From positions 6,100,483 through 6,164,482 of the forward strand of contig NC_087077.1 in the NCBI RefSeq assembly GCF_026151205.1: a DNA stretch of 64,000 nt, read 5' to 3'. The position numbers and the translations under genes were made by a program. This DNA is from Bolinopsis microptera. Its lineage: Eukaryota > Ctenophora > Tentaculata > Lobata > Bolinopsidae. Below, piece by piece: positions 1-64,000 of the stretch. How positions within the stretch are numbered: the stretch's first letter is position 1; the number at the start of each line of letters is the position of its first letter. Under the pieces are notes generated by a model, which was not told the origin of the DNA, did not search any database, and saw only the letters and a program-made list of their open reading frames with translations.

Positions 1-75
1 ATGATAGGCCCATTTTCTTTTGTTCTGTGAATGCATGTCGAACAAGTGCTTCCGATACGGAAGTTTCCATGCTTT

Positions 76-990
76 CTAGTCTTCGAACATAGTTAAAGAG
101 TTAAATACTTGGGGACTGGCCTCAATAGCAAGAGGGTATCGACCCGTATCACCCCACACTTCTGCATTGGAGGTTCTTTTGCCGACGCTTATAGTCCACT
201 TTAGGAAGGAGAAGTGAACTTTCTCGATCTGATCTTCGGCAATTTCCTTGAGTTGAGGGAACTTGTTCCGGGAAGAGAATGCCGTCATGAATTTGGTCTG
301 GGGTAACCATATCTGACAACCGTAAGAGGCGATAGGAAGAACTAAGCTTAAATATCACAGTTTTCTTAATTGACTGCAGGTCAATCATACTTTTGAGTGA
401 GAAGTAGCTTCTGATAGCTTTCTGCATCAATTTCACTTGTGCTAGCTTCAGACTTCCAGTAAGAGTAAATGTTATGCCGAGGTAGTATAGGTATATTCTT
501 GGACAGAGGAGATGTATATTTGGCCGTAAGTGAAGTTTTTGCATTCTTTTAATATCCTCCCAGCACGGTTGAAAACCATGATTGCTGTTTTAGATATGCT
601 AACTGACAAGCCCCAATCAAGGCAGTAGGATTCGAGAGTGCTGAGCATTTTCTGGAGACTCATCGCATTTAGGGAAAGCAGTATTAGATCATCAGCCAAG
701 AGTAAGTGAGTTACTCGTGTCGAATTGATGATAGGCACTTCAACTTCTTCCTGCTCGTTAAGGTCTTCAGAAAGCTGATGGATAAATATCTTAAAAAGTT
801 CAGGAGACATTGGGTGACCCTGTTCTGTGCCACAAAGAACATCAATCCTTTCTGACAGTTTGTCCAAGAGTTTAATTTTCGCTGATGAGTTAGTATACAT
901 GTGTTTCAAATAGCTGAAGAATCGGCCTTGTATTCCTAAGTGCCAAATCTTGTATAAGAGAGCTTCTCTGCAAACTGTGTCGAAAGCTAA
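76..990 (-). pseudogene. Decayed LINE fragment (reverse transcriptase, family A)
   Basis: The minus strand encodes pieces of a LINE reverse transcriptase in at least three frames. From about 990 downward one reads AFDTV (RT motif A), then HLLLADDLILL (the ADD catalytic motif), then SLKLAQ and RSYFSLKS from the region after the palm, and finally WGDTGRYPL. The same landmarks occur in the same order in the longer copy at 19799-21177, so both belong to one family, called family A here. Frame changes near 540 and 290 and missing flanks show that it is dead. The upstream break is near 990, just before motif A. It lies downstream of the truncated kinase gene on the same strand and may sit in one of that gene's introns. 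Confidence 0.85.
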
Positions 991-1508
991 TATATTTTGC
1001 AGTTTGCGCGTTATATTTTATTTCAGTCTATCAGTACCGTTGTATTGATAAAAGCATGATCATGTGACTGTGATACTGAAAGTCGCACTTGAAGTCAATC
1101 GATGAACTTATAGTCTCGAACCGGGCTCGATAAATTAGTTTTAGTTTGTGCCGGTACTTTTAGTGCCGGTACTTTTGCTACGAGGATAAACACAACCAAA
1201 GTAACCAAAGTAAGTAAGTACCCATACGTTGGCCTTAATAGCTTAGTCACGAAGTACCCAATTGAAACAATTTTGTTTGTATGACTTACTACCATACTGG
1301 TTCGAGGAATTTGTCAAATCGAAAAATATTCGTGTAAATTTTTTCAAATGAAGGTTCATTTTCGAATTTTGATAATTTGGACCATCGGATCGAGCCAAAT
1401 TTTATTGAATTGTGTTTAGCCATTTAAATTACGTTTGTCCTGAAAAAAATGAGAGTTCTAGCTTCTCAGATGACCAAGATATGAAGCATAACGAGTTTGT
1501 TTATTACG

Positions 1509-1681
1509 TGTGATCAGGTGATTGGGTTGAGGTTAGATCTACATTATGTGAATCGTGCAGAGAGCCCCATTACGGTGTCGTAATTGGGTAATCATTGAGT
1601 ACCCAATAAATTTTGCTAACGAGATAAACAAATTGATTGATAACTTCGTCATTTTAAATCCGTTTGGCGACATCTTTTCAG
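1509..1681. repeat. Dispersed repeat, copy 1 (second copy at 62031-62200)
   Basis: This stretch, from the TGATCAG near 1511 through ATTGGGTTGAG and GATAACTTCGTCATTTT to CTTTTCAG near 1681, aligns along its length with 62031-62200 in the same orientation. The copies differ by many substitutions and small indels, so this is an old repeat. No protein is encoded. The rest of 991-2240 holds the features listed next and otherwise no recognisable gene. Confidence 0.7.
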
Positions 1682-1909
1682 ATCAAATTCCGGATTTAAT
1701 TACCTATTGCAATATGTTACAACGAATTTTCTAGCATGTTCGCAAACACGAGTATAAGCAATTCAATGTTGATTGGGTGTGGCCCCTAAAAACCGAATTT
1801 TCAAATTTTGGCGACGTAATCCTCGAACAGTATACCATCGGCAAAGCAACAACTCCTAAATTTAAAACACGGCTGTGGTATAAGACCCAACGTATGGGTA
1901 CTGACTTTT

Positions 1910-1914
<5 letters not shown>

Positions 1915-1940
<26 letters not shown>
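1915..1940. repeat. Poly-C tract
   Basis: A run of about 26 C. Homopolymer C/G tracts recur through the window (for example near 9163, 18823, 46760, 55221, 57690, 61510 and 61612). Their exact length is unreliable in any assembly. Confidence 0.9.
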
Positions 1941-1950
1941 TGTATATATG

Positions 1951-2105
1951 GGCTTTTTGTTCGGATTTCTCCAGTTGCAAGAGTGCTCTACCCGGAGCTG
2001 AGGGAGCTGTATACAATTGAAATTAAATGTTTCATGCTATCCGAAACGAATGCAATCGTCAGTGTTTAAACACTCTTGCAACTGGGGAAACCCAAACAAA
2101 AACCA
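1951..2105. repeat. Imperfect inverted repeat (hairpin)
   Basis: CTCCAGTTGCAAGAGTG near 1970 and its reverse complement CACTCTTGCAACTGG near 2070 form arms of about 35 bp around an 80-bp loop. A second inverted pair brackets the region: ACCCATACGTTGG near 1218 and CCAACGTATGGGT near 1887. This may be the remains of a non-autonomous DNA element. No TSD was recognised. Confidence 0.5.
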
Positions 2106-2240
2106 TACATATGTATTATATATAATTATATATATGTAGCAGAGTCAAAACAGGAGTGCTAGTGCTCTCCTTGACCGATTTATGTTTCATTCCTGTTCAG
2201 TTCCAGATTTTTGATATGACTAATTGGGACAGTAACTTAC

Positions 2241-3337
2241 AAACTCCAAACGTCAGAGATGCGGCCATCATAGTCCTTTCCTTTTACTATTTCGGGGGCA
2301 GCGTAGGCAAGGGAGCCACAGTGTGTTTTTAATTGGACACTCTCAGGGTTAATAGTTCGGGCAAATCCGAAATCAGACAACTTTATTCTGAAATAAGAGG
2401 GATCGTTTAACTACAAGCGTGGTAGAACTTTAATGGTCATTTAGTGTTTGCATGAACAAAACGCCTGACGGTGGCACAATCTGCTGGTTGCGGTGCTACT
2501 GCTAAATAATATATTTATAGCAGGTTTAGGTCACATTGCTGCCATGTAGCAAGTGTAGACCCGCAGTACTCGGTAACTATATTAATATAGGCGGTTAAAT
2601 TATTATTACTATTAGGAACGCAGTTGACTCAGATTTTAACTTACACCATGTCTTTGTCGAATAAGATGTTTTCGCATTTCAGATCCCTGTGGACAATATT
2701 TTTAACGTGACAGTGCTCCACAGCCTCCAAAATCTGTTGAAAATAAGCTTTGGCATCATTTTCGGCGATTTTCCTTTGATTGGCGTTGATGAAATCGAGG
2801 AGGTCGCCCTTTTCAGCTTCTTGCATTACAATGTACATACTTCTTTCTGTTTCCAATATTTCGAGCACTCGCACTATGTTCTTATGTCGCAGTTTATGGA
2901 TACATTGAATCTCCCGTGGCAGAAACTTTGTGAGGTAATCCTTGGGGGCACTTTTTTTGGAGACGATTTTGACAGCGACCTAAAATATTTGATCACTGAG
3001 GTAGATTTCAAAACTTATTTGAGTAGTCAATCGATCAAACGAAGTAAAGATGCAACTTACAAAATGGTTAATTCCAAACTCTATGTATAATCTTATAATC
3101 TTATCTTATAATGCTACGTTCAAATTAGTAATAATATGAAATTAGAAGTCATTCACTTACATGGCTTTTAAATTTTTCGGAGTAGCATCGTCTCACTTTA
3201 GCGTAAGCTCCAGTTCCTATGACATCTCCAAATATATACCCAGGAATCTTCTCCCTCGGCTTTGGCACGTGAGTGGAAGTAAGTCCAATATCTGAGGTCG
3301 TCGGTGAATCTGATTCATTTCCACTTTTTGACGTCAT
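2241..3337 (-). CDS. TSSK-like serine/threonine kinase, partial (3 exons)
   Basis: Exons on the minus strand are 3337-3161, 2979-2645 and 2387-2241, each bounded by AG/GTAAGT sites, and the phases agree (0 then 2). They give about 219 residues. The glycine loop GTGAYAKV is in exon 1, VAVK (Lys near 63) opens exon 2, HRDLKCEN is near 156-163, DFG near 176, then AAPEI and DVWS. FLPREI and the KKSAPKDYL stretch are typical of testis-specific serine kinases (TSSK), which phosphorylate proteins in spermatids; that role is known for the family and only inferred here. I chose the ATG at 3337 because upstream codons lack another ATG. The last exon ends at the DVWS motif with a good donor, but no exon for subdomains X-XI is visible down to position 1. 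The gene is therefore truncated, or continues past the window edge beyond LINE debris. Confidence 0.85.
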
Positions 3338-3839
3338 TTTGACAAAGTTTCTAATCCCATTTACGTTTTTGAACAAACAATTTCTTTCTGAAACTCGAAT
3401 AATATAATGAAACAAACTATGTAAAAACTGACCACTGAATCAAATGCACGTGCCGTTGCGCGACCTATTTACTTGTTGTCATGGGAACGCGCAGTCATGC
3501 GCGTGTTGATTTTTATTGGAGACAGTACTTTAACAATTAAATCTGAATAGATTTAATTGTTGATATTTGTTGAGTCGGGTTAGTAGGACATTCAGCGTTT
3601 CATCTTTCATCATAAATTCGCCGTTGTAATTTGTCAAATATGTCAATGAAAATAATATCGCGAAAACTTAAAGTTTTGTATGTTACAACGGCCAGAATGA
3701 ATGACTCAACAAACAAATTTGTTTATCCCAACGGGACAATTCCCCATCCTCTTACAAACATGTATTGTAAGAAAATACACTCTAGTAAAAGCCACACTCA
3801 TCTCTCTGATTTGTCGTCAGTATGAATTATCCTTCCTTT
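3338..3839. other. Intergenic, no gene recognised
   Basis: AT-rich sequence upstream of the TSSK-like gene. It presumably holds that gene's promoter, but no specific element can be named. A 64-codon open frame near 3631 has no recognisable motif. Confidence 0.5.
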
Positions 3840-4674
3840 GATGTAGTGGTGCTTGTTTGGCTCAGTGTTCTTCTTCTTTTGCAAGTTTTGAACAAGAAGT
3901 CTATCCTCAACTCGATCCTTCAATGAGCAGTCTGGATAGGACTAATGAAGACTGAGCTGAACTTCTCTGATTGTCGCAGCTTTCGAGCTTGACTGAGTAT
4001 TTGATAGGCTGTACTGGAACTGGCCAGAGTAACCTTGACTGGCCGAGTAGTTTTCTCCCTCGACTTGCCAACTCTACTGAGCTCCATTGCTAGTTTCAGT
4101 CCAATCTCCTCAAATATGTCTCCGAAAGTTCTGTTCAAGTCTTTACTGGAATTTTCCGGTAAACCAAAAATCATGATGTTCTTGCTCCGGTCTTCTGCTT
4201 GCACCACAAACTTGACGACTTCCTTCAAAAGTTCAAAGTCTCGGCCCTCGGGGGTAACTGAGCTTTCAGGTTGACAAACCATGACGTTTTCCTGAACTGC
4301 ATCGCTGTAAGATTTAAACTGACTTTCTACTGTGTCTTTAACGACGGTCTGCACTCTGCACTGCCTGCAACTGTTTCTGTAACTGTTTTTCTTTGCAGTC
4401 AATTATTGATTCCTGAGCGCTGATAACCAATTTCTGATTCTCAATCAACTGATTCTTGATTGAGCCCAGTCCATTTTTCATCGTCTTTAACTTGTCATTT
4501 TGAAAGTGAACCAAATGAAACGATTCTGACAGAAACGCTGCAAACTTTTCTTTTGCACTATACAGAAGTCATGTCAACTGGTGCTTCACAACCGAACTGA
4601 TTCATAACTTTTTCCATCCTATCCTCAGCTTTAAACATAATACTGTCAATCTCCGTGTCGTCCACAGCTGCCAT
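3840..4674 (-). pseudogene. Remnant of a LINE ORF1 protein
   Basis: Reading down from an ATG at 4674, the minus strand starts MAAVDDTEIDS and then meets stop codons near 4560 and 4430. It recovers an open frame (4402-3920) containing RSKNIMIFGLPE, RPVKVTL, QARKLRQS and VFISP. These match the RNA-binding region of ORF1 proteins of invertebrate LINEs, including the typical 'arginine-proline-valine-lysine-valine' and 'F-I-S-P' blocks. A likely continuation ELRIDFLFK follows a stop near 3920. ORF1 proteins coat LINE RNA and act as chaperones. With several stops this copy is dead. It may pair with the family A RT fragments, but the two are not adjacent here. Confidence 0.75.
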
Positions 4675-4684
4675 GATGTGAGGC

Positions 4685-4795
4685 TATTTACCTGGCTATT
4701 ATACTTATGTTCATAATCATAGAGATTGGAATGAACATAAATATAATAGCCTGGGGATTGGGGAATGGCAGGCTGAGCGGGGTCACGAAATCCTC
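4685..4795. repeat. Hairpin and GGCTGAGCG motif shared with the CR1-like LINE
   Basis: On the minus strand, CCAGGCTATTAT and ATAATAGCCAGG form an inverted pair just upstream of the ORF1 start at 4674. Next to it is CCGCTCAGCCTG, which recurs at 24604-24635 (GCGCTCAGCCTG) and, inverted, at 27448-27481. This looks like LINE 5' UTR or a short element carried by it. Confidence 0.5.
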
Positions 4796-4984
4796 TCCGA
4801 ACCTCTACGTGGTGTGGCCTGGTTGGCACTAACCGGTGGTGTGCTCTCTTGTTGAGTACAAAGGTTGGGACTTGCCAACTCAAAGTTCCCATAGGAACCA
4901 GGAAGTCAACACTTACAGCTACCAAGCACCAGGAAATTTCTCTTTTAGCTTTTTAGATATCAGGTCCCATCGAAGTCACCCACC

Positions 4985-5235
4985 ACAGAGCTAGGGATTC
5001 CAATTCGCTCATCCTGACTACAAGGACACACTGATAATGAGTAGTCTTGGCACTTCTCCCTCCAGTAACTACTTTTCAGGTCTTTTCAGTTAAGACAGCT
5101 AATGCGTAAGGGCTGACACACGCTAGACACAGGCTCGTGATAAGACAGAATTAGGGATTTCAACTCTGACTACGAGGACTCACTGATAGCGACAATTCCT
5201 GGCACTTCTTCCTCCAGTAACCACTTTTCAGGGGG
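4985..5235. repeat. Two direct copies of a ~90-bp unit
   Basis: 4985-5078 and 5148-5233 are about 85% alike. Shared blocks include CTAGGGATT/TTAGGGATT, GACTAC(A/G)AGGAC and CTCCAGTAAC(T/C)AC. They lie upstream of the LINE ORF1 remnant on its strand and may be 5' UTR (promoter) repeats of that element. From 5236 to 5774 no gene is recognised. Confidence 0.65.
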
Positions 5236-5778
5236 ACTGGGTTAGCTTTGCCACACCCTTTATTGAAGTGTGACTGGACGCTCTACAATCATCTAGTAGC
5301 AGCAGAGTTTGACTGACACCCTTACTGGTTCTATTCAGTTTCTACAGCGGAAGTTCTCAACACTCGAAAACAGTTCATCTCGGACATCCTGCAGAGATGC
5401 TTTATCACAGCCTGCCCCATAACACGGGGAACCCTTAGATGTACAGTACCCTGGTGGACAGCATAGCTCACCAAAGCATAGTGGACCTCTTTAGTTCTGA
5501 GACGCAAAGCTAACCGGACCAGGAATAAACATCAATGCAATGCTTAGGGGATGAAAATAGGACATACAACGTTTAACGATTAACGATTTACTCGAACTTT
5601 TGATACATTTTTTAGCTCGACGTTACATGGTATCAATTCAGGACAGATATTCCTTCTTCAGGTTCATTGAGAAAATCGTACCCGCTATTTTCGTTACACA
5701 TGGCAAGTATCTAGACTAATGATATCATAGGATCTCCATCAATCATAAATTCCTCTCAGATTCCCAGGCTGCATTTAA

Positions 5779-7407
5779 GGGGACATACACCAAAAGCTTT
5801 TATGCCCTGGCCCTGCTGTTAACTTCATATTAAGAAAGTATACATCAAAACAATAAGATTTGATACATTAAAAATTATTTTTGAGGACCCGGAAATTTTG
5901 AGAAGTCTGTCACTGTAATACCGATATTTCGGTCATTTTAAAAGTCTTTTGGCTGATTTTTTTACTGAAGATTACTTACAATCCGTACAAGAAACCCCTA
6001 AAAGGATTATATAATTGAACCATAAATGACGAAGTTATAAACCAAACAAGGTCGAGAGAAGCAAAATTGAAATTTTTGTAAAAATCAAAGTTGTATATTT
6101 TACCATTCACCCAGGTCATAAGATATCGCTTCAAAAATTCTTGTGAGTGTAGCTGATAATCATATCCAACTTTTTGGAACAGGATTTCTCTCAATTTTGA
6201 GTTTTAAGGTATGAAATGTGGCCTCAAACGACTAAGTAAAATTCATCGTAAAAAGGGCCAAACATGGCAGATTTAAGGCTTAAAATGCCTATAACTGATA
6301 AAGTATCAGTTTTTTTGAAATAATTTTTACAGAATCGTAATCAGCTTGAGAAGACGAATCTTTTAGTACCAAATTTATAATAGTTAAAGACACAAAATTT
6401 GTAAAAAAATGTGTACAATTTGTACAAAATTTATACAAGGGGGGACCCTCGTGTTCGAGCTAGAAAATTATTTAAGACAATTTGTCTTATAAAATCACCT
6501 ATTTGGTACTAAAAGATTCGTCTTCTCAAGCTGATTACGATTCTGTAAAAATTATTTCAAAAAAACTGATACTTTATCAGTTATATCACGTTTTATGCCT
6601 GGTTTTACACTTCATTTAGGTATACTCAAAAAAAGTTTGATACAAAAAATTATTTTTGGCCCGAATTTTGTAGTAAGTCCTGTACTGTAATACATTTCGG
6701 TCATTTTAAAAGTCTAGGCAATTTTTTAGAATTCTTACAATCCGACTAGCCCTAAATAATGAAATAAATGTACGAAATTTAAAACGAAACAGGTAGAACA
6801 AAATTGAATTGAAATCAAAGTTGATATTACATACCAGATAAGATAACGATAATGCATTCACAAATTTTGTGAGGTACTGAAATCATATCCACTTTTGAAT
6901 CAGATCTCGTCATTTGGTTTTAGTTGAAATGTCTAAACACTTAATTCATCGTTAATTAAGCCAACATGGCAGATTTTAACTTTAAATCCTAAATGATAAA
7001 TATCAGTTGTTTTGACAAGTTTTTACAGATCTAATCAGCTGAAACAATCTTTTATACAATGTTATAACTAGTATAAGAACAACAATGGCATTTTAAGCCT
7101 TAAATCTGCCATGTTTGGCCCTTTTTACGATGAATTTTACTTGGTTTATAACTTCGTCATTTATGGTTCAATTATATAATCCTTTTAGGGGTTTCTTGTA
7201 CGGATTGTAAGTAATCTTCAGTAAAAAAATCAGCCAAAAGACTTTTAAAATGACCGAAATATCGGTATTACAGTGACAGACTTCTCAAAATTTCCGGGTC
7301 CTCAAAAATAATTTTTAATGTATCAAATCTTATTGTTTTGATGTATACTTTCTTAATATGAAGTTAACAGCAGGGCCAGGGCATAAAAGCTTTTGGTGTA
7401 TGTCCCC
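5779..7407. mobile_element. Foldback DNA element flanked by TTAA
   Basis: The ends are inverted copies starting GGGGACATACACCAAAAGC, and both are flanked by TTAA (5775-5778 and 7408-7411). The outer arms, about 330 bp each (5779-6110 and 7080-7407), match closely. Inside lies a second inverted pair (6293-6370 with 6500-6586, sharing AATCAGCTTGAGAAGACGAA), so the element folds as nested hairpins. TTAA duplications are made by piggyBac-type and some other DNA transposases. No transposase is encoded, so it is non-autonomous. 6630-7060 is a heavily deleted direct copy of 5840-6370. A diverged relative is at 17210-17700. Confidence 0.85.
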
Positions 7408-7434
7408 TTAAAGCGCTTAACAGCACCAGTTTTA

Positions 7435-7960
7435 ACTCCAAGTTCGATCTGAACATCTCAGACCAACTCAACTCACTAGGTATTCTCATCGAGTAGAACT
7501 TCGTTCCAGGACATGAAGGAATATACGGTAAAGAACTAACGGACGAATTCGCAAGGGACGATCAATCCAACAACATCCCCATAGGACCAGAACCCTTCCT
7601 CCCAATTAGGCCACACTCAGTGACAAAGGAACATTCAACTTGAGATGTTCCTCTACAAATATAAATACAGGAACTTTAATTTTTCTGGATCTCACATCAG
7701 ATGGCTTACATGGTCGCTTTCAGGATAGGTCACAGCCCACTAGTTTATTTTCAGAACGTGGCAAACAACGTCAACTTCGAGACGCAAGATTGTGAACACT
7801 TTTCAGGAGAAGCAGAAACATCCCAGCACCTCCTCTGCAAGTGCATCCATGGATCATGACGTTCAGAATGAGGATAATTGGTAAACTCTACCTTAACAAC
7901 AGTAAGGTATTGCAGTTCAGCAATTTTAAGACCACGTTTCACACTTAAGCCACCGTAATC
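7435..7960 (+). pseudogene. LINE fragment with RNase H end
   Basis: Broken plus-strand frames read VPGHEGIYGKELTDEFAR and then GPEPFLPI, a strong match to the end of the RNase H domain of I/Jockey/R1-type LINEs (consensus with GHxGIxGNExAD). Further on, around 7790-7850, is TQDCEHFSGEAETSQHLLC, the cysteine-histidine block found at the end of such ORF2 proteins. A stop precedes VPGHEG and other stops follow, so this is a relic. It may come from the same LINE type as 15352-16038. Confidence 0.75.
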
Positions 7961-7981
7961 TGATCCGTCGGGCTGGAAACC

Positions 7982-8023
7982 TAGCTGATTAGCTATTTAG
8001 CTAATTAGCTAATTAGCTAATTG
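7982..8023. repeat. (AGCTAATT)n short tandem repeat
   Basis: An imperfect 8-bp repeat, AGCTAATT, over about 40 bp between the LINE relic and the PIM-like kinase. Confidence 0.85.
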
Positions 8024-8274
8024 AGACTGTCAAACTTCATTAATTTAACTACTATGGGGCTTCATGTTGGAAGTATTTTATCATTGGATCCAATTGCACG
8101 TAAAGTCCGATGAATTTCAACCGTTAATTACCTAATCAGCATTCCCCGCCTTATTTACCAGTGTATAAAGATGTATACAGGTATCGTGTTGTCATCTTAC
8201 TACTTTTGCATCCGAATTTATAATCGTTTGTCCATCTAGCGTTTCTCAAATCTGCTGTTGCGTTGTCGTCAACA

Positions 8275-9141
8275 ATGAACACCAAAAGAAAATCAGGATT
8301 AGGGATCGCGACTCCGAGCCAGATGACCGACGAATCATTCTACAGTTACTACAACCTAAGAAAACATCTTGGGAGCGGTGGTTACGGTATGGTGTGGGCA
8401 TGCGAGGAGAAGCAGCGGCCCGGTAAGATGAGTGCCGTGAAGATTATATCTGAAGCGAAGTGCAGGCGTAAAACTTACTGCCCTACTCGTGATTGCGATG
8501 TGCCTGACGAAGTTGCACTTTGGATGCCCCTTTCTCATCCTCTCATCCTTTCCCTCAACGATGTATTTTACGAAAGCTTCAGTAGACATTGGTACCTTGT
8601 CACAGACTATGATCCTGACGCTTATGATTTGTTTCATTTTGTAGACGTGAATGGCCGTCTTAATTCAAAAGATGCTGCCAACGTTATCAGTCAAATTATC
8701 GAAGCTGCATACTACCTGACCCAGCAAGGGGTGGATCACAGGGATATCAAAGACGAAAATATTCTGTACAATTATAAAACAAGGCAGATCAAACTCATCG
8801 ACTTTGGATCCGCATCGATCCTCACAACAGACTCCTACAGAAGTTACCAAGGGACGGACGTTTATCTACCTCCAGAGTACTACCACTTTAAGTGCTACGA
8901 TCCATTTCCGGCTTGTGTGTGGTCCATCGGGTGTCTTACCTACGTGTTATTTAATGGAGACTGTCCATTTAATACTAAGAAGGATGTTCAAGAATTCGAA
9001 TCCCTGCAGTGGAAGGTTGACAAGAAGACTCTCAACAGTCAAGGGGTGAACTTCATTGAAATGTGCCTTGAGGTGGACCCCAATCGGAGGATCGACCTGG
9101 GATCCTTGATCCATCATCCATGGATAAAAATGTACAGTTGA
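8275..9141 (+). CDS. PIM-like serine/threonine kinase, single exon
   Basis: A 288-residue kinase in one exon. Landmarks: GSGGYG (33-38), AVK with Lys56, a candidate alpha-C Glu79, HRDIKDEN (155-162), DFG (176-178), PPE (199-201) in place of APE, and VWSIG (215-219) where most kinases have DVWS. HRDIKDEN, IKLIDFGS, the PPE block and the lack of the usual Asp before V-W-S are marks of the PIM family, which is constitutively active and needs no activation-loop phosphorylation. That behaviour is family knowledge, not seen here. I start at the ATG at 8275; the frame is open a little further upstream without another ATG. The domain fills the protein, as in PIM. Vertebrate PIM genes have introns, so a single exon suggests a retrocopy or lineage-specific intron loss. 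PAS kinase is a less likely relative. Confidence 0.88.
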   Translation: MNTKRKSGLGIATPSQMTDESFYSYYNLRKHLGSGGYGMVWACEEKQRPGKMSAVKIISEAKCRRKTYCPTRDCDVPDEVALWMPLSHPLILSLNDVFYESFSRHWYLVTDYDPDAYDLFHFVDVNGRLNSKDAANVISQIIEAAYYLTQQGVDHRDIKDENILYNYKTRQIKLIDFGSASILTTDSYRSYQGTDVYLPPEYYHFKCYDPFPACVWSIGCLTYVLFNGDCPFNTKKDVQEFESLQWKVDKKTLNSQGVNFIEMCLEVDPNRRIDLGSLIHHPWIKMYS

Positions 9142-9816
9142 AAATAGAAGAGAAAAGTTTAAACCCCCCCCCCCCCCTCCTTCAATTAATCTGATTCTTA
9201 TTTGTATTTTATATTCACGTTTAACTTAAATATACTAACCACATATTGTTGTTCAAATAAGCGTTACGATAAGCATAACATAAAACCTAAACGAGAATCT
9301 TGTTAATTGTGTTGATGAGGTTCCCAATATCATCATTTGGGATAAAGTACTTTGTTGTTACTATGAACCGTTTTTCAGTGATTCACTATTTGAAATAATG
9401 AAGGTAAGTATCGACGAGATTCTTAGAAATTAGAAAATACTTTTAATTTCACATGCAAATTGTAACTTTAAGGACCGATGAATGAATTTACTGAAATTGG
9501 GTCTTTTGCAACTATTATAGGGTACTGGGGTTGTTCCATGACAAGTGTTCATTGAAGTTGTGTAAGTAAAATTACGTGCTCGGATCTTAGGTCATTTCTC
9601 AATTAAAGCACATAAAACGATTCGACATTAAAAAAGCTTGACATTGTAGATATGATGACAAATGTAACATAAACAAGTCAAAACATATAGAAAGTCGCAT
9701 CATGCTTCTTAAATTTAACTGCAACTCAATTTCATTCGTCGACTTGCAGTTTTTTCTAATGGCTGTTTTCAAAAATTAATCCATGACCCTTCACGATCCT
9801 TTTATAGGGGTATGTT
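9142..9816. other. Intergenic with poly-C tract
   Basis: Holds the 3' flank of the PIM-like gene, with a C tract at 9163-9178, and the 3' flank of the convergent GPCR gene. AT-rich with no other feature. Confidence 0.6.
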
Positions 9817-11527
9817 CTAGACTAAAGATAATCTATTCCTCGTCGCGGGCACTGGACTGGGGCTGTGACCACGCAGAACAACTCCTTCATTGTTGATTCT
9901 AGATATCCCTGAAGATATCAAGGAGGGTGATGTAGGATCAATGATTTTGAGGCTGGCACCACATTCCTGACGAAGTCTTGAGGTGCACTTAGATGACACA
10001 GATGGGCTGCATCTTGGTGACACTGAAGGACTTCTTACCCTATTGCAAATCTTCAAACTTGTAGGTGATCTATTGGATCTTATTCTTGCCACACTGACTG
10101 TGGGGTTATTTACAGGTCTAATCGTGTTGTTATAAACAATCGTAGAATCATGGTTATCTTCTGAATAACAGCATTTGAAAACATCACACATTAAAAATCG
10201 TTTCATTACGAAGTTTCGAAATCGTCTGTTTGTGATACCCAGAATTATGGAGTTACATGAAGCGTTTATGATATATAAATGCCCATTGATAATTTCGAGG
10301 GAGACAGGAGAAGTTTTGCCAATGGGCGGGAGAAGTATTCTGAGCATGTTAGGGAGGGATGTAACTACAAATGTCCCGCAAATGGCAAATACTGTGAAAA
10401 ACGCTCGTCTGTAGGACGAATTTGCGTGCCTTCTCGAGAGTTTTACAGCATAGTAAAACATGCAAAGGTTGGAGAGGATCGTCATGATAAATGGTATGAT
10501 CACAAGCAAGAACGTCATAAACATGACCCAACGTTTAACTTCAGGATCATCATGATAAATGATCAGACTAACGCATGTGGACAGCAGAGGGTCAAACTTC
10601 GCGCCAACATTGTATACAAAACTGAGGACAAGTATAGACAGAGGTAGGACCCAGGTGAGTGTAGTGAGAACGTACGCGTGGCAAGTGGTGAAGGTTGCAG
10701 CTCTTAGTGCCTGTCTTATAGTAAAGATACGGTGACAGGAAACCGAACATATGAGGAGGATCTCTGTAGCTGCAAAGGGGTGTCGTAGGTACGCAACTAT
10801 TCCACACACGGCTTTACCTGCGATTTGAGCAGTTGTTACTGAATGTTAATAGGGAGTATGGGTATTTAATTTCACCGAAGTAAATTTGGAATTGTTTAGA
10901 TATAGTAAAATACTTAGATTTTACAAATTCAATTTTCGTGCTAACCAATTTTGCAACTAGCTCATGATAGTGTCCAGAATAATATCATCCTAATTATTTT
11001 GTTCTGTGACATATAATAATACCTAGACACCACTGATTAGTGCACGAGTTCGAAACACAAATAGTCAGTGTGGTAGAAAGGGTCCAGGCTATGTCGACTA
11101 CAGCAATGTTCCTAAGAAAAATCAGCGAGACTTTGTCTAGGTTTATCGCGTTGAACTTTATTGAAGCGTAGAGAATGATAGAATTTCCAAACGTTCCTGA
11201 GTGTTTGTATCGAACTTCAAGTGACACAAAAATGATCATATCAGTACAATAGAGCGATTTTATTTATCAGCTTCTTAAATTTTATGAGATGATTTAATCA
11301 AAGTTTGGTGAAATTTATATTTGCTGATAGAGAAACAACAAATTCTTTAACAACTTTCTTGAGCGAAAGATAATGAATCACGCATTTTGATCACAAATCT
11401 TACCCAGGAATAGCATAACAAAGTCATACACAGTAAGAAGTACAAATGCTACCAATCCTACTGTGTTAAGAAGATCCTGATTTCCTTCTACTTCAGTGAC
11501 GTTCGTAGGAATGACCGAGTTGTTCAT
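9817..11527 (-). CDS. Class A G-protein-coupled receptor, 3 exons
   Basis: Exons on the minus strand are 11527-11404, 11196-11023 and 10817-9817, with phases 1 and 1 and normal GT-AG sites, giving 432 residues. The N-terminus (MNNSVIPTNVTEV) has two N-glycosylation sequons. TM1 contains GNSIIL; TM2 follows in exon 2. The TM3 cysteine is in KAVCG, and a candidate partner cysteine in the second extracellular loop is in STCVSL. The end of TM3 reads SCHRI, so the DRY motif is reduced to H-R-I. TM6 reads AICGTFVVTSLP without the usual tryptophan of CWxP. TM7 has NSIILGI in place of NPxxY. The Ser/Arg-rich tail of about 125 residues has repeated SPS motifs suited to phosphorylation. It is a plasma-membrane receptor; the ligand is unknown. 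The altered switches suggest unusual activation. Confidence 0.9.
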
Positions 11528-14500
11528 TATGCGCTACAATGAGCAAGGTCATTAGAACTTTAAGTTTAAACTATAGAAATCACTATAATTTATTCAATAT
11601 AGTAATAGTATATATACATCGCGCGTGCGATATAGGGCAAAATGACTGACTATAATAGAACATAAATATAATAAATTAATAAAGTAACCCACGAAAAACT
11701 GGACATTATCAAACAATGTTTGATCTCATTGTTTCATGTACATATTTCAATGTAAACGATCAGGATATAGGCACTTGCTGCATAGTGTGAGTTTTTGATT
11801 TTTCAACTGTAAGCATATACGACTAAAGTTTTAAAGGAGAGTTTGAAACGGAGAAAACGTGAGAGTATAACGTAAAATTCGCAAAAACATAACTTTACTG
11901 GCGGTGTCAAAACAGGGTAAGTTTCTATTCGGTACACAATATATTTACAAGTACAAACCCGGTCTATTAATATAAAAAACTACTTCAGCTTACAGGTTAT
12001 CCCACAAAAGGAGTAGACTTAGGCTACAATAGTAACCCAGAGAGCTGGAGATCGCAGTCTGATCGTGGATATTGAATATGAGAGTAAAAGATCAAATTGA
12101 TAACATAAATTTTAGTGGTAGTTTCAAAACAAAAATCTGGGCAAAATATCTTTTGGGAACACAATAGAATTACACGTAAAATTTTGGCCTAAAATTTCAA
12201 GGTTTATCAACTGAAATAGTGAGCAATTTATATAAAAATGGTAAACACAAAACAGTGATACTGCTGTAGCCGCCGTGTATCAATCATCATAATGTTAAAT
12301 TAGTACATGTGCCAACTGTTGTGCCTTGTATAGTTCATTAATAATATAACTATTAGTAAATTAGCTTTAACTTTCAAGCCGCAAAATTTGTGTGTTTGTA
12401 TAGTTTGTAGCGTGTTTGTTTGTTTAACGTCAGTTTAAGATGCTACACAGTACACTTAGCTACACGTTGCTAGATTGTATCTGATCGTTCTCGCAGGCTA
12501 TAAGTATATATGTCATATAGCCCGGCGAGCTGAAACATGCTCGCGGACTGTATCATCAGCGGTCTGAGAAATATCGGGCCCTTTTACTAGCGGGCTGCAC
12601 GGGCCCGCTGTAGCAAAAAGAGCCCGCTGGTGGATATACTAATTGATCTTCCGATTCGAATTCAAAACTCGGCGTCAATCTGCTAGCGGATTCATTGGAA
12701 CCAACTAGCAAATGTAATCATTATTATTACGCCATTAGGGCACCATCGGTTACCATCGGGTACACATTTCACAAGGGGAGTTTTAGAAGTCCCATCAATC
12801 GAATGGGGTCATTCAGCGACTGCAAGTGTGTCAGTCGATCGCTTCCTTTGTGACCAATTCAGACAGTCTAGAATGATGCTAAAGATGAATGGAAAAAGTC
12901 TGTTGGCGGTAGAGACTAGAGATACTCGATATTTTAGGCTTAGCGAACTAGCCCGAAGCTGACCCAAGAAAGATCACAGCAGATTTGCAAACGTGACAAA
13001 AGGATGAAGGCGATATTGTAAACCATCGTTTTAATATGAATGGTTTATAATACACCATCAAGGATACAAGTTTCGGTCGTGCTTACAGTTTTATTGTGCC
13101 AGAAATTAGAAGTTCATTGAAAGCATGCAACTAAATAGCCATCGATGTAGAGATTCATTAGTACCATGTATTCTTTATCATGCAACGAAATAAATCATTG
13201 TTGTCTAAAGTTCAAGTTTAGGCGTTGAATCAAGCATGGTAAATCGGAGTCTTACTGTACTATGAATTGGAAAGGACGCTGTTCACTTAAAAAATTTCTC
13301 GGTAAGTTGCAGTATTCCCCCTCTATAACGTGGGGTTTTCTTTTGGTAAGAATCAAATTTGCAATTGTCACACATCACGCATATGGTAAATTTGTGAGAC
13401 ATCTAATTATAACAATCTATGGCTTGACCGCGATGAATAGGCATCAAAGAATAAGCCTAGCCCTACCATGATTATATTACAATTATTTGTAAAAAACTAT
13501 TTTTTGGTCCAAACTCCAAAAATAGCCCAAAAAATAAGCCATCTCCAAAAATAAGCCATCTTTTACCTTTCTCTCAGGAGAAGGAAACTAGCGCTATATT
13601 GTTTTCTGGAGAATGTTCACCCCTGTTCTCACTTCTCAGGATAAGAAAACTGGTGCTCCAGTATTTTCAGAAGAAAGGAAGTGGTGCCTTCAGCAGAAAC
13701 ATTATCGGTTTTATCGGTTTTATCTAGACAAAACCAGAATCGTTATCTGTTTATCTAGATAAAAGATTTCATACCGATAATGAATAGCCTAGTCGTTTAC
13801 TTTGTAACGCTTAAGATCATTTAACTACAAATATAAAATAACATAATCGTAATGCTCAAATTTTGATTGACAAAATGTTTGTTTGACGTAAAATTTATGT
13901 GCTATTGATATATGTGCGAAAATTTGGGCAAGAGGGTCGCCCAATTTTTTGTTGCCCAAATCTCTGGGAACTAAGGTATACAAATCTTCGTGCAGAATTA
14001 TTTTATTTAAGTCGGTAAATAAGTTGTAGGTTTGAACCTTATTGACGAACTGTTACTGAGTTTATGATGAAATATCAAGCCTGATAATACCTAGATAATT
14101 GCTAAACAATTATCTGTTGATTATGAAGTAGAACTAGATAATGAAAACCCTAGTTTGCGTGCATGCGTGTTCTTTTTTGAAAGTCTTTACAAAATCAATT
14201 CAGCGGTATTGATTATATTCTTTAAACTTACTAGTATAACTATATAAAGGTAGTAAAATTGGAGGCGATATGTCATCATGCTGTACTCGGCCCTATTCTC
14301 TATATTATTATTTAAGGCTAATTTTTTAAATTTTTGGTGTGAACGTCCTAGATGCATTGATATAAAAGCGCCAGGACTCTTTTAAGTTCATTTTGAGTGA
14401 TTTCATTTTGTAGTGTAAAGTGCTTGCTCCGATCCCATGAGTAAATTCACCCTCAGAAGTCAAGTGATGGTATTTTTCGAAAGTTTGGATAAGCTAACAT

Positions 14501-15351
14501 TTGACGAACAATTTTAAATTATTGGTGCACCCTGCTGTATGATATGGAGAAAGTCTTTAAAATTATTTAACATTTAATCAGGATTTTACTGCACTACAAA
14601 CGGCCTGCAAGAGTGAACTTAAAAAACAAACATGCCCTACATTGTTACAGTCAGCACTCAGCAATGTATGGTATACAATTACAAGTATACAGATTACAGT
14701 AGTACCTTGCGACGCTGGTACAGTAACTTTAATTTTTAGGGTTTCTTTGGAACTGTCTTTGCGTTATATTTCTATTAATTGATTCCCACGAAGGCTGGAT
14801 GAGATTTGCTTCTGTTTTAGCTTCAGTTACCTATCAAGTCAACAAGGCTGGACTAAACTATATTGTATTGTCATCGGGCATTAACCTAACTGCTAGAAGT
14901 TTAAATAGTGTTAGCTATATATTATGGAAACTACATATTATATAACTATAATATTTATATACTACTACTACTACTTGTGTTGAGTATAAAAACATTAAAC
15001 ACGCCCAATATAAAATGCTGAAATGAAAAAAGCTGCAATTTTGTTTGACTCACTTAAAGTTAAATGCATCATAAGTCCTACTCCCCTTCAATAGTCGTTA
15101 ATCAAAATAATGATCATGTAAGTGGTCGCTAAATGATAATTAATTCTTGGAACATTAATGACTTCAACTGTTATGAACTTTTCAATCCGGTCCAGTAGTT
15201 GGATTTTTTTCAAAAAGACTTAATCATGTAGTCATTGACTTTTTCTTTTCAGGTTAAATGTAATGTCGAATACGATCCAAATTTCTACAACTAGCAAGTA
15301 TATGTTTCACACAAATAGTCATGTTTACCTGGAATAAGGAATGGACACTAT
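11528..15351. other. Long AT-rich stretch without a recognised gene
   Basis: About 3.8 kb. I see no coding exon with supporting motifs. It holds short repeats such as the TTATCGGTTTTATC runs near 13700 and TATCTAGATAA-type palindromes near 13730-13770. It also has a GC-richer island near 12480-12660 with inverted GCGGGCTGCACGGGCCCGC. A 69-codon open frame near 13262 is unsupported. Confidence 0.5.
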
Positions 15352-16038
15352 ATAAGACCTGTGATGGTGGGTAACACTACTATAGGTCTATCCAAATCTG
15401 CCAAATTCCTAGGAGTGACCCTCGACAGCAAGCTCAATTTCAATGAACATATCACCAATACCACCAAAAAGCTACGGCATCCCTTATACAATGTTAGAAG
15501 AGCAGTCGGCCCCACTTGGGGCATGAGCCCTAAAACATGCAAATGGATGTACACCGCTGTCATCAGACCTATTCTATCATACTGCTGTAGTGTATGGATT
15601 CGGGCAACCCAAACAGACACCAACGCGAGGAAGTTTAAACGAGTTCAGGCATTGGCATTGAGAATGATGTCTGGCGCCATGCCTAGTACTCCCTTCATCG
15701 CACTGAACCACCTCACTAACACTCCAGATATCATACTTTTCCTGAGAGGTGAAGCAGCAAAGGGCACAGCCATGCTTCAAGCCTATGGTAGCCCAACCTC
15801 CGAAACTATCGTCCCCAGAAAAGGTACCATCACAACTCACACCACTATCAACAAACAATTCATGGTAGACCTCAACATACCACCCAAAGCAGTGAGAGAC
15901 CTATCTATACCAACCTTGATGCTTGAACGACGCTTCATGGTCACCACTCCTGGAGCTGACAACATTGAATATAGAGGCTCACTCCAAAACACCATCGACA
16001 ACAACCCCAGTGAAACCATCACCTGCTACGTCCAAGAC
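15352..16038 (+). pseudogene. LINE fragment: RT thumb of I/Jockey-type ORF2
   Basis: An open plus-strand frame contains SAKFLGVTLDSKLNF, WGMSPKTCKWMYTAVIRP and YCCSVW, the usual blocks after the RT palm in LINEs that carry RNase H. It runs to NNPSETITCYV, where RNase H normally begins (consensus YTDGS). There the sequence breaks. The 5' break is near 15352, so the palm is missing. It is the first piece of a mosaic with the next feature. Confidence 0.8.
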
Positions 16039-16255
16039 ATCATCTTGGCAGAACTGCTGGATTGCACTCGGTCGCTCAAGAAAGGGAAGGCAGTGTCAGA
16101 TTTAGAAAACTTAATCCCGAACGACTTTCTTAAACTCTCTGGAAGGAATGTGCAATGATTCCCCACGGGATCCCTAAAACTTGCCCAGATAAAACTTAGA
16201 CAAAAAGGACTCCGGAGTTACTTCTCTCTGAAGAGCATGCTTGACCTTCGGTAAC
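16039..16255 (+). pseudogene. Internally deleted family A LINE piece
   Basis: Directly after the I-type thumb, the frame reads LLDCTRSLKKGKAV and ends NDFLKLSG, resembling the start of an RT domain (consensus 'LKxGKAxGxD...NExLK'). A stop follows at 16156, and then GSLKLAQIKLRQKGLRSYF, the post-palm block seen in family A at 76-990 and 19799-21177. About 700 bp of palm is missing between them. It is fused in frame to a different LINE type. Confidence 0.65.
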
Positions 16256-16367
16256 TCCCTGATGCAAAGATACACATGACGTTTTTCATAGGAAGCCAAA
16301 TTTAACACCCGTACGAAAGAACAGTTGTTAAACAAATCGAACAACAATCAGCGTGTCGAAAAGCTTA

Positions 16368-17745
16368 AGTTACAAATCGATTAAGGCTGAGTGAAGAAGA
16401 AATAAGCAGTTACATCACTGATTGTTGTCTTCTTTTTGTTGTTGGATAAAACGAGTTACATAACGAGTTTGACGAGTTATGTAACTCATGTTATCACACG
16501 ACAAGCAGTGATGTAAATATTTTTTCCGATGATCTACGAAATGATGCTAGTAAACGCAGCATTTACATTGAAAAATAATGACCGATAATATTACTACATA
16601 TAATATTCCAGAGTCTAACTTTCTAGAGGACCCATCCTTATCTTGTTTTGATAAGAAACTATATTACTGCAGTGAGAACTTGGTTTAATCAAATGTGCTT
16701 TGGTTATAATCATTTGGCTGTGGATTTACTGCGCTTGCATTGATAACCGTTTTTTCGTGATAAATGCTGATGTGACATCCTAAAGCTTGCAGTTTATTTT
16801 AGTTTATTTAGTTTATTTAGTTACCATGAATGAAATTAATCTGCTTTTCTGTATAGTTCATTGCTTCGTTAGATATCATACCTAGGTTAGTCCTAATTAC
16901 AACATTCATTCGGCATTAAACATTTTTTAAGATCAGGAGCTATCACACCCCTATTTACCTGTTAATCACATCCTAAATGTAGGACCCATGCAATAACCTA
17001 GTTATCACATGGGTAGTTACTAGTTATCACATGGGTAAGTTACATTATATCTATAATTTAATTTAATTTTAATCCTTATATTAGCGTAAACAAGAGTAAG
17101 AGAAAAACTTTTACATTACGGACATTACGAACAACTTTTACATTACGGACGTCGGACATTACATAATGGACATTTATACAATGATCATGGGAGAATACGA
17201 TTTATTGCCCGACAAAATTGTAGATGCTTCCAATCGTATACAACTTCTTGTGACTGTAGCTGAAGTGGAAAATTTCATGAGGCCGCGGTTTTCGTAAAAT
17301 TCTGAGTTTTAGTGTGTGAAATCCAGCCTCAAAGGTTTTAGAAATATACACGTAAAAAATGACCAAAAATGGCTGATTTCGGGTTTAAAATGCCTATATT
17401 TATAATATATAACTTCAAAAGTATCCGTAATTTTGAAATTATTTGTACAGGTTCGTAATTAGCTCGGTAAGACGAAACTTTTAGCACCAGATGTATACTA
17501 ACTTACTAACTACCTATGGCTATACTTTATCTTAAACAATTTTCTAGCTCGAAATTCTAAAAACTTTAATGCCAGATTTTACACCTTAAAACTCGGAATT
17601 TCAAAAAATACAGCTTTTTTCATGGCTACACTCACAAGAAGTTGTGTACGATTGGAAATATTTAAAATTTTGTTGCTAAAATCGTATTTCTTCTTCGCTC
17701 AGCCTTGATCGGCTTCATATTACTATTTGTAACTTGGGCATTTAA
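16368..17745. mobile_element. Old DNA element with degenerate inverted ends
   Basis: The left end (near 16368) reads GTTACAAATCGATTAAGGCTGAG and the right end (about 17690-17740) holds its reverse complement with a 14-bp insertion: CTCAGCCTTGATC and later ATTTGTAAC. Inside, 17210-17700 resembles the inner part of the TTAA foldback element at 5779-7407: shared TGTGACTGTAGCTGA/TGTGAGTGTAGCTGA, TCGTAATTAGCTCGGTAAGACGAA-like text and AAAATGCCTATA. No transposase. The duplicated CTAGTTATCACATGGGTA near 16995-17035 and TTTTACATTACGGAC near 17110-17150 are minor direct repeats inside. Confidence 0.55.
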
Positions 17746-17794
17746 TATCTATTACTCAGTCGAATCATCCTTTGAAGAGGTTAGAGGTACTACA

Positions 17795-17960
17795 GCGACA
17801 GACTAGACCAAATTGAAAAAAGGCTTTAAAAATTAGTCGCTCGCTTTTCCCAATATTTCACGATGCGTAGAACCTCAGCTCATTACAATTACATTTTGAA
17901 GATCATAGCGGGCGATCGATATCATTCTCGGTATCATTTGGGAATCGTTATACTTATTCA
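17795..17960 (+). pseudogene. Possible LINE C-terminal relic
   Basis: One plus-strand frame reads DRLDQIEKRL, a stop, then KLVARFSQYF and KIIAGDRYHSRYHLG. This resembles the 'RLExIQKRALRxI' block near the end of LINE ORF2 proteins. It is short and interrupted, so the call is tentative. Confidence 0.3.
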
Positions 17961-18595
17961 AGTTAATTCTAGATCATGTTTTGGAATACGAAAAAAACTA
18001 AATAGATATTAATCGAATTTGTTGCTCAATTTTTGAAATAATGTCACAAAATGTAAATCAATCAGATCAGTTGTCAAATAATACTTGCTTAAAATTATGG
18101 AAATGACGGAACAAACGAAAATTATAACTTATTATTCGGTTGGATATTCAATCATCTTCAACAGGGCTAATACTGATAGTGATATAGTGTTGAGTTATTA
18201 ATTGCCGAATTGGTGACAACCAGCTTGCAGGGTTAGTGACGTGTCACGTGATGACAGCTCGCCCTGTCTCCAACTACGTAATAAACGGTTCAGATCGAAT
18301 AGAGTCAAGCTTCAGAAAATAATTTGACTGAAAACAGCCTGTCTTACATTTATACAGGGTGGCCCACAAGTAACTGTCTAGTCACTAGTGTCTACCCACC
18401 ACCCTAGGCCTAACGTAATTCGTGTCAGAATTTCACAGCTAATGCGAGGGGGAGTAGAGAGGGTTTTCAAATGATAAAGGTTGATTATCGGGGACGGGGG
18501 CTATTTATCAGTGCTGACAAGCATGACTATTTACCCTCTATACTATCAACTATTGTCATACGTTGTAGACCTGCGCACGAGTACGCGGCTGTATC

Positions 18596-19798
18596 GTGGA
18601 TTTCGCCCGAGCGTGTTAAATCACTCTACAGTCGATCTTCTAGATTGTTCTAAAAAGGCCCCCGATGGTTGTAACCAACTTCAATCGATGTATTTTCGGA
18701 CGCTGATTCCGAATTACATAGGGTTAAAATGCTCTCCTGACGAGATATTGGCGAAAAACTGTATCGATCACGTGATATGACCGTATAAGGGGCTGCACGA
18801 CTCCCTGGGCCCCTAATAATGGGGGGGGGGGGCCTGGAAGTCGGCCTCCCGTATAAGGAAGTTAGTCTAATTTCCGAATGATGATTAATCACTTTACACT
18901 CGACTGTCACGTGACTTTTTAAACCCATTCTCTAGCTGGTTCTGAACGACTTTTCAAAACCCTAACCCTCTAATTTGATCCCAACCCTAACCCTAACCCA
19001 ATCCTTAACAAAAATGGGGGTTGATTCGGAATCAGCGTCCGAAAATACATCGATTGAAGTTAATTGGTTGCAACCATCAGGGTTGTAGCGCTATGCACTA
19101 CTGGGCCGCGCCGCGCATCTTCTCGCGACCATGTATGCAGATCAGCGAGTTGATTGAGGATGTCAACCCATCGAGATCGTTGCTCTGCGAAGCAGAGCAT
19201 GAACGATCGACGACGATGCGAAGCAAGAATGCTATTACGAATACTATTGCTACATGCTATTGCGAATGCTATTGCAAAGCAAGAATGCTATTGCTAGTTC
19301 GCGTGGCGCGTCGAAGCGGCGAAGTCCTTCAAATCGGCGAGATGCGAAGGATTGACATCGTGAATCAACCATCGGGGCCGGGCCCCTTTTAGAAAAATCT
19401 CGAAGATCGACTGTAGAGTGATTTAGCACGCTCGCTAATTTCTTGTTAGGGTTAGGGTTTTAGCATATGTTTTTGTTAAGGATTGGGTTAGGGTTAGGAT
19501 TGGGATCAGATTAGGGTTTCGAAAATTCGTTCAGAACCAGCTTGAGAACGGGTTTGGGGTTAAAAAAGTTACTAGTTACGTGACAGTCGAGTGTAGAGTG
19601 CGAGCGTACTAAATCACTCTACAGTCGATCGTCGAGATTGTTCTAAAAGGGCCCCCGACAGTTGAAACCAACTTCAATCGATGTATTTTCGGACGCTGAT
19701 TCCGAATCACCCCCATGACATATAGAGTTAAAATGCTCCCCTGACGAGATATAGGCGAAAAACTGTCTCGATCACGTGATATGACCGTATAAGCTTTG
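18596..19798. repeat. Complex repeat with telomere-like motifs (part 1)
   Basis: The block AATCACTCTACAGTCGATC ... GACCGTATAAG occurs at 18606-18787 and again at 19606-19798. Between them parts of the same unit appear inverted (19021-19082 and 19377-19440). Short runs of CCCTAA (18955-18995) and TTAGGG (19445-19515) are embedded in a conserved frame, AAGGATTGGGTTAGGG. The unit continues after a LINE insertion at 21455-21650. The arrangement is palindromic overall, as in foldback or subtelomere-like repeats. The small open frames here are non-coding. Confidence 0.75.
19083..19375. mobile_element. GC-rich short element inside the repeat
   Basis: The repeat text is interrupted between CAACCATCAGG and ATCGGGGCC by about 290 bp. 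The insert starts GTAGCGCTATGCACTACTGG and ends near GCGAAGGATTGACATCG. Its start recurs at 21959-22018 and, inverted, at 48690-48800; the end recurs in the last copy too. The interior has ATGCTATTGC short repeats. It may be a SINE or MITE; no polymerase III boxes were recognised. Confidence 0.55.
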
Positions 19799-21458
19799 TC
19801 CACCAGCTTTCACATGATCTCAACAACATCGAAGGAGTGAAAGTCCCTGTCCTAAATGATACAGATATAACTCATCTGCTATGGGCAGACGACCTTGTCC
19901 TTCTAGCCCTCAACAAACACAGTCTTCAACAAATGCTTGATGTCCTAAACAATTACTGCTCAGAATGGGGCCTGACAGTAAACATTGGAAAAACTTCAGT
20001 CCTTGTGTTTAACCCAACAGGAAGGCATCTGAAGGAAAGTCATGAGTTCAAACTGGGAGAACAACAGATCCCCTCCGGGAGAGAGTACTGTTACCTTGGC
20101 ATTACATTTACTCTGAGCGGATCACTTAAGCTAACACAACAAAAGCTGAGGCAAAAAGCATTAAGAAGTTATTTCTCTTTGAAAAGCTACATTGATACCC
20201 GCCACATCAGGAAATCTATACTGTTCAAGCTATATGATACACTTATTGTACCTGTGGTGTCGTATGGTTGCCAAGTGTGGCTGCCAAGCACAGCTCTGTT
20301 CCGCAACTTCCCCACAAACACGAGCATCACACCAGAAACAGGAAACGTGTGTACACTCATTGCCAGGGACCCTCTAGAGAACTTTCATCTGTCTCTTTTG
20401 AAATGGACCTTAGGGGTGAGGAAGTCAACATCCAATGCTGCGATATGGGGTGACACAGGCAGGCATCCACTAGGCATCACGCTATCAAAGCAAGTGTTTA
20501 ACTACAAAGAAAGACTTGAACAAATGGTTGTAGACGGTCGTGACTGCTTTGCAAGACACGCTTTCGAAGAGCAGGCGACCCTAAACCTGAGCTGGTTCTC
20601 CACTCTCGAGCAGATGCAAGAAACCATCGAGGCATCAGAGAGAAACCAAGGATTAAGACCAAGCCAGATTAGAAAGAGTTTGCAAAAGTGGTTTATAAAC
20701 TCATGGGAACAAGAAAGGACATCTAACAGAAAACTATCATTCTACAACTTAGTGAAGAGAAAGTTTGCTCAAGAGACGTATCTAGCCCTTGATCTTAAAC
20801 CTAACTGCTCAAAGAAGATCGCGCAATTCAGAAGCAGCTCCCACCGCTTTAACGTTGAAACTGGTCGCTACGGCAAAAAGCGGTTTAACATAAAACATCG
20901 GGCCTGCAGACATTGCTGCTCAAATGACGATGACTTGTTAGATCTTCTCTATGAGCTACCAGGGGCCTATCCAGTGATAGAAGATGAGCATCACATCCTC
21001 TACGAATGCCCCCTATACGAAGACCTACGCAAAAACCTGCATCAACGAACGAGGGACCTGTTAGTAATGAGAGAAGAACCGGGAGAAATCTTCGACGACT
21101 CAACAACTATTAGAGACATTGGACGGTTTTTAAATAAGGTCGATGAACGGAGGTTCCCGAAGAAAATTAATGAATGAATGTCGTGTTTTGTATATTTTGA
21201 TAAGTGTGTGGACATTGTATGATACTTTCTTTGTCATTGTTGAGTGCTCTTGGCTGAGTTTTTTCTGCATACGACTGTGCTATCTGTGCTTTATTCTTTT
21301 ACATGGCTATCTACTTTTACCACCTTGTTTGGTTATTTGTTACTTTGGGGTAGTTTTGAATATTAAACCTTCTATTCCTATATTGGTCAGACACGGCATC
21401 TGCCGTTTGACCCAATTTTGTTTAATTCCTGTTTAATTCCTGTTTAATTCCTGTTTAA
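19799..21458 (+). mobile_element. 5'-truncated LINE insertion (family A)
   Basis: The element begins inside the RT domain and ends with TTTAATTCCTG repeated about three times, a microsatellite-type 3' tail. It interrupts the host repeat precisely: the uninterrupted text CGTATAAGGAAGTTAG is present at 18852, while here CGTATAAG is followed by the LINE and GGAAGTTAG resumes after its tail. No target-site duplication is visible beyond the shared AAG. Truncated 5' ends are usual for target-primed reverse transcription. Confidence 0.85.
19801..21177 (+). CDS. LINE ORF2 C-terminal part (RT to Cys-His end), open frame
   Basis: The frame is open from the truncation point and has no start codon of its own. 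It begins HQLSHDLNN and then has LLWADDLVLLAL, the RT catalytic ADD motif. YLGITFTLSGSL, SYGCQVW and ATLNLSWF follow. It ends with a Cys-His cluster, CRHCC ... EDEHHILYECPLY, the usual zinc-binding end of this kind of ORF2. RT and zinc end serve target-primed reverse transcription in active copies. The endonuclease, the front half of RT and ORF1 are missing, so the protein cannot be functional. It lacks stops over 450 codons, so the insertion is fairly young. It is the reference copy for family A in this window. Confidence 0.85.
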   Translation, partial: HQLSHDLNNIEGVKVPVLNDTDITHLLWADDLVLLALNKHSLQQMLDVLNNYCSEWGLTVNIGKTSVLVFNPTGRHLKESHEFKLGEQQIPSGREYCYLGITFTLSGSLKLTQQKLRQKALRSYFSLKSYIDTRHIRKSILFKLYDTLIVPVVSYGCQVWLPSTALFRNFPTNTSITPETGNVCTLIARDPLENFHLSLLKWTLGVRKSTSNAAIWGDTGRHPLGITLSKQVFNYKERLEQMVVDGRDCFARHAFEEQATLNLSWFSTLEQMQETIEASERNQGLRPSQIRKSLQKWFINSWEQERTSNRKLSFYNLVKRKFAQETYLALDLKPNCSKKIAQFRSSSHRFNVETGRYGKKRFNIKHRACRHCCSNDDDLLDLLYELPGAYPVIEDEHHILYECPLYEDLRKNLHQRTRDLLVMREEPGEIFDDSTTIRDIGRFLNKVDERRFPKKINE

Positions 21459-21650
21459 GGAAGTTAGTCTAATTTCTCGTTAGGGTTAGGGTTTCAGTAT
21501 ATGCTTTTGTTAAGGATTGGGTTAGGGTTAGGGTTGGGATCAGATAAGAGGGTTAGGGTTTCGAATAGTCGTTCAGGACCAGCTAGAGAACGGGTTGAAA
21601 AAGTCACGTGACAGTCGAGTGTAGAGTGATTAATTATCATCCTGTTGAGT
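21455..21650. repeat. Complex repeat with telomere-like motifs (part 2)
   Basis: Continues the 18596-19798 repeat after the LINE: GGAAGTTAGTCTAATTTC, then TTAGGGTTAGGG at about 21480 and 21520, then GTCACGTGACAGTCGAGTG. It is the reverse complement of 18862-18965. Confidence 0.75.
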
Positions 21651-21958
21651 GATTAATCATCATCCTAGTTTATCGAAATTTTTATGATAATAAAGTTATA
21701 TTGAATTCTATAATTATAAAGCCAAAGGCGCAGTTTATTGTTTATATCTCCGCCAAAAGCACACTCCCCAAATTGCGCGCATTGCTGTAACTTCTTTCAA
21801 ACTTCATGAATCGAGGAAAATTATTTTGAAATGTATTCAGAGTCAATATATGCACTTATACAAATCACTTGGAATACTTTTGAAAGAAAAGATGTGACAT
21901 TTTAACATTATAGTTATACTTATATTAACGGGTGATACTCGTAAAATATGTGTTCCTT

Positions 21959-22018
21959 GTAGCGCGATGCACTACTGGGTCGCGCGCGCGCATCCAATAA
22001 TGTTTCTCGCAACCACCG
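21959..22018 (+). repeat. GC-rich motif, copy 2
   Basis: GTAGCGCGATGCACTACTGG followed by a CG-rich run and TTTCTCGCAACC. Same motif as the start of 19083-19375 and, inverted, 48740-48800. The rest of 21651-22052 is AT-rich without a gene. Confidence 0.6.
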
Positions 22019-22052
22019 ATATACTCTCTAACTGTGATCACGTTTTTTTTTC

Positions 22053-22208
22053 AAGGGGTCGTTCACATATTGCGTAATCAGCTGGGGGGTTTCTGAATGA
22101 TTACGCTTGTGTAATTTTGACACAATAGCTATTGGCTATGTGTAAAACTGATTACGGAGGGGTAAAAATGTTTCAAAAATGACTACGTAATATGTTAACC
22201 ACCCCTAG
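22053..22208. mobile_element. Small MITE with GGGGTCGTTCACATATTGCG ends
   Basis: The left end reads GGGGTCGTTCACATATTGCG and the right end is the near reverse complement, ATATGTTAACCACCCC. A further inverted copy of the end (GATTGCGTAATCTGTGAACACCCCC, 22402-22427) lies downstream, so 22053-22427 may instead be one element. A similar end, inverted, is at 62000-62021. Non-autonomous; no TSD resolved. Confidence 0.55.
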
Positions 22209-22381
22209 TGAACAAGAGACTCATTTTCAATCAAGTTCTCTTCAACTGTCAACTAATCATTTGAAAACCCCCTCCCCCTTTGTATCACGTGGTGACCCCC
22301 ACTGTCGCTTCACTATACAGGGACGATACAGGGAGATACAGGGAGAGCCGCGCACTTCGTGCTCGGCGGGTCATACAACGT

Positions 22382-23395
22382 ATGACAACTCCCCCTTTGG
22401 CTGATTGCGTAATCTGTGAACACCCCCTAGGGGGTCCAAGGGGAACTTTTGATACATGTTTCGTATCAAACCCTCCAAAACAAGGCTCACTGAAACTGAT
22501 TCCGAAACAAGCACTTAGTGCTAGTGTCGACAAACTGGACACTATTACAGAGTCAGAGGAAAATACAGATAAAAGTGACCATGAGATTGAAAGTGAAGAA
22601 GAAAAAGCAGAGTCATCAGAGAGGAAAAGCCCACGAAGAGGTCGTGATGAGACAAGGGAGACGAGGGAGAGGAATCCCAATACCTCAGGGCACAAGAAGG
22701 AACAAATCTGTGAGCTCTTCAAGAAAAGGGCATGCCCACATGGACGAACTGGCAAAGTCCTTGTAGACGGCAAAACCTGTGAGAGGAGCCACCCTAAGAG
22801 ATGTTACAAGTTTTGCGACTTTGGGGCCAAGCATCAGAATGGGTGCAAGAAAGGTAAAAAGTGCCTATACTGGCATCCCAGAATATGCAAGTTTTCCATT
22901 AAAAACATCAGATGTGAAGACGATCAATGTACCTTTCAACACCTGGTGTTTACCCGCAACGGTCCTGGCCACGGAAAAGAAGAAGAACGAGAGACTTACA
23001 GACGAGTAGAAAATACTACTGAGCCCTACAGACGAAATGCGCTTCCCAAATTCAGCATTGCTTCGTCAGGATACACTACGTATCCCCCAACCATCAACAA
23101 GCCACGAGTAGAAAATCAAGAGAATAAGACTGCCCAAGATGAGTATTTTTTATTGAAGCTCATCGAGAACATGAAGGCTGGTTTTCAGGAACATATCGAT
23201 GGCTTGAGAAACGAGATTATCATCGGGAGGGGGAAAGAGGTCCAACGCCAACCGATTCCCCAGCAACTGAACCCCACGGAGCTACCATGCCACCCCGCAA
23301 CTCGAGCTGTTCCGGGACTGCACCCGCCCATCCCATACCCGTACATGATGGCACCACAGTGGTTCAGCCAGAACTTTCCACCATTGTCCTCTTAA
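22382..23395 (+). CDS. LINE ORF1 protein with Cys/His-rich nucleic-acid-binding region
   Basis: The open frame has an acidic/basic middle (TESEENTDKSDHE, then RRGRDETRETRERN) followed by a Cys/His region. There CPHG, CERSH, CYKFCDFG, GCKKGKKCLYWHP and CTFQH suggest three or more CCCH-like zinc clusters. Such regions are found in ORF1 of several invertebrate CR1-type LINEs and bind the element RNA. A short helical stretch (LLKLIENMKAGF) follows, then a proline-rich end. The start is uncertain. The ATG at 22382 lies in MITE-like sequence, while an ATG at 22457 in another frame opens a plausible start (MFRIKPSKTRLTETDS) that would need a frameshift near 22515. ORF1 overlaps the start of ORF2. 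Confidence 0.7.
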   Translation: MTTPPLADCVICEHPLGGPRGTFDTCFVSNPPKQGSLKLIPKQALSASVDKLDTITESEENTDKSDHEIESEEEKAESSERKSPRRGRDETRETRERNPNTSGHKKEQICELFKKRACPHGRTGKVLVDGKTCERSHPKRCYKFCDFGAKHQNGCKKGKKCLYWHPRICKFSIKNIRCEDDQCTFQHLVFTRNGPGHGKEEERETYRRVENTTEPYRRNALPKFSIASSGYTTYPPTINKPRVENQENKTAQDEYFLLKLIENMKAGFQEHIDGLRNEIIIGRGKEVQRQPIPQQLNPTELPCHPATRAVPGLHPPIPYPYMMAPQWFSQNFPPLSS

Positions 23396-24585
23396 ATGGG
23401 CAGAGCGTATCTCCGGCAGCTACTAGCAGCTCTAGATGGAAACTACCCTACATCCAGGAAACCATCATCGAAGGAAGTAGTTGCCCCCACCATTCATAGC
23501 CATAACCGAGTCATGGCTAAAGAGTTACATCTCTGACGCTCAGGTGCAGATAAAAGACTATCGATCGTTTAGATCTGATAGACCAGAGAGAGTAGGAGGA
23601 GGTTGCCTCCTCTATGTTCATGACCAGCTAGTGGTGACAGAAACCGATCACTACGAGGATAGAAGCAATAACATGGTCATGTGCTATGTTAAGTCATGCA
23701 TCACCCTTTTTGCGACTGTCTACAGGCCCCCTGGAGCAGATACTTCAGGCTGGAAGAACTTACTAGACAGACTGCAAGCCAAAATAGATGCGATCTCAGA
23801 AAATACAACGGTGCCACTGCCAGACATATACGTTGTTGGAGATTTCAACTCTCCAGAGATAGACTGGGAACATGGAGGCTTAAGAAGTGAAGCCAGGTGT
23901 CAGGATTTTATAGAGTTTATAGACCGTAACTTTCTAACACAGGTCGTAAACCAATCGACAAGAGAAGGTAGCACCCTAGATCTTGTACTTACAAATGTTC
24001 CTAGGTATTTCGCAGAAGTAAAGGTGAACCCCACATCTTTATCAGACCACAGCTTGGTCGAAATTCAGCTTGGTTTTAATATGACTGGAAGAAAGAAGAA
24101 CGAAACCAGCAAGATCGACCCAAACTCCTTCAGGGCAGTTGACTATCACAAAGCCGATTTTGTGGCAATCAGTGATTGCCTTCAGAAAGTCGACTGGCTG
24201 AAGCTCTGGGAACTCTGTGACGAGGACTTGAACTCTTTTCTGGAATTGTTCAAGCTAACAGTGCTCCAGATTACCTTGGAGTTCTCCCCAAAGAAAGAGA
24301 GTGCAGCGGAGATTACCTCAAGAAAGAGAAGAGGGAATAAGCACGTTTATGTCATGAAAAGAAGACGAAGGAAGATGAATGCTAGGATACGTGCATTACA
24401 GGAAATGAATCCTAGCTCGAGTTTAATCCTAAACTGAAAACGGAGGTTTCACTGCTGTGTTACTCCGTACAGGAAGGGACCCTTGAGAAACTGAACAAAA
24501 AAGAACTCCGGGCAGTCGATGCAATAAAGAAGAACCCCAAATACTTCTTTTCGTATGCCAAGCGTCTCCAGAAGACCAGATCTAC
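23287..24585 (+). pseudogene. LINE ORF2, N-terminal part (APE endonuclease), frameshifted
   Basis: ORF2 begins in a frame overlapping the ORF1 end: IVLLNGQSV, then WKLPYIQET. It shifts near the C run at 23484 into FIAITESWLKSYISDAQ. The domain continues with DIYVVGDFNSPEIDW (the GDFN motif), LDLVLTN and LSDHSLVEI (the SDH motif). This endonuclease nicks the target DNA. A stop at 24435 interrupts the frame; the neighbouring frame then carries KNPKYFFSYAKRLQKTRS, the usual EN-RT linker. Two frameshifts make it inactive. Confidence 0.85.
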
Positions 24586-24603
24586 GCGATCCCGGTGTTG
24601 AGA

Positions 24604-24697
24604 GTTACTGGGCCGCGCTCAGCCTGTCATTCCGCCAAATCTTTATTATTATCTTTATTAATGTTTATGAACATAATAGCCTGGGGTCCCCAGGTAA
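24604..24697. repeat. Insertion in the EN-RT linker, inverted copy of the element's 3' flank
   Basis: TTACTGGGCCGCGCTCAGCC is followed by an AT-rich part and GCCTGGGGTCCCC. 27400-27481 carries the same blocks in reverse order and orientation: GACCCCAGGC ... GGCTGAGCGCGGCCCAGTAA. The insert separates KTRSTRS from VMLRDETGAL, which are contiguous in related elements. It lies where the tandem duplication starts. Confidence 0.75.
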
Positions 24698-26729
24698 TGT
24701 TGAGAGATGAGACTGGGGCATTAGTGGACGACCCCAGTATCAAGGCAGAGTTACTTCAGAAGCAGTACCAGAAGGTATTTAGAAACCCTATGAGTGCCGA
24801 TATTGATGAATGTATGAAGAGCCAAGGATTACCTCAGGGACTGGATTCCGGATTCAACGAGCTAAGCTTCACAAGAAAAGATATCATTGAAGCATTAGGA
24901 GAACTGGATCCCTATTCGGCCGCACCTGACGGAGAGATTCCTGCTAGGATCATACTCACAGCCTGCAAAGAACAACTTGCAGACCCCTTAACACTCCTCT
25001 GGCAGGAATCGTTCAGCAGTGGGTATATACCAGCGGAATTAAAGACCCAATATATCACCCCTATCTATAAGAAGGGGGACAGAACGGACCCAGCAAACTA
25101 TAGACCAGTGTCTTTAACCTCGCACATCATAAAGACATTTGAGCGTGTAATCAGAAAAAACCTGGTTCGTCATTTGGAAGAGAACATGATGATCAATACG
25201 AACCAGCATGGGTTCAGAAAAAAGAGGAGTTGCATGACGCAGCTTCTCAGTCACATCGAACAGATCTACAAATCACTCAACAATGATGAAGAAGTTGATG
25301 TGATTTACCTCGACTTTGCCAAAGCTTTTGAAAAGGTCGACCATGCAGTGCTGCTAGCCAAGCTTGGTCGATACGGAATTGGTGGTCAGGCTTTAAGGTG
25401 GGTCAAAGAGTTTTTGCTAAACAGAAAACAAACAGTCGTTGTTGAAGGTCGCAAATCATCCTTCCAGCCAGTGGCAAGTGGGGTGCCACAAGGGACAGTC
25501 CTAGGATCGATCCTATTTATTCTGTACATCAACGATCTGTTGAACAGCATTAGCTATAGTAACGGATTCAGCTTTGCAGACGACACAAAGCTGACTGGGG
25601 CTATCCGAGGAATGAGTAGTGTGGAGTTACTGCAAGATGATCTCAACATAGTCATCGAGCGGTCACGTGTTAACAACATGGAGCCAAATCTTTATTATTA
25701 TCTTTATTAATGTTTATGAACATAATAGCCTGGGGTCCCCAGGTAATGTTGAGAGATGAGACTGGGGCATTAGTGGACGACCCCAGTATCAAGGCAGAGT
25801 TACTTCAGAAGCAGTACCAGAAGGTATTTAGTAACCCTATGAGTGCCGATATTGATGAATGTATGAAGAGCCAAGGATTACCTCAGGGACTGGATTCCGG
25901 ATTCAACGAGCTAAGCTTCACAAGAAAAGATATCATTGAAGCATTAGGAGAACTGGATCCCTATTCGGCCGCACCTGACGGAGAGATTCCTGCCAGGATA
26001 CTCACAGCCTGCAAAGAACAACTTGCAGACCCCTTAACACTCCTCTGGCAGGAATCGTTCAGCAGTGGGTATATACCAGCGGAATTAAAGACCCAATATA
26101 TCACCCCTATCTATAAGAAGGGGGACAGAACGGACCCAGCAAACTATAGACCAGTGTCTTTAACCTCGCACATCATAAAGACATTTGAGCGTGTAATCAG
26201 AAAAAACCTGGTTCGTCATTTGGAAGAGAACATGATGATCAATACGAACCAGCATGGGTTCAGAAAAAAGAGGAGTTTCATGACGCAGCTTCTCAGTCAC
26301 ATCGAACAGATCTACAAATCACTCAACAATGATGAAGAAGTTGATGTGATTTACCTCGACTTTGCCAAAGCTTTTGAAAAGGTCGACCATGCAGTGCTGC
26401 TAGCCAAGCTTGGTCGATACGGAATTGGTGGTCAGGCTTTAAGGTGGGTCAAAGAGTTTTTGCTAAACAGAAAACAAACAGTCGTTGTTGAAGGTCGCAA
26501 ATCATCCTTCCAGCCAGTGGCAAGTGGGGTGCCACAAGGGACAGTCCTAGGATCGATCCTATTTATTCTGTACATCAACGATCTGTTGAACAGCATTAGC
26601 TATAGTAACGGATTCAGCTTTGCAGACGACACAAAGCTGACTGGGGCTATCCGAGGAATGAGTAGTGTGGAGTTACTGCAAGATGATCTCAACATAGTCA
26701 TCGAGCGGTCACGTGTTAACAACATGGAG
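24635..26729. repeat. 1.05-kb tandem duplication
   Basis: 24635-25683 (1049 bp) and 25684-26729 (1046 bp) are direct, head-to-tail and near-identical. Each starts CCAAATCTTTATTATTATC and ends AACAACATGGAG. I see only a handful of differences, so the duplication is recent or an assembly product. Confidence 0.95.
24698..25683 (+). pseudogene. LINE reverse transcriptase, copy 1 of tandem duplication
   Basis: Open frame with ITPIYKKGDRTDPANYRPVS (RT motif 1-2 region), DVIYLDFAKAFEKVDH (motif A), GVPQGTVLGSILF (motif B) and SFADDTKL (motif C). It stops at the duplication joint just after NNMEP, where the thumb should follow. Typical CR1-group RT; the polypeptide is truncated. Confidence 0.85.
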
Positions 26730-27407
26730 CTACACGAACATAAGTTTGAGGTTGTAAACTACCCCCTGAATGGACCAAAAGCTCTAAGAGAGCTCCCGTT
26801 CTACCCAGAGACTGTTGAGTATACTACACCAAAAGGACACGCAATATCACCACAGGAAACTGTCAGAGACCTTGGAGTGTATGTTAGCAGCAGTAGGTCA
26901 TGGGGTCCTCACATTGAGAAGACAGTTCAAGGAGCTAGAAAAATGGCGGCTTGGACATTGAGTGCCTTTAGAGACCGGTCACAAGTAGTCATGCTGACTT
27001 TATACAAAAGCATGGTTCGCTCCAAGCTAGAGTACTGCTGTCCAGTCTGGAACCCTACAAAAGTCACAGAGATACAAAAGCTGGAGACTTGAGACAGAGT
27101 ACAGAGATCCTTTACTAGAAAGATATCTGGCTGCAGTGATCTCCAGTACTGGGACAGGCTGAAGAAGCTTAAGTTGATGTCCCTTCAGAGGCGGAGAGAG
27201 CGTTATTCTATTATTCATGTATGGAAAATTCTTAATGAACATGCTCCGAACGATACGGGCTTCGAGTTCAAGTCTCATCAAAGGCATGGTATTAAGGCAG
27301 AGATCCCAGCCATGAACAAAAACGCACAGTTGTCGGTAAGAACAGACTACGACAACAGCTTTAGAGTTAGAGCAGCTCAGCTCTTCAACGTGCTCCCATT
27401 TACCTGA
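25684..27407 (+). pseudogene. LINE reverse transcriptase, copy 2 with thumb and C-terminus
   Basis: Repeats the copy 1 RT almost exactly and continues into the thumb: RDLGVYVSSSRSWGPHI, MVRSKLEYCCPVWNP and KLET. There a TGA at 27090-27092 interrupts it. The same frame then reads VQRSFTRKISGC and LMSLQRRRERY, the usual CR1 end, stopping at FNVLPFT (27407). Differences from copy 1 include F-R-N-P versus F-S-N-P, a C-to-F change after KKRS, and three bases fewer at ARI(I)LTAC. Confidence 0.85.
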
Positions 27408-27478
27408 GGACCCCAGGCTTTAATGTTGTTAAACAACGAATAGAGATTAGGCGGAATGACCGGCTGAGCGCGGCCCAG

Positions 27479-27797
27479 TAAAAATTTTCTAATTTGCCGC
27501 AGACGCGATTACTGAAACCTTATGAAAGCTTTCGGCGCGGCTGACATTGTCATGCTTTCAGGCGCGCGACGTTTCAGGCGCGCGACGTTTCAGGCGCGCT
27601 ACGTTTCAATTTCACTCATAGGTGGGCACACCACTGTTACAGTGGTGTGCCCACCTATGAGTGAAATTGAAACGTAGCGCGCCTGAAACGTCGCGCGCCT
27701 GAAACGTCGCGCGCCTGAAAGCATGACAATGTCAGCCGCGCCGAAAGCTTTCATAAGGTTTCAGTAATCGCGTCTGCGGCAAATTAGAAAATTTTTA
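27479..27797. repeat. Perfect 319-bp palindrome
   Basis: Arms of 159 bp around one central base (27638) are exact reverse complements. The centre reads CCACTGTTACAGTGG. Each arm has GGCGCGCGACGTTTCA-type triplicated 15-bp units. A single arm occurs at 56795-56946, so the palindrome is a head-to-head pair of element ends. Confidence 0.95.
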
Positions 27798-29306
27798 AAA
27801 ATTTGCCAGTATTTGCCACAATTTGGCGGGACTGGAATATGATGCATTGGTTCGGTTAAAAAAACACCAGATATAATGATAACAAGATTAACGGTGACTG
27901 AAATATGGCGAAACTTGTTTAGCCCACAGCTATTGAAAATGTAGAGTTTACGAAGCTTGATGACTTAATGATAACACAATTCTTTTAGGCAGATAAAGAT
28001 ATTAAATCAAATACATGAAAACATAGCACGGCATGATAATCGAATGAAAATTATGTTGACCATCAGTCTTAGTGCCATGTCCGCAAGTGTACTTGTCCCC
28101 TTTTGAATCCATGAGCTATTGGGACATTAGCGGACATGGTTTTTGGGACATTAGCGAAACTAGAGTTAACGAAGCTCAAGTTACCGAAGCTTGATGACTA
28201 AATGATAACACAATTCTTTTAGGCAGATAAAGATATTAAATCAAATACGTGAAAACATAGCACAGTATGATAAATAAATGAACATTATTCTTAGTTTATT
28301 CCTTTTGTGTGAATAAGATCACCGTAGCAGACAGCAGTTCACGCAACATTGGCCGTGTGGACTGCTTGTCACTTGCGGAGGACATTTAAAAAACACGTTC
28401 TAGAAAAGTACACGTGTTAGTCAAAACAATACATGCACGTATTACAAAAATAATTACAAGTGTAAAATTACCAATCTTTAAAAATACACGTGTTACAAAT
28501 ACAATTACACGTGTAACAAAATACTGAGCACATATCAGGCCATATATTTGCTTAAATTTGAAGTGAGTTAAGTTTTAGAACCCTTTAAAAGCAACTCTAA
28601 AATTCAAATTCTTACCATTCTGAGAGGATTGGATGCTAAAACGATGAGTATCGTTGATCAGGAGCTCTATTTATCAGGTTTTATAAAAACGCCAATAGAA
28701 AAATGCGAAGATTTTTTATAGGGTCTCCCAGGAGATTCTATGTACTTCCAAAAGTATACATCCATTTTTTTTCCAGGTGTATTCGAGGAAATGTCTAAGC
28801 TTGTTATGTATGCAGTTTCATTGACCTAATACAAATGATGGAATTTAAGTGAATTTAATCTGGCGGGTGGTGTTTCTTTTATGCAGATAAAGAGCTGAGT
28901 TGTGGTCTAAGATGGGAAGCCATAACTTATCTCTGGATCTCAATCGGGTTGACATAATTAAAATAATAGTGCAATCTTGTCCTTGTCCTCTCCCCAGAAT
29001 CCACAAGATGGTTAGGAGAATCGTCGAGGGACAAGCTGCGTCCGAAGAGCTCCGAAGGAGGGTTTTCAATCAGTTCCAGCCTGAAATGAACAGTTTTCAC
29101 AGACTCTGCATCATATACAATTAATAATAAAGCTGGACTAGCTGGACCTGTTCTTATGATAAAATTAATTAAAAATAAACCATGTTCCCCACTTGGAAAC
29201 GATGTCACAGACAACAGCCACAATTTAACGGTAAACATTCTTCACTAAATAACTGACCCAGTTTTAACAAATTCGAGTCATGAGGAGGAGACTGAATCTT
29301 ACTTAC
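27634..29306 (-). mobile_element. Introner-like repeat, copy 1 (in the HARBI1-like gene)
   Basis: Read on the minus strand, it starts GTAAGTAAGATTCAGTCTCC, exactly the donor after exon 9 of the HARBI1-like gene. It runs to GGTGGGCACACCACTG near 27640. It aligns with 55522-56942 over its length. It is about 250 bp longer because a segment with GATGACTTAATGATAACACA is repeated (27970 and 28195), with a spacer containing TTGGGACATTAGCGGACATG between the two. No transposase frame is seen. The end by the palindrome (CAGTGGTG...) resembles hAT termini; the other end does not match it. Confidence 0.8.
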
Positions 29307-32300
29307 TCGTCTGCGTCGTCCAAGCGTGATATCCGCAAGAAATTGTGCAGATGCACACAGCTTTTCAGAATCAGCCTAGTCACCTCCTCATTTGTGGTCA
29401 GGTGACTCAGGATCTTCCATTTCCTTGATAGGTGTCCGAAGACGCACTCTATGACCATCCTGCCTCTGAAACAGTGTACAATTCAATCTACATAAGGTTC
29501 TACAAAAGTTTTCAGTTTTGCGATGATCACTTTACAGGAAAATACAGGAAAACAGCTCAAAGAGCACAAACGGTAATTCTTGATCAATTCATACAAAAAC
29601 AATCATGACTGTCTAATCTAATTAGATGTAGTTTTCTGAATTGTCGAGGCTACAATTTATTTATTTATTTAATTCGTGACGTTCCAGTACCTGGATAACC
29701 TATAGTTTGTCATCCGCTGAGATTTTGACACCTTCCCCCTGTACGGCTTCATACAATGAGCATGAAGGGGAAAGGCATCGTCACCGACAATGTAGTAATT
29801 GACTCTACCAAGTCGCTCCTGAAAAGAAGACGTAAACATTATATTAATTAAGTATCTTACAGCCTAGATAACATATAAGCTCATATTTTTATGTCCTAAA
29901 GGATGCAGACCAATGGCGCTGTTTTTAGCGCCCAGAACCACTCTCCAATCAAGGCCCCCCATCAAAGTCCGAAAGCGGGGTTAAATTAAATCTTTCTATG
30001 AACACACCCTGTTCCATTGTTAAAACGGTAATCATGTTCAAGGGCTGGGATTCCGGGTAAAGTATTTACTGAGTTAATGAAGCCTCGAGCATTTGGTATT
30101 CACGAGTGTTCGCATATTATCATCAGTTCTTACCTGATCATCATTCGGCAGAATCTCAGCAGCAGGTATAAAACCCCGTTCTAGGAATTCTCCGGAGGCC
30201 AGTCCTCGTCCCAGTCTGTCCTCTGACCAGATTCCTCCGTCTGATCGACCGCCAAAGCTTCCAACGTTAAAATGACGGATTCTGAATAAGTAATTGTAGT
30301 AAAGAAGTTAGAGAATGATGTTAGCATTTAAGTTACATCTCTCATAGATCGCCCGCAATCCTCGCAAGTTTTAACTCCAATCTACCCATTCCTGTTTTTT
30401 GCAGAATGCAGCAATTTTTATTGAAAGCATGCAAAAAACGATATTCATGAGCGGTACATATGATATTGTTTTAAGATTACATATCTCATTTCAATAAGTT
30501 AGTAGGAATCTGGCTACATAATCTTGGTTGAAGAGGAGAAGTGACAATGTTCTTCACTACACTAGCATTTAAGTTGAACCATTTTTTTAAAGATGACATG
30601 TGAAAATAGCACTTACATATAATCAGCGTCACACACTGCGAGGAGAATAACAGACGGCCATCCGTGATAATTAATCGTGTAACTTCCAGTTTTCCCAAAT
30701 TTTGTAATGAAGCAATGCTTGCCGTCCACTGCCCCTGTGAAATGACATGTGTAAATGCCTCTTCTGTCTCAGGACAGACGAGGATAATAAAATTGGTCGG
30801 CTCTGAATGTTTAAATCATACTCCTAAAATTTATGCTACTCAAAAACATCGAAATTTAATTCGTGAATTTTTGAAACTGTGGCGAACCTTAACTAGGCTA
30901 AGTTTCGGATTTCTGTGTGTGAAATGCCACCCTGTGGCGTATAGTTTTTGCCTGCTTTCAGAATGATCCAATAAAAACTGTACGAGGAGAGCATTTGAAG
31001 TTTGAAAAATGGTCGTTTCGGGAAGTCAAGATTGAAAACTTCCCATAGTTACTGTAGAATTGCATAATATGAGCAATGATCTTCAAACTGCAACAAATAT
31101 CGTTTGATCTCACTCTATTCCTCTCTTCTTTAAGGAAACGCTATAGCATCAATTTCCATGATTCACCAACTCGAGACCCTCAGCTCCCGGCGTCCAATCA
31201 AAGATAATCATATATATATATATCAACGTCAATAGATCGCCTCCCCCCTCCCCATCCCAAGATGCCTCCCCACCGTTCAGTCAGACTTTTTCATTACCAA
31301 TGCAGTGCGGCAGCTGCCATCTTTCATGGAATCTCTGAGCAATTTTTTTCCAACATTCAGTCGACCGTGGACGAAAATCTGCGTGTTCAGCCAGGCAGAC
31401 AGAGATGGCCGTTGTCACCTGAAATACAATTTTTACTTGATATAATAGACTTCTGTTCCTGAGGTATACCTGGTGATAAGTAAACTCAAAGTGTCAGTGG
31501 CTCAATGAATCTATAGAATAAGCAACTAAGCGCACCAACCTTCTTTATTATCCTACACACTCTGCACCGGGATAGTACAAACTGGTTCGCCAGATACCCT
31601 TGCGCACACCCAGACTTCAGGTAGCTGTGGTGTTAACTTCAATTAGTGATGTAAAAAGTGATATTCCACATTTACATTATAACTCTTATATATATATATA
31701 TATAATGTAGTATTGAATGTAGATAAGAAATAATTCGACTTTTCATCTCTCTACAGAAATTTAAAGTTCAAACAACTGAAAAGTTGAGAAATTTCTCATA
31801 ACGATTGACGACAGAGATAATTCCGTCATTTATAAATATTCATCCAAGATTCTACCCTATATTGTCCTGTCCAACCTTAGGGTTAAAATGAGCTGCTCTC
31901 TAGCTGAGATTGACGTACTTTTCCGGTTGAACTTCTTTGGTTCTAGAAGCGGTCGAACTTTCATGAAAAGTGAATGATACTCTGATCTCGTCATACCAAA
32001 TTGACTCCTGCCGGGCATCATCATTAAAATCTATCGATGGATCAAAATCTCTGGCTTATCGATTTAAAAATGGACAAGGAAATTAGCGGATATTACTATT
32101 TAATCAAGTTATGAGATCACTGATCCTTGTATAATATCATTATACTACATTATACATAGTATAAATTTTACTAACTGCATTTAGCTAGTTTATAGTAAAT
32201 ACACACGATCGCAGAATAGAGGAGCACAATTGGGCTCTTTGTTCTGCGACCGTGTTTCCTTGGTGGGCCGACAGGTTTTTGTTGTGTAGTAGTGCTGGGG

Positions 32301-33595
32301 AAAAAACACGCTTTAACTATGATCAATGAGAGTAAACATTTTTAATTCTTGACCTTAGTGCCACAGTTTCTGTGGTAAAAACAAATTTATAGTTAAACGT
32401 TATATATCGTAGAAGGGCATGATTTACTCACATCACTAAGCATCTGGATGGATTATTAGCACACAAGGATAAACATGACCACCAGCTATACCACGTAACC
32501 ATAGCTCCGAAAGAAATAAATTGCTCTACATAGAAACATCTGGTTATTCTGGCCTGATCCTATCACATTGTAGTCCCCAGGGGTTCGGTAACAGGCAACT
32601 GGGACCTGGGTCCTTTTACCAGCCACAATAACATTGGTCATGCCAGTACTGTCATAAACTGTAACCAACTATTAAAAATTAGTTATCTTTAGCTTAATTT
32701 TAAATTTTAAGTCATAGAGCAATCTTCTTAATTTTAAAATTTTTAAGAATAATATTTTACCCTAACTATGACGTGGTGGCACAATCATTATTCCACAATT
32801 TGTATTTCTCTAGATATCTCCAAGAATTATGTAAATATTAAGGCTCGCTAATATCATAGATATATATATAATAAGGCATGTCTTCTCCTTGCCACTAATT
32901 TTCCAAAAACTATGTCCACTAATATTCCAATAGCTCATGGATTCGAAAATGGACAGGACACCCCCAATCATACTAGGTTGAGCGATGAAAACATGATGTG
33001 GCATAAACTCATTTCGACTAGGCATTTCGTATTGTAAGATGGTAAATTAATCCGCAAATACACAACTCATTTCTTAAGCATGAGAGCGTTGCTAATCATG
33101 TAGGTTACCGGTAATGGTGCCTAAATATTGTGTAAGTCTGCTGTGTAAAATTTGACTTAATTTAATTATTTAGTTATTTAAACCCTTTAAACAAAATATT
33201 GAATTAAATTGAATTGAATATAATATATATTGCCAGAATTTACTTACTTGTACATTTCTGTTGTCCCATATTTTAAGAGACGGTTGATCTGAGTATTATA
33301 GGCTCCGAATTCCTTACGTCCTTGGTAGTAGTACTTTACAGGTGCTCTATAATACAATATAGAATGTCAACAGCTTTTTTAAAAATTGTCACAAGGAAAC
33401 ACGATCAAGCGAACCTTGGCCCTTTAAATTATGGAAAAGTCAGACAATTCAAAATAAAAAGTTTGTAAATCACAATACTCGCCTTTTTGCACAGCGATAA
33501 CTTATTGTACTGTAAACTGCTTTTCTTGATATTAACCGAGCTAGATGAATCAGCTTCCCAAGCAGCAGCCCACATCTCCTTTTCGTCATCACCAT
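29307..33595 (-). CDS. HARBI1-like (PIF/Harbinger) DDE nuclease, 9 exons, 3' end unresolved
   Basis: Minus-strand exons are 33595-33483, 33346-33248, 32007-31876, 31624-31540, 31418-31298, 30734-30617, 30281-30134, 29818-29700 and 29465-29307. Phases agree at all eight joints, giving 364 residues so far. The N-terminal helical part has FGMTRSEYHSLF and YLANQFVLSRC. The nuclease core has the catalytic acids D187 (GAVDGKH), D237 (GGRSDGGIW) and E318 (MVIECVFG). Family blocks are VGDDAFPLHAHCMKPY and LHNFLR. HARBI1 proteins descend from Harbinger transposases; many introns and an intact triad fit a host gene, but no terminal repeats were searched for exhaustively. The first intron uses a GC donor. 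Exon 9 ends in phase 2 at the introner-like repeat. If splicing uses the AG at 27635-27634, seven codons (ending YE) precede a stop at 27614-27612; otherwise the last exon is lost or outside. Confidence 0.9.
32880..32962. repeat. Short dispersed repeat inside an intron
   Basis: The reverse complement of AATCCATGAGCTATTGG...TAG(T/C)GGACAT(A/G)GTTTTTGG, also at 28110-28155 inside introner-like copy 1. Old and short. The surrounding intron (32008-33247) has otherwise no recognised content; a 60-codon frame at 32486-32668 has no motif. Confidence 0.6.
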
Positions 33596-33674
33596 CCTAA
33601 CGTCAAAATCTCCTTTTCGTCATTACCATCCTAAAGTCAAAATCTCCTTTTCGTCATCAACATCCTAAAGTCAA
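33572..33674. repeat. Three 34-bp tandem repeats over the HARBI1-like start codon
   Basis: ATCTCCTTTTCGTCATCACC-type units start at about 33574, 33608 and 33642. Exon 1, and its ATG at 33595, lie in the first unit. The other two form the upstream leader. Confidence 0.85.
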
Positions 33675-34012
33675 AATTTTCGATGTGAATACATAGAACA
33701 TGATAATTAGATTAGATTATGATGAAAATCTTTTAAACATACTGGCAGTGCTGATTTACAATTATCTATATGTTGGTCTTTTCTTATCTCTTAGATTAGC
33801 TAACTTATAGAATTGCGCTGCTCAAGCCACCTTTACCTTATAGCTATACATTTTCTGGAATATTCCGTACATCCCGTACATTAGTGTTACATATTCTTAA
33901 TAGTGCTTCTATCAACCTTGCTATTAATCTACGATCTATCAACGGTTACCTGTTTTGACATTCCATTAATTAGTCAATTTAACTGTCACATTTGAGATTT
34001 ATCTGTTATCTG

Positions 34013-35263
34013 ATGGGTTCAAAATCGATATTCACATTTTCTAAAATTGACGATACTCCTCGTATTGATTCTTACTTTTCTTCTGACAGTGCTTTCTCTC
34101 AAAGTGAATCTATTAAACGTGCACTAAATTCAAGTGCAAATAGTTCTGATAGTATAACTAGTGAATCTGGCAAAGAACCTCCGGCTAAAATGCCAGTTAC
34201 TCACAACTTTCAGTCCAGTATTCGTTTTGATGTTGATAAAGCAAGTGATAACCCGTCCGAACTTACGGATTTAAAATCTCTTATTGTTAGCTTGCACAGT
34301 AAATTTGATCAACATCTAAGTGAGATTAATCCTCAACTTCAAGATATTAATAAACGTTTATCAGCTCTTGAAGAGCATTCCAATACGAATATTAGTTCTG
34401 TAACTCAACTTAGAGAGCGTGTAGTGCAGATCGAGCAGAGCGAGTCGAACCTTGAACAGAGAGTCAGAGAGCTTGAGTCAGTTGGGAGTGAGGGTAGAGA
34501 GGATCAAGAGGAGTGGAAGTGGAGTCCCACAGGATCTGACCGAGTTTCCGTAAAACTTTTAGGTGATTCCAACTCCTCAGGTAAGATCAAGTTTGGGGAC
34601 GGCAAAGGAACACTCGGTCCCGCACTTCCAGGGTCCAGTGTTCACTGCCCAACACTCTCCAACCTCACTAACCCAGATTCCCAAGAGTTCGAGAACGTTT
34701 CAGATGTCGTGATTGCAGTAGGGACAAACGACCTCAGACAGCAAGGCAGCAAACCAGAGGAGCTGGTGGAGAACACCTTCACCTACGTTGCAGCTCTGCT
34801 GAAGAAACGCCCCGAGATTCACGTCCTCCTCCCTGGAGTCCTTCCTATCTGCACGCCTGGTAGTGAGACTAACTCAAAAGTTAAGTTATATAATCATTTT
34901 ATCAAGACTATGTGTAACTCCCACATTCGATTAACCTACATTGATACCAAAGTCTTTATGGCAAATGATGGATCTCTGAAAACTGGACTTGCAATGGGTA
35001 CTGAAGACCCCCTTCATCTAAATACCAGTGGTTTAAAGTTGTATTTTAGTAGGATAAAGTATGCTTTACGTGCCCGTCATGACCTCCCAAATTCCAGGAG
35101 AGTGAAAAGTAACACGAGCCCTAGACCCAGGATTAGAGCAGGAGGAGAAGAGCAGATGGATGCTGAACAAGGATCTCAGAATGACAGAGGTGGAAATAGT
35201 TACCACAGAGGACGGGGAGGTGGAACTCGCAGAGGACGGAACTCCAACAGAGGAAGAGGATGA
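34013..35263 (+). CDS. LINE ORF1 protein: coiled coil, SGNH-type domain, RGG tail
   Basis: 416 residues from the ATG at 34013. Residues about 75-165 form a coiled coil (heptads in LVSLHSKFDQHL, VTQLRERVVQIEQ and LEQRVRELE) that should oligomerise the protein. From about 180 an SGNH/GDSL-like hydrolase fold follows: LLGDSNSSG (block I), VVIAVGTNDL near 235 (the GxND block) and DPLHLNTSG near 332 (the D-x-x-H block). The end is rich in RGG/RG repeats, suited to RNA binding. Esterase domains of this type are known in ORF1 of CR1-like LINEs. Block I has the serine, and Asp/His are present, so it may be catalytic. The spacer after ORF1 (35264-36181) holds no other gene. Confidence 0.85.
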   Translation: MGSKSIFTFSKIDDTPRIDSYFSSDSAFSQSESIKRALNSSANSSDSITSESGKEPPAKMPVTHNFQSSIRFDVDKASDNPSELTDLKSLIVSLHSKFDQHLSEINPQLQDINKRLSALEEHSNTNISSVTQLRERVVQIEQSESNLEQRVRELESVGSEGREDQEEWKWSPTGSDRVSVKLLGDSNSSGKIKFGDGKGTLGPALPGSSVHCPTLSNLTNPDSQEFENVSDVVIAVGTNDLRQQGSKPEELVENTFTYVAALLKKRPEIHVLLPGVLPICTPGSETNSKVKLYNHFIKTMCNSHIRLTYIDTKVFMANDGSLKTGLAMGTEDPLHLNTSGLKLYFSRIKYALRARHDLPNSRRVKSNTSPRPRIRAGGEEQMDAEQGSQNDRGGNSYHRGRGGGTRRGRNSNRGRG

Positions 35264-36181
35264 ACGGTATATCTCACTCTATCCCACGGTCAGAGTGTTG
35301 TGTTCTAAATTATAAACCACTTTACAAAGCTTAATTCTGAGTAGCATCTTCCTTTTCCTAGTACGCAGTGTAACGTTATAATTTTTACTTAATTTAGGAG
35401 CTTCTGTCCCCCCACAATTTTTGCGATATCTCGTGACTACCTAGTATTATACTACTCATCGACTGTTCGGTATATTTCCAAATCTAACAACTTCATGGCA
35501 GTTTACAATGTGCCATTTATTAGTTTTTTCATCATGTCGTACGACACATTACCCACCTTTATCAGGGTTTATCTTGCCCGCTCACAAACCTCTTCTCTTA
35601 GCAGCTTCACTGCACCATCTTGCCGGCTCATACACTCGTCACCATGTCCGGGTTCATTCACAGCAGGCACCAGGTTCAGGGGTTGGGCCGGGCTGGTCAG
35701 GCGGTGTGGTGTTGGTTGATGGGGGGGTTTGTTGTTGGGTGATGGTGTGTGGGCTTGGGCCAGGTGGTGGCGAGGTCAGGTTCACCTTTCACCTCTCACA
35801 TCCAGCCACTTGAGCCTTTCTAGCCAGATTGATTTCCCTCTGACTTCTATATTGGAGAGTATCAGCTTAGAAGCTTATAGTATTAGGGGGACGCCCCATC
35901 ACGGGATTTCTAGGACTTGTTTAAGCGTATAAAATACATTTACTATATGGGCTATAGCAGCGTTATTTCAGCAATTTCTTGTTTAATGATTCATACATCT
36001 ACTAGTAATAAGATGTGTGATTGCGTGTGTTTTTATCATTTTGTTTTTTTGTCATTGTACAATAACTACTACGTCATTCTTTGCAATATTGGGAGAAACG
36101 GTACTAGACTCAATACTAGCTTTACTCGTCACGAACTTAGTGAAAATAACTTTAGAGCGGCGGCTAATTTCAGAATTTACA

Positions 36182-39100
36182 ATGTCAGAAAATGACAGTG
36201 TAGGAGCCAGTCTTAGGGTAGGTTCTTTCAATTGCAATGGCCTCGGAAACCCCGAGAAACGTAGATCGGTTCTTGGTTGGCTACTAGCTAAACCAGAAGA
36301 TATTATTATGGTACAAGAATCTCACTCTGTAGTTGAAACGGAAGACTTCTGGAGGACAATCTGGGGGGGAGATATTTATTTCAATCATGGTACCTCTAAG
36401 TCCACTGGGGTTACATTCCTGGTCAAACCCAATTCTAATATTAAAATTTGCAGTCACAGGATCATCACACAGGGACGTGTATCACTGTTAGAAATTGAGA
36501 AGGATTCCATCAAGTATTGCTTGGTAAACGTCTATTGTCCTAATAGCAATGATACTTATGTTGTAGAGAACTTGTTCCTGGAAACTCTAGGACGTACAAG
36601 GGATGATTATCGTATCTTGGCTGGGGACTGGAATACTATCTTAAATAATAATCTTGATAAATATGGTGGTAATAGTTCCCACAGTAATACTAAGCGTCAG
36701 CAATATTTGAACCAGGTGACCGCTGATTATGGCATCAGTGATATCTTCCGTCTTAGTAGGGGTAATGAGCGTGTTTATACTCACGTAAATAAACAGCACA
36801 AAACCCAAACACGCCTAGATTTCTTCCTTATAGATGATAGTCTGGTTAATTATCCGGTCTGTAACGCAGATATTAGTCATGGTTTTCGATCTGATCACAG
36901 CTACATTTCATTATCTCTACAGGGTTCCCCCATTAAACGTGGAATAGGATATTGGAAACTTAATAATAGCCATCTAAATAATGAGTCGTTTTTGAGTAAT
37001 GTACGGGAGATTATCAATGAAACTGCTGACAGTAATTTTGATTCGTACTCGGGACTCTGGGACGTGATTAAAATGAAAATTAAAGATTTTGCGATCAGAT
37101 TCGGAAAAAAAGAAAAGAAAGAAAAAGTTGCAAAAAAGAAAAAAATATCCTCTGATATTGAAGGGGTTAAAAAGATAACTGATTTTATGCAGAAAGATGA
37201 TCTGCGCAAAAAATTGTATGACTTGGAATCCCAGCTTGATGGTATCATTAAAGCTGAGGTTAACGGGGCCATGACCAGGTCTAGGATTCAGTGGACAGAG
37301 GAGGGTGAAAGGTCCACCAAATATTTCTTCGGGCTGGAGAAAAGTAGAGCTAAAAAAAAGTCTATTACCAAACTTATTAACAGCGATCAGAGTGTACTAC
37401 GCACACAGCAGGATATTTCTGAGCACGTAGTTAACTTTTATCAGGACATCTTTAGCTCTACGAATCCAAACGAACATGAAATAACCGATTATATTAATTC
37501 CAGTAACCTAGATACTATTGATCAGGAGAACGCTGATAGGTTAGATAGGCCAATTTCCCTCCTGGAGATGGATAGTATTATCAGTAAATTTAAGAAAAAT
37601 AAATCTCCAGGGTGGGACGGCCTCACTGCTGAATTCTACAAAGTATTCTGGGAGGACATTAAGAATATCCTATTTAACTCCTTTTTAGAGTCGGTTGATA
37701 ATGGGGTTATGTCACCTTCACAACGTCTAGGAATTATAACACTTATCCCGAAACCTAAAACCCCCATTGAGTTAAACTATATAAAGAACTGGCGACCAAT
37801 CACCCTTTTGAATGTAGACTATAAGATATTCACTCATATTATAAAAAATAGGATCTTAAGTTCACTTCCAACACTTATTAGTACAGCCCAATCCGGGTTT
37901 CAAAAAGGGAAGAGTACCAGCGATAATCTGATCTTAATGTATCTAACCTTAGAACATTACCATGAGAACCAAGAGGATACTGGTATGATTATGCAGGTCG
38001 ACCTCCAACGGGCTTTCGACTCGGTCGAACATAAGTTTCTTTTCAGTGTCTTGGAAGGTATGGGGTTTGGAAATTATTTAATCAACTTGGTGAGAGTGGC
38101 ATTTCACGCTGGTATGAGTTACGCTAACGTTAACGGACACCTTAGCAGCCCTGTTCACATACTTCGTGGCGTCCATCAGGGGAGCCCCCTTTCCCCAATT
38201 CTTTTCCTCCTAGTGTCCCAGGTACTTAGTAATAAGCTACAGTATAACCCTTATATTAAAGGCCTCAGCATTAATGGTATCGACATACTCATGAGTCTGT
38301 TTGCTGATGACACGGATCTGTACCTGGATCCCTCCCAGGCTTGCGTAGATGCAGTTATACTAGAGCTCAACCTGTTCGGTCAGCACTCAGGCTGTAAGCC
38401 CAACATCAGTAAAACTAAGTGCATACCTTTAGGAGCTACCAGAGACAACACTAGTCTTCGAAATTACCTTACCAGTACATACGGGGAAGACATGGTAGCT
38501 AACGAGTTTACAGCATTAGGAGTCAAGTTCGACAACACGTCTAGTGGAGCTGATCTCTGCAAAATGAACTACCACAGTAAACTTAGTAACGCCAGCACCG
38601 CTATCAACACCTGGAGTAAGAGAGACTTAACTCTGATAGGAAAGTGTACAATTATTAAATCTCTTATTCTTTCCCAGTTCACTTACCTTATCATACCACT
38701 AGAAACTCCTGATACTAACACCATCAGTAAAATAGACACTATGATATTTCACTTCTTGTGGGGTTGTAAGAGGGATAAGTTGAAACGTGATATTGTTACT
38801 TCTCCTCGTGAATGTGGGGGTCTAGGTCTCTTCTATACTAACGATTTTATTATAGGTTTAAAAGTGTCACTTATAGGAAAAGTTATCGATCCTAATTTCC
38901 AACATGCCTGGAAAAATATTATCATCAATCAGCTTTTACACCCAAATATACCAACTGTGTGTATAGAAAACTGCCTCACATTAAAGAATACTGGTTTTAC
39001 CTTTAACCTTCTTCGCCAGTATAAGCTTTGGAAGTCTATTTCTTCACAGTCAAGTAAGAGTACAGTCAACCACTGTGTGTGGGGAAGCGACGTAATAACG

Positions 39101-39964
39101 GACATTGGCTCCAAGCTCTGGAACGATATTCTTATTGATAGAAATATCATCTATCTTTCTGATTTCGTTTCAGAGGAAGGTAACCTCTTAAGTTTTCAGC
39201 AATTTCTGAGAAAGTGGGGCCAAACAAGTAGTATAATCTCTTCGACTCAATATGCGAGTATAAAATTGGGAATACGTCGATTTAATAATACCGATACGTT
39301 TACAAGTAACATTACATTTATCGATACCCAACTTTCACTTCGCTTTTGGGGAGGTAGGAATACCCCCAACTCTAGAGATACTCCTCTCACTATCAAAGGT
39401 AGAAACATTAGAGATACCATGTCTAAGCGTTTAGATCCCAGCACCCTTCCTCCAATGAGGAACTGGAGTGCTAACCTCTCCTTAACGGATATTGATTGGA
39501 TTAGTATTTTTACGGATATTTTTACTTCTTTCTCAAATAACTTCAAACTTATTCAGTACCAATATAAGCTCCTTCACCGGATTAGTACTTGTCGGTACAT
39601 GAGATATAAAATGAAGATTGAAAAAGATAGTCCAAATTGCTCGTTATGTAATCACAACCTCGAAACTATCTCTCACATATTTATTGACTGTCCAGCCACA
39701 AGCTCTTTCCTACAGGGAGTAAATCTGTTTATTAGATCGAATATTGACGCAAATTATGACGACCCATATCGCCACTATTTGATTTGCTTAAATCACAGAG
39801 ATAAAAGTGTTAACTTCATAAATTCGGTTTGCTGTTGGTTTATTGGAAGGAGTTTCCAGAACAAGGAACCCCTATTCTGGGAGCGATATCTTAAACATCT
39901 TAAGCTTTTCTTATTAGGTGAAAAACCGGATATTATACGGTGTCTTAAAGACGTTATACCTTGA
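36182..39964 (+). CDS. LINE ORF2: APE endonuclease and reverse transcriptase (Tx1/L1 clade)
   Basis: 1260 residues from the first ATG in frame. The endonuclease spans about residues 13-245: SFNCNGLGNPEKR, MVQESHS (Glu), ILAGDWNTIL (GDWN), TRLDFFLID and RSDHSYISL. RT: LIPKPK and NWRPITLLNVDYKIF, QVDLQRAFDSVEH near 606 (motif A), GVHQGSPLSPILF near 664 (motif B) and LFADDTDLY near 707 (motif C). The C-terminus has a zinc knuckle, CSLCNHNLETISHIFIDC, near 1153. All catalytic residues are present and no stop interrupts the frame. The NWRPITLLN-DYKI and GVHQGSPLSP blocks point to the L1/Tx1 group, many of whose members insert site-specifically. It nicks DNA and copies the element RNA in the nucleus. 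Confidence 0.93.
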   Translation: MSENDSVGASLRVGSFNCNGLGNPEKRRSVLGWLLAKPEDIIMVQESHSVVETEDFWRTIWGGDIYFNHGTSKSTGVTFLVKPNSNIKICSHRIITQGRVSLLEIEKDSIKYCLVNVYCPNSNDTYVVENLFLETLGRTRDDYRILAGDWNTILNNNLDKYGGNSSHSNTKRQQYLNQVTADYGISDIFRLSRGNERVYTHVNKQHKTQTRLDFFLIDDSLVNYPVCNADISHGFRSDHSYISLSLQGSPIKRGIGYWKLNNSHLNNESFLSNVREIINETADSNFDSYSGLWDVIKMKIKDFAIRFGKKEKKEKVAKKKKISSDIEGVKKITDFMQKDDLRKKLYDLESQLDGIIKAEVNGAMTRSRIQWTEEGERSTKYFFGLEKSRAKKKSITKLINSDQSVLRTQQDISEHVVNFYQDIFSSTNPNEHEITDYINSSNLDTIDQENADRLDRPISLLEMDSIISKFKKNKSPGWDGLTAEFYKVFWEDIKNILFNSFLESVDNGVMSPSQRLGIITLIPKPKTPIELNYIKNWRPITLLNVDYKIFTHIIKNRILSSLPTLISTAQSGFQKGKSTSDNLILMYLTLEHYHENQEDTGMIMQVDLQRAFDSVEHKFLFSVLEGMGFGNYLINLVRVAFHAGMSYANVNGHLSSPVHILRGVHQGSPLSPILFLLVSQVLSNKLQYNPYIKGLSINGIDILMSLFADDTDLYLDPSQACVDAVILELNLFGQHSGCKPNISKTKCIPLGATRDNTSLRNYLTSTYGEDMVANEFTALGVKFDNTSSGADLCKMNYHSKLSNASTAINTWSKRDLTLIGKCTIIKSLILSQFTYLIIPLETPDTNTISKIDTMIFHFLWGCKRDKLKRDIVTSPRECGGLGLFYTNDFIIGLKVSLIGKVIDPNFQHAWKNIIINQLLHPNIPTVCIENCLTLKNTGFTFNLLRQYKLWKSISSQSSKSTVNHCVWGSDVITDIGSKLWNDILIDRNIIYLSDFVSEEGNLLSFQQFLRKWGQTSSIISSTQYASIKLGIRRFNNTDTFTSNITFIDTQLSLRFWGGRNTPNSRDTPLTIKGRNIRDTMSKRLDPSTLPPMRNWSANLSLTDIDWISIFTDIFTSFSNNFKLIQYQYKLLHRISTCRYMRYKMKIEKDSPNCSLCNHNLETISHIFIDCPATSSFLQGVNLFIRSNIDANYDDPYRHYLICLNHRDKSVNFINSVCCWFIGRSFQNKEPLFWERYLKHLKLFLLGEKPDIIRCLKDVIP

Positions 39965-40467
39965 TGACCATTTTATACCCAAAGTTCTGGATCCACTATA
40001 CACTCTTGTTTACTTATTCTCTCGAAATTACAGCCGTGTCTTACCTTTACCCTTTATTTCACAAGTTGTAGCCAGTGGAGTTATCTCCACTACTAGTATT
40101 GATATAGAGTCATATTTAAAACCAGTAGTATCTCTCCTTTTTCTCTCCATCTTATGTGCATTTTATTACTCTATATCCACTGACTTTATTCGACGTATTA
40201 TCTAAAAGAATAAAAAAATTTGTGTGCGTGTGTTTTTATATTTATTTTGCTACGGCGCATGTGAAACCCCAGGGCATCCAGCACCGGAGAAGCTGAAATG
40301 ACACTCTCTGAACCCTTGGTGCCGCTCAGATTTTGCCTCTTGGCTGGCAAGCCGAGTCTTGATCGATTAACTCAGCTTCTTCGGTACAACACAGACCGGA
40401 GGGTACTATTAGCCGCTTTGCCGGTGGTATCCTCCTGGTGTCCTGGGGTTTGGCAGGTTCCTCATTT

Positions 40468-40484
40468 AAAAAAAAAAAAAAAAA

Positions 40485-40521
<37 letters not shown>
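40468..40521 (+). other. Poly(A) tail of the Tx1/L1-like LINE
   Basis: About 54 bp of A with one T, directly after the 3' UTR. The 3' UTR (39965-40467) has an inverted pair, ACCCCAGGGCATCC near 40266 and GGTGTCCTGGGGTTT near 40436, that could form a hairpin before the tail. Confidence 0.85.
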
Positions 40522-40523
<2 letters not shown>

Positions 40524-41282
40524 ATACTGGCTACAAAAAGCATTTTAGTAGTCCGAAGCTGTTCCAACATAAATTGAAACTGAGGTAAAAAGATGCCTAG
40601 CATCAAGTTAAATTTTAAATCATTATGACTGAGTTATGAATATCAAAATAAGGTAGGTGGTCGTTTCGAAGTAAGAATCCTGCAGCTGCACTGAAATATT
40701 GAAATAAATTTTTTTTCGTGCACATACAGAATGAATGGTTAATAATTTAATATATATGTAGACCAAGGTCTGTGCACGGGATGCTTCCTGGAAGAATACC
40801 AATCAAATAATATGATATATATGAGTAGTAACCATATTTACTATGCAAAATGCCCCAACCACATAGTGTAAATTTATATAGAATTCAAATTCCATATCAT
40901 CATTAAACCTCAATACCTAGTCAATATAATAGCCCAAGCAAAATTAAATAACTTCTTATATACCTTACTGTCATACTACAAATTAATTAAACAATTGAAA
41001 TCTGTTGACCAGAGAATAAATTTCTAAGCCTAATGCAAGTGAAATAATTTAGATGCAATAATGAATGCCTAATGTGAGTATCATTTGTCAATGTCCTTGT
41101 AAAAAAGTCTGTACAAGAGATATGAGTAACTAATATAGAAGAAAAAACAGGAAGTTGTCGTCTGTTGTAAAATAAATAAAATATCTAGAATATAAATTAG
41201 AATATAAAATACATTCAGTCAATGTGTCGTCAATAAACTGTACAATTATCAAATGTTAAAACTGGGTGATACAGTCACCAAA

Positions 41283-41390
41283 AAAAATACTAAGTATGAT
41301 AAGTTAATAAATTAAATGTGGTCTATAAAACTACCACTAAGTATAATAGGTCAATAAATTAAAAGTGGTTTATAAAACTACCACTGTGGG
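41283..41390. repeat. Direct repeat in the 3' UTR
   Basis: Two units of about 53 bp, each with TAATAAATTAAA(T/A)GTGG and TATAAAACTACCACT, lie head to tail downstream of ORF2. LINE 3' UTR repeats may serve RT recognition; that is inference. Confidence 0.7.
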
Positions 41391-41526
41391 AACTGGGAAC
41401 CCCTTCTCCAGTTAAAACATGTCAGTCATGTGCAAAATCAATCAGAATGGTAAGGTGGTAAAAAAGGGAATATCTTTTCGATACATCAATTATATATGCC
41501 TCAGATTTAAAAGAATTAGAAGTTAC

Positions 41527-44502
41527 TTAGTTATCGACGACTATGATTGCAGTGTAAAATTTGTCATATGAATTGTCGACGGTATAATTAGGGTCTGTTG
41601 TTATAGATGATAGTAGCTGTTTCTTATACGAATCACTAAAGCTTTTAACATCGGGCAGATTTCGTAGATCTGTTGGAACATTATTCCAACATTTTGCCCC
41701 CAAGTATTGAAAGTTTTTATGTGATGTTGATCTATTGACATAAAGGTTGCAGCTTTCGCCGCTCCTACTACCTCCTGATATGTAACTAAATTTGTTCATA
41801 AAGTTTGTAGGACAATTGTCATGGATGATTCTAAACATATAATTTGACAGGTGGAGTTGTCGTCTAAGATGGAGTGGTAACCATTTCATGTCTCTATAAA
41901 CATTAAGGCTGCTCTCTGTTTTTGGAACGTTGAGAGCTATTTTGGCTACCTTTTTGTACAGAGTGTCAAGTTCAGCAAGTTTTGTCTTGCCAGCTCTACA
42001 ATAGATCGTGTCTAAATAATCGAATTGTGGCAACATGAGTGCATTGGCAAACATTTTCCTATATTTAATGGGTAGCAGTGCTTTACTTCTATACATGGCA
42101 CCAATTCTCTTCATGACCTTCCTAATAATATAATCTACATGGCTTTTGAAGTTTAATTTACTATCTAGAATGAGGCCAAGATATTTTGTCTCTTTGCACT
42201 CCTTGATTGTGAAAGTTACCTCATTACAATCAATGGTTATTTCATCATGTTGGTCAACAGAATCAAACAATAGGAATTCAGTCTTCTTTTCATTGAGTGA
42301 TAATTTATTAACACTGAGCCATTTAAAGATTGTCATAAGTTCTATTTTCATGTTTATAAATGTGCTTCTGCAGGTTTGATCAAAGAATAGTGCACCATCA
42401 TCTGCAAATAGAAAGGGCTTAGATAGGTTACAGGCATAAATGATGTCATTTATGAAGATACTAAATAATATAGGCCCAATGATGCTTCCTTGTGGTACAC
42501 CACTCAGAACTTCTAAAAATGAGCTTAGATTGCCATTGATCCTAGTGCATTGATATCTACAAGATAAGAAGTTCTTAAACCAGGTTAAAGCAATGCCACC
42601 AATTCCATAATATGCCAATTTTTGAAGCAATATTTCATGATTCACTGTGTCAAAGGCCTTCTTAAGATCAAGAAAGATGATTCCTGGTTTATAAGACTTA
42701 GATTTACTCATATATATTTCGTCCATCAGATCGTACATCAGATAAGTTGTGGAGTGATTTTTCCGAAAGCCATATTGATGCCGGATGAAAAGTTTGTTCT
42801 CTTCCATGTAATCAGTGAGTTGCTTGCCGACAAAGTATTCTATAAGTTTTCCTACAAGTGGAAGGATGGATATTGGCCTGTAATTATTAGGATCATCTTT
42901 CATTCCTGCCTTATGGATGGGAGTTACTCTAGCTTTTTTACAAAGGGTTGGTACAACACCTGTATTAAGGCTCAGATTGACAATGTGGGTCAGTGGCTCA
43001 ACTATGTGTGGTACAGCTTGCTTAAGTAAAAATAGAGGCACATTGTCATATGAGGCCTTGTCATTCTTGAGCGTTTCGACATACATTAGGATATCAGTTT
43101 CATTTATTTCTTGGAATCTATCAAATGAGATATTAGAAGTTCTAGGAGGTAAAAAATCAGTAAAACTAACTCTTTCAATATTGGGGGCCTGATTTTGTAA
43201 TCTTGATCCAACATTTGCAAAATGAAAGTTAAATAGCTCAGGATCATTCTCATTGATAGTTTGACAATTAGTTGTACCAGGGGTCATATTTGATGCCAGT
43301 TTGATAGTTTTCCATATCCCTTTAAGATCATTCTTGGCACTTTTAACTTGTAGATCATCGATTACATTAGCCTTTTTGCAGGTTTTAGCTAATTTATTTC
43401 TAATATTTCTCTGAATCTTGTAGCAATCCCAGGCCTCATTACACTTTATACATTTGCTACATGTACCACATTTATTGCAATTTCCATTGTCTCTCTTATC
43501 CTTCTTTTTACGGAATTTCTTTAGAAGAAAATGTGTATGATTAATGGCATTTAAAAGTTCAGTAGAAGGTTTATGTATGAACTTTTCATGCCTTTCTATG
43601 GTCTTGCAAGGGAAGAAGGTTGCATATGCCTGTTCAATATGATGACAAAGGCCAGCAGTGATAGCTTCAACATCTGTACTTTCCAATAGTGGACTGTAAT
43701 CAGAACAGGTATCTAGATAGTCTAAGAATTGTTTAACATTACGTTTACAATGATTTCTAATTTCAACCTTCTCAAATTTAGGAGCTATAGGTACTTTACA
43801 ATCTATCTCACACATAATAGCTTGATGATCTCCAATACGTTCATCAAGAACAGAAGATTGGACAAAATCTGCATAACAGTTAGTGAATATTACATCAATA
43901 GTAGTCTGGGTAAAATTGTCTCCACGTTTAGCAACTCTAGTTATCCCTTGAATGGTTTGAACTAGATTGTAACATCTCAAGGTCATATCTAATTTTTTGT
44001 ACTGGGTGGATGAGATATTATTCTGGTCAATGTTTATATCCCCAATCCAGATAACCTTTTTCCCATTCAATTTTTTCATGCAAAAATGAATGTATTCAAT
44101 AAAGTTATCAACACTGCAATAATTTCCAGAGCGATAGAAGCAGCAAACATTGATCTTGCTATTCTTAAGCTTCACCCATAATGCTTCAATGTTATCAAGC
44201 TTACTATCCATAACTAATTCTGTGTAAGCTAGTTTTTTGTTTATCATTAAGCCACAACCACCCCTAGAACTGTTTGGCCTGTCGCATCGCATAAGGTTGA
44301 AGGAGGAAGGAATATTTATGGTGTCTGTGTCAATAGTATCATTAAGATTCATCTCATTTAGGGAAAGTATGTCTAATTTATGATCTCTAATAAGTTGGGA
44401 AAGTTCATTACTTTTAGCTAAATTGAGAAGCCCTCCTTGAATGTTACAATGACCAATGCAGAGGTTGTGAAACCTATCAGCTGCATTATTAAAATTTGTC
44501 AT
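41527..44502 (-). CDS. LINE ORF2: APE endonuclease and reverse transcriptase (CR1/L2-like)
   Basis: 991 residues from the ATG at 44502. Endonuclease: IGHCNIQGG near 16, ILSLNEMNL (Glu), VIWIGDINIDQ near 154 (GDIN), TTIDVIFTN and ERIGDHQAIM, where GDH replaces the common SDH. A Cys cluster, CNKCGTCSKCIKC, lies in the linker near residues 345-360, an unusual place for a zinc-binding motif. RT: NNYRPISILPLVGK, GIIFLDLKKAFDTVNH near 610 (motif A), SGVPQGSIIGPILF near 669 (motif B) and LFADDGALFF near 699 (motif C). The thumb has YLGLILDSKLNF, and the end has WNNVPTDLRNLP. No frameshift or stop interrupts it. It mobilises the element by nicking DNA and reverse transcribing from the nick. Confidence 0.93.
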   Translation of the reverse strand: MTNFNNAADRFHNLCIGHCNIQGGLLNLAKSNELSQLIRDHKLDILSLNEMNLNDTIDTDTINIPSSFNLMRCDRPNSSRGGCGLMINKKLAYTELVMDSKLDNIEALWVKLKNSKINVCCFYRSGNYCSVDNFIEYIHFCMKKLNGKKVIWIGDINIDQNNISSTQYKKLDMTLRCYNLVQTIQGITRVAKRGDNFTQTTIDVIFTNCYADFVQSSVLDERIGDHQAIMCEIDCKVPIAPKFEKVEIRNHCKRNVKQFLDYLDTCSDYSPLLESTDVEAITAGLCHHIEQAYATFFPCKTIERHEKFIHKPSTELLNAINHTHFLLKKFRKKKDKRDNGNCNKCGTCSKCIKCNEAWDCYKIQRNIRNKLAKTCKKANVIDDLQVKSAKNDLKGIWKTIKLASNMTPGTTNCQTINENDPELFNFHFANVGSRLQNQAPNIERVSFTDFLPPRTSNISFDRFQEINETDILMYVETLKNDKASYDNVPLFLLKQAVPHIVEPLTHIVNLSLNTGVVPTLCKKARVTPIHKAGMKDDPNNYRPISILPLVGKLIEYFVGKQLTDYMEENKLFIRHQYGFRKNHSTTYLMYDLMDEIYMSKSKSYKPGIIFLDLKKAFDTVNHEILLQKLAYYGIGGIALTWFKNFLSCRYQCTRINGNLSSFLEVLSGVPQGSIIGPILFSIFINDIIYACNLSKPFLFADDGALFFDQTCRSTFINMKIELMTIFKWLSVNKLSLNEKKTEFLLFDSVDQHDEITIDCNEVTFTIKECKETKYLGLILDSKLNFKSHVDYIIRKVMKRIGAMYRSKALLPIKYRKMFANALMLPQFDYLDTIYCRAGKTKLAELDTLYKKVAKIALNVPKTESSLNVYRDMKWLPLHLRRQLHLSNYMFRIIHDNCPTNFMNKFSYISGGSRSGESCNLYVNRSTSHKNFQYLGAKCWNNVPTDLRNLPDVKSFSDSYKKQLLSSITTDPNYTVDNSYDKFYTAIIVVDN

Positions 44503-44657
44503 CTTGTGAATCTTATTAATTCACAATGGAATGAATAAAAGTTGTAAAGTTGTGTTTAAACTAAAAAACAGAATAAAAGCAGGTTGTATTTGTCTGGATG
44601 TCGTACTGTAAAAATAAAACTGATGGTAGGAGTGTTATGTCAGTATTCAGCAGTATT

Positions 44658-46313
44658 CTAATGGTGTGCATGATACTTCAAGTGCCTTGCTAATTTAACT
44701 ATGCCATAATCATTGAGATGGACATTATCAGCTCCATAACTACTAAAAAATGACGATTTTCTAAAGCCTTTCTTATCACTAAACAAGAAACGATTTGTCT
44801 CGGTTGAGAGCAGTTTTACATAGGTGTATTTTCTTTGCAGATTTGATATACACTCATTGATATCAGTTATAACCTTGTTTCTGGAGAAACTCTCCCGAGG
44901 TAATAAGTTAACAATTTTAATATCAGCTCCAGGTGCCCACTTGTGAAGGAAAAGTACAAGTTTTTCAATACAATTGTTTGTAAAGTCAAGAGCTCTAGCA
45001 TCACCAGAAAAACTATCAGGGCACAGAAGTTTAGTCCTCATGTTGCGAGGGCTGTTCAGGATAGAGTCCACGTCATTTGTACCACACATAAGTACAATGC
45101 TTTTCACATTATTGGTATTAAGAGTGTCTTTTCTTACATCTGATTGAAACCGTTCATTGATTGCATTGGCTGTGGCACCAGGGTAGCTGAATACATGTGC
45201 CTCATGATGTTTGGACGATAGCTTTTCTCCCTCTAATTTGGAGAACATACTAGAGCTAATGTAGACACACAAAGATTTACCAGAATGTTCTATTGATCTA
45301 GTCTTAGGGGCCGAGGGTTCAGTGTTCTTAACTTGACTGGAAACATCAGACAGAGTAGATAAGGTTGCGCTGCCATCAATTAGGCGCAGAGTAATGCTTA
45401 TTCTCATGGTTTCAGACTTGTCCTGGATGAGGCTGTGTTCAAAGCTGGTCTGGGATTGTCTGGTCATATTCATTATGTCACCATGGGAGAGGGTGAGGTC
45501 AGCAATATGAGCTCTAAGTTTGGATCTGAAGCTTAGGACTCTAGTAGCCCCTAAAGAGATGGTGGAGATCATGGAGCCTGGTGAAATTGACCTCTCGTCA
45601 TCCGAGTGAAAGGGAATTCCTTGCTGACCATTTCTATACTTGGTAATCATAGCACTATTGAATTTCAACTTTGGGAACTGTGAGCGTAAGTGTTCTAAAA
45701 TAGACTTTAGGTATGGATTGTCTGCTACTGGCCTTGTGTTATGAAAGCCTCCATTGTAAGCGTAGGGAAAGTCCCCGTAATATGCAACTGCCCTATTCTC
45801 AAACTTATGAGTATAGTGGGTTTCTATATCTAACTTGGCAGTGTCAACAAACTGAAAAACTCCTCGACTCAAATCTTGGTATGGATTGATAGAGTTGGTC
45901 ACATCATTGTCACCATAATTTACAGAGTGTTTGGGATTTTCCAAATTGATAATTTCTGCTGAATGTTCACTGTCTTCTGCTAATTTGGATAGCTCTTGGG
46001 TTAACTCAGAAACAAGATGCGAGGATGACCTATTACTGAGGGGAACATTGATAGAATGTTCACAGTGATCAGGTACCTGGGGCAACACAGGGATAAGTGA
46101 ACCATCGCTGAGGGGAACTTTGAGTGCACTGTCACTTTCTGATAATTGTTTATAGAGAAAAGAAATTTGCCGACGAAGACTATCATTCTCTCTTAATAGA
46201 GATAAACAATTTGAACATTTATCAGTAGGACAAGAGCCGTTGCTGGGGAATTTAACAGAATTCCCTCGATATCTCAGATTGTAATGTCTTGAGCCAACTG
46301 GTATTCTAGACAT
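44658..46313 (-). CDS. LINE ORF1: AlkB-type dioxygenase plus SGNH hydrolase
   Basis: 551 residues from the ATG at 46313. Residues 28-36 hold a CPTDKCSNC cluster, followed by a short coiled coil (about 38-60). Residues 145-312 match the AlkB family of 2-oxoglutarate/Fe(II) dioxygenases. The iron ligands H236-x-D238 (FHSDDE) and H293 (FEHSL) are present. The 2-oxoglutarate/base-side motif RxxxxxR is R304-R310 (RISITLR). The landmarks SLGATRVLSF and LSHGDIMNM also fit. Residues 347-551 look like an SGNH hydrolase: VYISSSMF (Ser block), YPGAT, MCGTNDVD (GxND) and NVHLND (D-x-x-H). AlkB enzymes remove methyl groups from nucleic acid bases; in plant RNA viruses they protect the genome. Here the domain may repair or demethylate LINE RNA or its DNA target, which is inference. 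It sits 155 bp before ORF2, as expected for ORF1. Confidence 0.88.
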   Translation of the reverse strand: MSRIPVGSRHYNLRYRGNSVKFPSNGSCPTDKCSNCLSLLRENDSLRRQISFLYKQLSESDSALKVPLSDGSLIPVLPQVPDHCEHSINVPLSNRSSSHLVSELTQELSKLAEDSEHSAEIINLENPKHSVNYGDNDVTNSINPYQDLSRGVFQFVDTAKLDIETHYTHKFENRAVAYYGDFPYAYNGGFHNTRPVADNPYLKSILEHLRSQFPKLKFNSAMITKYRNGQQGIPFHSDDERSISPGSMISTISLGATRVLSFRSKLRAHIADLTLSHGDIMNMTRQSQTSFEHSLIQDKSETMRISITLRLIDGSATLSTLSDVSSQVKNTEPSAPKTRSIEHSGKSLCVYISSSMFSKLEGEKLSSKHHEAHVFSYPGATANAINERFQSDVRKDTLNTNNVKSIVLMCGTNDVDSILNSPRNMRTKLLCPDSFSGDARALDFTNNCIEKLVLFLHKWAPGADIKIVNLLPRESFSRNKVITDINECISNLQRKYTYVKLLSTETNRFLFSDKKGFRKSSFFSSYGADNVHLNDYGIVKLARHLKYHAHH

Positions 46314-46613
46314 AGTTTATCACAAAAAGATGCTACTGTTCGAAATTTAGTTAATGATTACAGTACCTTTGTAGCACTCCGGAGGATAAGGATAAGTGAT
46401 GTCTGATAATCTTTAGGTGATAGATGGGAGTAAACTGCTTTAAAAACCGATGTCTGATAGTCCTTAGGATGTCTTTAAGATAACTTTATCGTGCAACAAC
46501 CATTTACATTGACATACAACCTGTAATGGTCGTTACATTTACCGAGGCATTAGTTCCCACTGGGGGTCCTCAAATTATTTGTTATATAGTAGTGTTGAAA
46601 GTATTAAAGTAGT

Positions 46614-46631
46614 AAAAAAAAAAAAAAAAAA
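46614..46631. repeat. Short A tract
   Basis: About 18 A between GTATTAAAGTAGT and GTATTAAAAA, near the presumed 5' edge of the LINE. Confidence 0.7.
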
Positions 46632-46702
46632 GTATTAAAAATTAACAGCAGTAAGCGTAGTACATTCCATGAAAAGTTAGTTGCTGAGAACAGGACTTGA
46701 AC

Positions 46703-46946
46703 CAGTGGCGTAACGAAGGGCCCTGCTGACCCTGCTGTGCAGGGGGGCGCTGTCTTATGGGGGGGGGGGGGCACCAAATCGTCGTTTGAATGTGGGACAA
46801 TTTTGAAAAAATTTTGAATTACCGGCGTATCCTCTTATATTGCCTAATTTGTTCAATTTTAGGGAGGGGCACCAAAAGGAGAGGGGGCGCCAACAGGGGG
46901 GCACCTTTTCGGCAGGGGGGCGCCAACAGGCGACGTTACGCCACTG
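46703..46946. mobile_element. hAT-type MITE with 8-bp target duplication
   Basis: The ends are CAGTGGCGTAACG and CGTTACGCCACTG, a classic hAT terminus. Flanks are ACTTGAAC (46695-46702) and ACTTGAAT (46947-46954), an 8-bp duplication with one mismatch. The 244-bp body is G/C-homopolymer rich and has no transposase. A second copy is at 50038-50268. Confidence 0.9.
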
Positions 46947-47084
46947 ACTTGAATCCACAATCTCCCAATGAACGCTTGGATGCTTTAAGTTATCTCGGCC
47001 CCACTCAGTCCCAACAATTCACTTATTTGTACTACTAAATTATTTACAAGGAAATATTCAAAAATATTCATATTTACCCTTCTG

Positions 47085-47278
47085 TACTGAAGGGGACCCT
47101 TGGCAGGGTCACTCATTTAACCCTCGCATATGGTTTCCAAACATTCGGCTGAGAGACCCGACAGAGTCCTTAGCTGAGTGTCACTGTCGCTCACCTCAGG
47201 GACTAATGATGCACCAGCGGGGAGTCTAACCACTAATCTTTCGATAGTGAAATCTGAATACCGCCCCTACACCAAAGG
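47085..47278 (-). mobile_element. tRNA-derived SINE, copy 1
   Basis: Minus strand: the head near 47278 reads TTTGGTGTAGGGGCGG (A-box-like), then GTGGTTAGACTCC (B-box region), then GCTGGTGCATCATTAGTCCC. The tail ends AGGGTCCCCTTCAGTA. It aligns with 47459-47666. Confidence 0.7.
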
Positions 47279-47458
47279 AATGTTAATGCATGAAAATGAC
47301 TGAACCGAATATCCCCAGGCCAATTTTTTAGCCACTGCAGCACCACAACTGATGCAACATGTGTGTTTTTACCAATGTTTCACCTAAAAACCTGCCCTAA
47401 GGGATCGTTCACACATGATGTCAGCAGCCTGGGGGGATACGAAACTACGGACTCCGTC

Positions 47459-47666
47459 GTATACTGAAGGGGACCCTTTTACACTCATTTAACCCTCACA
47501 CATGGTTTCCATTCGGCTGATCAGACCGGGAAGCTGCATAGACCCGATAGAGTCCTTAGCTGAGCGTCAATGACGCTCACCTCAGGGACTAATGATGCAC
47601 CAGCGGGGAACCGAACCAATAGCCTTTCGATCGTGAAATCTAACTCCCCCCCCTACACCACCAAAG
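47459..47666 (-). mobile_element. tRNA-derived SINE, copy 2
   Basis: Best-preserved promoter boxes: TGGTGTAGGGG (A box) near 47661-47651 and GGTTCGGTTCC (B box, consensus GGTTCGANNCC) at 47617-47607. The spacing is about 34 bp, as in tRNA-type polymerase III promoters. Body and tail are as in copy 1. Confidence 0.75.
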
Positions 47667-48589
47667 ACCTGCAATTTAATCTTTCAAAATTCCGTTGGGT
47701 GCACATACCCAACAGAGTCTTTAGCTGAAAATATCTCAGATCGATTTTGGGCGTTTTCGACCACTTGTAGTTGAAATTCTTAAATATTAGATATCCTAAT
47801 TTATAACTTTTAATCAGAGTGAATTAATAATTGATATTTGATAATTTATTTATTTGATAGTTTAGTCTGATATTGATATTAATATTGATTATATTGATAT
47901 TTTTATTATTGAATGAAGCTAACTCCAGACATAAATAATACTACTTCTATTAACAAAGGGACTTGGAGTATAAACGACCAATTTTGCATAATTGTCTATC
48001 TAACCAAGAATTCAGGAGGCAAGGGTGGGTGCGTAAACTTTATGGTCTGCACTCTCAGATCCTGTATCACCCTGGATTCATTTCGACGTATTTTTGGTAA
48101 AAGTATATATACTTTCTGGTCACTCTCTTGCTACTCCAAGTCCCCTTTAGACGATATATGGTCTAAATGCTAAAGTTTGCGCTAGTTATATTTATAAAAT
48201 ATGTTTTTGTCTGCTTTAACTGATACTAAATAAAATTGTTGTTTTCTTGAAAAAATTGTTGTTTTCTTGAGTTTTATTTATGCTATTATGAAAAATATAT
48301 CAAAACCTCAGGAAACAACAATAGATGGCAGATTGAGCAGCGATGCTTGAAATTTGTGCAAATATTGTTTGATTTGCATTTATCAAGAAAACGACACCGT
48401 AGAATCGTTTGTCGTCATGCAGTAACTTCAGTAAGCTACTAACTCACTAATGTGCAAATCTGAGAAATTTTGAGTAAGCGCTCGATTTTTGAATTAGGAT
48501 ATATGATGGAGCGAATGTGCGCGGCGCGCCTCTGATTTTCGCTTTTATGTATTTTCAGCGTGGCTGTTAAGTTTATTATATTTAAATGA
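47667..48589. other. No gene recognised
   Basis: AT-rich, with TTGATATT-type short repeats near 47820-47900 and a duplicated AAAATTGTTGTTTTCTTGA near 48233-48268. An 86-codon open frame near 47913 shows no motif. Confidence 0.5.
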
Positions 48590-48660
48590 AACTTTAATTG
48601 AAAACTTTAATTGAAAACTTTAATTGAAAACTTCGGTTGAAAACTTGAATTAAAAACTTT
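48590..48660. repeat. (AAAACTTTAATTG)n tandem repeat
   Basis: About five imperfect units of 13-14 bp, TTTAATTGAAAAC, decaying toward the right. Confidence 0.85.
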
Positions 48661-48689
48661 AAATGAACTTTGATTCTTATCTCGATGTC

Positions 48690-48800
48690 AAACCTTCGCC
48701 GCTTGGTGAGGCACAAAGGTGCAGTTTGCCGATCTACCTAAGGTTGCGAGAAGAATTATTTGATGCGCGGCGCGACCCAGTAGTGCATCGCGCTACAAAA
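48690..48800 (-). mobile_element. GC-rich short element, copy 3 (inverted)
   Basis: On the minus strand it starts GTAGCGCGATGCACTACTGG and ends near GCGGCGAAGGTTTGACATCG. Both ends are shared with 19083-19375, but the body is shorter (about 110 versus 290 bp). Confidence 0.6.
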
Positions 48801-50037
48801 TGAACTTTAATCTAATATTGAATTTTGATTATAAAAGATTTTAAAAATATATCTAATGTTCAAAATGTAAAAAATGCATTATTAAAAATTGTTTAAATTG
48901 AAAAATATAAAGGAAAAAATGTTTACACCACATACATAAACTTAAAACAAAAAACATGTGTTTAAATATGTATTTCAATCTTTCAAAAATTCATGTAGAT
49001 TTGTTACATCAAAAACTGGTACTGAACAAAATTAAGGAAGAAAAAAAATTGAGCCGCGCATTTAAAGACGTTTTACCTCGAACTATAAAAATCGAACGCT
49101 TTGACAACATTTGTCGAATTTCTTCAAAATTGACTTAGCAGATTTATTACTTTACTTCATGGTGAAAAAACACCATTTGCTAATATAAAAAGTGGTGCTT
49201 TGTTGTTCAATGCCCCTTGAGCGACGTTTGCATGTATTTGGACTAATTTCTTACTTTCATATGTATTGGTGGATGATGTTTGGTTGGATGACGGACGTCG
49301 GCCAAACAGCTACAGCTTTGAAGTAAGACTATAAATTGTGTGTAGCTAAATGAAATTGCACAAGCTTGGAATGCGGTTCTCATAAGGAAATTAGCTCCTT
49401 TGGCTACAAAATAGCACGTATGGTTTTGAACATATATAATATGTTTTTTGATATTATATATCAATTAATCGCTGTTTCCTGACTTTCTACACTCAACAAA
49501 AATGTGTTTCTCCTATATCAGGCACAACAATGTTATGTCCTGAAACCATGCACTAGTGTTTCTATGTTTAGTAGGGTTTCCGGTCATTTATATATGTACA
49601 AAATTGTTCGTCTTGTAACCACCAGTATTATTATTTTTTCTATTATATAGAGTTTTTGACATTTTGGAGATATTTGTGATGATGTTATGTCATAATTTTG
49701 TACATTACTTTACCAGCGCCAGAAAAAATATGACATGCTGAGTCCTTCTCTTCACATGTATTTGCAGAATTATAAAATGTTTTCCCCAGCAAGTCATTCC
49801 TGACTACTGTTTGGGCAGATTTTAAGATGGGTTATTAACTGGTTTGCCCTCAGCTCAACCGACTTTTTACTTTACTTTTACTTTATCAGATGTGATGCTG
49901 CTGCACATTGGCTAAATGGATTGGCCTGGGGACATTTGGTTCAGTAATTTTCATGCTTAAACACTCCTTTTTTGACAAAACACATATATGCTGAAATAAA
50001 TACACACTTATTTTAGGCTTGGTGGTGTATGGGCAGG
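48801..50037. other. No gene recognised
   Basis: AT-rich with short unsupported frames. Nothing repeated or coding was recognised. Confidence 0.45.
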
Positions 50038-50268
50038 ATTTGAGTTTCCAAATCGTCGTTTGAATGTGGGACAATTTTGAAAACTTAACTTAAGTACTAG
50101 CAAAACTGCGCGTTTTGCTCTAGATACACACACTTTTTTAGAGATTTTACCGGTGTATCCTCTTAAATCGCCTTGTTCAATTTTAAGGAGGGGCACCAAA
50201 AGGGGAGGGGGCGCCAATAGGGGGGCGCTTTTTTCGGCTGGGGCGCCAACAGGCAACGTTACGCCACT
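50038..50268. mobile_element. hAT-type MITE, left end missing
   Basis: Starts inside the 46703-46946 element at CCAAATCGTCGTTTGAATG and runs to its right end CGTTACGCCACTG. It contains an extra ~65 bp after GGGACAATTTTGAAAA. No target duplication can be defined. Confidence 0.8.
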
Positions 50269-50276
50269 GCAAGCGA

Positions 50277-50330
50277 CCCTGCTAAAAGATCTAGAATCTT
50301 GTAAGGGTCCCCTTCAGTCAGTACAGAAGG
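50277..50330 (+). repeat. SINE tail fragment
   Basis: AGATCTAGAATCTTGTAAGG followed by GTCCCCTTCAG. It is the inverted counterpart of 50528-50570 at the tail of SINE copy 3, making an inverted pair about 200 bp apart. Confidence 0.6.
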
Positions 50331-50530
50331 GTAAATATGAATATTTCGAATATATATGGCTGGTGATATCGAAATGGAAATGGGGGAGGGGTGGACAATG
50401 AAAGGAGACAGTTGCCCTAGGGATAAGGGATGAAAGGGGTAAAATAAAGGAGGGTGGAGGTGACTTGAGCCCTGGGATGGAAAATAGACTGTACAGAAGC
50501 CAGGAGTTCTCTCTTTCTCTTTATCTTTTA

Positions 50531-50690
50531 AAGGGGACCCTTACAAGATTCTAGATCTTTAATAGGGTCACTCATTTAACCCTTGCATGTGGTTTCTCAT
50601 ACACTAAGGAGGCTGCATAGACCCGACGGAGTCCTTAGCTGAGCGTCAATGACGCTCACCTCAGGGACTAATGATGCACCAGCAGGAGGA
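50531..50690 (-). mobile_element. tRNA-derived SINE, copy 3 (head missing)
   Basis: Has the tail AAGGGTCCCCTTT and the body block GCTGGTGCATCATTAGTCCC and GAGCGTCATTGACGCTCAGC of copies 1 and 2. It stops before the B box. Confidence 0.7.
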
Positions 50691-51035
50691 GTTAGGTGAC
50701 TCCTAAGTCATCCAGGTGTTTGGGTTCAATGAAGCGTTTGGTGCAGTTTACATAATAATCCCTCAGGGACTAATGATACACCAACATCCCTGAGATGAGC
50801 GTCATTGACAGACATATGTTCGTAGATGCAGTATTTGACCTGTGATGAGTTCAACTGCCGGTCTGCATTTCATTCCGTTGATGAGGGTAGAGCTGAGGTT
50901 TTTAAAAAATGGTCTCATGTTTGTTGTGTACAGCAATAATATCATGATCTTATTTAAATTTTATCTGGAGATTTGATCAGCCAATAACCACTACAAAGCA
51001 ATTGTATCAATTGTACATACAAATTTAGATGAACT

Positions 51036-51206
51036 GTCTAATATGGTTCTGTGTGCAGATTTTGATATGCCGGGTTTACTTTGTATTTTCACGAAGGAAT
51101 TCTTCACCAAACTAATAATTTTATGCTGGAATGGAATCCGTTCTGTAAAAGTGTAAAGGTTTCTTTATATTTCAGAAACAGCTTTTATTTCCTAACAGCC
51201 ACTGCT
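51036..51206 (+). repeat. Direct repeat upstream of the twelve-exon gene, unit 1
   Basis: Shares CTAATATGGTTCTGTGTGCA through TCAGAAACAGCTTTTATT with 51374-51532 at near identity, 338 bp away in the same orientation. It contains no supported gene. Confidence 0.9.
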
Positions 51207-51373
51207 TCCGTCCCAGCCTTCAGCCTTGATATTTTAATTACATCATATTTGATCGAGATTGTTAGGAAAGTTTATTATCAAGAGTATCAAACCCTGATTT
51301 TGTTGCTGGTATTACTCTTCTCATCATATTGATATAAAAATTGTTAATAAATTGTTTATTATAGTAGTAATAA

Positions 51374-51532
51374 CTAATATGGTTCTGTGTGCAGATTTTG
51401 ATATGCCGGGTTTACTTTGTATTTTCACGAAGGAATTCTTCACCAAACTAATAATTTTATGCTGGAATGGAATCCGTTCTGTAAAGGTTTCTTTCTATTT
51501 CAGAAACAGCTTTTATTACCTAACAGCCACAG
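51374..51532 (+). repeat. Direct repeat, unit 2
   Basis: Second copy of 51036-51206, with AGTGTAAA deleted before GGTTTC. Confidence 0.9.
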
Positions 51533-51725
51533 TAATATGGTGTGTTTCACTGCGTTGTCATACTGGGTTTTGCATTGTTTTTTTTTGAAACCTTCATCAA
51601 GTAGATATATAGCATTGTAGGTCAATATTTTGGTTGATTTTCCTTTTCGTATAATGTACTGCATAATGTATCTACTGCTAACTGCAAATAATTCTGTTAT
51701 CTCGACTTACTTATTTGTAGGAAAC

Positions 51726-54700
51726 ATGTTCGAAAGGGAAACGTCGGTTACCAAGATTCAAAATGATGACAAGAAGAGGAACATGTTGAAGTACCTTAAT
51801 ATTTTTTTGCTAACCGAAGTGAAGGATAAGCTGGACTTTCTCCACATGTTAGTAGATGTGTAACGATCACGTTTTGAGAGCTAACAACCATAGCGCAGCT
51901 GCCAAGACAATTTTTACTGATACATAAATTATATGATGAGCTGAAACTACACTATCAGCCTTGCAGAATAAGAATAATAGCCTACAATGATTAGAAGATA
52001 TTTCAACTGTTCATATTTTCAGAAAGACGTTCACACCTACGAACATTGACAAGTTGGTAAAAAGCCTGCAGTGCGATCTAGATTGTAAGTATCCTCTGTT
52101 AGCCTCTCCTCCACACTTCTTTTTATTTGTTCATAAATTGGAAGCATTGTCATGGATTCTTTGAACAAGTGGTTGCGCAAAACGGTAGTTTAAAGGGCTT
52201 GGGTTGTGGTCTGGGTTAATGTTGTGTAACGGTAAGGGTTAGAGTCGGGGATCGAGCTATCATAGCTCGGAGCTAGGCCAGGTTTAGGTGTAAGACAACG
52301 TTTGAGATTTAAAACCAGGGGGCCAACGATCGTGAGGTGAAATGTCGAGGGGTGAAAACCCGTTTAATTCCATGTGATGGATTGTTTAAAAAAGTGGTCG
52401 AAAGGACGATTTAAAAGACCGTACTTGATCGTTGAAAGTTAATGATTCTCCTCTAAGACGTGTAGATATATGTAGATACGTTTTAAGTCATTAATATACC
52501 AGGAGAGAAAATCCGCATCTTATTGATGAACTATGCTTCCTTTCGACCACTCTTTTATCGACCAATGAAGTCACGTATGGGTAAGGTACTATGTGATCAC
52601 TGATCAGGTATCTACTCCACTTACTCATTCGGCTGTAATTACAGTGCACATTGATGAGAAAAAAGACAAGACTTCGGCAAATAGGAAGTTGCTAATATCT
52701 ACAATCTGTGAGCTGATCACCGCCCTCAAAAAGATAAAGGTAAGTAATTATACTTGATGTCACAGATCTTCCGAAATAAGGTCCTGGCAGTGGGATCAAT
52801 TAGAACATCCGTAATCAGATTGAGCTGTACATGATAAGCAGGCATTTTGCTTTGTACAAGTTTAAACAAGTTTCCCGTTTTTTACTTTACTAGGTTCCAG
52901 TTGATAATTACCGACTGCAACATCACCTTAGTTCAGTCGGGTGGAATGTTTGCAGTGTTTATAATTGCCTATGCTTCAAAAACATGCTGTGGCATACAGT
53001 ATAAACAATTTCCTGAACAGGGAGGTAGGAGTGGTGATGGACAGAGTGGAAGTCTGACAAAGTTAGACGAAGACATCAAGAAAGTTTTTTGGAACTTCTT
53101 TACAGCTAAAGACGACAAGGTTTGAATATAGTTCTTCAACTTAACAGTTAATATTCTCACTGATTGAACATAAATTGATCATTCCCCCCTGAGTCCTGAT
53201 AGGTATTGATTATGAATCGCTTTCACGTGGTGTATTAGATATTACATTAGCTATTAATTTTACCTACCATTGACCTTTAGCAACCCGGAGAAGACAGTGT
53301 TGATGGAGGAGAACAATTGGCAACAACTGTTAACGAGGCTCCGATCAGGGTCTCTAATATTTTCGAGAGATGCGACATAGGTATACATATTGTTACATTA
53401 TAATTATACCATAGTGAAGCTCACTCATATCACTGTATGAGAATTTCGCTGTAACTCATGACCGACGATAAATTTGCCCTACCTTCTCTGATCGTCTGTA
53501 TCAGTATAGCCTATCTTGGGCTTTAAAATGAATTGCTGCATTATGGTTAATCGTAGGCGATTCCCAGGTGCTATTCAGAGAGTGATAAAGAAGATGCCCC
53601 CGGTTCCCGTCACGAAACCTGGATCATTGACAGCCCCCGAGAGTGAACAGAGTGAGTTATAGCTATTTTAAAAGTCATCCGGATGGGTCACTAGGCGCTA
53701 CCTGTGCTGAATATGCTAATATTTGTTTAGTCATTTTTTGTACTATCTACTGATCGTAGAAACAGTTTTGTGTCATCGTCAGAGCGGACTCCCAGTTTGA
53801 AATTTTATGGGTTTACAATACGATTCTTCAAGTAGGAACATCCTGCAATAAACTTCGTTTTCATACACTAATCCGCTGTGACGTTTCCAGGTGCTGTTCA
53901 GAGAATAGCTTTGGCCATCCGGAGCGAGCCCCGGGCCCCCGTCGCAAAACCCCCCGTTCAACCGGACACCACACCAGCAGCCGGGCCTGCGCCTCCAACC
54001 GGCAAGGTCCGAAAAGACCACATATCCAGACTTCAGAAAGAGTCCGAGAGTCGCCTGAGTGAGTTACAGCTATTTCTAAACATCATTTAGAATTATCGCC
54101 TGTAATATGGATGGGTCACCACTCACCAGGCGCAGGAAGAATTCATCTTTGGTCAATTAAAGTTGATACTTTCATCTTTGACCATTTTTTTGTACGATCT
54201 TTGTGACGAGTAAAAATTGGAAACCGCATTATTTAATCAGACTTTTGTGTGATAACTGACGCGTTCGCCATAATACAAAACTCCCTAACCTTAAGGCGTA
54301 AGGTTTCCCTCTGTGCAACGTCGAAAATAACTTAGTCACGCCTTTATCATTTCAGAGAGACGACATCTTCACCCCAAGGGCCTCCGAGATACTTCGGCGA
54401 CAATGGTTGAGGAGGCTTTGAAGATCAATCCGGTGATAGGTAATAATTCAAGTGCAACATATCGTTTTTAAACTTTCGGACATTAATTTTTCTTCAAGTC
54501 GAAGATTGCATCGCCGTTTCCACACAAAGGTAGCTGGTTTGACGCACATCAAGTCTATTTTAAGCGATATAATACCCATTCACGGTCGAAATGGGGGTTA
54601 GTAGATATGCAATCGAAACCACTACAGTTTTAGGTCACTATAAGTCACGTTTCACTTGGTATGTGTATATAACTCAGTTCTAAAGTTAAAACTAACCCAC

Positions 54701-57113
54701 TTCTGCAGGTTATCTCAGAAATCCATCTCTTTACTTTTAGCAAATTTCATGTCTGTTTGAACCTCAGTCTTTTATCAGGAGCCGTGGCCGAACAGGCGAG
54801 ACAGATCCTCCAGGAGGATAGATGGGATGTGTTCGGCAAGAGTATTGCCCAGCTGTCGGCTGTCGCATATCAAGGTAACTTATTTATAGGTATTCGATCA
54901 AACAGTCCCGGAAAAAATTGGCTCACCGGCGCGGCCCAGCCAAAATATTTGCTACTCTTTTTTTGCAACAAAAAATCCTTGATCACGTCCAAATACTAGG
55001 GTCTCCCCAACAAAATCTTGCACCGGTCGAAAGCCGCGAGATTTAACTACCTAGACAAAACAATCTGCCACAATCTGCTTTCCAATCCAATAAGTTTGCA
55101 CAGGAAAAAAACTGAATTCGTTTTGTTGATATGATGTGTGGTCAAAGCAACCTGTCTCCATATAATACTATCCGTACAACAACAAGAAATGTAGGATCAT
55201 TGAATCTTTGGCGACTAATGTGGGGGGGGGGGGGGGAAACCCTATTTTGACTCATTTTGCCTCATTTTTCCCTTTTTTGGCTGCCCGAATGAGGTAAAAT
55301 AAAGTAAATTTCGGCAAAAACATTTGTCTCTAAAAAGGCTCAGAAAACTAGATTCATTTACCTCACTTTACCTCATTTTACCTCATCCCAATTTTGGCTG
55401 CCCGAATGAGGTAAAATGAAATTGACCCCCCCCACTAATGTTTAGAACTCTTTCAGACGAACTGGAGCTCATGGAGCACGCAGGAAAGATCCTACTCAAG
55501 ATCGCGGCAGACGCGAAGACAGTAAGTAAGATTCAGTCTCCTCCTCATTACTCGAATTTGTTGGGTCAGTTATTTAATGAAAAATTTTTACCGTTAAATT
55601 GTGTGGCTGTGTTGTCTGTGACATCGTTTCCAAGTGGGGAACATGGTTTATTTTTAATTAATTTTATCATAAGAACAGGTCCAGCTTTATTATTAATTGT
55701 ATATTATGCAGAGTCTGTGAAAACTGTTCATTTCAGGCTGGAACTGATTGAAAAGCCTCCTTCGGAGCTCTTCGGACGCAGCTTGTCCCTCGACGATTCT
55801 CCTAACCATCTTGTGGATTCTGGGGAGAGGACAAGGACAAGATTGCATTATTATTTTAATTATGTCAACCCGATTGAGATCCAGAGATAAGTTATGGCTT
55901 CCCATCTTAGACCACAACTCAGCTCTTTATCTGCATAAAAGAAACACCACCCGCCAGATTAAATTCACTTAAATTCCATCATTTGTATTAGGTCAATGAA
56001 ACTGCATACATAACAAGCTTAGACATTTCCTCGAATACACCTGGAAAAAAAATGGATGTATACTTTTGGAAGTACATAGAATCTCCTGGGAGACCCTATA
56101 AAAAATCTTCGCATTTTTCTATTGGCGTTTTTATAAAACCTGATAAATAGAGCTCCTGATCAACGATACTCATCGTTTTAGCATCCAATCCTTTCAGAAT
56201 GGTAAGAATTTGAGTTTTAGAGTTGCTTTTAAAGGGTTCTAAAACTTAACTCACTTCAAATTTAAGCAAATATATGGCCTGATATGTGCTCAGTATTTTG
56301 TTACACGTGTATTTGTATTTGTAACACGTGTATTTTTAAGAATTGGTAATTTAACACTTGTAATTATTTTTGTAATACGTGCATGTATTGTTTTGACTAA
56401 CACGTGTACTTTTCTAGAACGTGTTTTTTAAATGTCCTCCGCAAGTGACAAGCAGTCCGCACGGCCAATGTTGCGTGAACTGCTGTCTGCTACGGTGATC
56501 TTATTCACACAAAAGGAATAAACTAAGAATAATGTTCATTTATTTATCATACTGTGCTATGTTTTCACGTATTTGATTTAATATCTTTATCTGCCTAAAA
56601 GAATTGTGTTATCATTAAGTCATCAAGCTTCGTAAACTCGACATTTTCAATAGCTGTGGGCTAAACAAGTTTTCGCCATATTTCAGTCACCGTTAATCTT
56701 GTTATCATTATATCTGGTGGTTTTTTAACCGAACCAATGCATCATATTCCAGTCCCGCCAAATTGTGACAAATACTGGCAAATTTTTAAAAATTTTCTAA
56801 TTTGCCGCAGACGCGATTACTGAAACCTTATGAAAGCTTTCGGCGCGGCTGACATTGTCATGCTTTCAGGCGCGCGACGTTTCAGGCGCGCGACGTTTCA
56901 GGCGCGCTACGTTTCAATTTCACTCGTAGGTGGGCACACCAGTGTAAGCTCCCATCGGAGCTCCGGAGTATCACATTGCTAGACAGTTTCAAAGTTGGTC
57001 TAGGCAGATTCATGGAACAGTACCCAGACACACCAACGGTTCCGGGCTACACTCCGACAAACGATAACTCAATGCTGAGCTGGAGGAGGACGCACTCGAT
57101 GCATTTGTCCTGA
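51726..57113 (+). CDS. Uncharacterised protein, 12 exons
   Basis: Exons: 51726-51859, 52023-52084, 52645-52739, 52894-about 52947, 53021-53119, 53281-53380, 53568-53651, 53891-54058, 54356-54439, 54779-54874, 55457-55521, 56943-57113. All have AG/GT borders and agreeing phases. Only the donor of exon 4 is uncertain (52947, or 52935). The product is about 400 residues. I recognise no family. The first 100 residues are helical and leucine-rich (LLTEVKDKLDFLHML, LLISTICELITALKKI) and could be a death-effector-like bundle, but that is weak. The middle is Pro/Ala-rich and disordered (PVAKPPVQPDTTPAAG). The end is helical (RWDVFGKSIAQLSAVAYQ, LEHAG-type helices) and closes with THSMHLS. An acceptor at 51720 suggests an upstream non-coding exon. 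Exons 7 and 8 look duplicated. Intron 11 is entirely the introner-like repeat. Confidence 0.75.
55216..55438. repeat. Repeat block in intron 10 with poly-G edge
   Basis: GGCTGCCCGAATGAGGTAAA occurs at 55280 and 55399, with several TTTACCTCA units between. A G tract (55221-55236) and a C run (55425-55432) bracket it as inverted edges, suggesting a small element. Confidence 0.6.
55522..56942 (+). mobile_element. Introner-like repeat, copy 2 (exact intron 11)
   Basis: The 1421-bp intron starts GTAAGTAAGATTCAGTCTCC and ends GTGGGCACACCAG. Over this whole length it matches 29306-27634 in reverse at roughly 90-95% by eye. The exon before (codons for ADAKT) and the exon after (TGTAAGCTC, codons for CKL) join in phase 0 and continue an open frame for 56 codons. 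No transposase frame is present: open frames at 55438-55890 and 55748-55972 also exist in the other copy but carry no motif. Confidence 0.85.
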
Positions 57114-57189
57114 GCACGCCCTGCCAAACTCACCAAAACGTACCAAAAAGCGTACGTATCCTTCGGCGGCGAAAAGTGGCATGCAACGT

Positions 57190-57290
57190 ATGTCAATGGA
57201 ACTTTGGGGAACTTTTTTTGGGGAACTTCAGGAAACCTGGGGGACTTTCCCAAAGTCCCCCAAAAGTTCCCCAAACAAATTATCAGATTC
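57190..57290. repeat. GGGGAACTTT/AAAGTCCCC low-complexity block
   Basis: Inverted short units: TTTGGGGAACTTTTTTTGGG and GGGACTTTCCCAAAGTCCCC. A related block is at 57632-57716, ending in a C tract. Nothing else is seen from 57114 to 57880 except these and the repeat below. Confidence 0.7.
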
Positions 57291-57814
57291 TACCAATGAT
57301 TGTAGGTATTGTTTTTTGTTCTTTTCGTTTATTTTATATTATCTGTACGTGCTCTGCATAGCATTCTTACAAAATTGAGCAGTAAACATGACTATATTTG
57401 AATTGCACCGAGCAATGATAGATGATGATACAGGAGTTGATGAACCAAATGTAATGCACAAAATCAGATAAATAAAAAATAAATAATAAATCTGTAAACT
57501 TACAGCTCTATTGAGTCATGCTGCAAGTATCTACAAGTAAGTTAAGATTATACCTTATAATAACATACATGTTAACATTGATGGGTATTAATGTATATTT
57601 TGGGTATTAATGTAAATTTTTAATAATTTTGGGGAACTCTTTTTTTGGGGGAACTTCAGAAATCTTGGGGGACTTTCCCAAAGTTTCCCTTGGACCCCCC
57701 CCCCCTCCCCCCCCTAATAATCATCATTGGGTGGCACAAAAACTCATAGACGAAACGTGTTTTTAATTTAGACAATTGAGTTTGGAATGATGTTTTCTCC
57801 GTCCAGTTGACATG

Positions 57815-57838
57815 ATAGACTACGTACGTACGTACGTA
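57815..57838. repeat. (ACGT)n microsatellite
   Basis: TACGTACGTACGTACGTACC, a self-complementary 4-bp repeat. Confidence 0.9.
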
Positions 57839-57879
57839 CCACAGGTCCGTATTGCCTGATTTAAGTTATGCAAAAACCA

Positions 57880-58042
57880 GCGGTCAGCTATCGGAATATA
57901 GCGGTTACACAACGGAAGCTAGCGGATGGCTAGTGGAAACTAGCGGACGCCTAAAGGAGACGCGGTAAAATGCAGCACTCATACCTAGCGGATGGCTAGC
58001 GGAGGCTAGCGGACGCCGCGCGCAAACTAGCGGATACTAGTG
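57880..58042. repeat. TAGCGGA-type short repeats
   Basis: Units such as CTAGCGGATGGCTAG and CTAGCGGACGCC recur about eight times at irregular spacing. Similar wording (ATTAGCGGACATG) occurs near 28130. Confidence 0.65.
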
Positions 58043-58391
58043 GTGTACATTTCAAAGAAAAATGATACATTATTCTCAAATTTTGAAATGAAAATGAATT
58101 TCAAATCTTTTGGTTTTACCAAATTCAATATTGTGACTTCAATTACTACCCCAGCTTTAAACATTAAAGCTAATTTATTTTTACAAGTTTTACAATGCTA
58201 ATATGTTAAGGTAAGCCGCGCAAGTTATAAGCAAAACAATTTTTGTTTCTGCGCGGAGAATTGATTGCGGAGTAAATTTAAGATCTGAGCTGGGATATGA
58301 AGTCCGTGCGATATCATCGTGGATATGTGAGAGCACGTTTCCTTGATTTGTGTAGTGGATTTGTAGTGGATTTCACAGGTGTAGTGGATTT

Positions 58392-60468
58392 GTGTTCCGG
58401 GGTAGGTGGAACATGTTTTGGTGGTTAAATAGGTAGTACGTGACCCAAACGATCATTAAAACCGAGTTTCGACCTCCCAACCCACTCAGGCCACTCCCAG
58501 GGGCCACGCCCATCCCAAAATTACTGAAAATTAGGTAAAATCAAGACCGAAAATCTTTACCCCCGTAGTGCATTTATGTTCCGGGGTAGGTGGAACATGT
58601 TTTGGTGGTTAAATAGTTAGTACTTGTCCCAAACCATCAGAAAAACCGAGTTTCGACCTCCCAACCCACTCAGGCCACTCCCAGGGGCCACGCCCATCCC
58701 AAAATTACTGAAAATTAGGTAAAATCAAGACCAAAATTCTTTACCCCCGTAGTGCATTTATGTTCCGGGGTAGGTGGAACATGTTTTGGTGGTTAAATAG
58801 TTAGTACTTGTCCCAAACCATCAGAAAAACCGAGTTTCGGCCTCCCAACCCACTCAGGCCACTCCCAGGGGCCACGCCCATCCCAAAATTACTGAAAATT
58901 AGGTAAAATCAAGACCGAAAATCTTTACCCCCGTAGTGCATTTATGTTCCGGGGTAGGTGGAACATGTTTTGGTGGTTAAATAGTTAGTACTTGTCCCAA
59001 ACCATCAGAAAAACCGAGTTTCGACCTCCCAACCCACTCAGGCCACTCCCAGGGGCCACGCCCATCCCAAAATTACTGAAAATTAGGTAAAATCAAGACC
59101 GAAAATCTTTACCCCCGTAGTGCATTTATGTTCCGGGGTAGGTGGAACATGTTTTGGTGGTTAAATAGTTAGTACTTGTCCCAAACCATCAGAAAAACCG
59201 AGTTTCGACCTCCCAACCCACTCAGGCCACTCCCAGGGGCCACGCCCATCCCAAAATTACTGAAAATTAGGTAAAATCAAGACCGAAAATCTTTACCCCC
59301 GTAGTGCATTTATGTTCCGGGGTAGGTGGAACATGTTTTGGTGGTTAAATAGTTAGTACTTGTCCCAAACCATCAGAAAAACCGAGTTTCGACCTCCCAA
59401 CCCACTCAGGCCACTCCCAGGGGCCACGCCCATCCCAAAATTACTGAAAATTAGGTAAAATCAAGACCGAAAATCTTTACCCCCGTAGTGCATTTATGTT
59501 CCGGGGTAGGTGGAACATGTTTTGGTGGTTAAATAGTTAGTACTTGTCCCAAACCATCAGAAAAACCGAGTTTCGACCTCCCAACCCACTCAGGCCACTC
59601 CCAGGGGCCACGCCCATCCCAAAATTACTGAAAATTAGGTAAAATCAAGACCGAAAATCTTTACCCCCGTAGTGCATTTATGTTCCGGGGTAGGTGGAAC
59701 ATGTTTTGGTGGTTAAATAGTTAGTACTTGTCCCAAACCATCAGAAAAACCGAGTTTCGACCTCCCAACCCACTCAGGCCCACTCCCAGGGGCCACGCCC
59801 ATCCCAAAATTACTGAAATTACTGAAATTATTGAAAATTAGGTAAAATCAAGACCGAAAATCTTTACCCCCGTAGTGCATTTATGTTCCGGGGTAGGTGG
59901 AACATGTTTTGGTGGTTAAATAGTTAGTACTTGACCCAAACCATCAGAAAAACCGAGTTTCGACCTCCCAACCCACTCAGGCCACTCCCAGGGGCCACGC
60001 CCATCCCAAAATTACTGAAATTACTGAAAATTAGGTAAAATCAAGACCGAAAATCTTTACCCCCGTAGTGCATTTATGTTCCGGGGTAGGTGGAACATGT
60101 TTTGGTGGTTAAATAGTTAGGACTTGACTCAAACCATCAGAAAAACCAAGTTTCGACCTCCCAACCCACTCAGGCCACTCCCAGGGGCCACGACCATCCC
60201 AAAATTACTGAAATTACTGAAATTATTGAAAATTAGGTAAAATCAAGACCGTAAATCTTTACCCCCGTAGTGCATTTATGTTCCGGGGTAGGTGGAACAT
60301 GTTTTGGTGGTTAAATAGTTAGTACTTGACCCAAACGATCAGAAAAACCGAGTTTCGACCTCCCAACCCAATCAGGCCACTCCCAGGGGCCACGCCCATC
60401 CCAAAATTACTGAAAATTAGGTAAAATCAAGACCGAAAATCTTTACCCCCGTAGTGCATTTATGTAGG
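58392..60468 (+). repeat. 184-bp satellite array, forward
   Basis: About eleven tandem copies. Starts of TTCCGGGGTAGGTGGAACAT recur every 184 bp from 58577 to 59681; later units are longer (194-204 bp) through extra TTACTGAAA units. Copies are almost identical. No coding potential. The same monomer is inverted at 62260-64000. Confidence 0.97.
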
Positions 60469-60496
60469 TGGAACATGTTTTGGTGGTTAAATTTTT

Positions 60497-61440
60497 GGTA
60501 TTGCGAAGGGGAGGTCTGCCTTCCGATATCGCATTACAAAGGGTAACCCTCGAGTCCAAAATCGTATATCGAAGGGTAGGTGCGGACTTCGAAAACCGAA
60601 AAAAATATTTTTGGCTCAGAATGATCAGAGTAGCATGAAACATGAACAAAAGTAGTTTCCAAGAAAACTTTGAAAATTTTTGACTTAGAAAATTTTCGGT
60701 CCGAGTCATTCTCGATACGTACCTCTGAAAGCAGAGCTCCCGCTTCCGAGCTCGTATTGCGAAGGGGAGCCCTGCCTTCCGAGATCGCATTACAAAGGGG
60801 AACCCTCGAGTCCAAAATCGTATATCGAACTTCGAAAACCGAAAAAAATATTTTTGGCTCAGAATGATCAGAGTAGCATGAAACATGAACAAAAGTAGTT
60901 TCCAAGAAAACTTTGAAAATTTTTGACTTAGAAAATTTTCGGTCCGAGTCATTCTCGATACGTACCTCTGAAAGCAGAGCTCCCGCTTCCGAGCTCGTAT
61001 TGCGAAGGGGAGCCCTGCCTTCCGAGATCGCATTACAAAGGGGAACCCTCGAGTCCAAAATCGTATATCGAACTTCGAAAACCGAAAAAAATATTTTTGG
61101 CTCAGAATGATCAGAGTAGCATGAAACATGAACAAAAGTAGTTTCCAAGAAAACTTTGAAAATTTTTGACTTAGAAAATGTTCGGTCCGAGTCATTCTCG
61201 ATACGTACCTCTGAAAGCAGAGCTCCCGCTTCCGAGCTCGTATTGCGAAGGGGAGCCCTGCCTTCCGAGATCGCATTACAAAGGGGAACCCTCGAGTCCA
61301 AAATCGTACTTCGAAAACCGAAAAAAATATTTTTGGCTCAGAATGATCAGAGTAGCATGAAACATGAACAAAAGTAGTTTCCAAGAAAACTTTGAAAATT
61401 TTTGACTTTGAAAATTTTTGACTTTCAAAATTTTTGAGAA
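60497..61440. repeat. 243-bp satellite array
   Basis: Three near-perfect units plus partial ones, with period 243 (for example GAAAATTTTTGACTTAGAAA near 60674, 60917 and 61160). Because 243 is a multiple of three and the unit lacks stops in several frames, long open frames appear on both strands. They carry no domain and are an effect of the period. Confidence 0.95.
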
Positions 61441-61640
61441 ATTTTTAGAAACCTAAATTAAAAAGTTGGCCCTTTTTGGCCCCTTGCCCGGATTTCATGG
61501 GGGAAGCGATGGCCCCCCCCCCCCCGCTTCCTACACCCCTGGGCCCAGACAAAATATGTTTGGCTCATACCTATCATATAATACAATATAAACGATCAGT
61601 GTAGTATGGTGTGGGGGGGGGGCAATGGCATAAAATGGAG

Positions 61641-61985
61641 AATTACTCAAGGAGTGCAGCCCTCCCTTTTGCAGTGCGAGCTCGGAAGCGGGAGCCGTGC
61701 CTTCAGAGGTACGTATCGAGGATGACTCGGACCGAAAATTTTCTTAGTCTAAATATTTTCAAAGTTTTTCTGGAAACTACTTTTATTCACGATTCATGCT
61801 ACCTAGATCATTATTAGCCGAAAATATTTCTTCGATTTTCGAAGTCCGGACCTACCCTTCGATATACGATTTCGGACTCGAGGGATCCCCCATGTAATGT
61901 GATCTCAGAAGGCAGGCCTCCCTTTTGCAGTGCGAGCTCGGGAGCGGGAGCCCTGCCTTCAGAGGTACGTATCGAGGATGATTGC
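61641..61985. repeat. Inverted, diverged copies of the 243-bp satellite
   Basis: GCGAGCTCGG(A/G)AGCGGGAGCC then TTCAGAGGTACGTATCGAGG, twice (61676 and 61928), reverse-complementary to the array at 60497-61440. The spacer 61441-61640 has C and G tracts. Confidence 0.85.
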
Positions 61986-62030
61986 CAAAATATCGATTAC
62001 ATGATATGTGAACGACCCCTTACGCGTACG

Positions 62031-62200
62031 TGCGATCAGTTTATTGGGTTGAGACTAGATCCGCCCTATGGGAATCGTGCACAAAGCCCAATTACGGTAT
62101 CTTAGCACGCTATCACATGATTATTCACCCAATTCGATACCAAGATAAACAGGTTGCTTGATAACTTCGTCATTTTTAATCCCTTTGCGGACTTCTGCAG
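62031..62200. repeat. Dispersed repeat, copy 2
   Basis: Matches 1509-1681 in the same orientation: GCGATCAG, ATTGGGTTGAG, GGAATCGTGCA, GATAACTTCGTCATTTTTAA. Just before it, ATATGTGAACGACCCCTTA (62004-62022) is an inverted MITE end like that at 22053. Confidence 0.7.
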
Positions 62201-62259
62201 TATGTAATACTAATTCGAATAAAATCATACCCTGAAGTGCTCCCTTTCGTGACTGATTT

Positions 62260-64000
62260 GGTTGACAAGTACTAACTATTTAACCACCAAAACATGTTCC
62301 ACCTACCCCGGAACATAAATGCACTACGGGGGTAAAGATTTTCGGTCTTGATTTTACCTGGATTTCAGTAATTTTGGGATGGGCGTGGGCCCTGGGAGTG
62401 GCCTGAGTGGGTTGGGAGGTCGAAACTCGGTTTTTCTGATGGTTTGGGACAAGTACTAACTATTTTACCACCAAAACATGTTCCACCTACCCCGGAACAT
62501 AAATGCACTACGGGGGTAAAGATTTTCGGTCTTGATTTTACCTAATTTTCAGTAATTTCAGTAATTTCAGTGATTTTAGTAATTTTGGGATGGGCGTGGC
62601 CCCTGGGAGTGGCCTGAGTGGGTTGGGAGGTCGAAACTCGGTTTTTCTGATGGTTTGGGACAAGTACTAACTATTTAACCACCAAAACATGTTCCACCTA
62701 CCCCGGAACATAAATGCACTACGGGGGTAAAGATTTTCGGTCTTGATTTTACCTGGATTTCAGTAATTTTGGGATGGGCGTGGCCCCTGGGAGTGGCCTG
62801 AGTGGGTTGGGAGGTCGAAACTCGGTTTTTCTGATGGTTTGGGACAAGTACTAACTATTTAACCACCAAAACATGTTCCACCTACCCCGGAACATAAATG
62901 CACTACGGGGGTAAAGATTTTCGGTCTTGATTTTACCTAATTTTCAGTAATTTCAGTAATTTCAGTGATTTTAGTAATTTTGGGATGGGCGTGGCCCCCG
63001 GGAGTGGCCTGAGTGGGTTGGGAGGTCGAAACTCGGTTTTTGTGATGGTTTGGGAGAAGTACTAACTATTTAACCACCAAAACATGTTCCACCTACCCCG
63101 GAACATAAATGCACTACGGGGGTAAAGATTTTCGGTCTTGATTTTACCTGGATTTCAGTAATTTTGGGATGGGCGTGGCCCCTGGGAGTGGTCTGAGTGG
63201 GTTGGGAGGTCGAAACTCGGTTTTTCTGATGGTTTGGGAGAAGTACTAACTATTTTACCACCAAAACATGTTCCACCTACCCCGGAACATAAATGCACTA
63301 CGGGGGTAAAGATTTTCGGTCTTGATTTTACCTAATTTTCAGTAATTTCAGTAATTTCAGTGATTTTAGTAATTTTGGGATGGGCGTGGCCCCTGGGAGT
63401 GGTCTGAGTGGGTTGGGAGGTCGAAACTCGGTTTTTCTGATGGTTTGGGACAAGTACTAACTATTTACCACCAAAACATGTTCCACCTACCCCGGAACAT
63501 AAATGCACTACGGGGGTAAAGATTTTCGGTCTTGATTTTACCTAATTTTCAGTAATTTCAGTAATTTCAGTGATTTTAGTAATTTTGGGATGGGCGTGGC
63601 CCCTGGGAGTGGTCTGAGTGGGTTGGGAGGTCGAAACTCGGTTTTTCTGATGGTTTGGGAGAAGTACTAACTATCTAACCACCAAAACATAAATGCACTA
63701 CGGGGGTAAAGATTTTCGGTCTTGATTTTACCTGGATTTCAGTAATTTTGGGATGGGCGTGGCCCCTGGGAGTGGCCTGAGTGGGTTGGGAGGTCGAAAC
63801 TCGGTTTTTCTGATGGTTTGGGAGAAGTACTAACTATTTAAACACCAAAACATGTTCCACCTACCCTGGAACATAAATGCACTACGGGGGTAAAGATTTT
63901 CGGTCTTGATTTTACCTGGATTTCAGTAATTTTGGGATGGGCGTGGCCCCTGGGAGTGGCCTGAGTGGGTTGGGAGGTCGAAACTCGGTTTTTCTGATGG
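62260..64000 (-). repeat. 184-bp satellite array, inverted, running off the window
   Basis: About nine copies of the same monomer on the opposite strand (CCACCTACCCCGGAACATAA near 62296, 62480, 62694, 62879, 63089, 63273, 63488, 63855, with one copy lacking it near 63687). Two monomer types alternate: a short one with TTACCTGGATTTCAG and a long one with CAGTAATTTCAGTGATTTTA. Confidence 0.97.

Follow-up and report, generated by a model that had tools for sequence, protein, structure and literature searches.

An intact ctenophore LINE with an ALKBH2/3-like dioxygenase domain in its esterase-type ORF1 protein

AlkB domains are carried by Flexiviridae, RNA viruses of plants. Among LINEs, the type IV ORF1 is defined by an esterase, sometimes with a zinc finger/zipper, upstream of an ORF2 that encodes an APE-type endonuclease and a reverse transcriptase (RT) (PMC4120745). 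In this ill-understood class of ORF1 proteins (ORF1p), the esterase usually follows predicted coiled coils, to which linkers of low conservation join it, and a structural RNA-binding domain was absent from every esterase ORF1p that RepBase contained at the time (PMC3905857). In rotifers, GDSL esterases and exonucleases are encoded by additional ORFs of retroelements, with neither AlkB nor a dioxygenase mentioned in the available text (PMC5408684). Among LTR elements, a Ty3/gypsy lineage from Phalaenopsis orchids possesses an ALKBH5-like ORF whose product demethylates m6A in vitro (PMC9289625).

The window, that is, the whole stretch of 64,000 nucleotides analysed here, contains an intact two-ORF LINE whose ORF1p combines the esterase-type (type IV) layout with an ALKBH2/3-like AlkB domain. 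The features of this element are given below in window coordinates, with conservation counts from the alignment of 92 ORF1ps described further on.

44658..46313, minus strand: ORF1, 551 aa, intact frame, in the order CxxC/helix, linker, AlkB, linker, SGNH
46131..46217, minus strand: ORF1p aa 33-61, C33-x2-C36 and a leucine-bearing helix (aa 34-61)
45372..45896, minus strand: AlkB (2OG-Fe(II) dioxygenase) domain, ORF1p aa 140-314
45600..45608, minus strand: iron ligands H236-S-D238, H and D each in 92/92 aligned sequences, equivalent in the alignment to the HxD of ALKBH2 and ALKBH3
45435..45437, minus strand: iron ligand H293, in 92/92 aligned sequences
45384..45404, minus strand: R304-x5-R310, 2-oxoglutarate binding, R304 in 92/92 and R310 in 91/92
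44661..45281, minus strand: SGNH hydrolase domain, ORF1p aa 345-551, with S355, G379, N413, D529 and H532
41527..44502, minus strand: ORF2, 991 aa, intact, APE-type endonuclease and reverse transcriptase
43882..44448, minus strand: ORF2 endonuclease domain, aa 19-207 (Exo_endo_phos, 2e-7)
42169..42912, minus strand: ORF2 reverse transcriptase domain, aa 531-778 (RVT_1, 6e-36)
41280..41385, minus strand: 47-bp tandem repeat, about two copies, downstream of ORF2 and presumably in the 3' UTR

The initial annotation had described the 551-codon ORF1 frame as intact and located 155 bp upstream of an intact LINE ORF2, and both the frames and the spacing on the minus strand are as it stated. In the PDB, the best matches of the ORF2 RT include R2 proteins and LINE-1 ORF2p, together with retron- or intron-type RTs and others, and these mixed matches give no placement of ORF2 in a LINE clade. 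No exact direct repeat of at least 9 bases was found between the flanks 46330-46720 and 40523-41480, and neither an Rfam scan at the gathering threshold nor a tRNA scan produced matches.

Other retroelements are present in the same window. A second LINE (33992-40522, plus strand, opposite to the element described here) encodes an ORF1 of 423 aa, in which a GDSL domain accompanies coiled-coil-like stretches, and an ORF2 of 1315 aa with an endonuclease, an RT and a match to zf-RVT that falls narrowly short of the cutoff; a 55-base A-rich run at 40468-40522 may be its poly(A) tail. A third retroelement (22280-27092, plus strand) consists of an endonuclease frame (23481-24437) and two RT frames (24595-25710 and 25710-27092) sharing 99% identity across about 340 aa, reflecting either a tandem duplication or an assembly artefact; its RT shows 41% identity over 207 aa to that of the AlkB-encoding LINE. 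The remaining features include two protein-kinase frames (8263-9138, plus strand, uninterrupted, 292 aa; 2644-2979, minus strand, a fragment of 112 aa), a rhodopsin-type 7TM receptor frame (9820-10809, minus strand; Pfam 7tm_1, 6.7e-10, profile positions 57-247 of 260), and large satellite arrays at 58381-60465 and 62264-64000, with periods of 184 bp and 395 bp, that flank a separate 243-bp array at 60586-61418. The kinase and receptor frames are consistent with an animal genome.

A protein search with the window ORF1p identifies 213 relatives at E<=1e-3, of which the 120 listed provide the details reported here. The alignment includes the window ORF1p and 91 of these 120; the other 29, for the most part near-duplicates along with proteins that were shorter or unusual in build, were excluded manually with no strict rule. 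Because every relative was retrieved through its similarity to the window ORF1p, the conservation described below is partly a sampling effect. The AlkB domain recognized initially in the window recurs in its relatives: PF13532 is found in all 120 listed (of 213), including P0001 and P0002, two partial ORF1ps that are 99% identical to the window protein, and the motifs HxDxE and RxSxTxR are found in 120/120 and 119/120, respectively. Pairwise identity among the 92 aligned proteins is about 9-17% in the linkers and about 44-46% in the AlkB and SGNH domains, and identity in the one enzyme domain rises with identity in the other (r=0.80, Mantel p 0.001), as expected for co-inheritance. Judging by these sequences, AlkB in ORF1 is a family trait, kept in many relatives, and not an oddity of one locus.

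Relatives of this ORF1 have evidently been sequenced many times already; one comes from the ctenophore Mnemiopsis leidyi. Eleven (P0044-P0051, P0053, P0054 and P0056) are about 99% alike and are reported on contigs of different sizes, with P0055 as an outlier at 42% identity; these eleven could represent several copies within a genome or a single locus sampled in different assemblies and, given this ambiguity, no recent amplification is claimed. One protein, P0241 (190 aa, 94% identical), departs within the AlkB domain, before H293. Scans of viral and prokaryote contigs with the ORF1 alignment yielded 94 and 37 pattern matches, respectively, none of which was confirmed as a relative. When only the AlkB piece served as query, one near copy was obtained among 42 candidates; this search depends on shared exact 5-residue words and therefore does not show an absence of cellular relatives.

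The AlkB assignment of the initial annotation is borne out at the levels of profile, residues and fold. The window ORF1p matches PF13532 (2OG-FeII_Oxy_2) with E=7.3e-19 and 69.2 bits, above the cutoff of 31.2. The active-site residues named initially, H236-x-D238, H293 and R304-x5-R310, are correct: H236, D238, E240, H293 and R304 are invariant in 92/92 aligned ORF1ps and R310 is present in 91/92, and H236, D238, H293 and R304 all fall within the 21 invariant columns among the 175 of the AlkB domain (hypergeometric p=1.6e-4). The predicted fold is a double-stranded beta-helix for which structure comparison gives ALKBH2 as the top match, tied with ALKBH3, at about 23-31% identity, the clustering of the ligands being judged from superposition and alignment, not from coordinates. 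ALKBH2 is also the best single-sequence PDB match of the domain, and the family profile reaches ALKBH3 at 5e-25, ALKBH2 at 9e-23, E. coli AlkB at 5e-6 and ALKBH5 at 0.007. By sequence the domain is thus not closest to the m6A eraser ALKBH5, to which its similarity is only weak, but to ALKBH2/3, which act on N1-methyladenine and N3-methylcytosine. In the alignment, the domain shares with ALKBH3 the FNS motif and the YGE-x-PYxY lid, in which Y184 and Y186 are invariant among the 92, Y186 being replaced by C in P0056, a relative outside the alignment.

Two positions within the AlkB domain bear on its substrates. Residue 239 (codon 45597-45599, minus strand), next after the metal-binding HxD, is D in 45/92 and N in 44/92 proteins, a split that looks as if there were two specificity classes and implies that specificity may differ from that of ALKBH2/3. 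The position of ALKBH2 F102, the duplex-probing residue, aligns with E164 of ORF1p in a column where polar residues predominate (D 30, E 23, S 22, C 7, N 4 of 92); the residue was aligned as the alanine of the 4mg2 variant, with numbering from the title of that entry, and the alignment is close to a gap there. This polar column favours, and suggests for the domain, single-stranded substrates.

The C-terminal domain of ORF1p has the SGNH fold, and the SGNH blocks reported initially belong to a complete domain in which S355, G379, N413, D529 and H532 are each conserved in 92/92 aligned proteins. Block I reads SSSM in 74/92 and GDSM or GDSL in 15/92, and 114/120 listed relatives possess the DxxH[LM] motif. 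At the profile level the match is weaker: Lipase_GDSL_2 reaches E=1.9e-4 and 22.4 bits with the window ORF1p, under the curated cutoff of 32.9, a precomputed GDSL hit exists for 9/120 listed relatives, and the SGNH piece alone matched no chain among PDB sequences, even at E 10. At the other end of the protein, C33 and C36 are each conserved in 89/92 aligned sequences, L46 in 85/92 and L53 in 88/92, a CxxC occurs within the first 80 aa in 102/120 listed relatives, and the helix (aa 34-61) is present in the AF2 model. This organization agrees with the definition of type IV LINE ORF1 (PMC4120745), with aa 33-61, by analogy, as the zinc finger/zipper and a CxxC that presumably binds zinc.

The association with ORF2 very probably recurs in other elements. 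A search with ORF2 identifies 151 relatives at E<=1e-10, including P0121, which is 98% identical. Relatives of ORF1 and ORF2 (120 x 120 listed) occur on contigs of exactly equal size in three pairs, a total within chance according to the jitter control (mean 0.68, maximum 6), which did not separate large contigs; only the two exact pairs among large contigs (834,619 and 203,281 bp; 33 ORF1 and 14 ORF2 contigs exceed 10 kb) carry weight, and these indicate that the pairing recurs elsewhere. One ORF2 relative, P0184 (52% identical), is deposited under a Tenacibaculum genome bin, perhaps reflecting eukaryotic contamination of this bacterial bin.

An action of AlkB on methylated bases of the RNA or DNA of the element is plausible. 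Specifically, the ORF1p AlkB might demethylate m1A and m3C in the element RNA and so aid copying by ORF2p, a model to which we give just short of an even chance. Under this model, ORF1p would self-associate via the N-terminal helix and assemble on the element RNA; AlkB, with Fe(II), 2-oxoglutarate and O2, would strip N1-methyladenine and N3-methylcytosine from this RNA, and perhaps from nascent cDNA too; ORF2p would then copy a template free of these marks to full length during target-primed reverse transcription; and the SGNH domain could, by analogy to the proposal for zebrafish ZfL2-1 ORF1p, mediate lipid or membrane association. For this key step, support from outside the element comes from the R2 RT, an enzyme that derives from a non-LTR retrotransposon. 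In work with this RT, m1A affected cloning efficiency, and treatment with AlkB eliminated m1A and m3C and increased the majority of 3' tRNA halves (PMC12140624). Given that these marks hinder reverse transcriptases, their removal would help ORF2p to copy full-length templates. Against the model stands the OTTR procedure with the same RT, which captured full-length tRNAs without the enzyme, AlkB changing the capture of intact tRNAs only modestly, so that m1A and m3C hinder the R2 RT without stopping it (PMC12140624). The broader proposition, that a long-lived animal LINE lineage encodes a template-cleaning enzyme of its own, in the form of an ALKBH2/3-like demethylase fused into ORF1p and ridding its RNA of RT-hindering methyl marks, is more tentative, with the balance leaning somewhat against it.

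Among the alternatives, the least unlikely, albeit still improbable, is that AlkB acts on DNA, repairing 1mA or 3mC in the target strand, in displaced single-stranded DNA or in new cDNA, for example, 3mC produced by host DNA methyltransferases. The position of ALKBH2 as best PDB match and top fold match, tied with ALKBH3, is compatible with such activity, whereas the polar residue E164 in place of F102 and the general expectation that the ORF1p of a LINE binds the RNA of the element speak against it. In eukaryotes, loss of ALKB2 tends to accompany loss of CpG methylation, with many arthropod exceptions, and 3mC made by DNMTs is repaired by ALKB2 (PMC7343188), which makes an action of the ORF1p AlkB on DNA possible. 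Removal of m6A from the element RNA, by which the element would evade host control through m6A in the way suggested for the orchid Ty3/gypsy AlkB, is likewise unlikely, and slightly more so, considering the marginal profile score of ALKBH5 next to that of ALKBH3; moreover, m6A promotes L1 and ALKBH5 suppresses it in HeLa assays (PMC7873242), so that m6A removal would be of no obvious help to a LINE. The related claim of the initial annotation, that AlkB possibly targets a methylation-based host defence, found support in none of the tests. A role of the AlkB fold mainly as a nucleic-acid-binding module, with catalysis secondary, would suit its central placement in ORF1p, after the N-terminal helix and before the esterase, in a class of proteins without a recognisable RNA-binding domain; this reading is quite improbable because mere binding is not expected to keep the three iron ligands and R304 invariant and R310 nearly so. 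Finally, an artefact, whether a host AlkB gene that chances to adjoin a LINE or an assembly join, can be practically dismissed: nothing was found in its favour, AlkB and SGNH share a single frame in the window and in 91 aligned relatives, ORF1 and ORF2 relatives occur on contigs of exactly equal size three times, including two large contigs, and the eleven nearly identical relatives are reported on contigs of different sizes.

A conserved and apparently catalytic demethylase would give ORF1 a concrete enzymatic role in one lineage, and its presence there suggests that methylated bases of template RNA limit LINE copying. If so, methyl marks, whether damage or host-placed, would be a real barrier to retrotransposition, and a template-cleaning AlkB would make up for the RNA-binding domain that esterase-type ORF1ps lack. 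The element also represents a natural pairing of AlkB with a non-LTR reverse transcriptase, the same combination that is brought together manually for tRNA sequencing (PMC12140624).

Compared with the type IV ORF1 of CR1/L2 LINEs, such as zebrafish ZfL2-1, the window ORF1p has the same order of an N-terminal zinc finger/zipper or coiled coil, a linker of low conservation and a C-terminal SGNH esterase, followed by an APE-RT ORF2 (PMC4120745, PMC3905857), and differs in the AlkB domain of about 175 aa that separates the N-terminal helix from the esterase; the available text of these two papers contains no mention of AlkB (word count 0 in both). From ALKBH3 and ALKBH2 it is distinguished by the low identity (about 23-31%), the mostly polar column at the F102 position, and the fusion to SGNH and the N-terminal helix. 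The AlkB domains of plant Flexiviridae likewise reside on an RNA-based parasitic replicon (PMC544882, the available text of which contains no words beginning with transpos-, retro- or reverse transcri-), but the replication of these viruses is unrelated to that of LINEs. No AlkB in a LINE was found among the matches listed for the open-licence full-text literature, and a prior description may exist, unpublished or in Repbase. The orchid Ty3/gypsy lineage, too, is a retrotransposon with an acquired AlkB-type dioxygenase, but there the host is a plant, the element is of the LTR type and the enzyme is ALKBH5-like and encoded by an additional ORF, whereas here an ALKBH2/3-like domain is fused with SGNH within the ORF1 of a LINE (PMC9289625). 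What is new, with the orchid lineage as the nearest precedent, is thus a type IV LINE ORF1 that contains a further conserved enzyme (PMC9289625).
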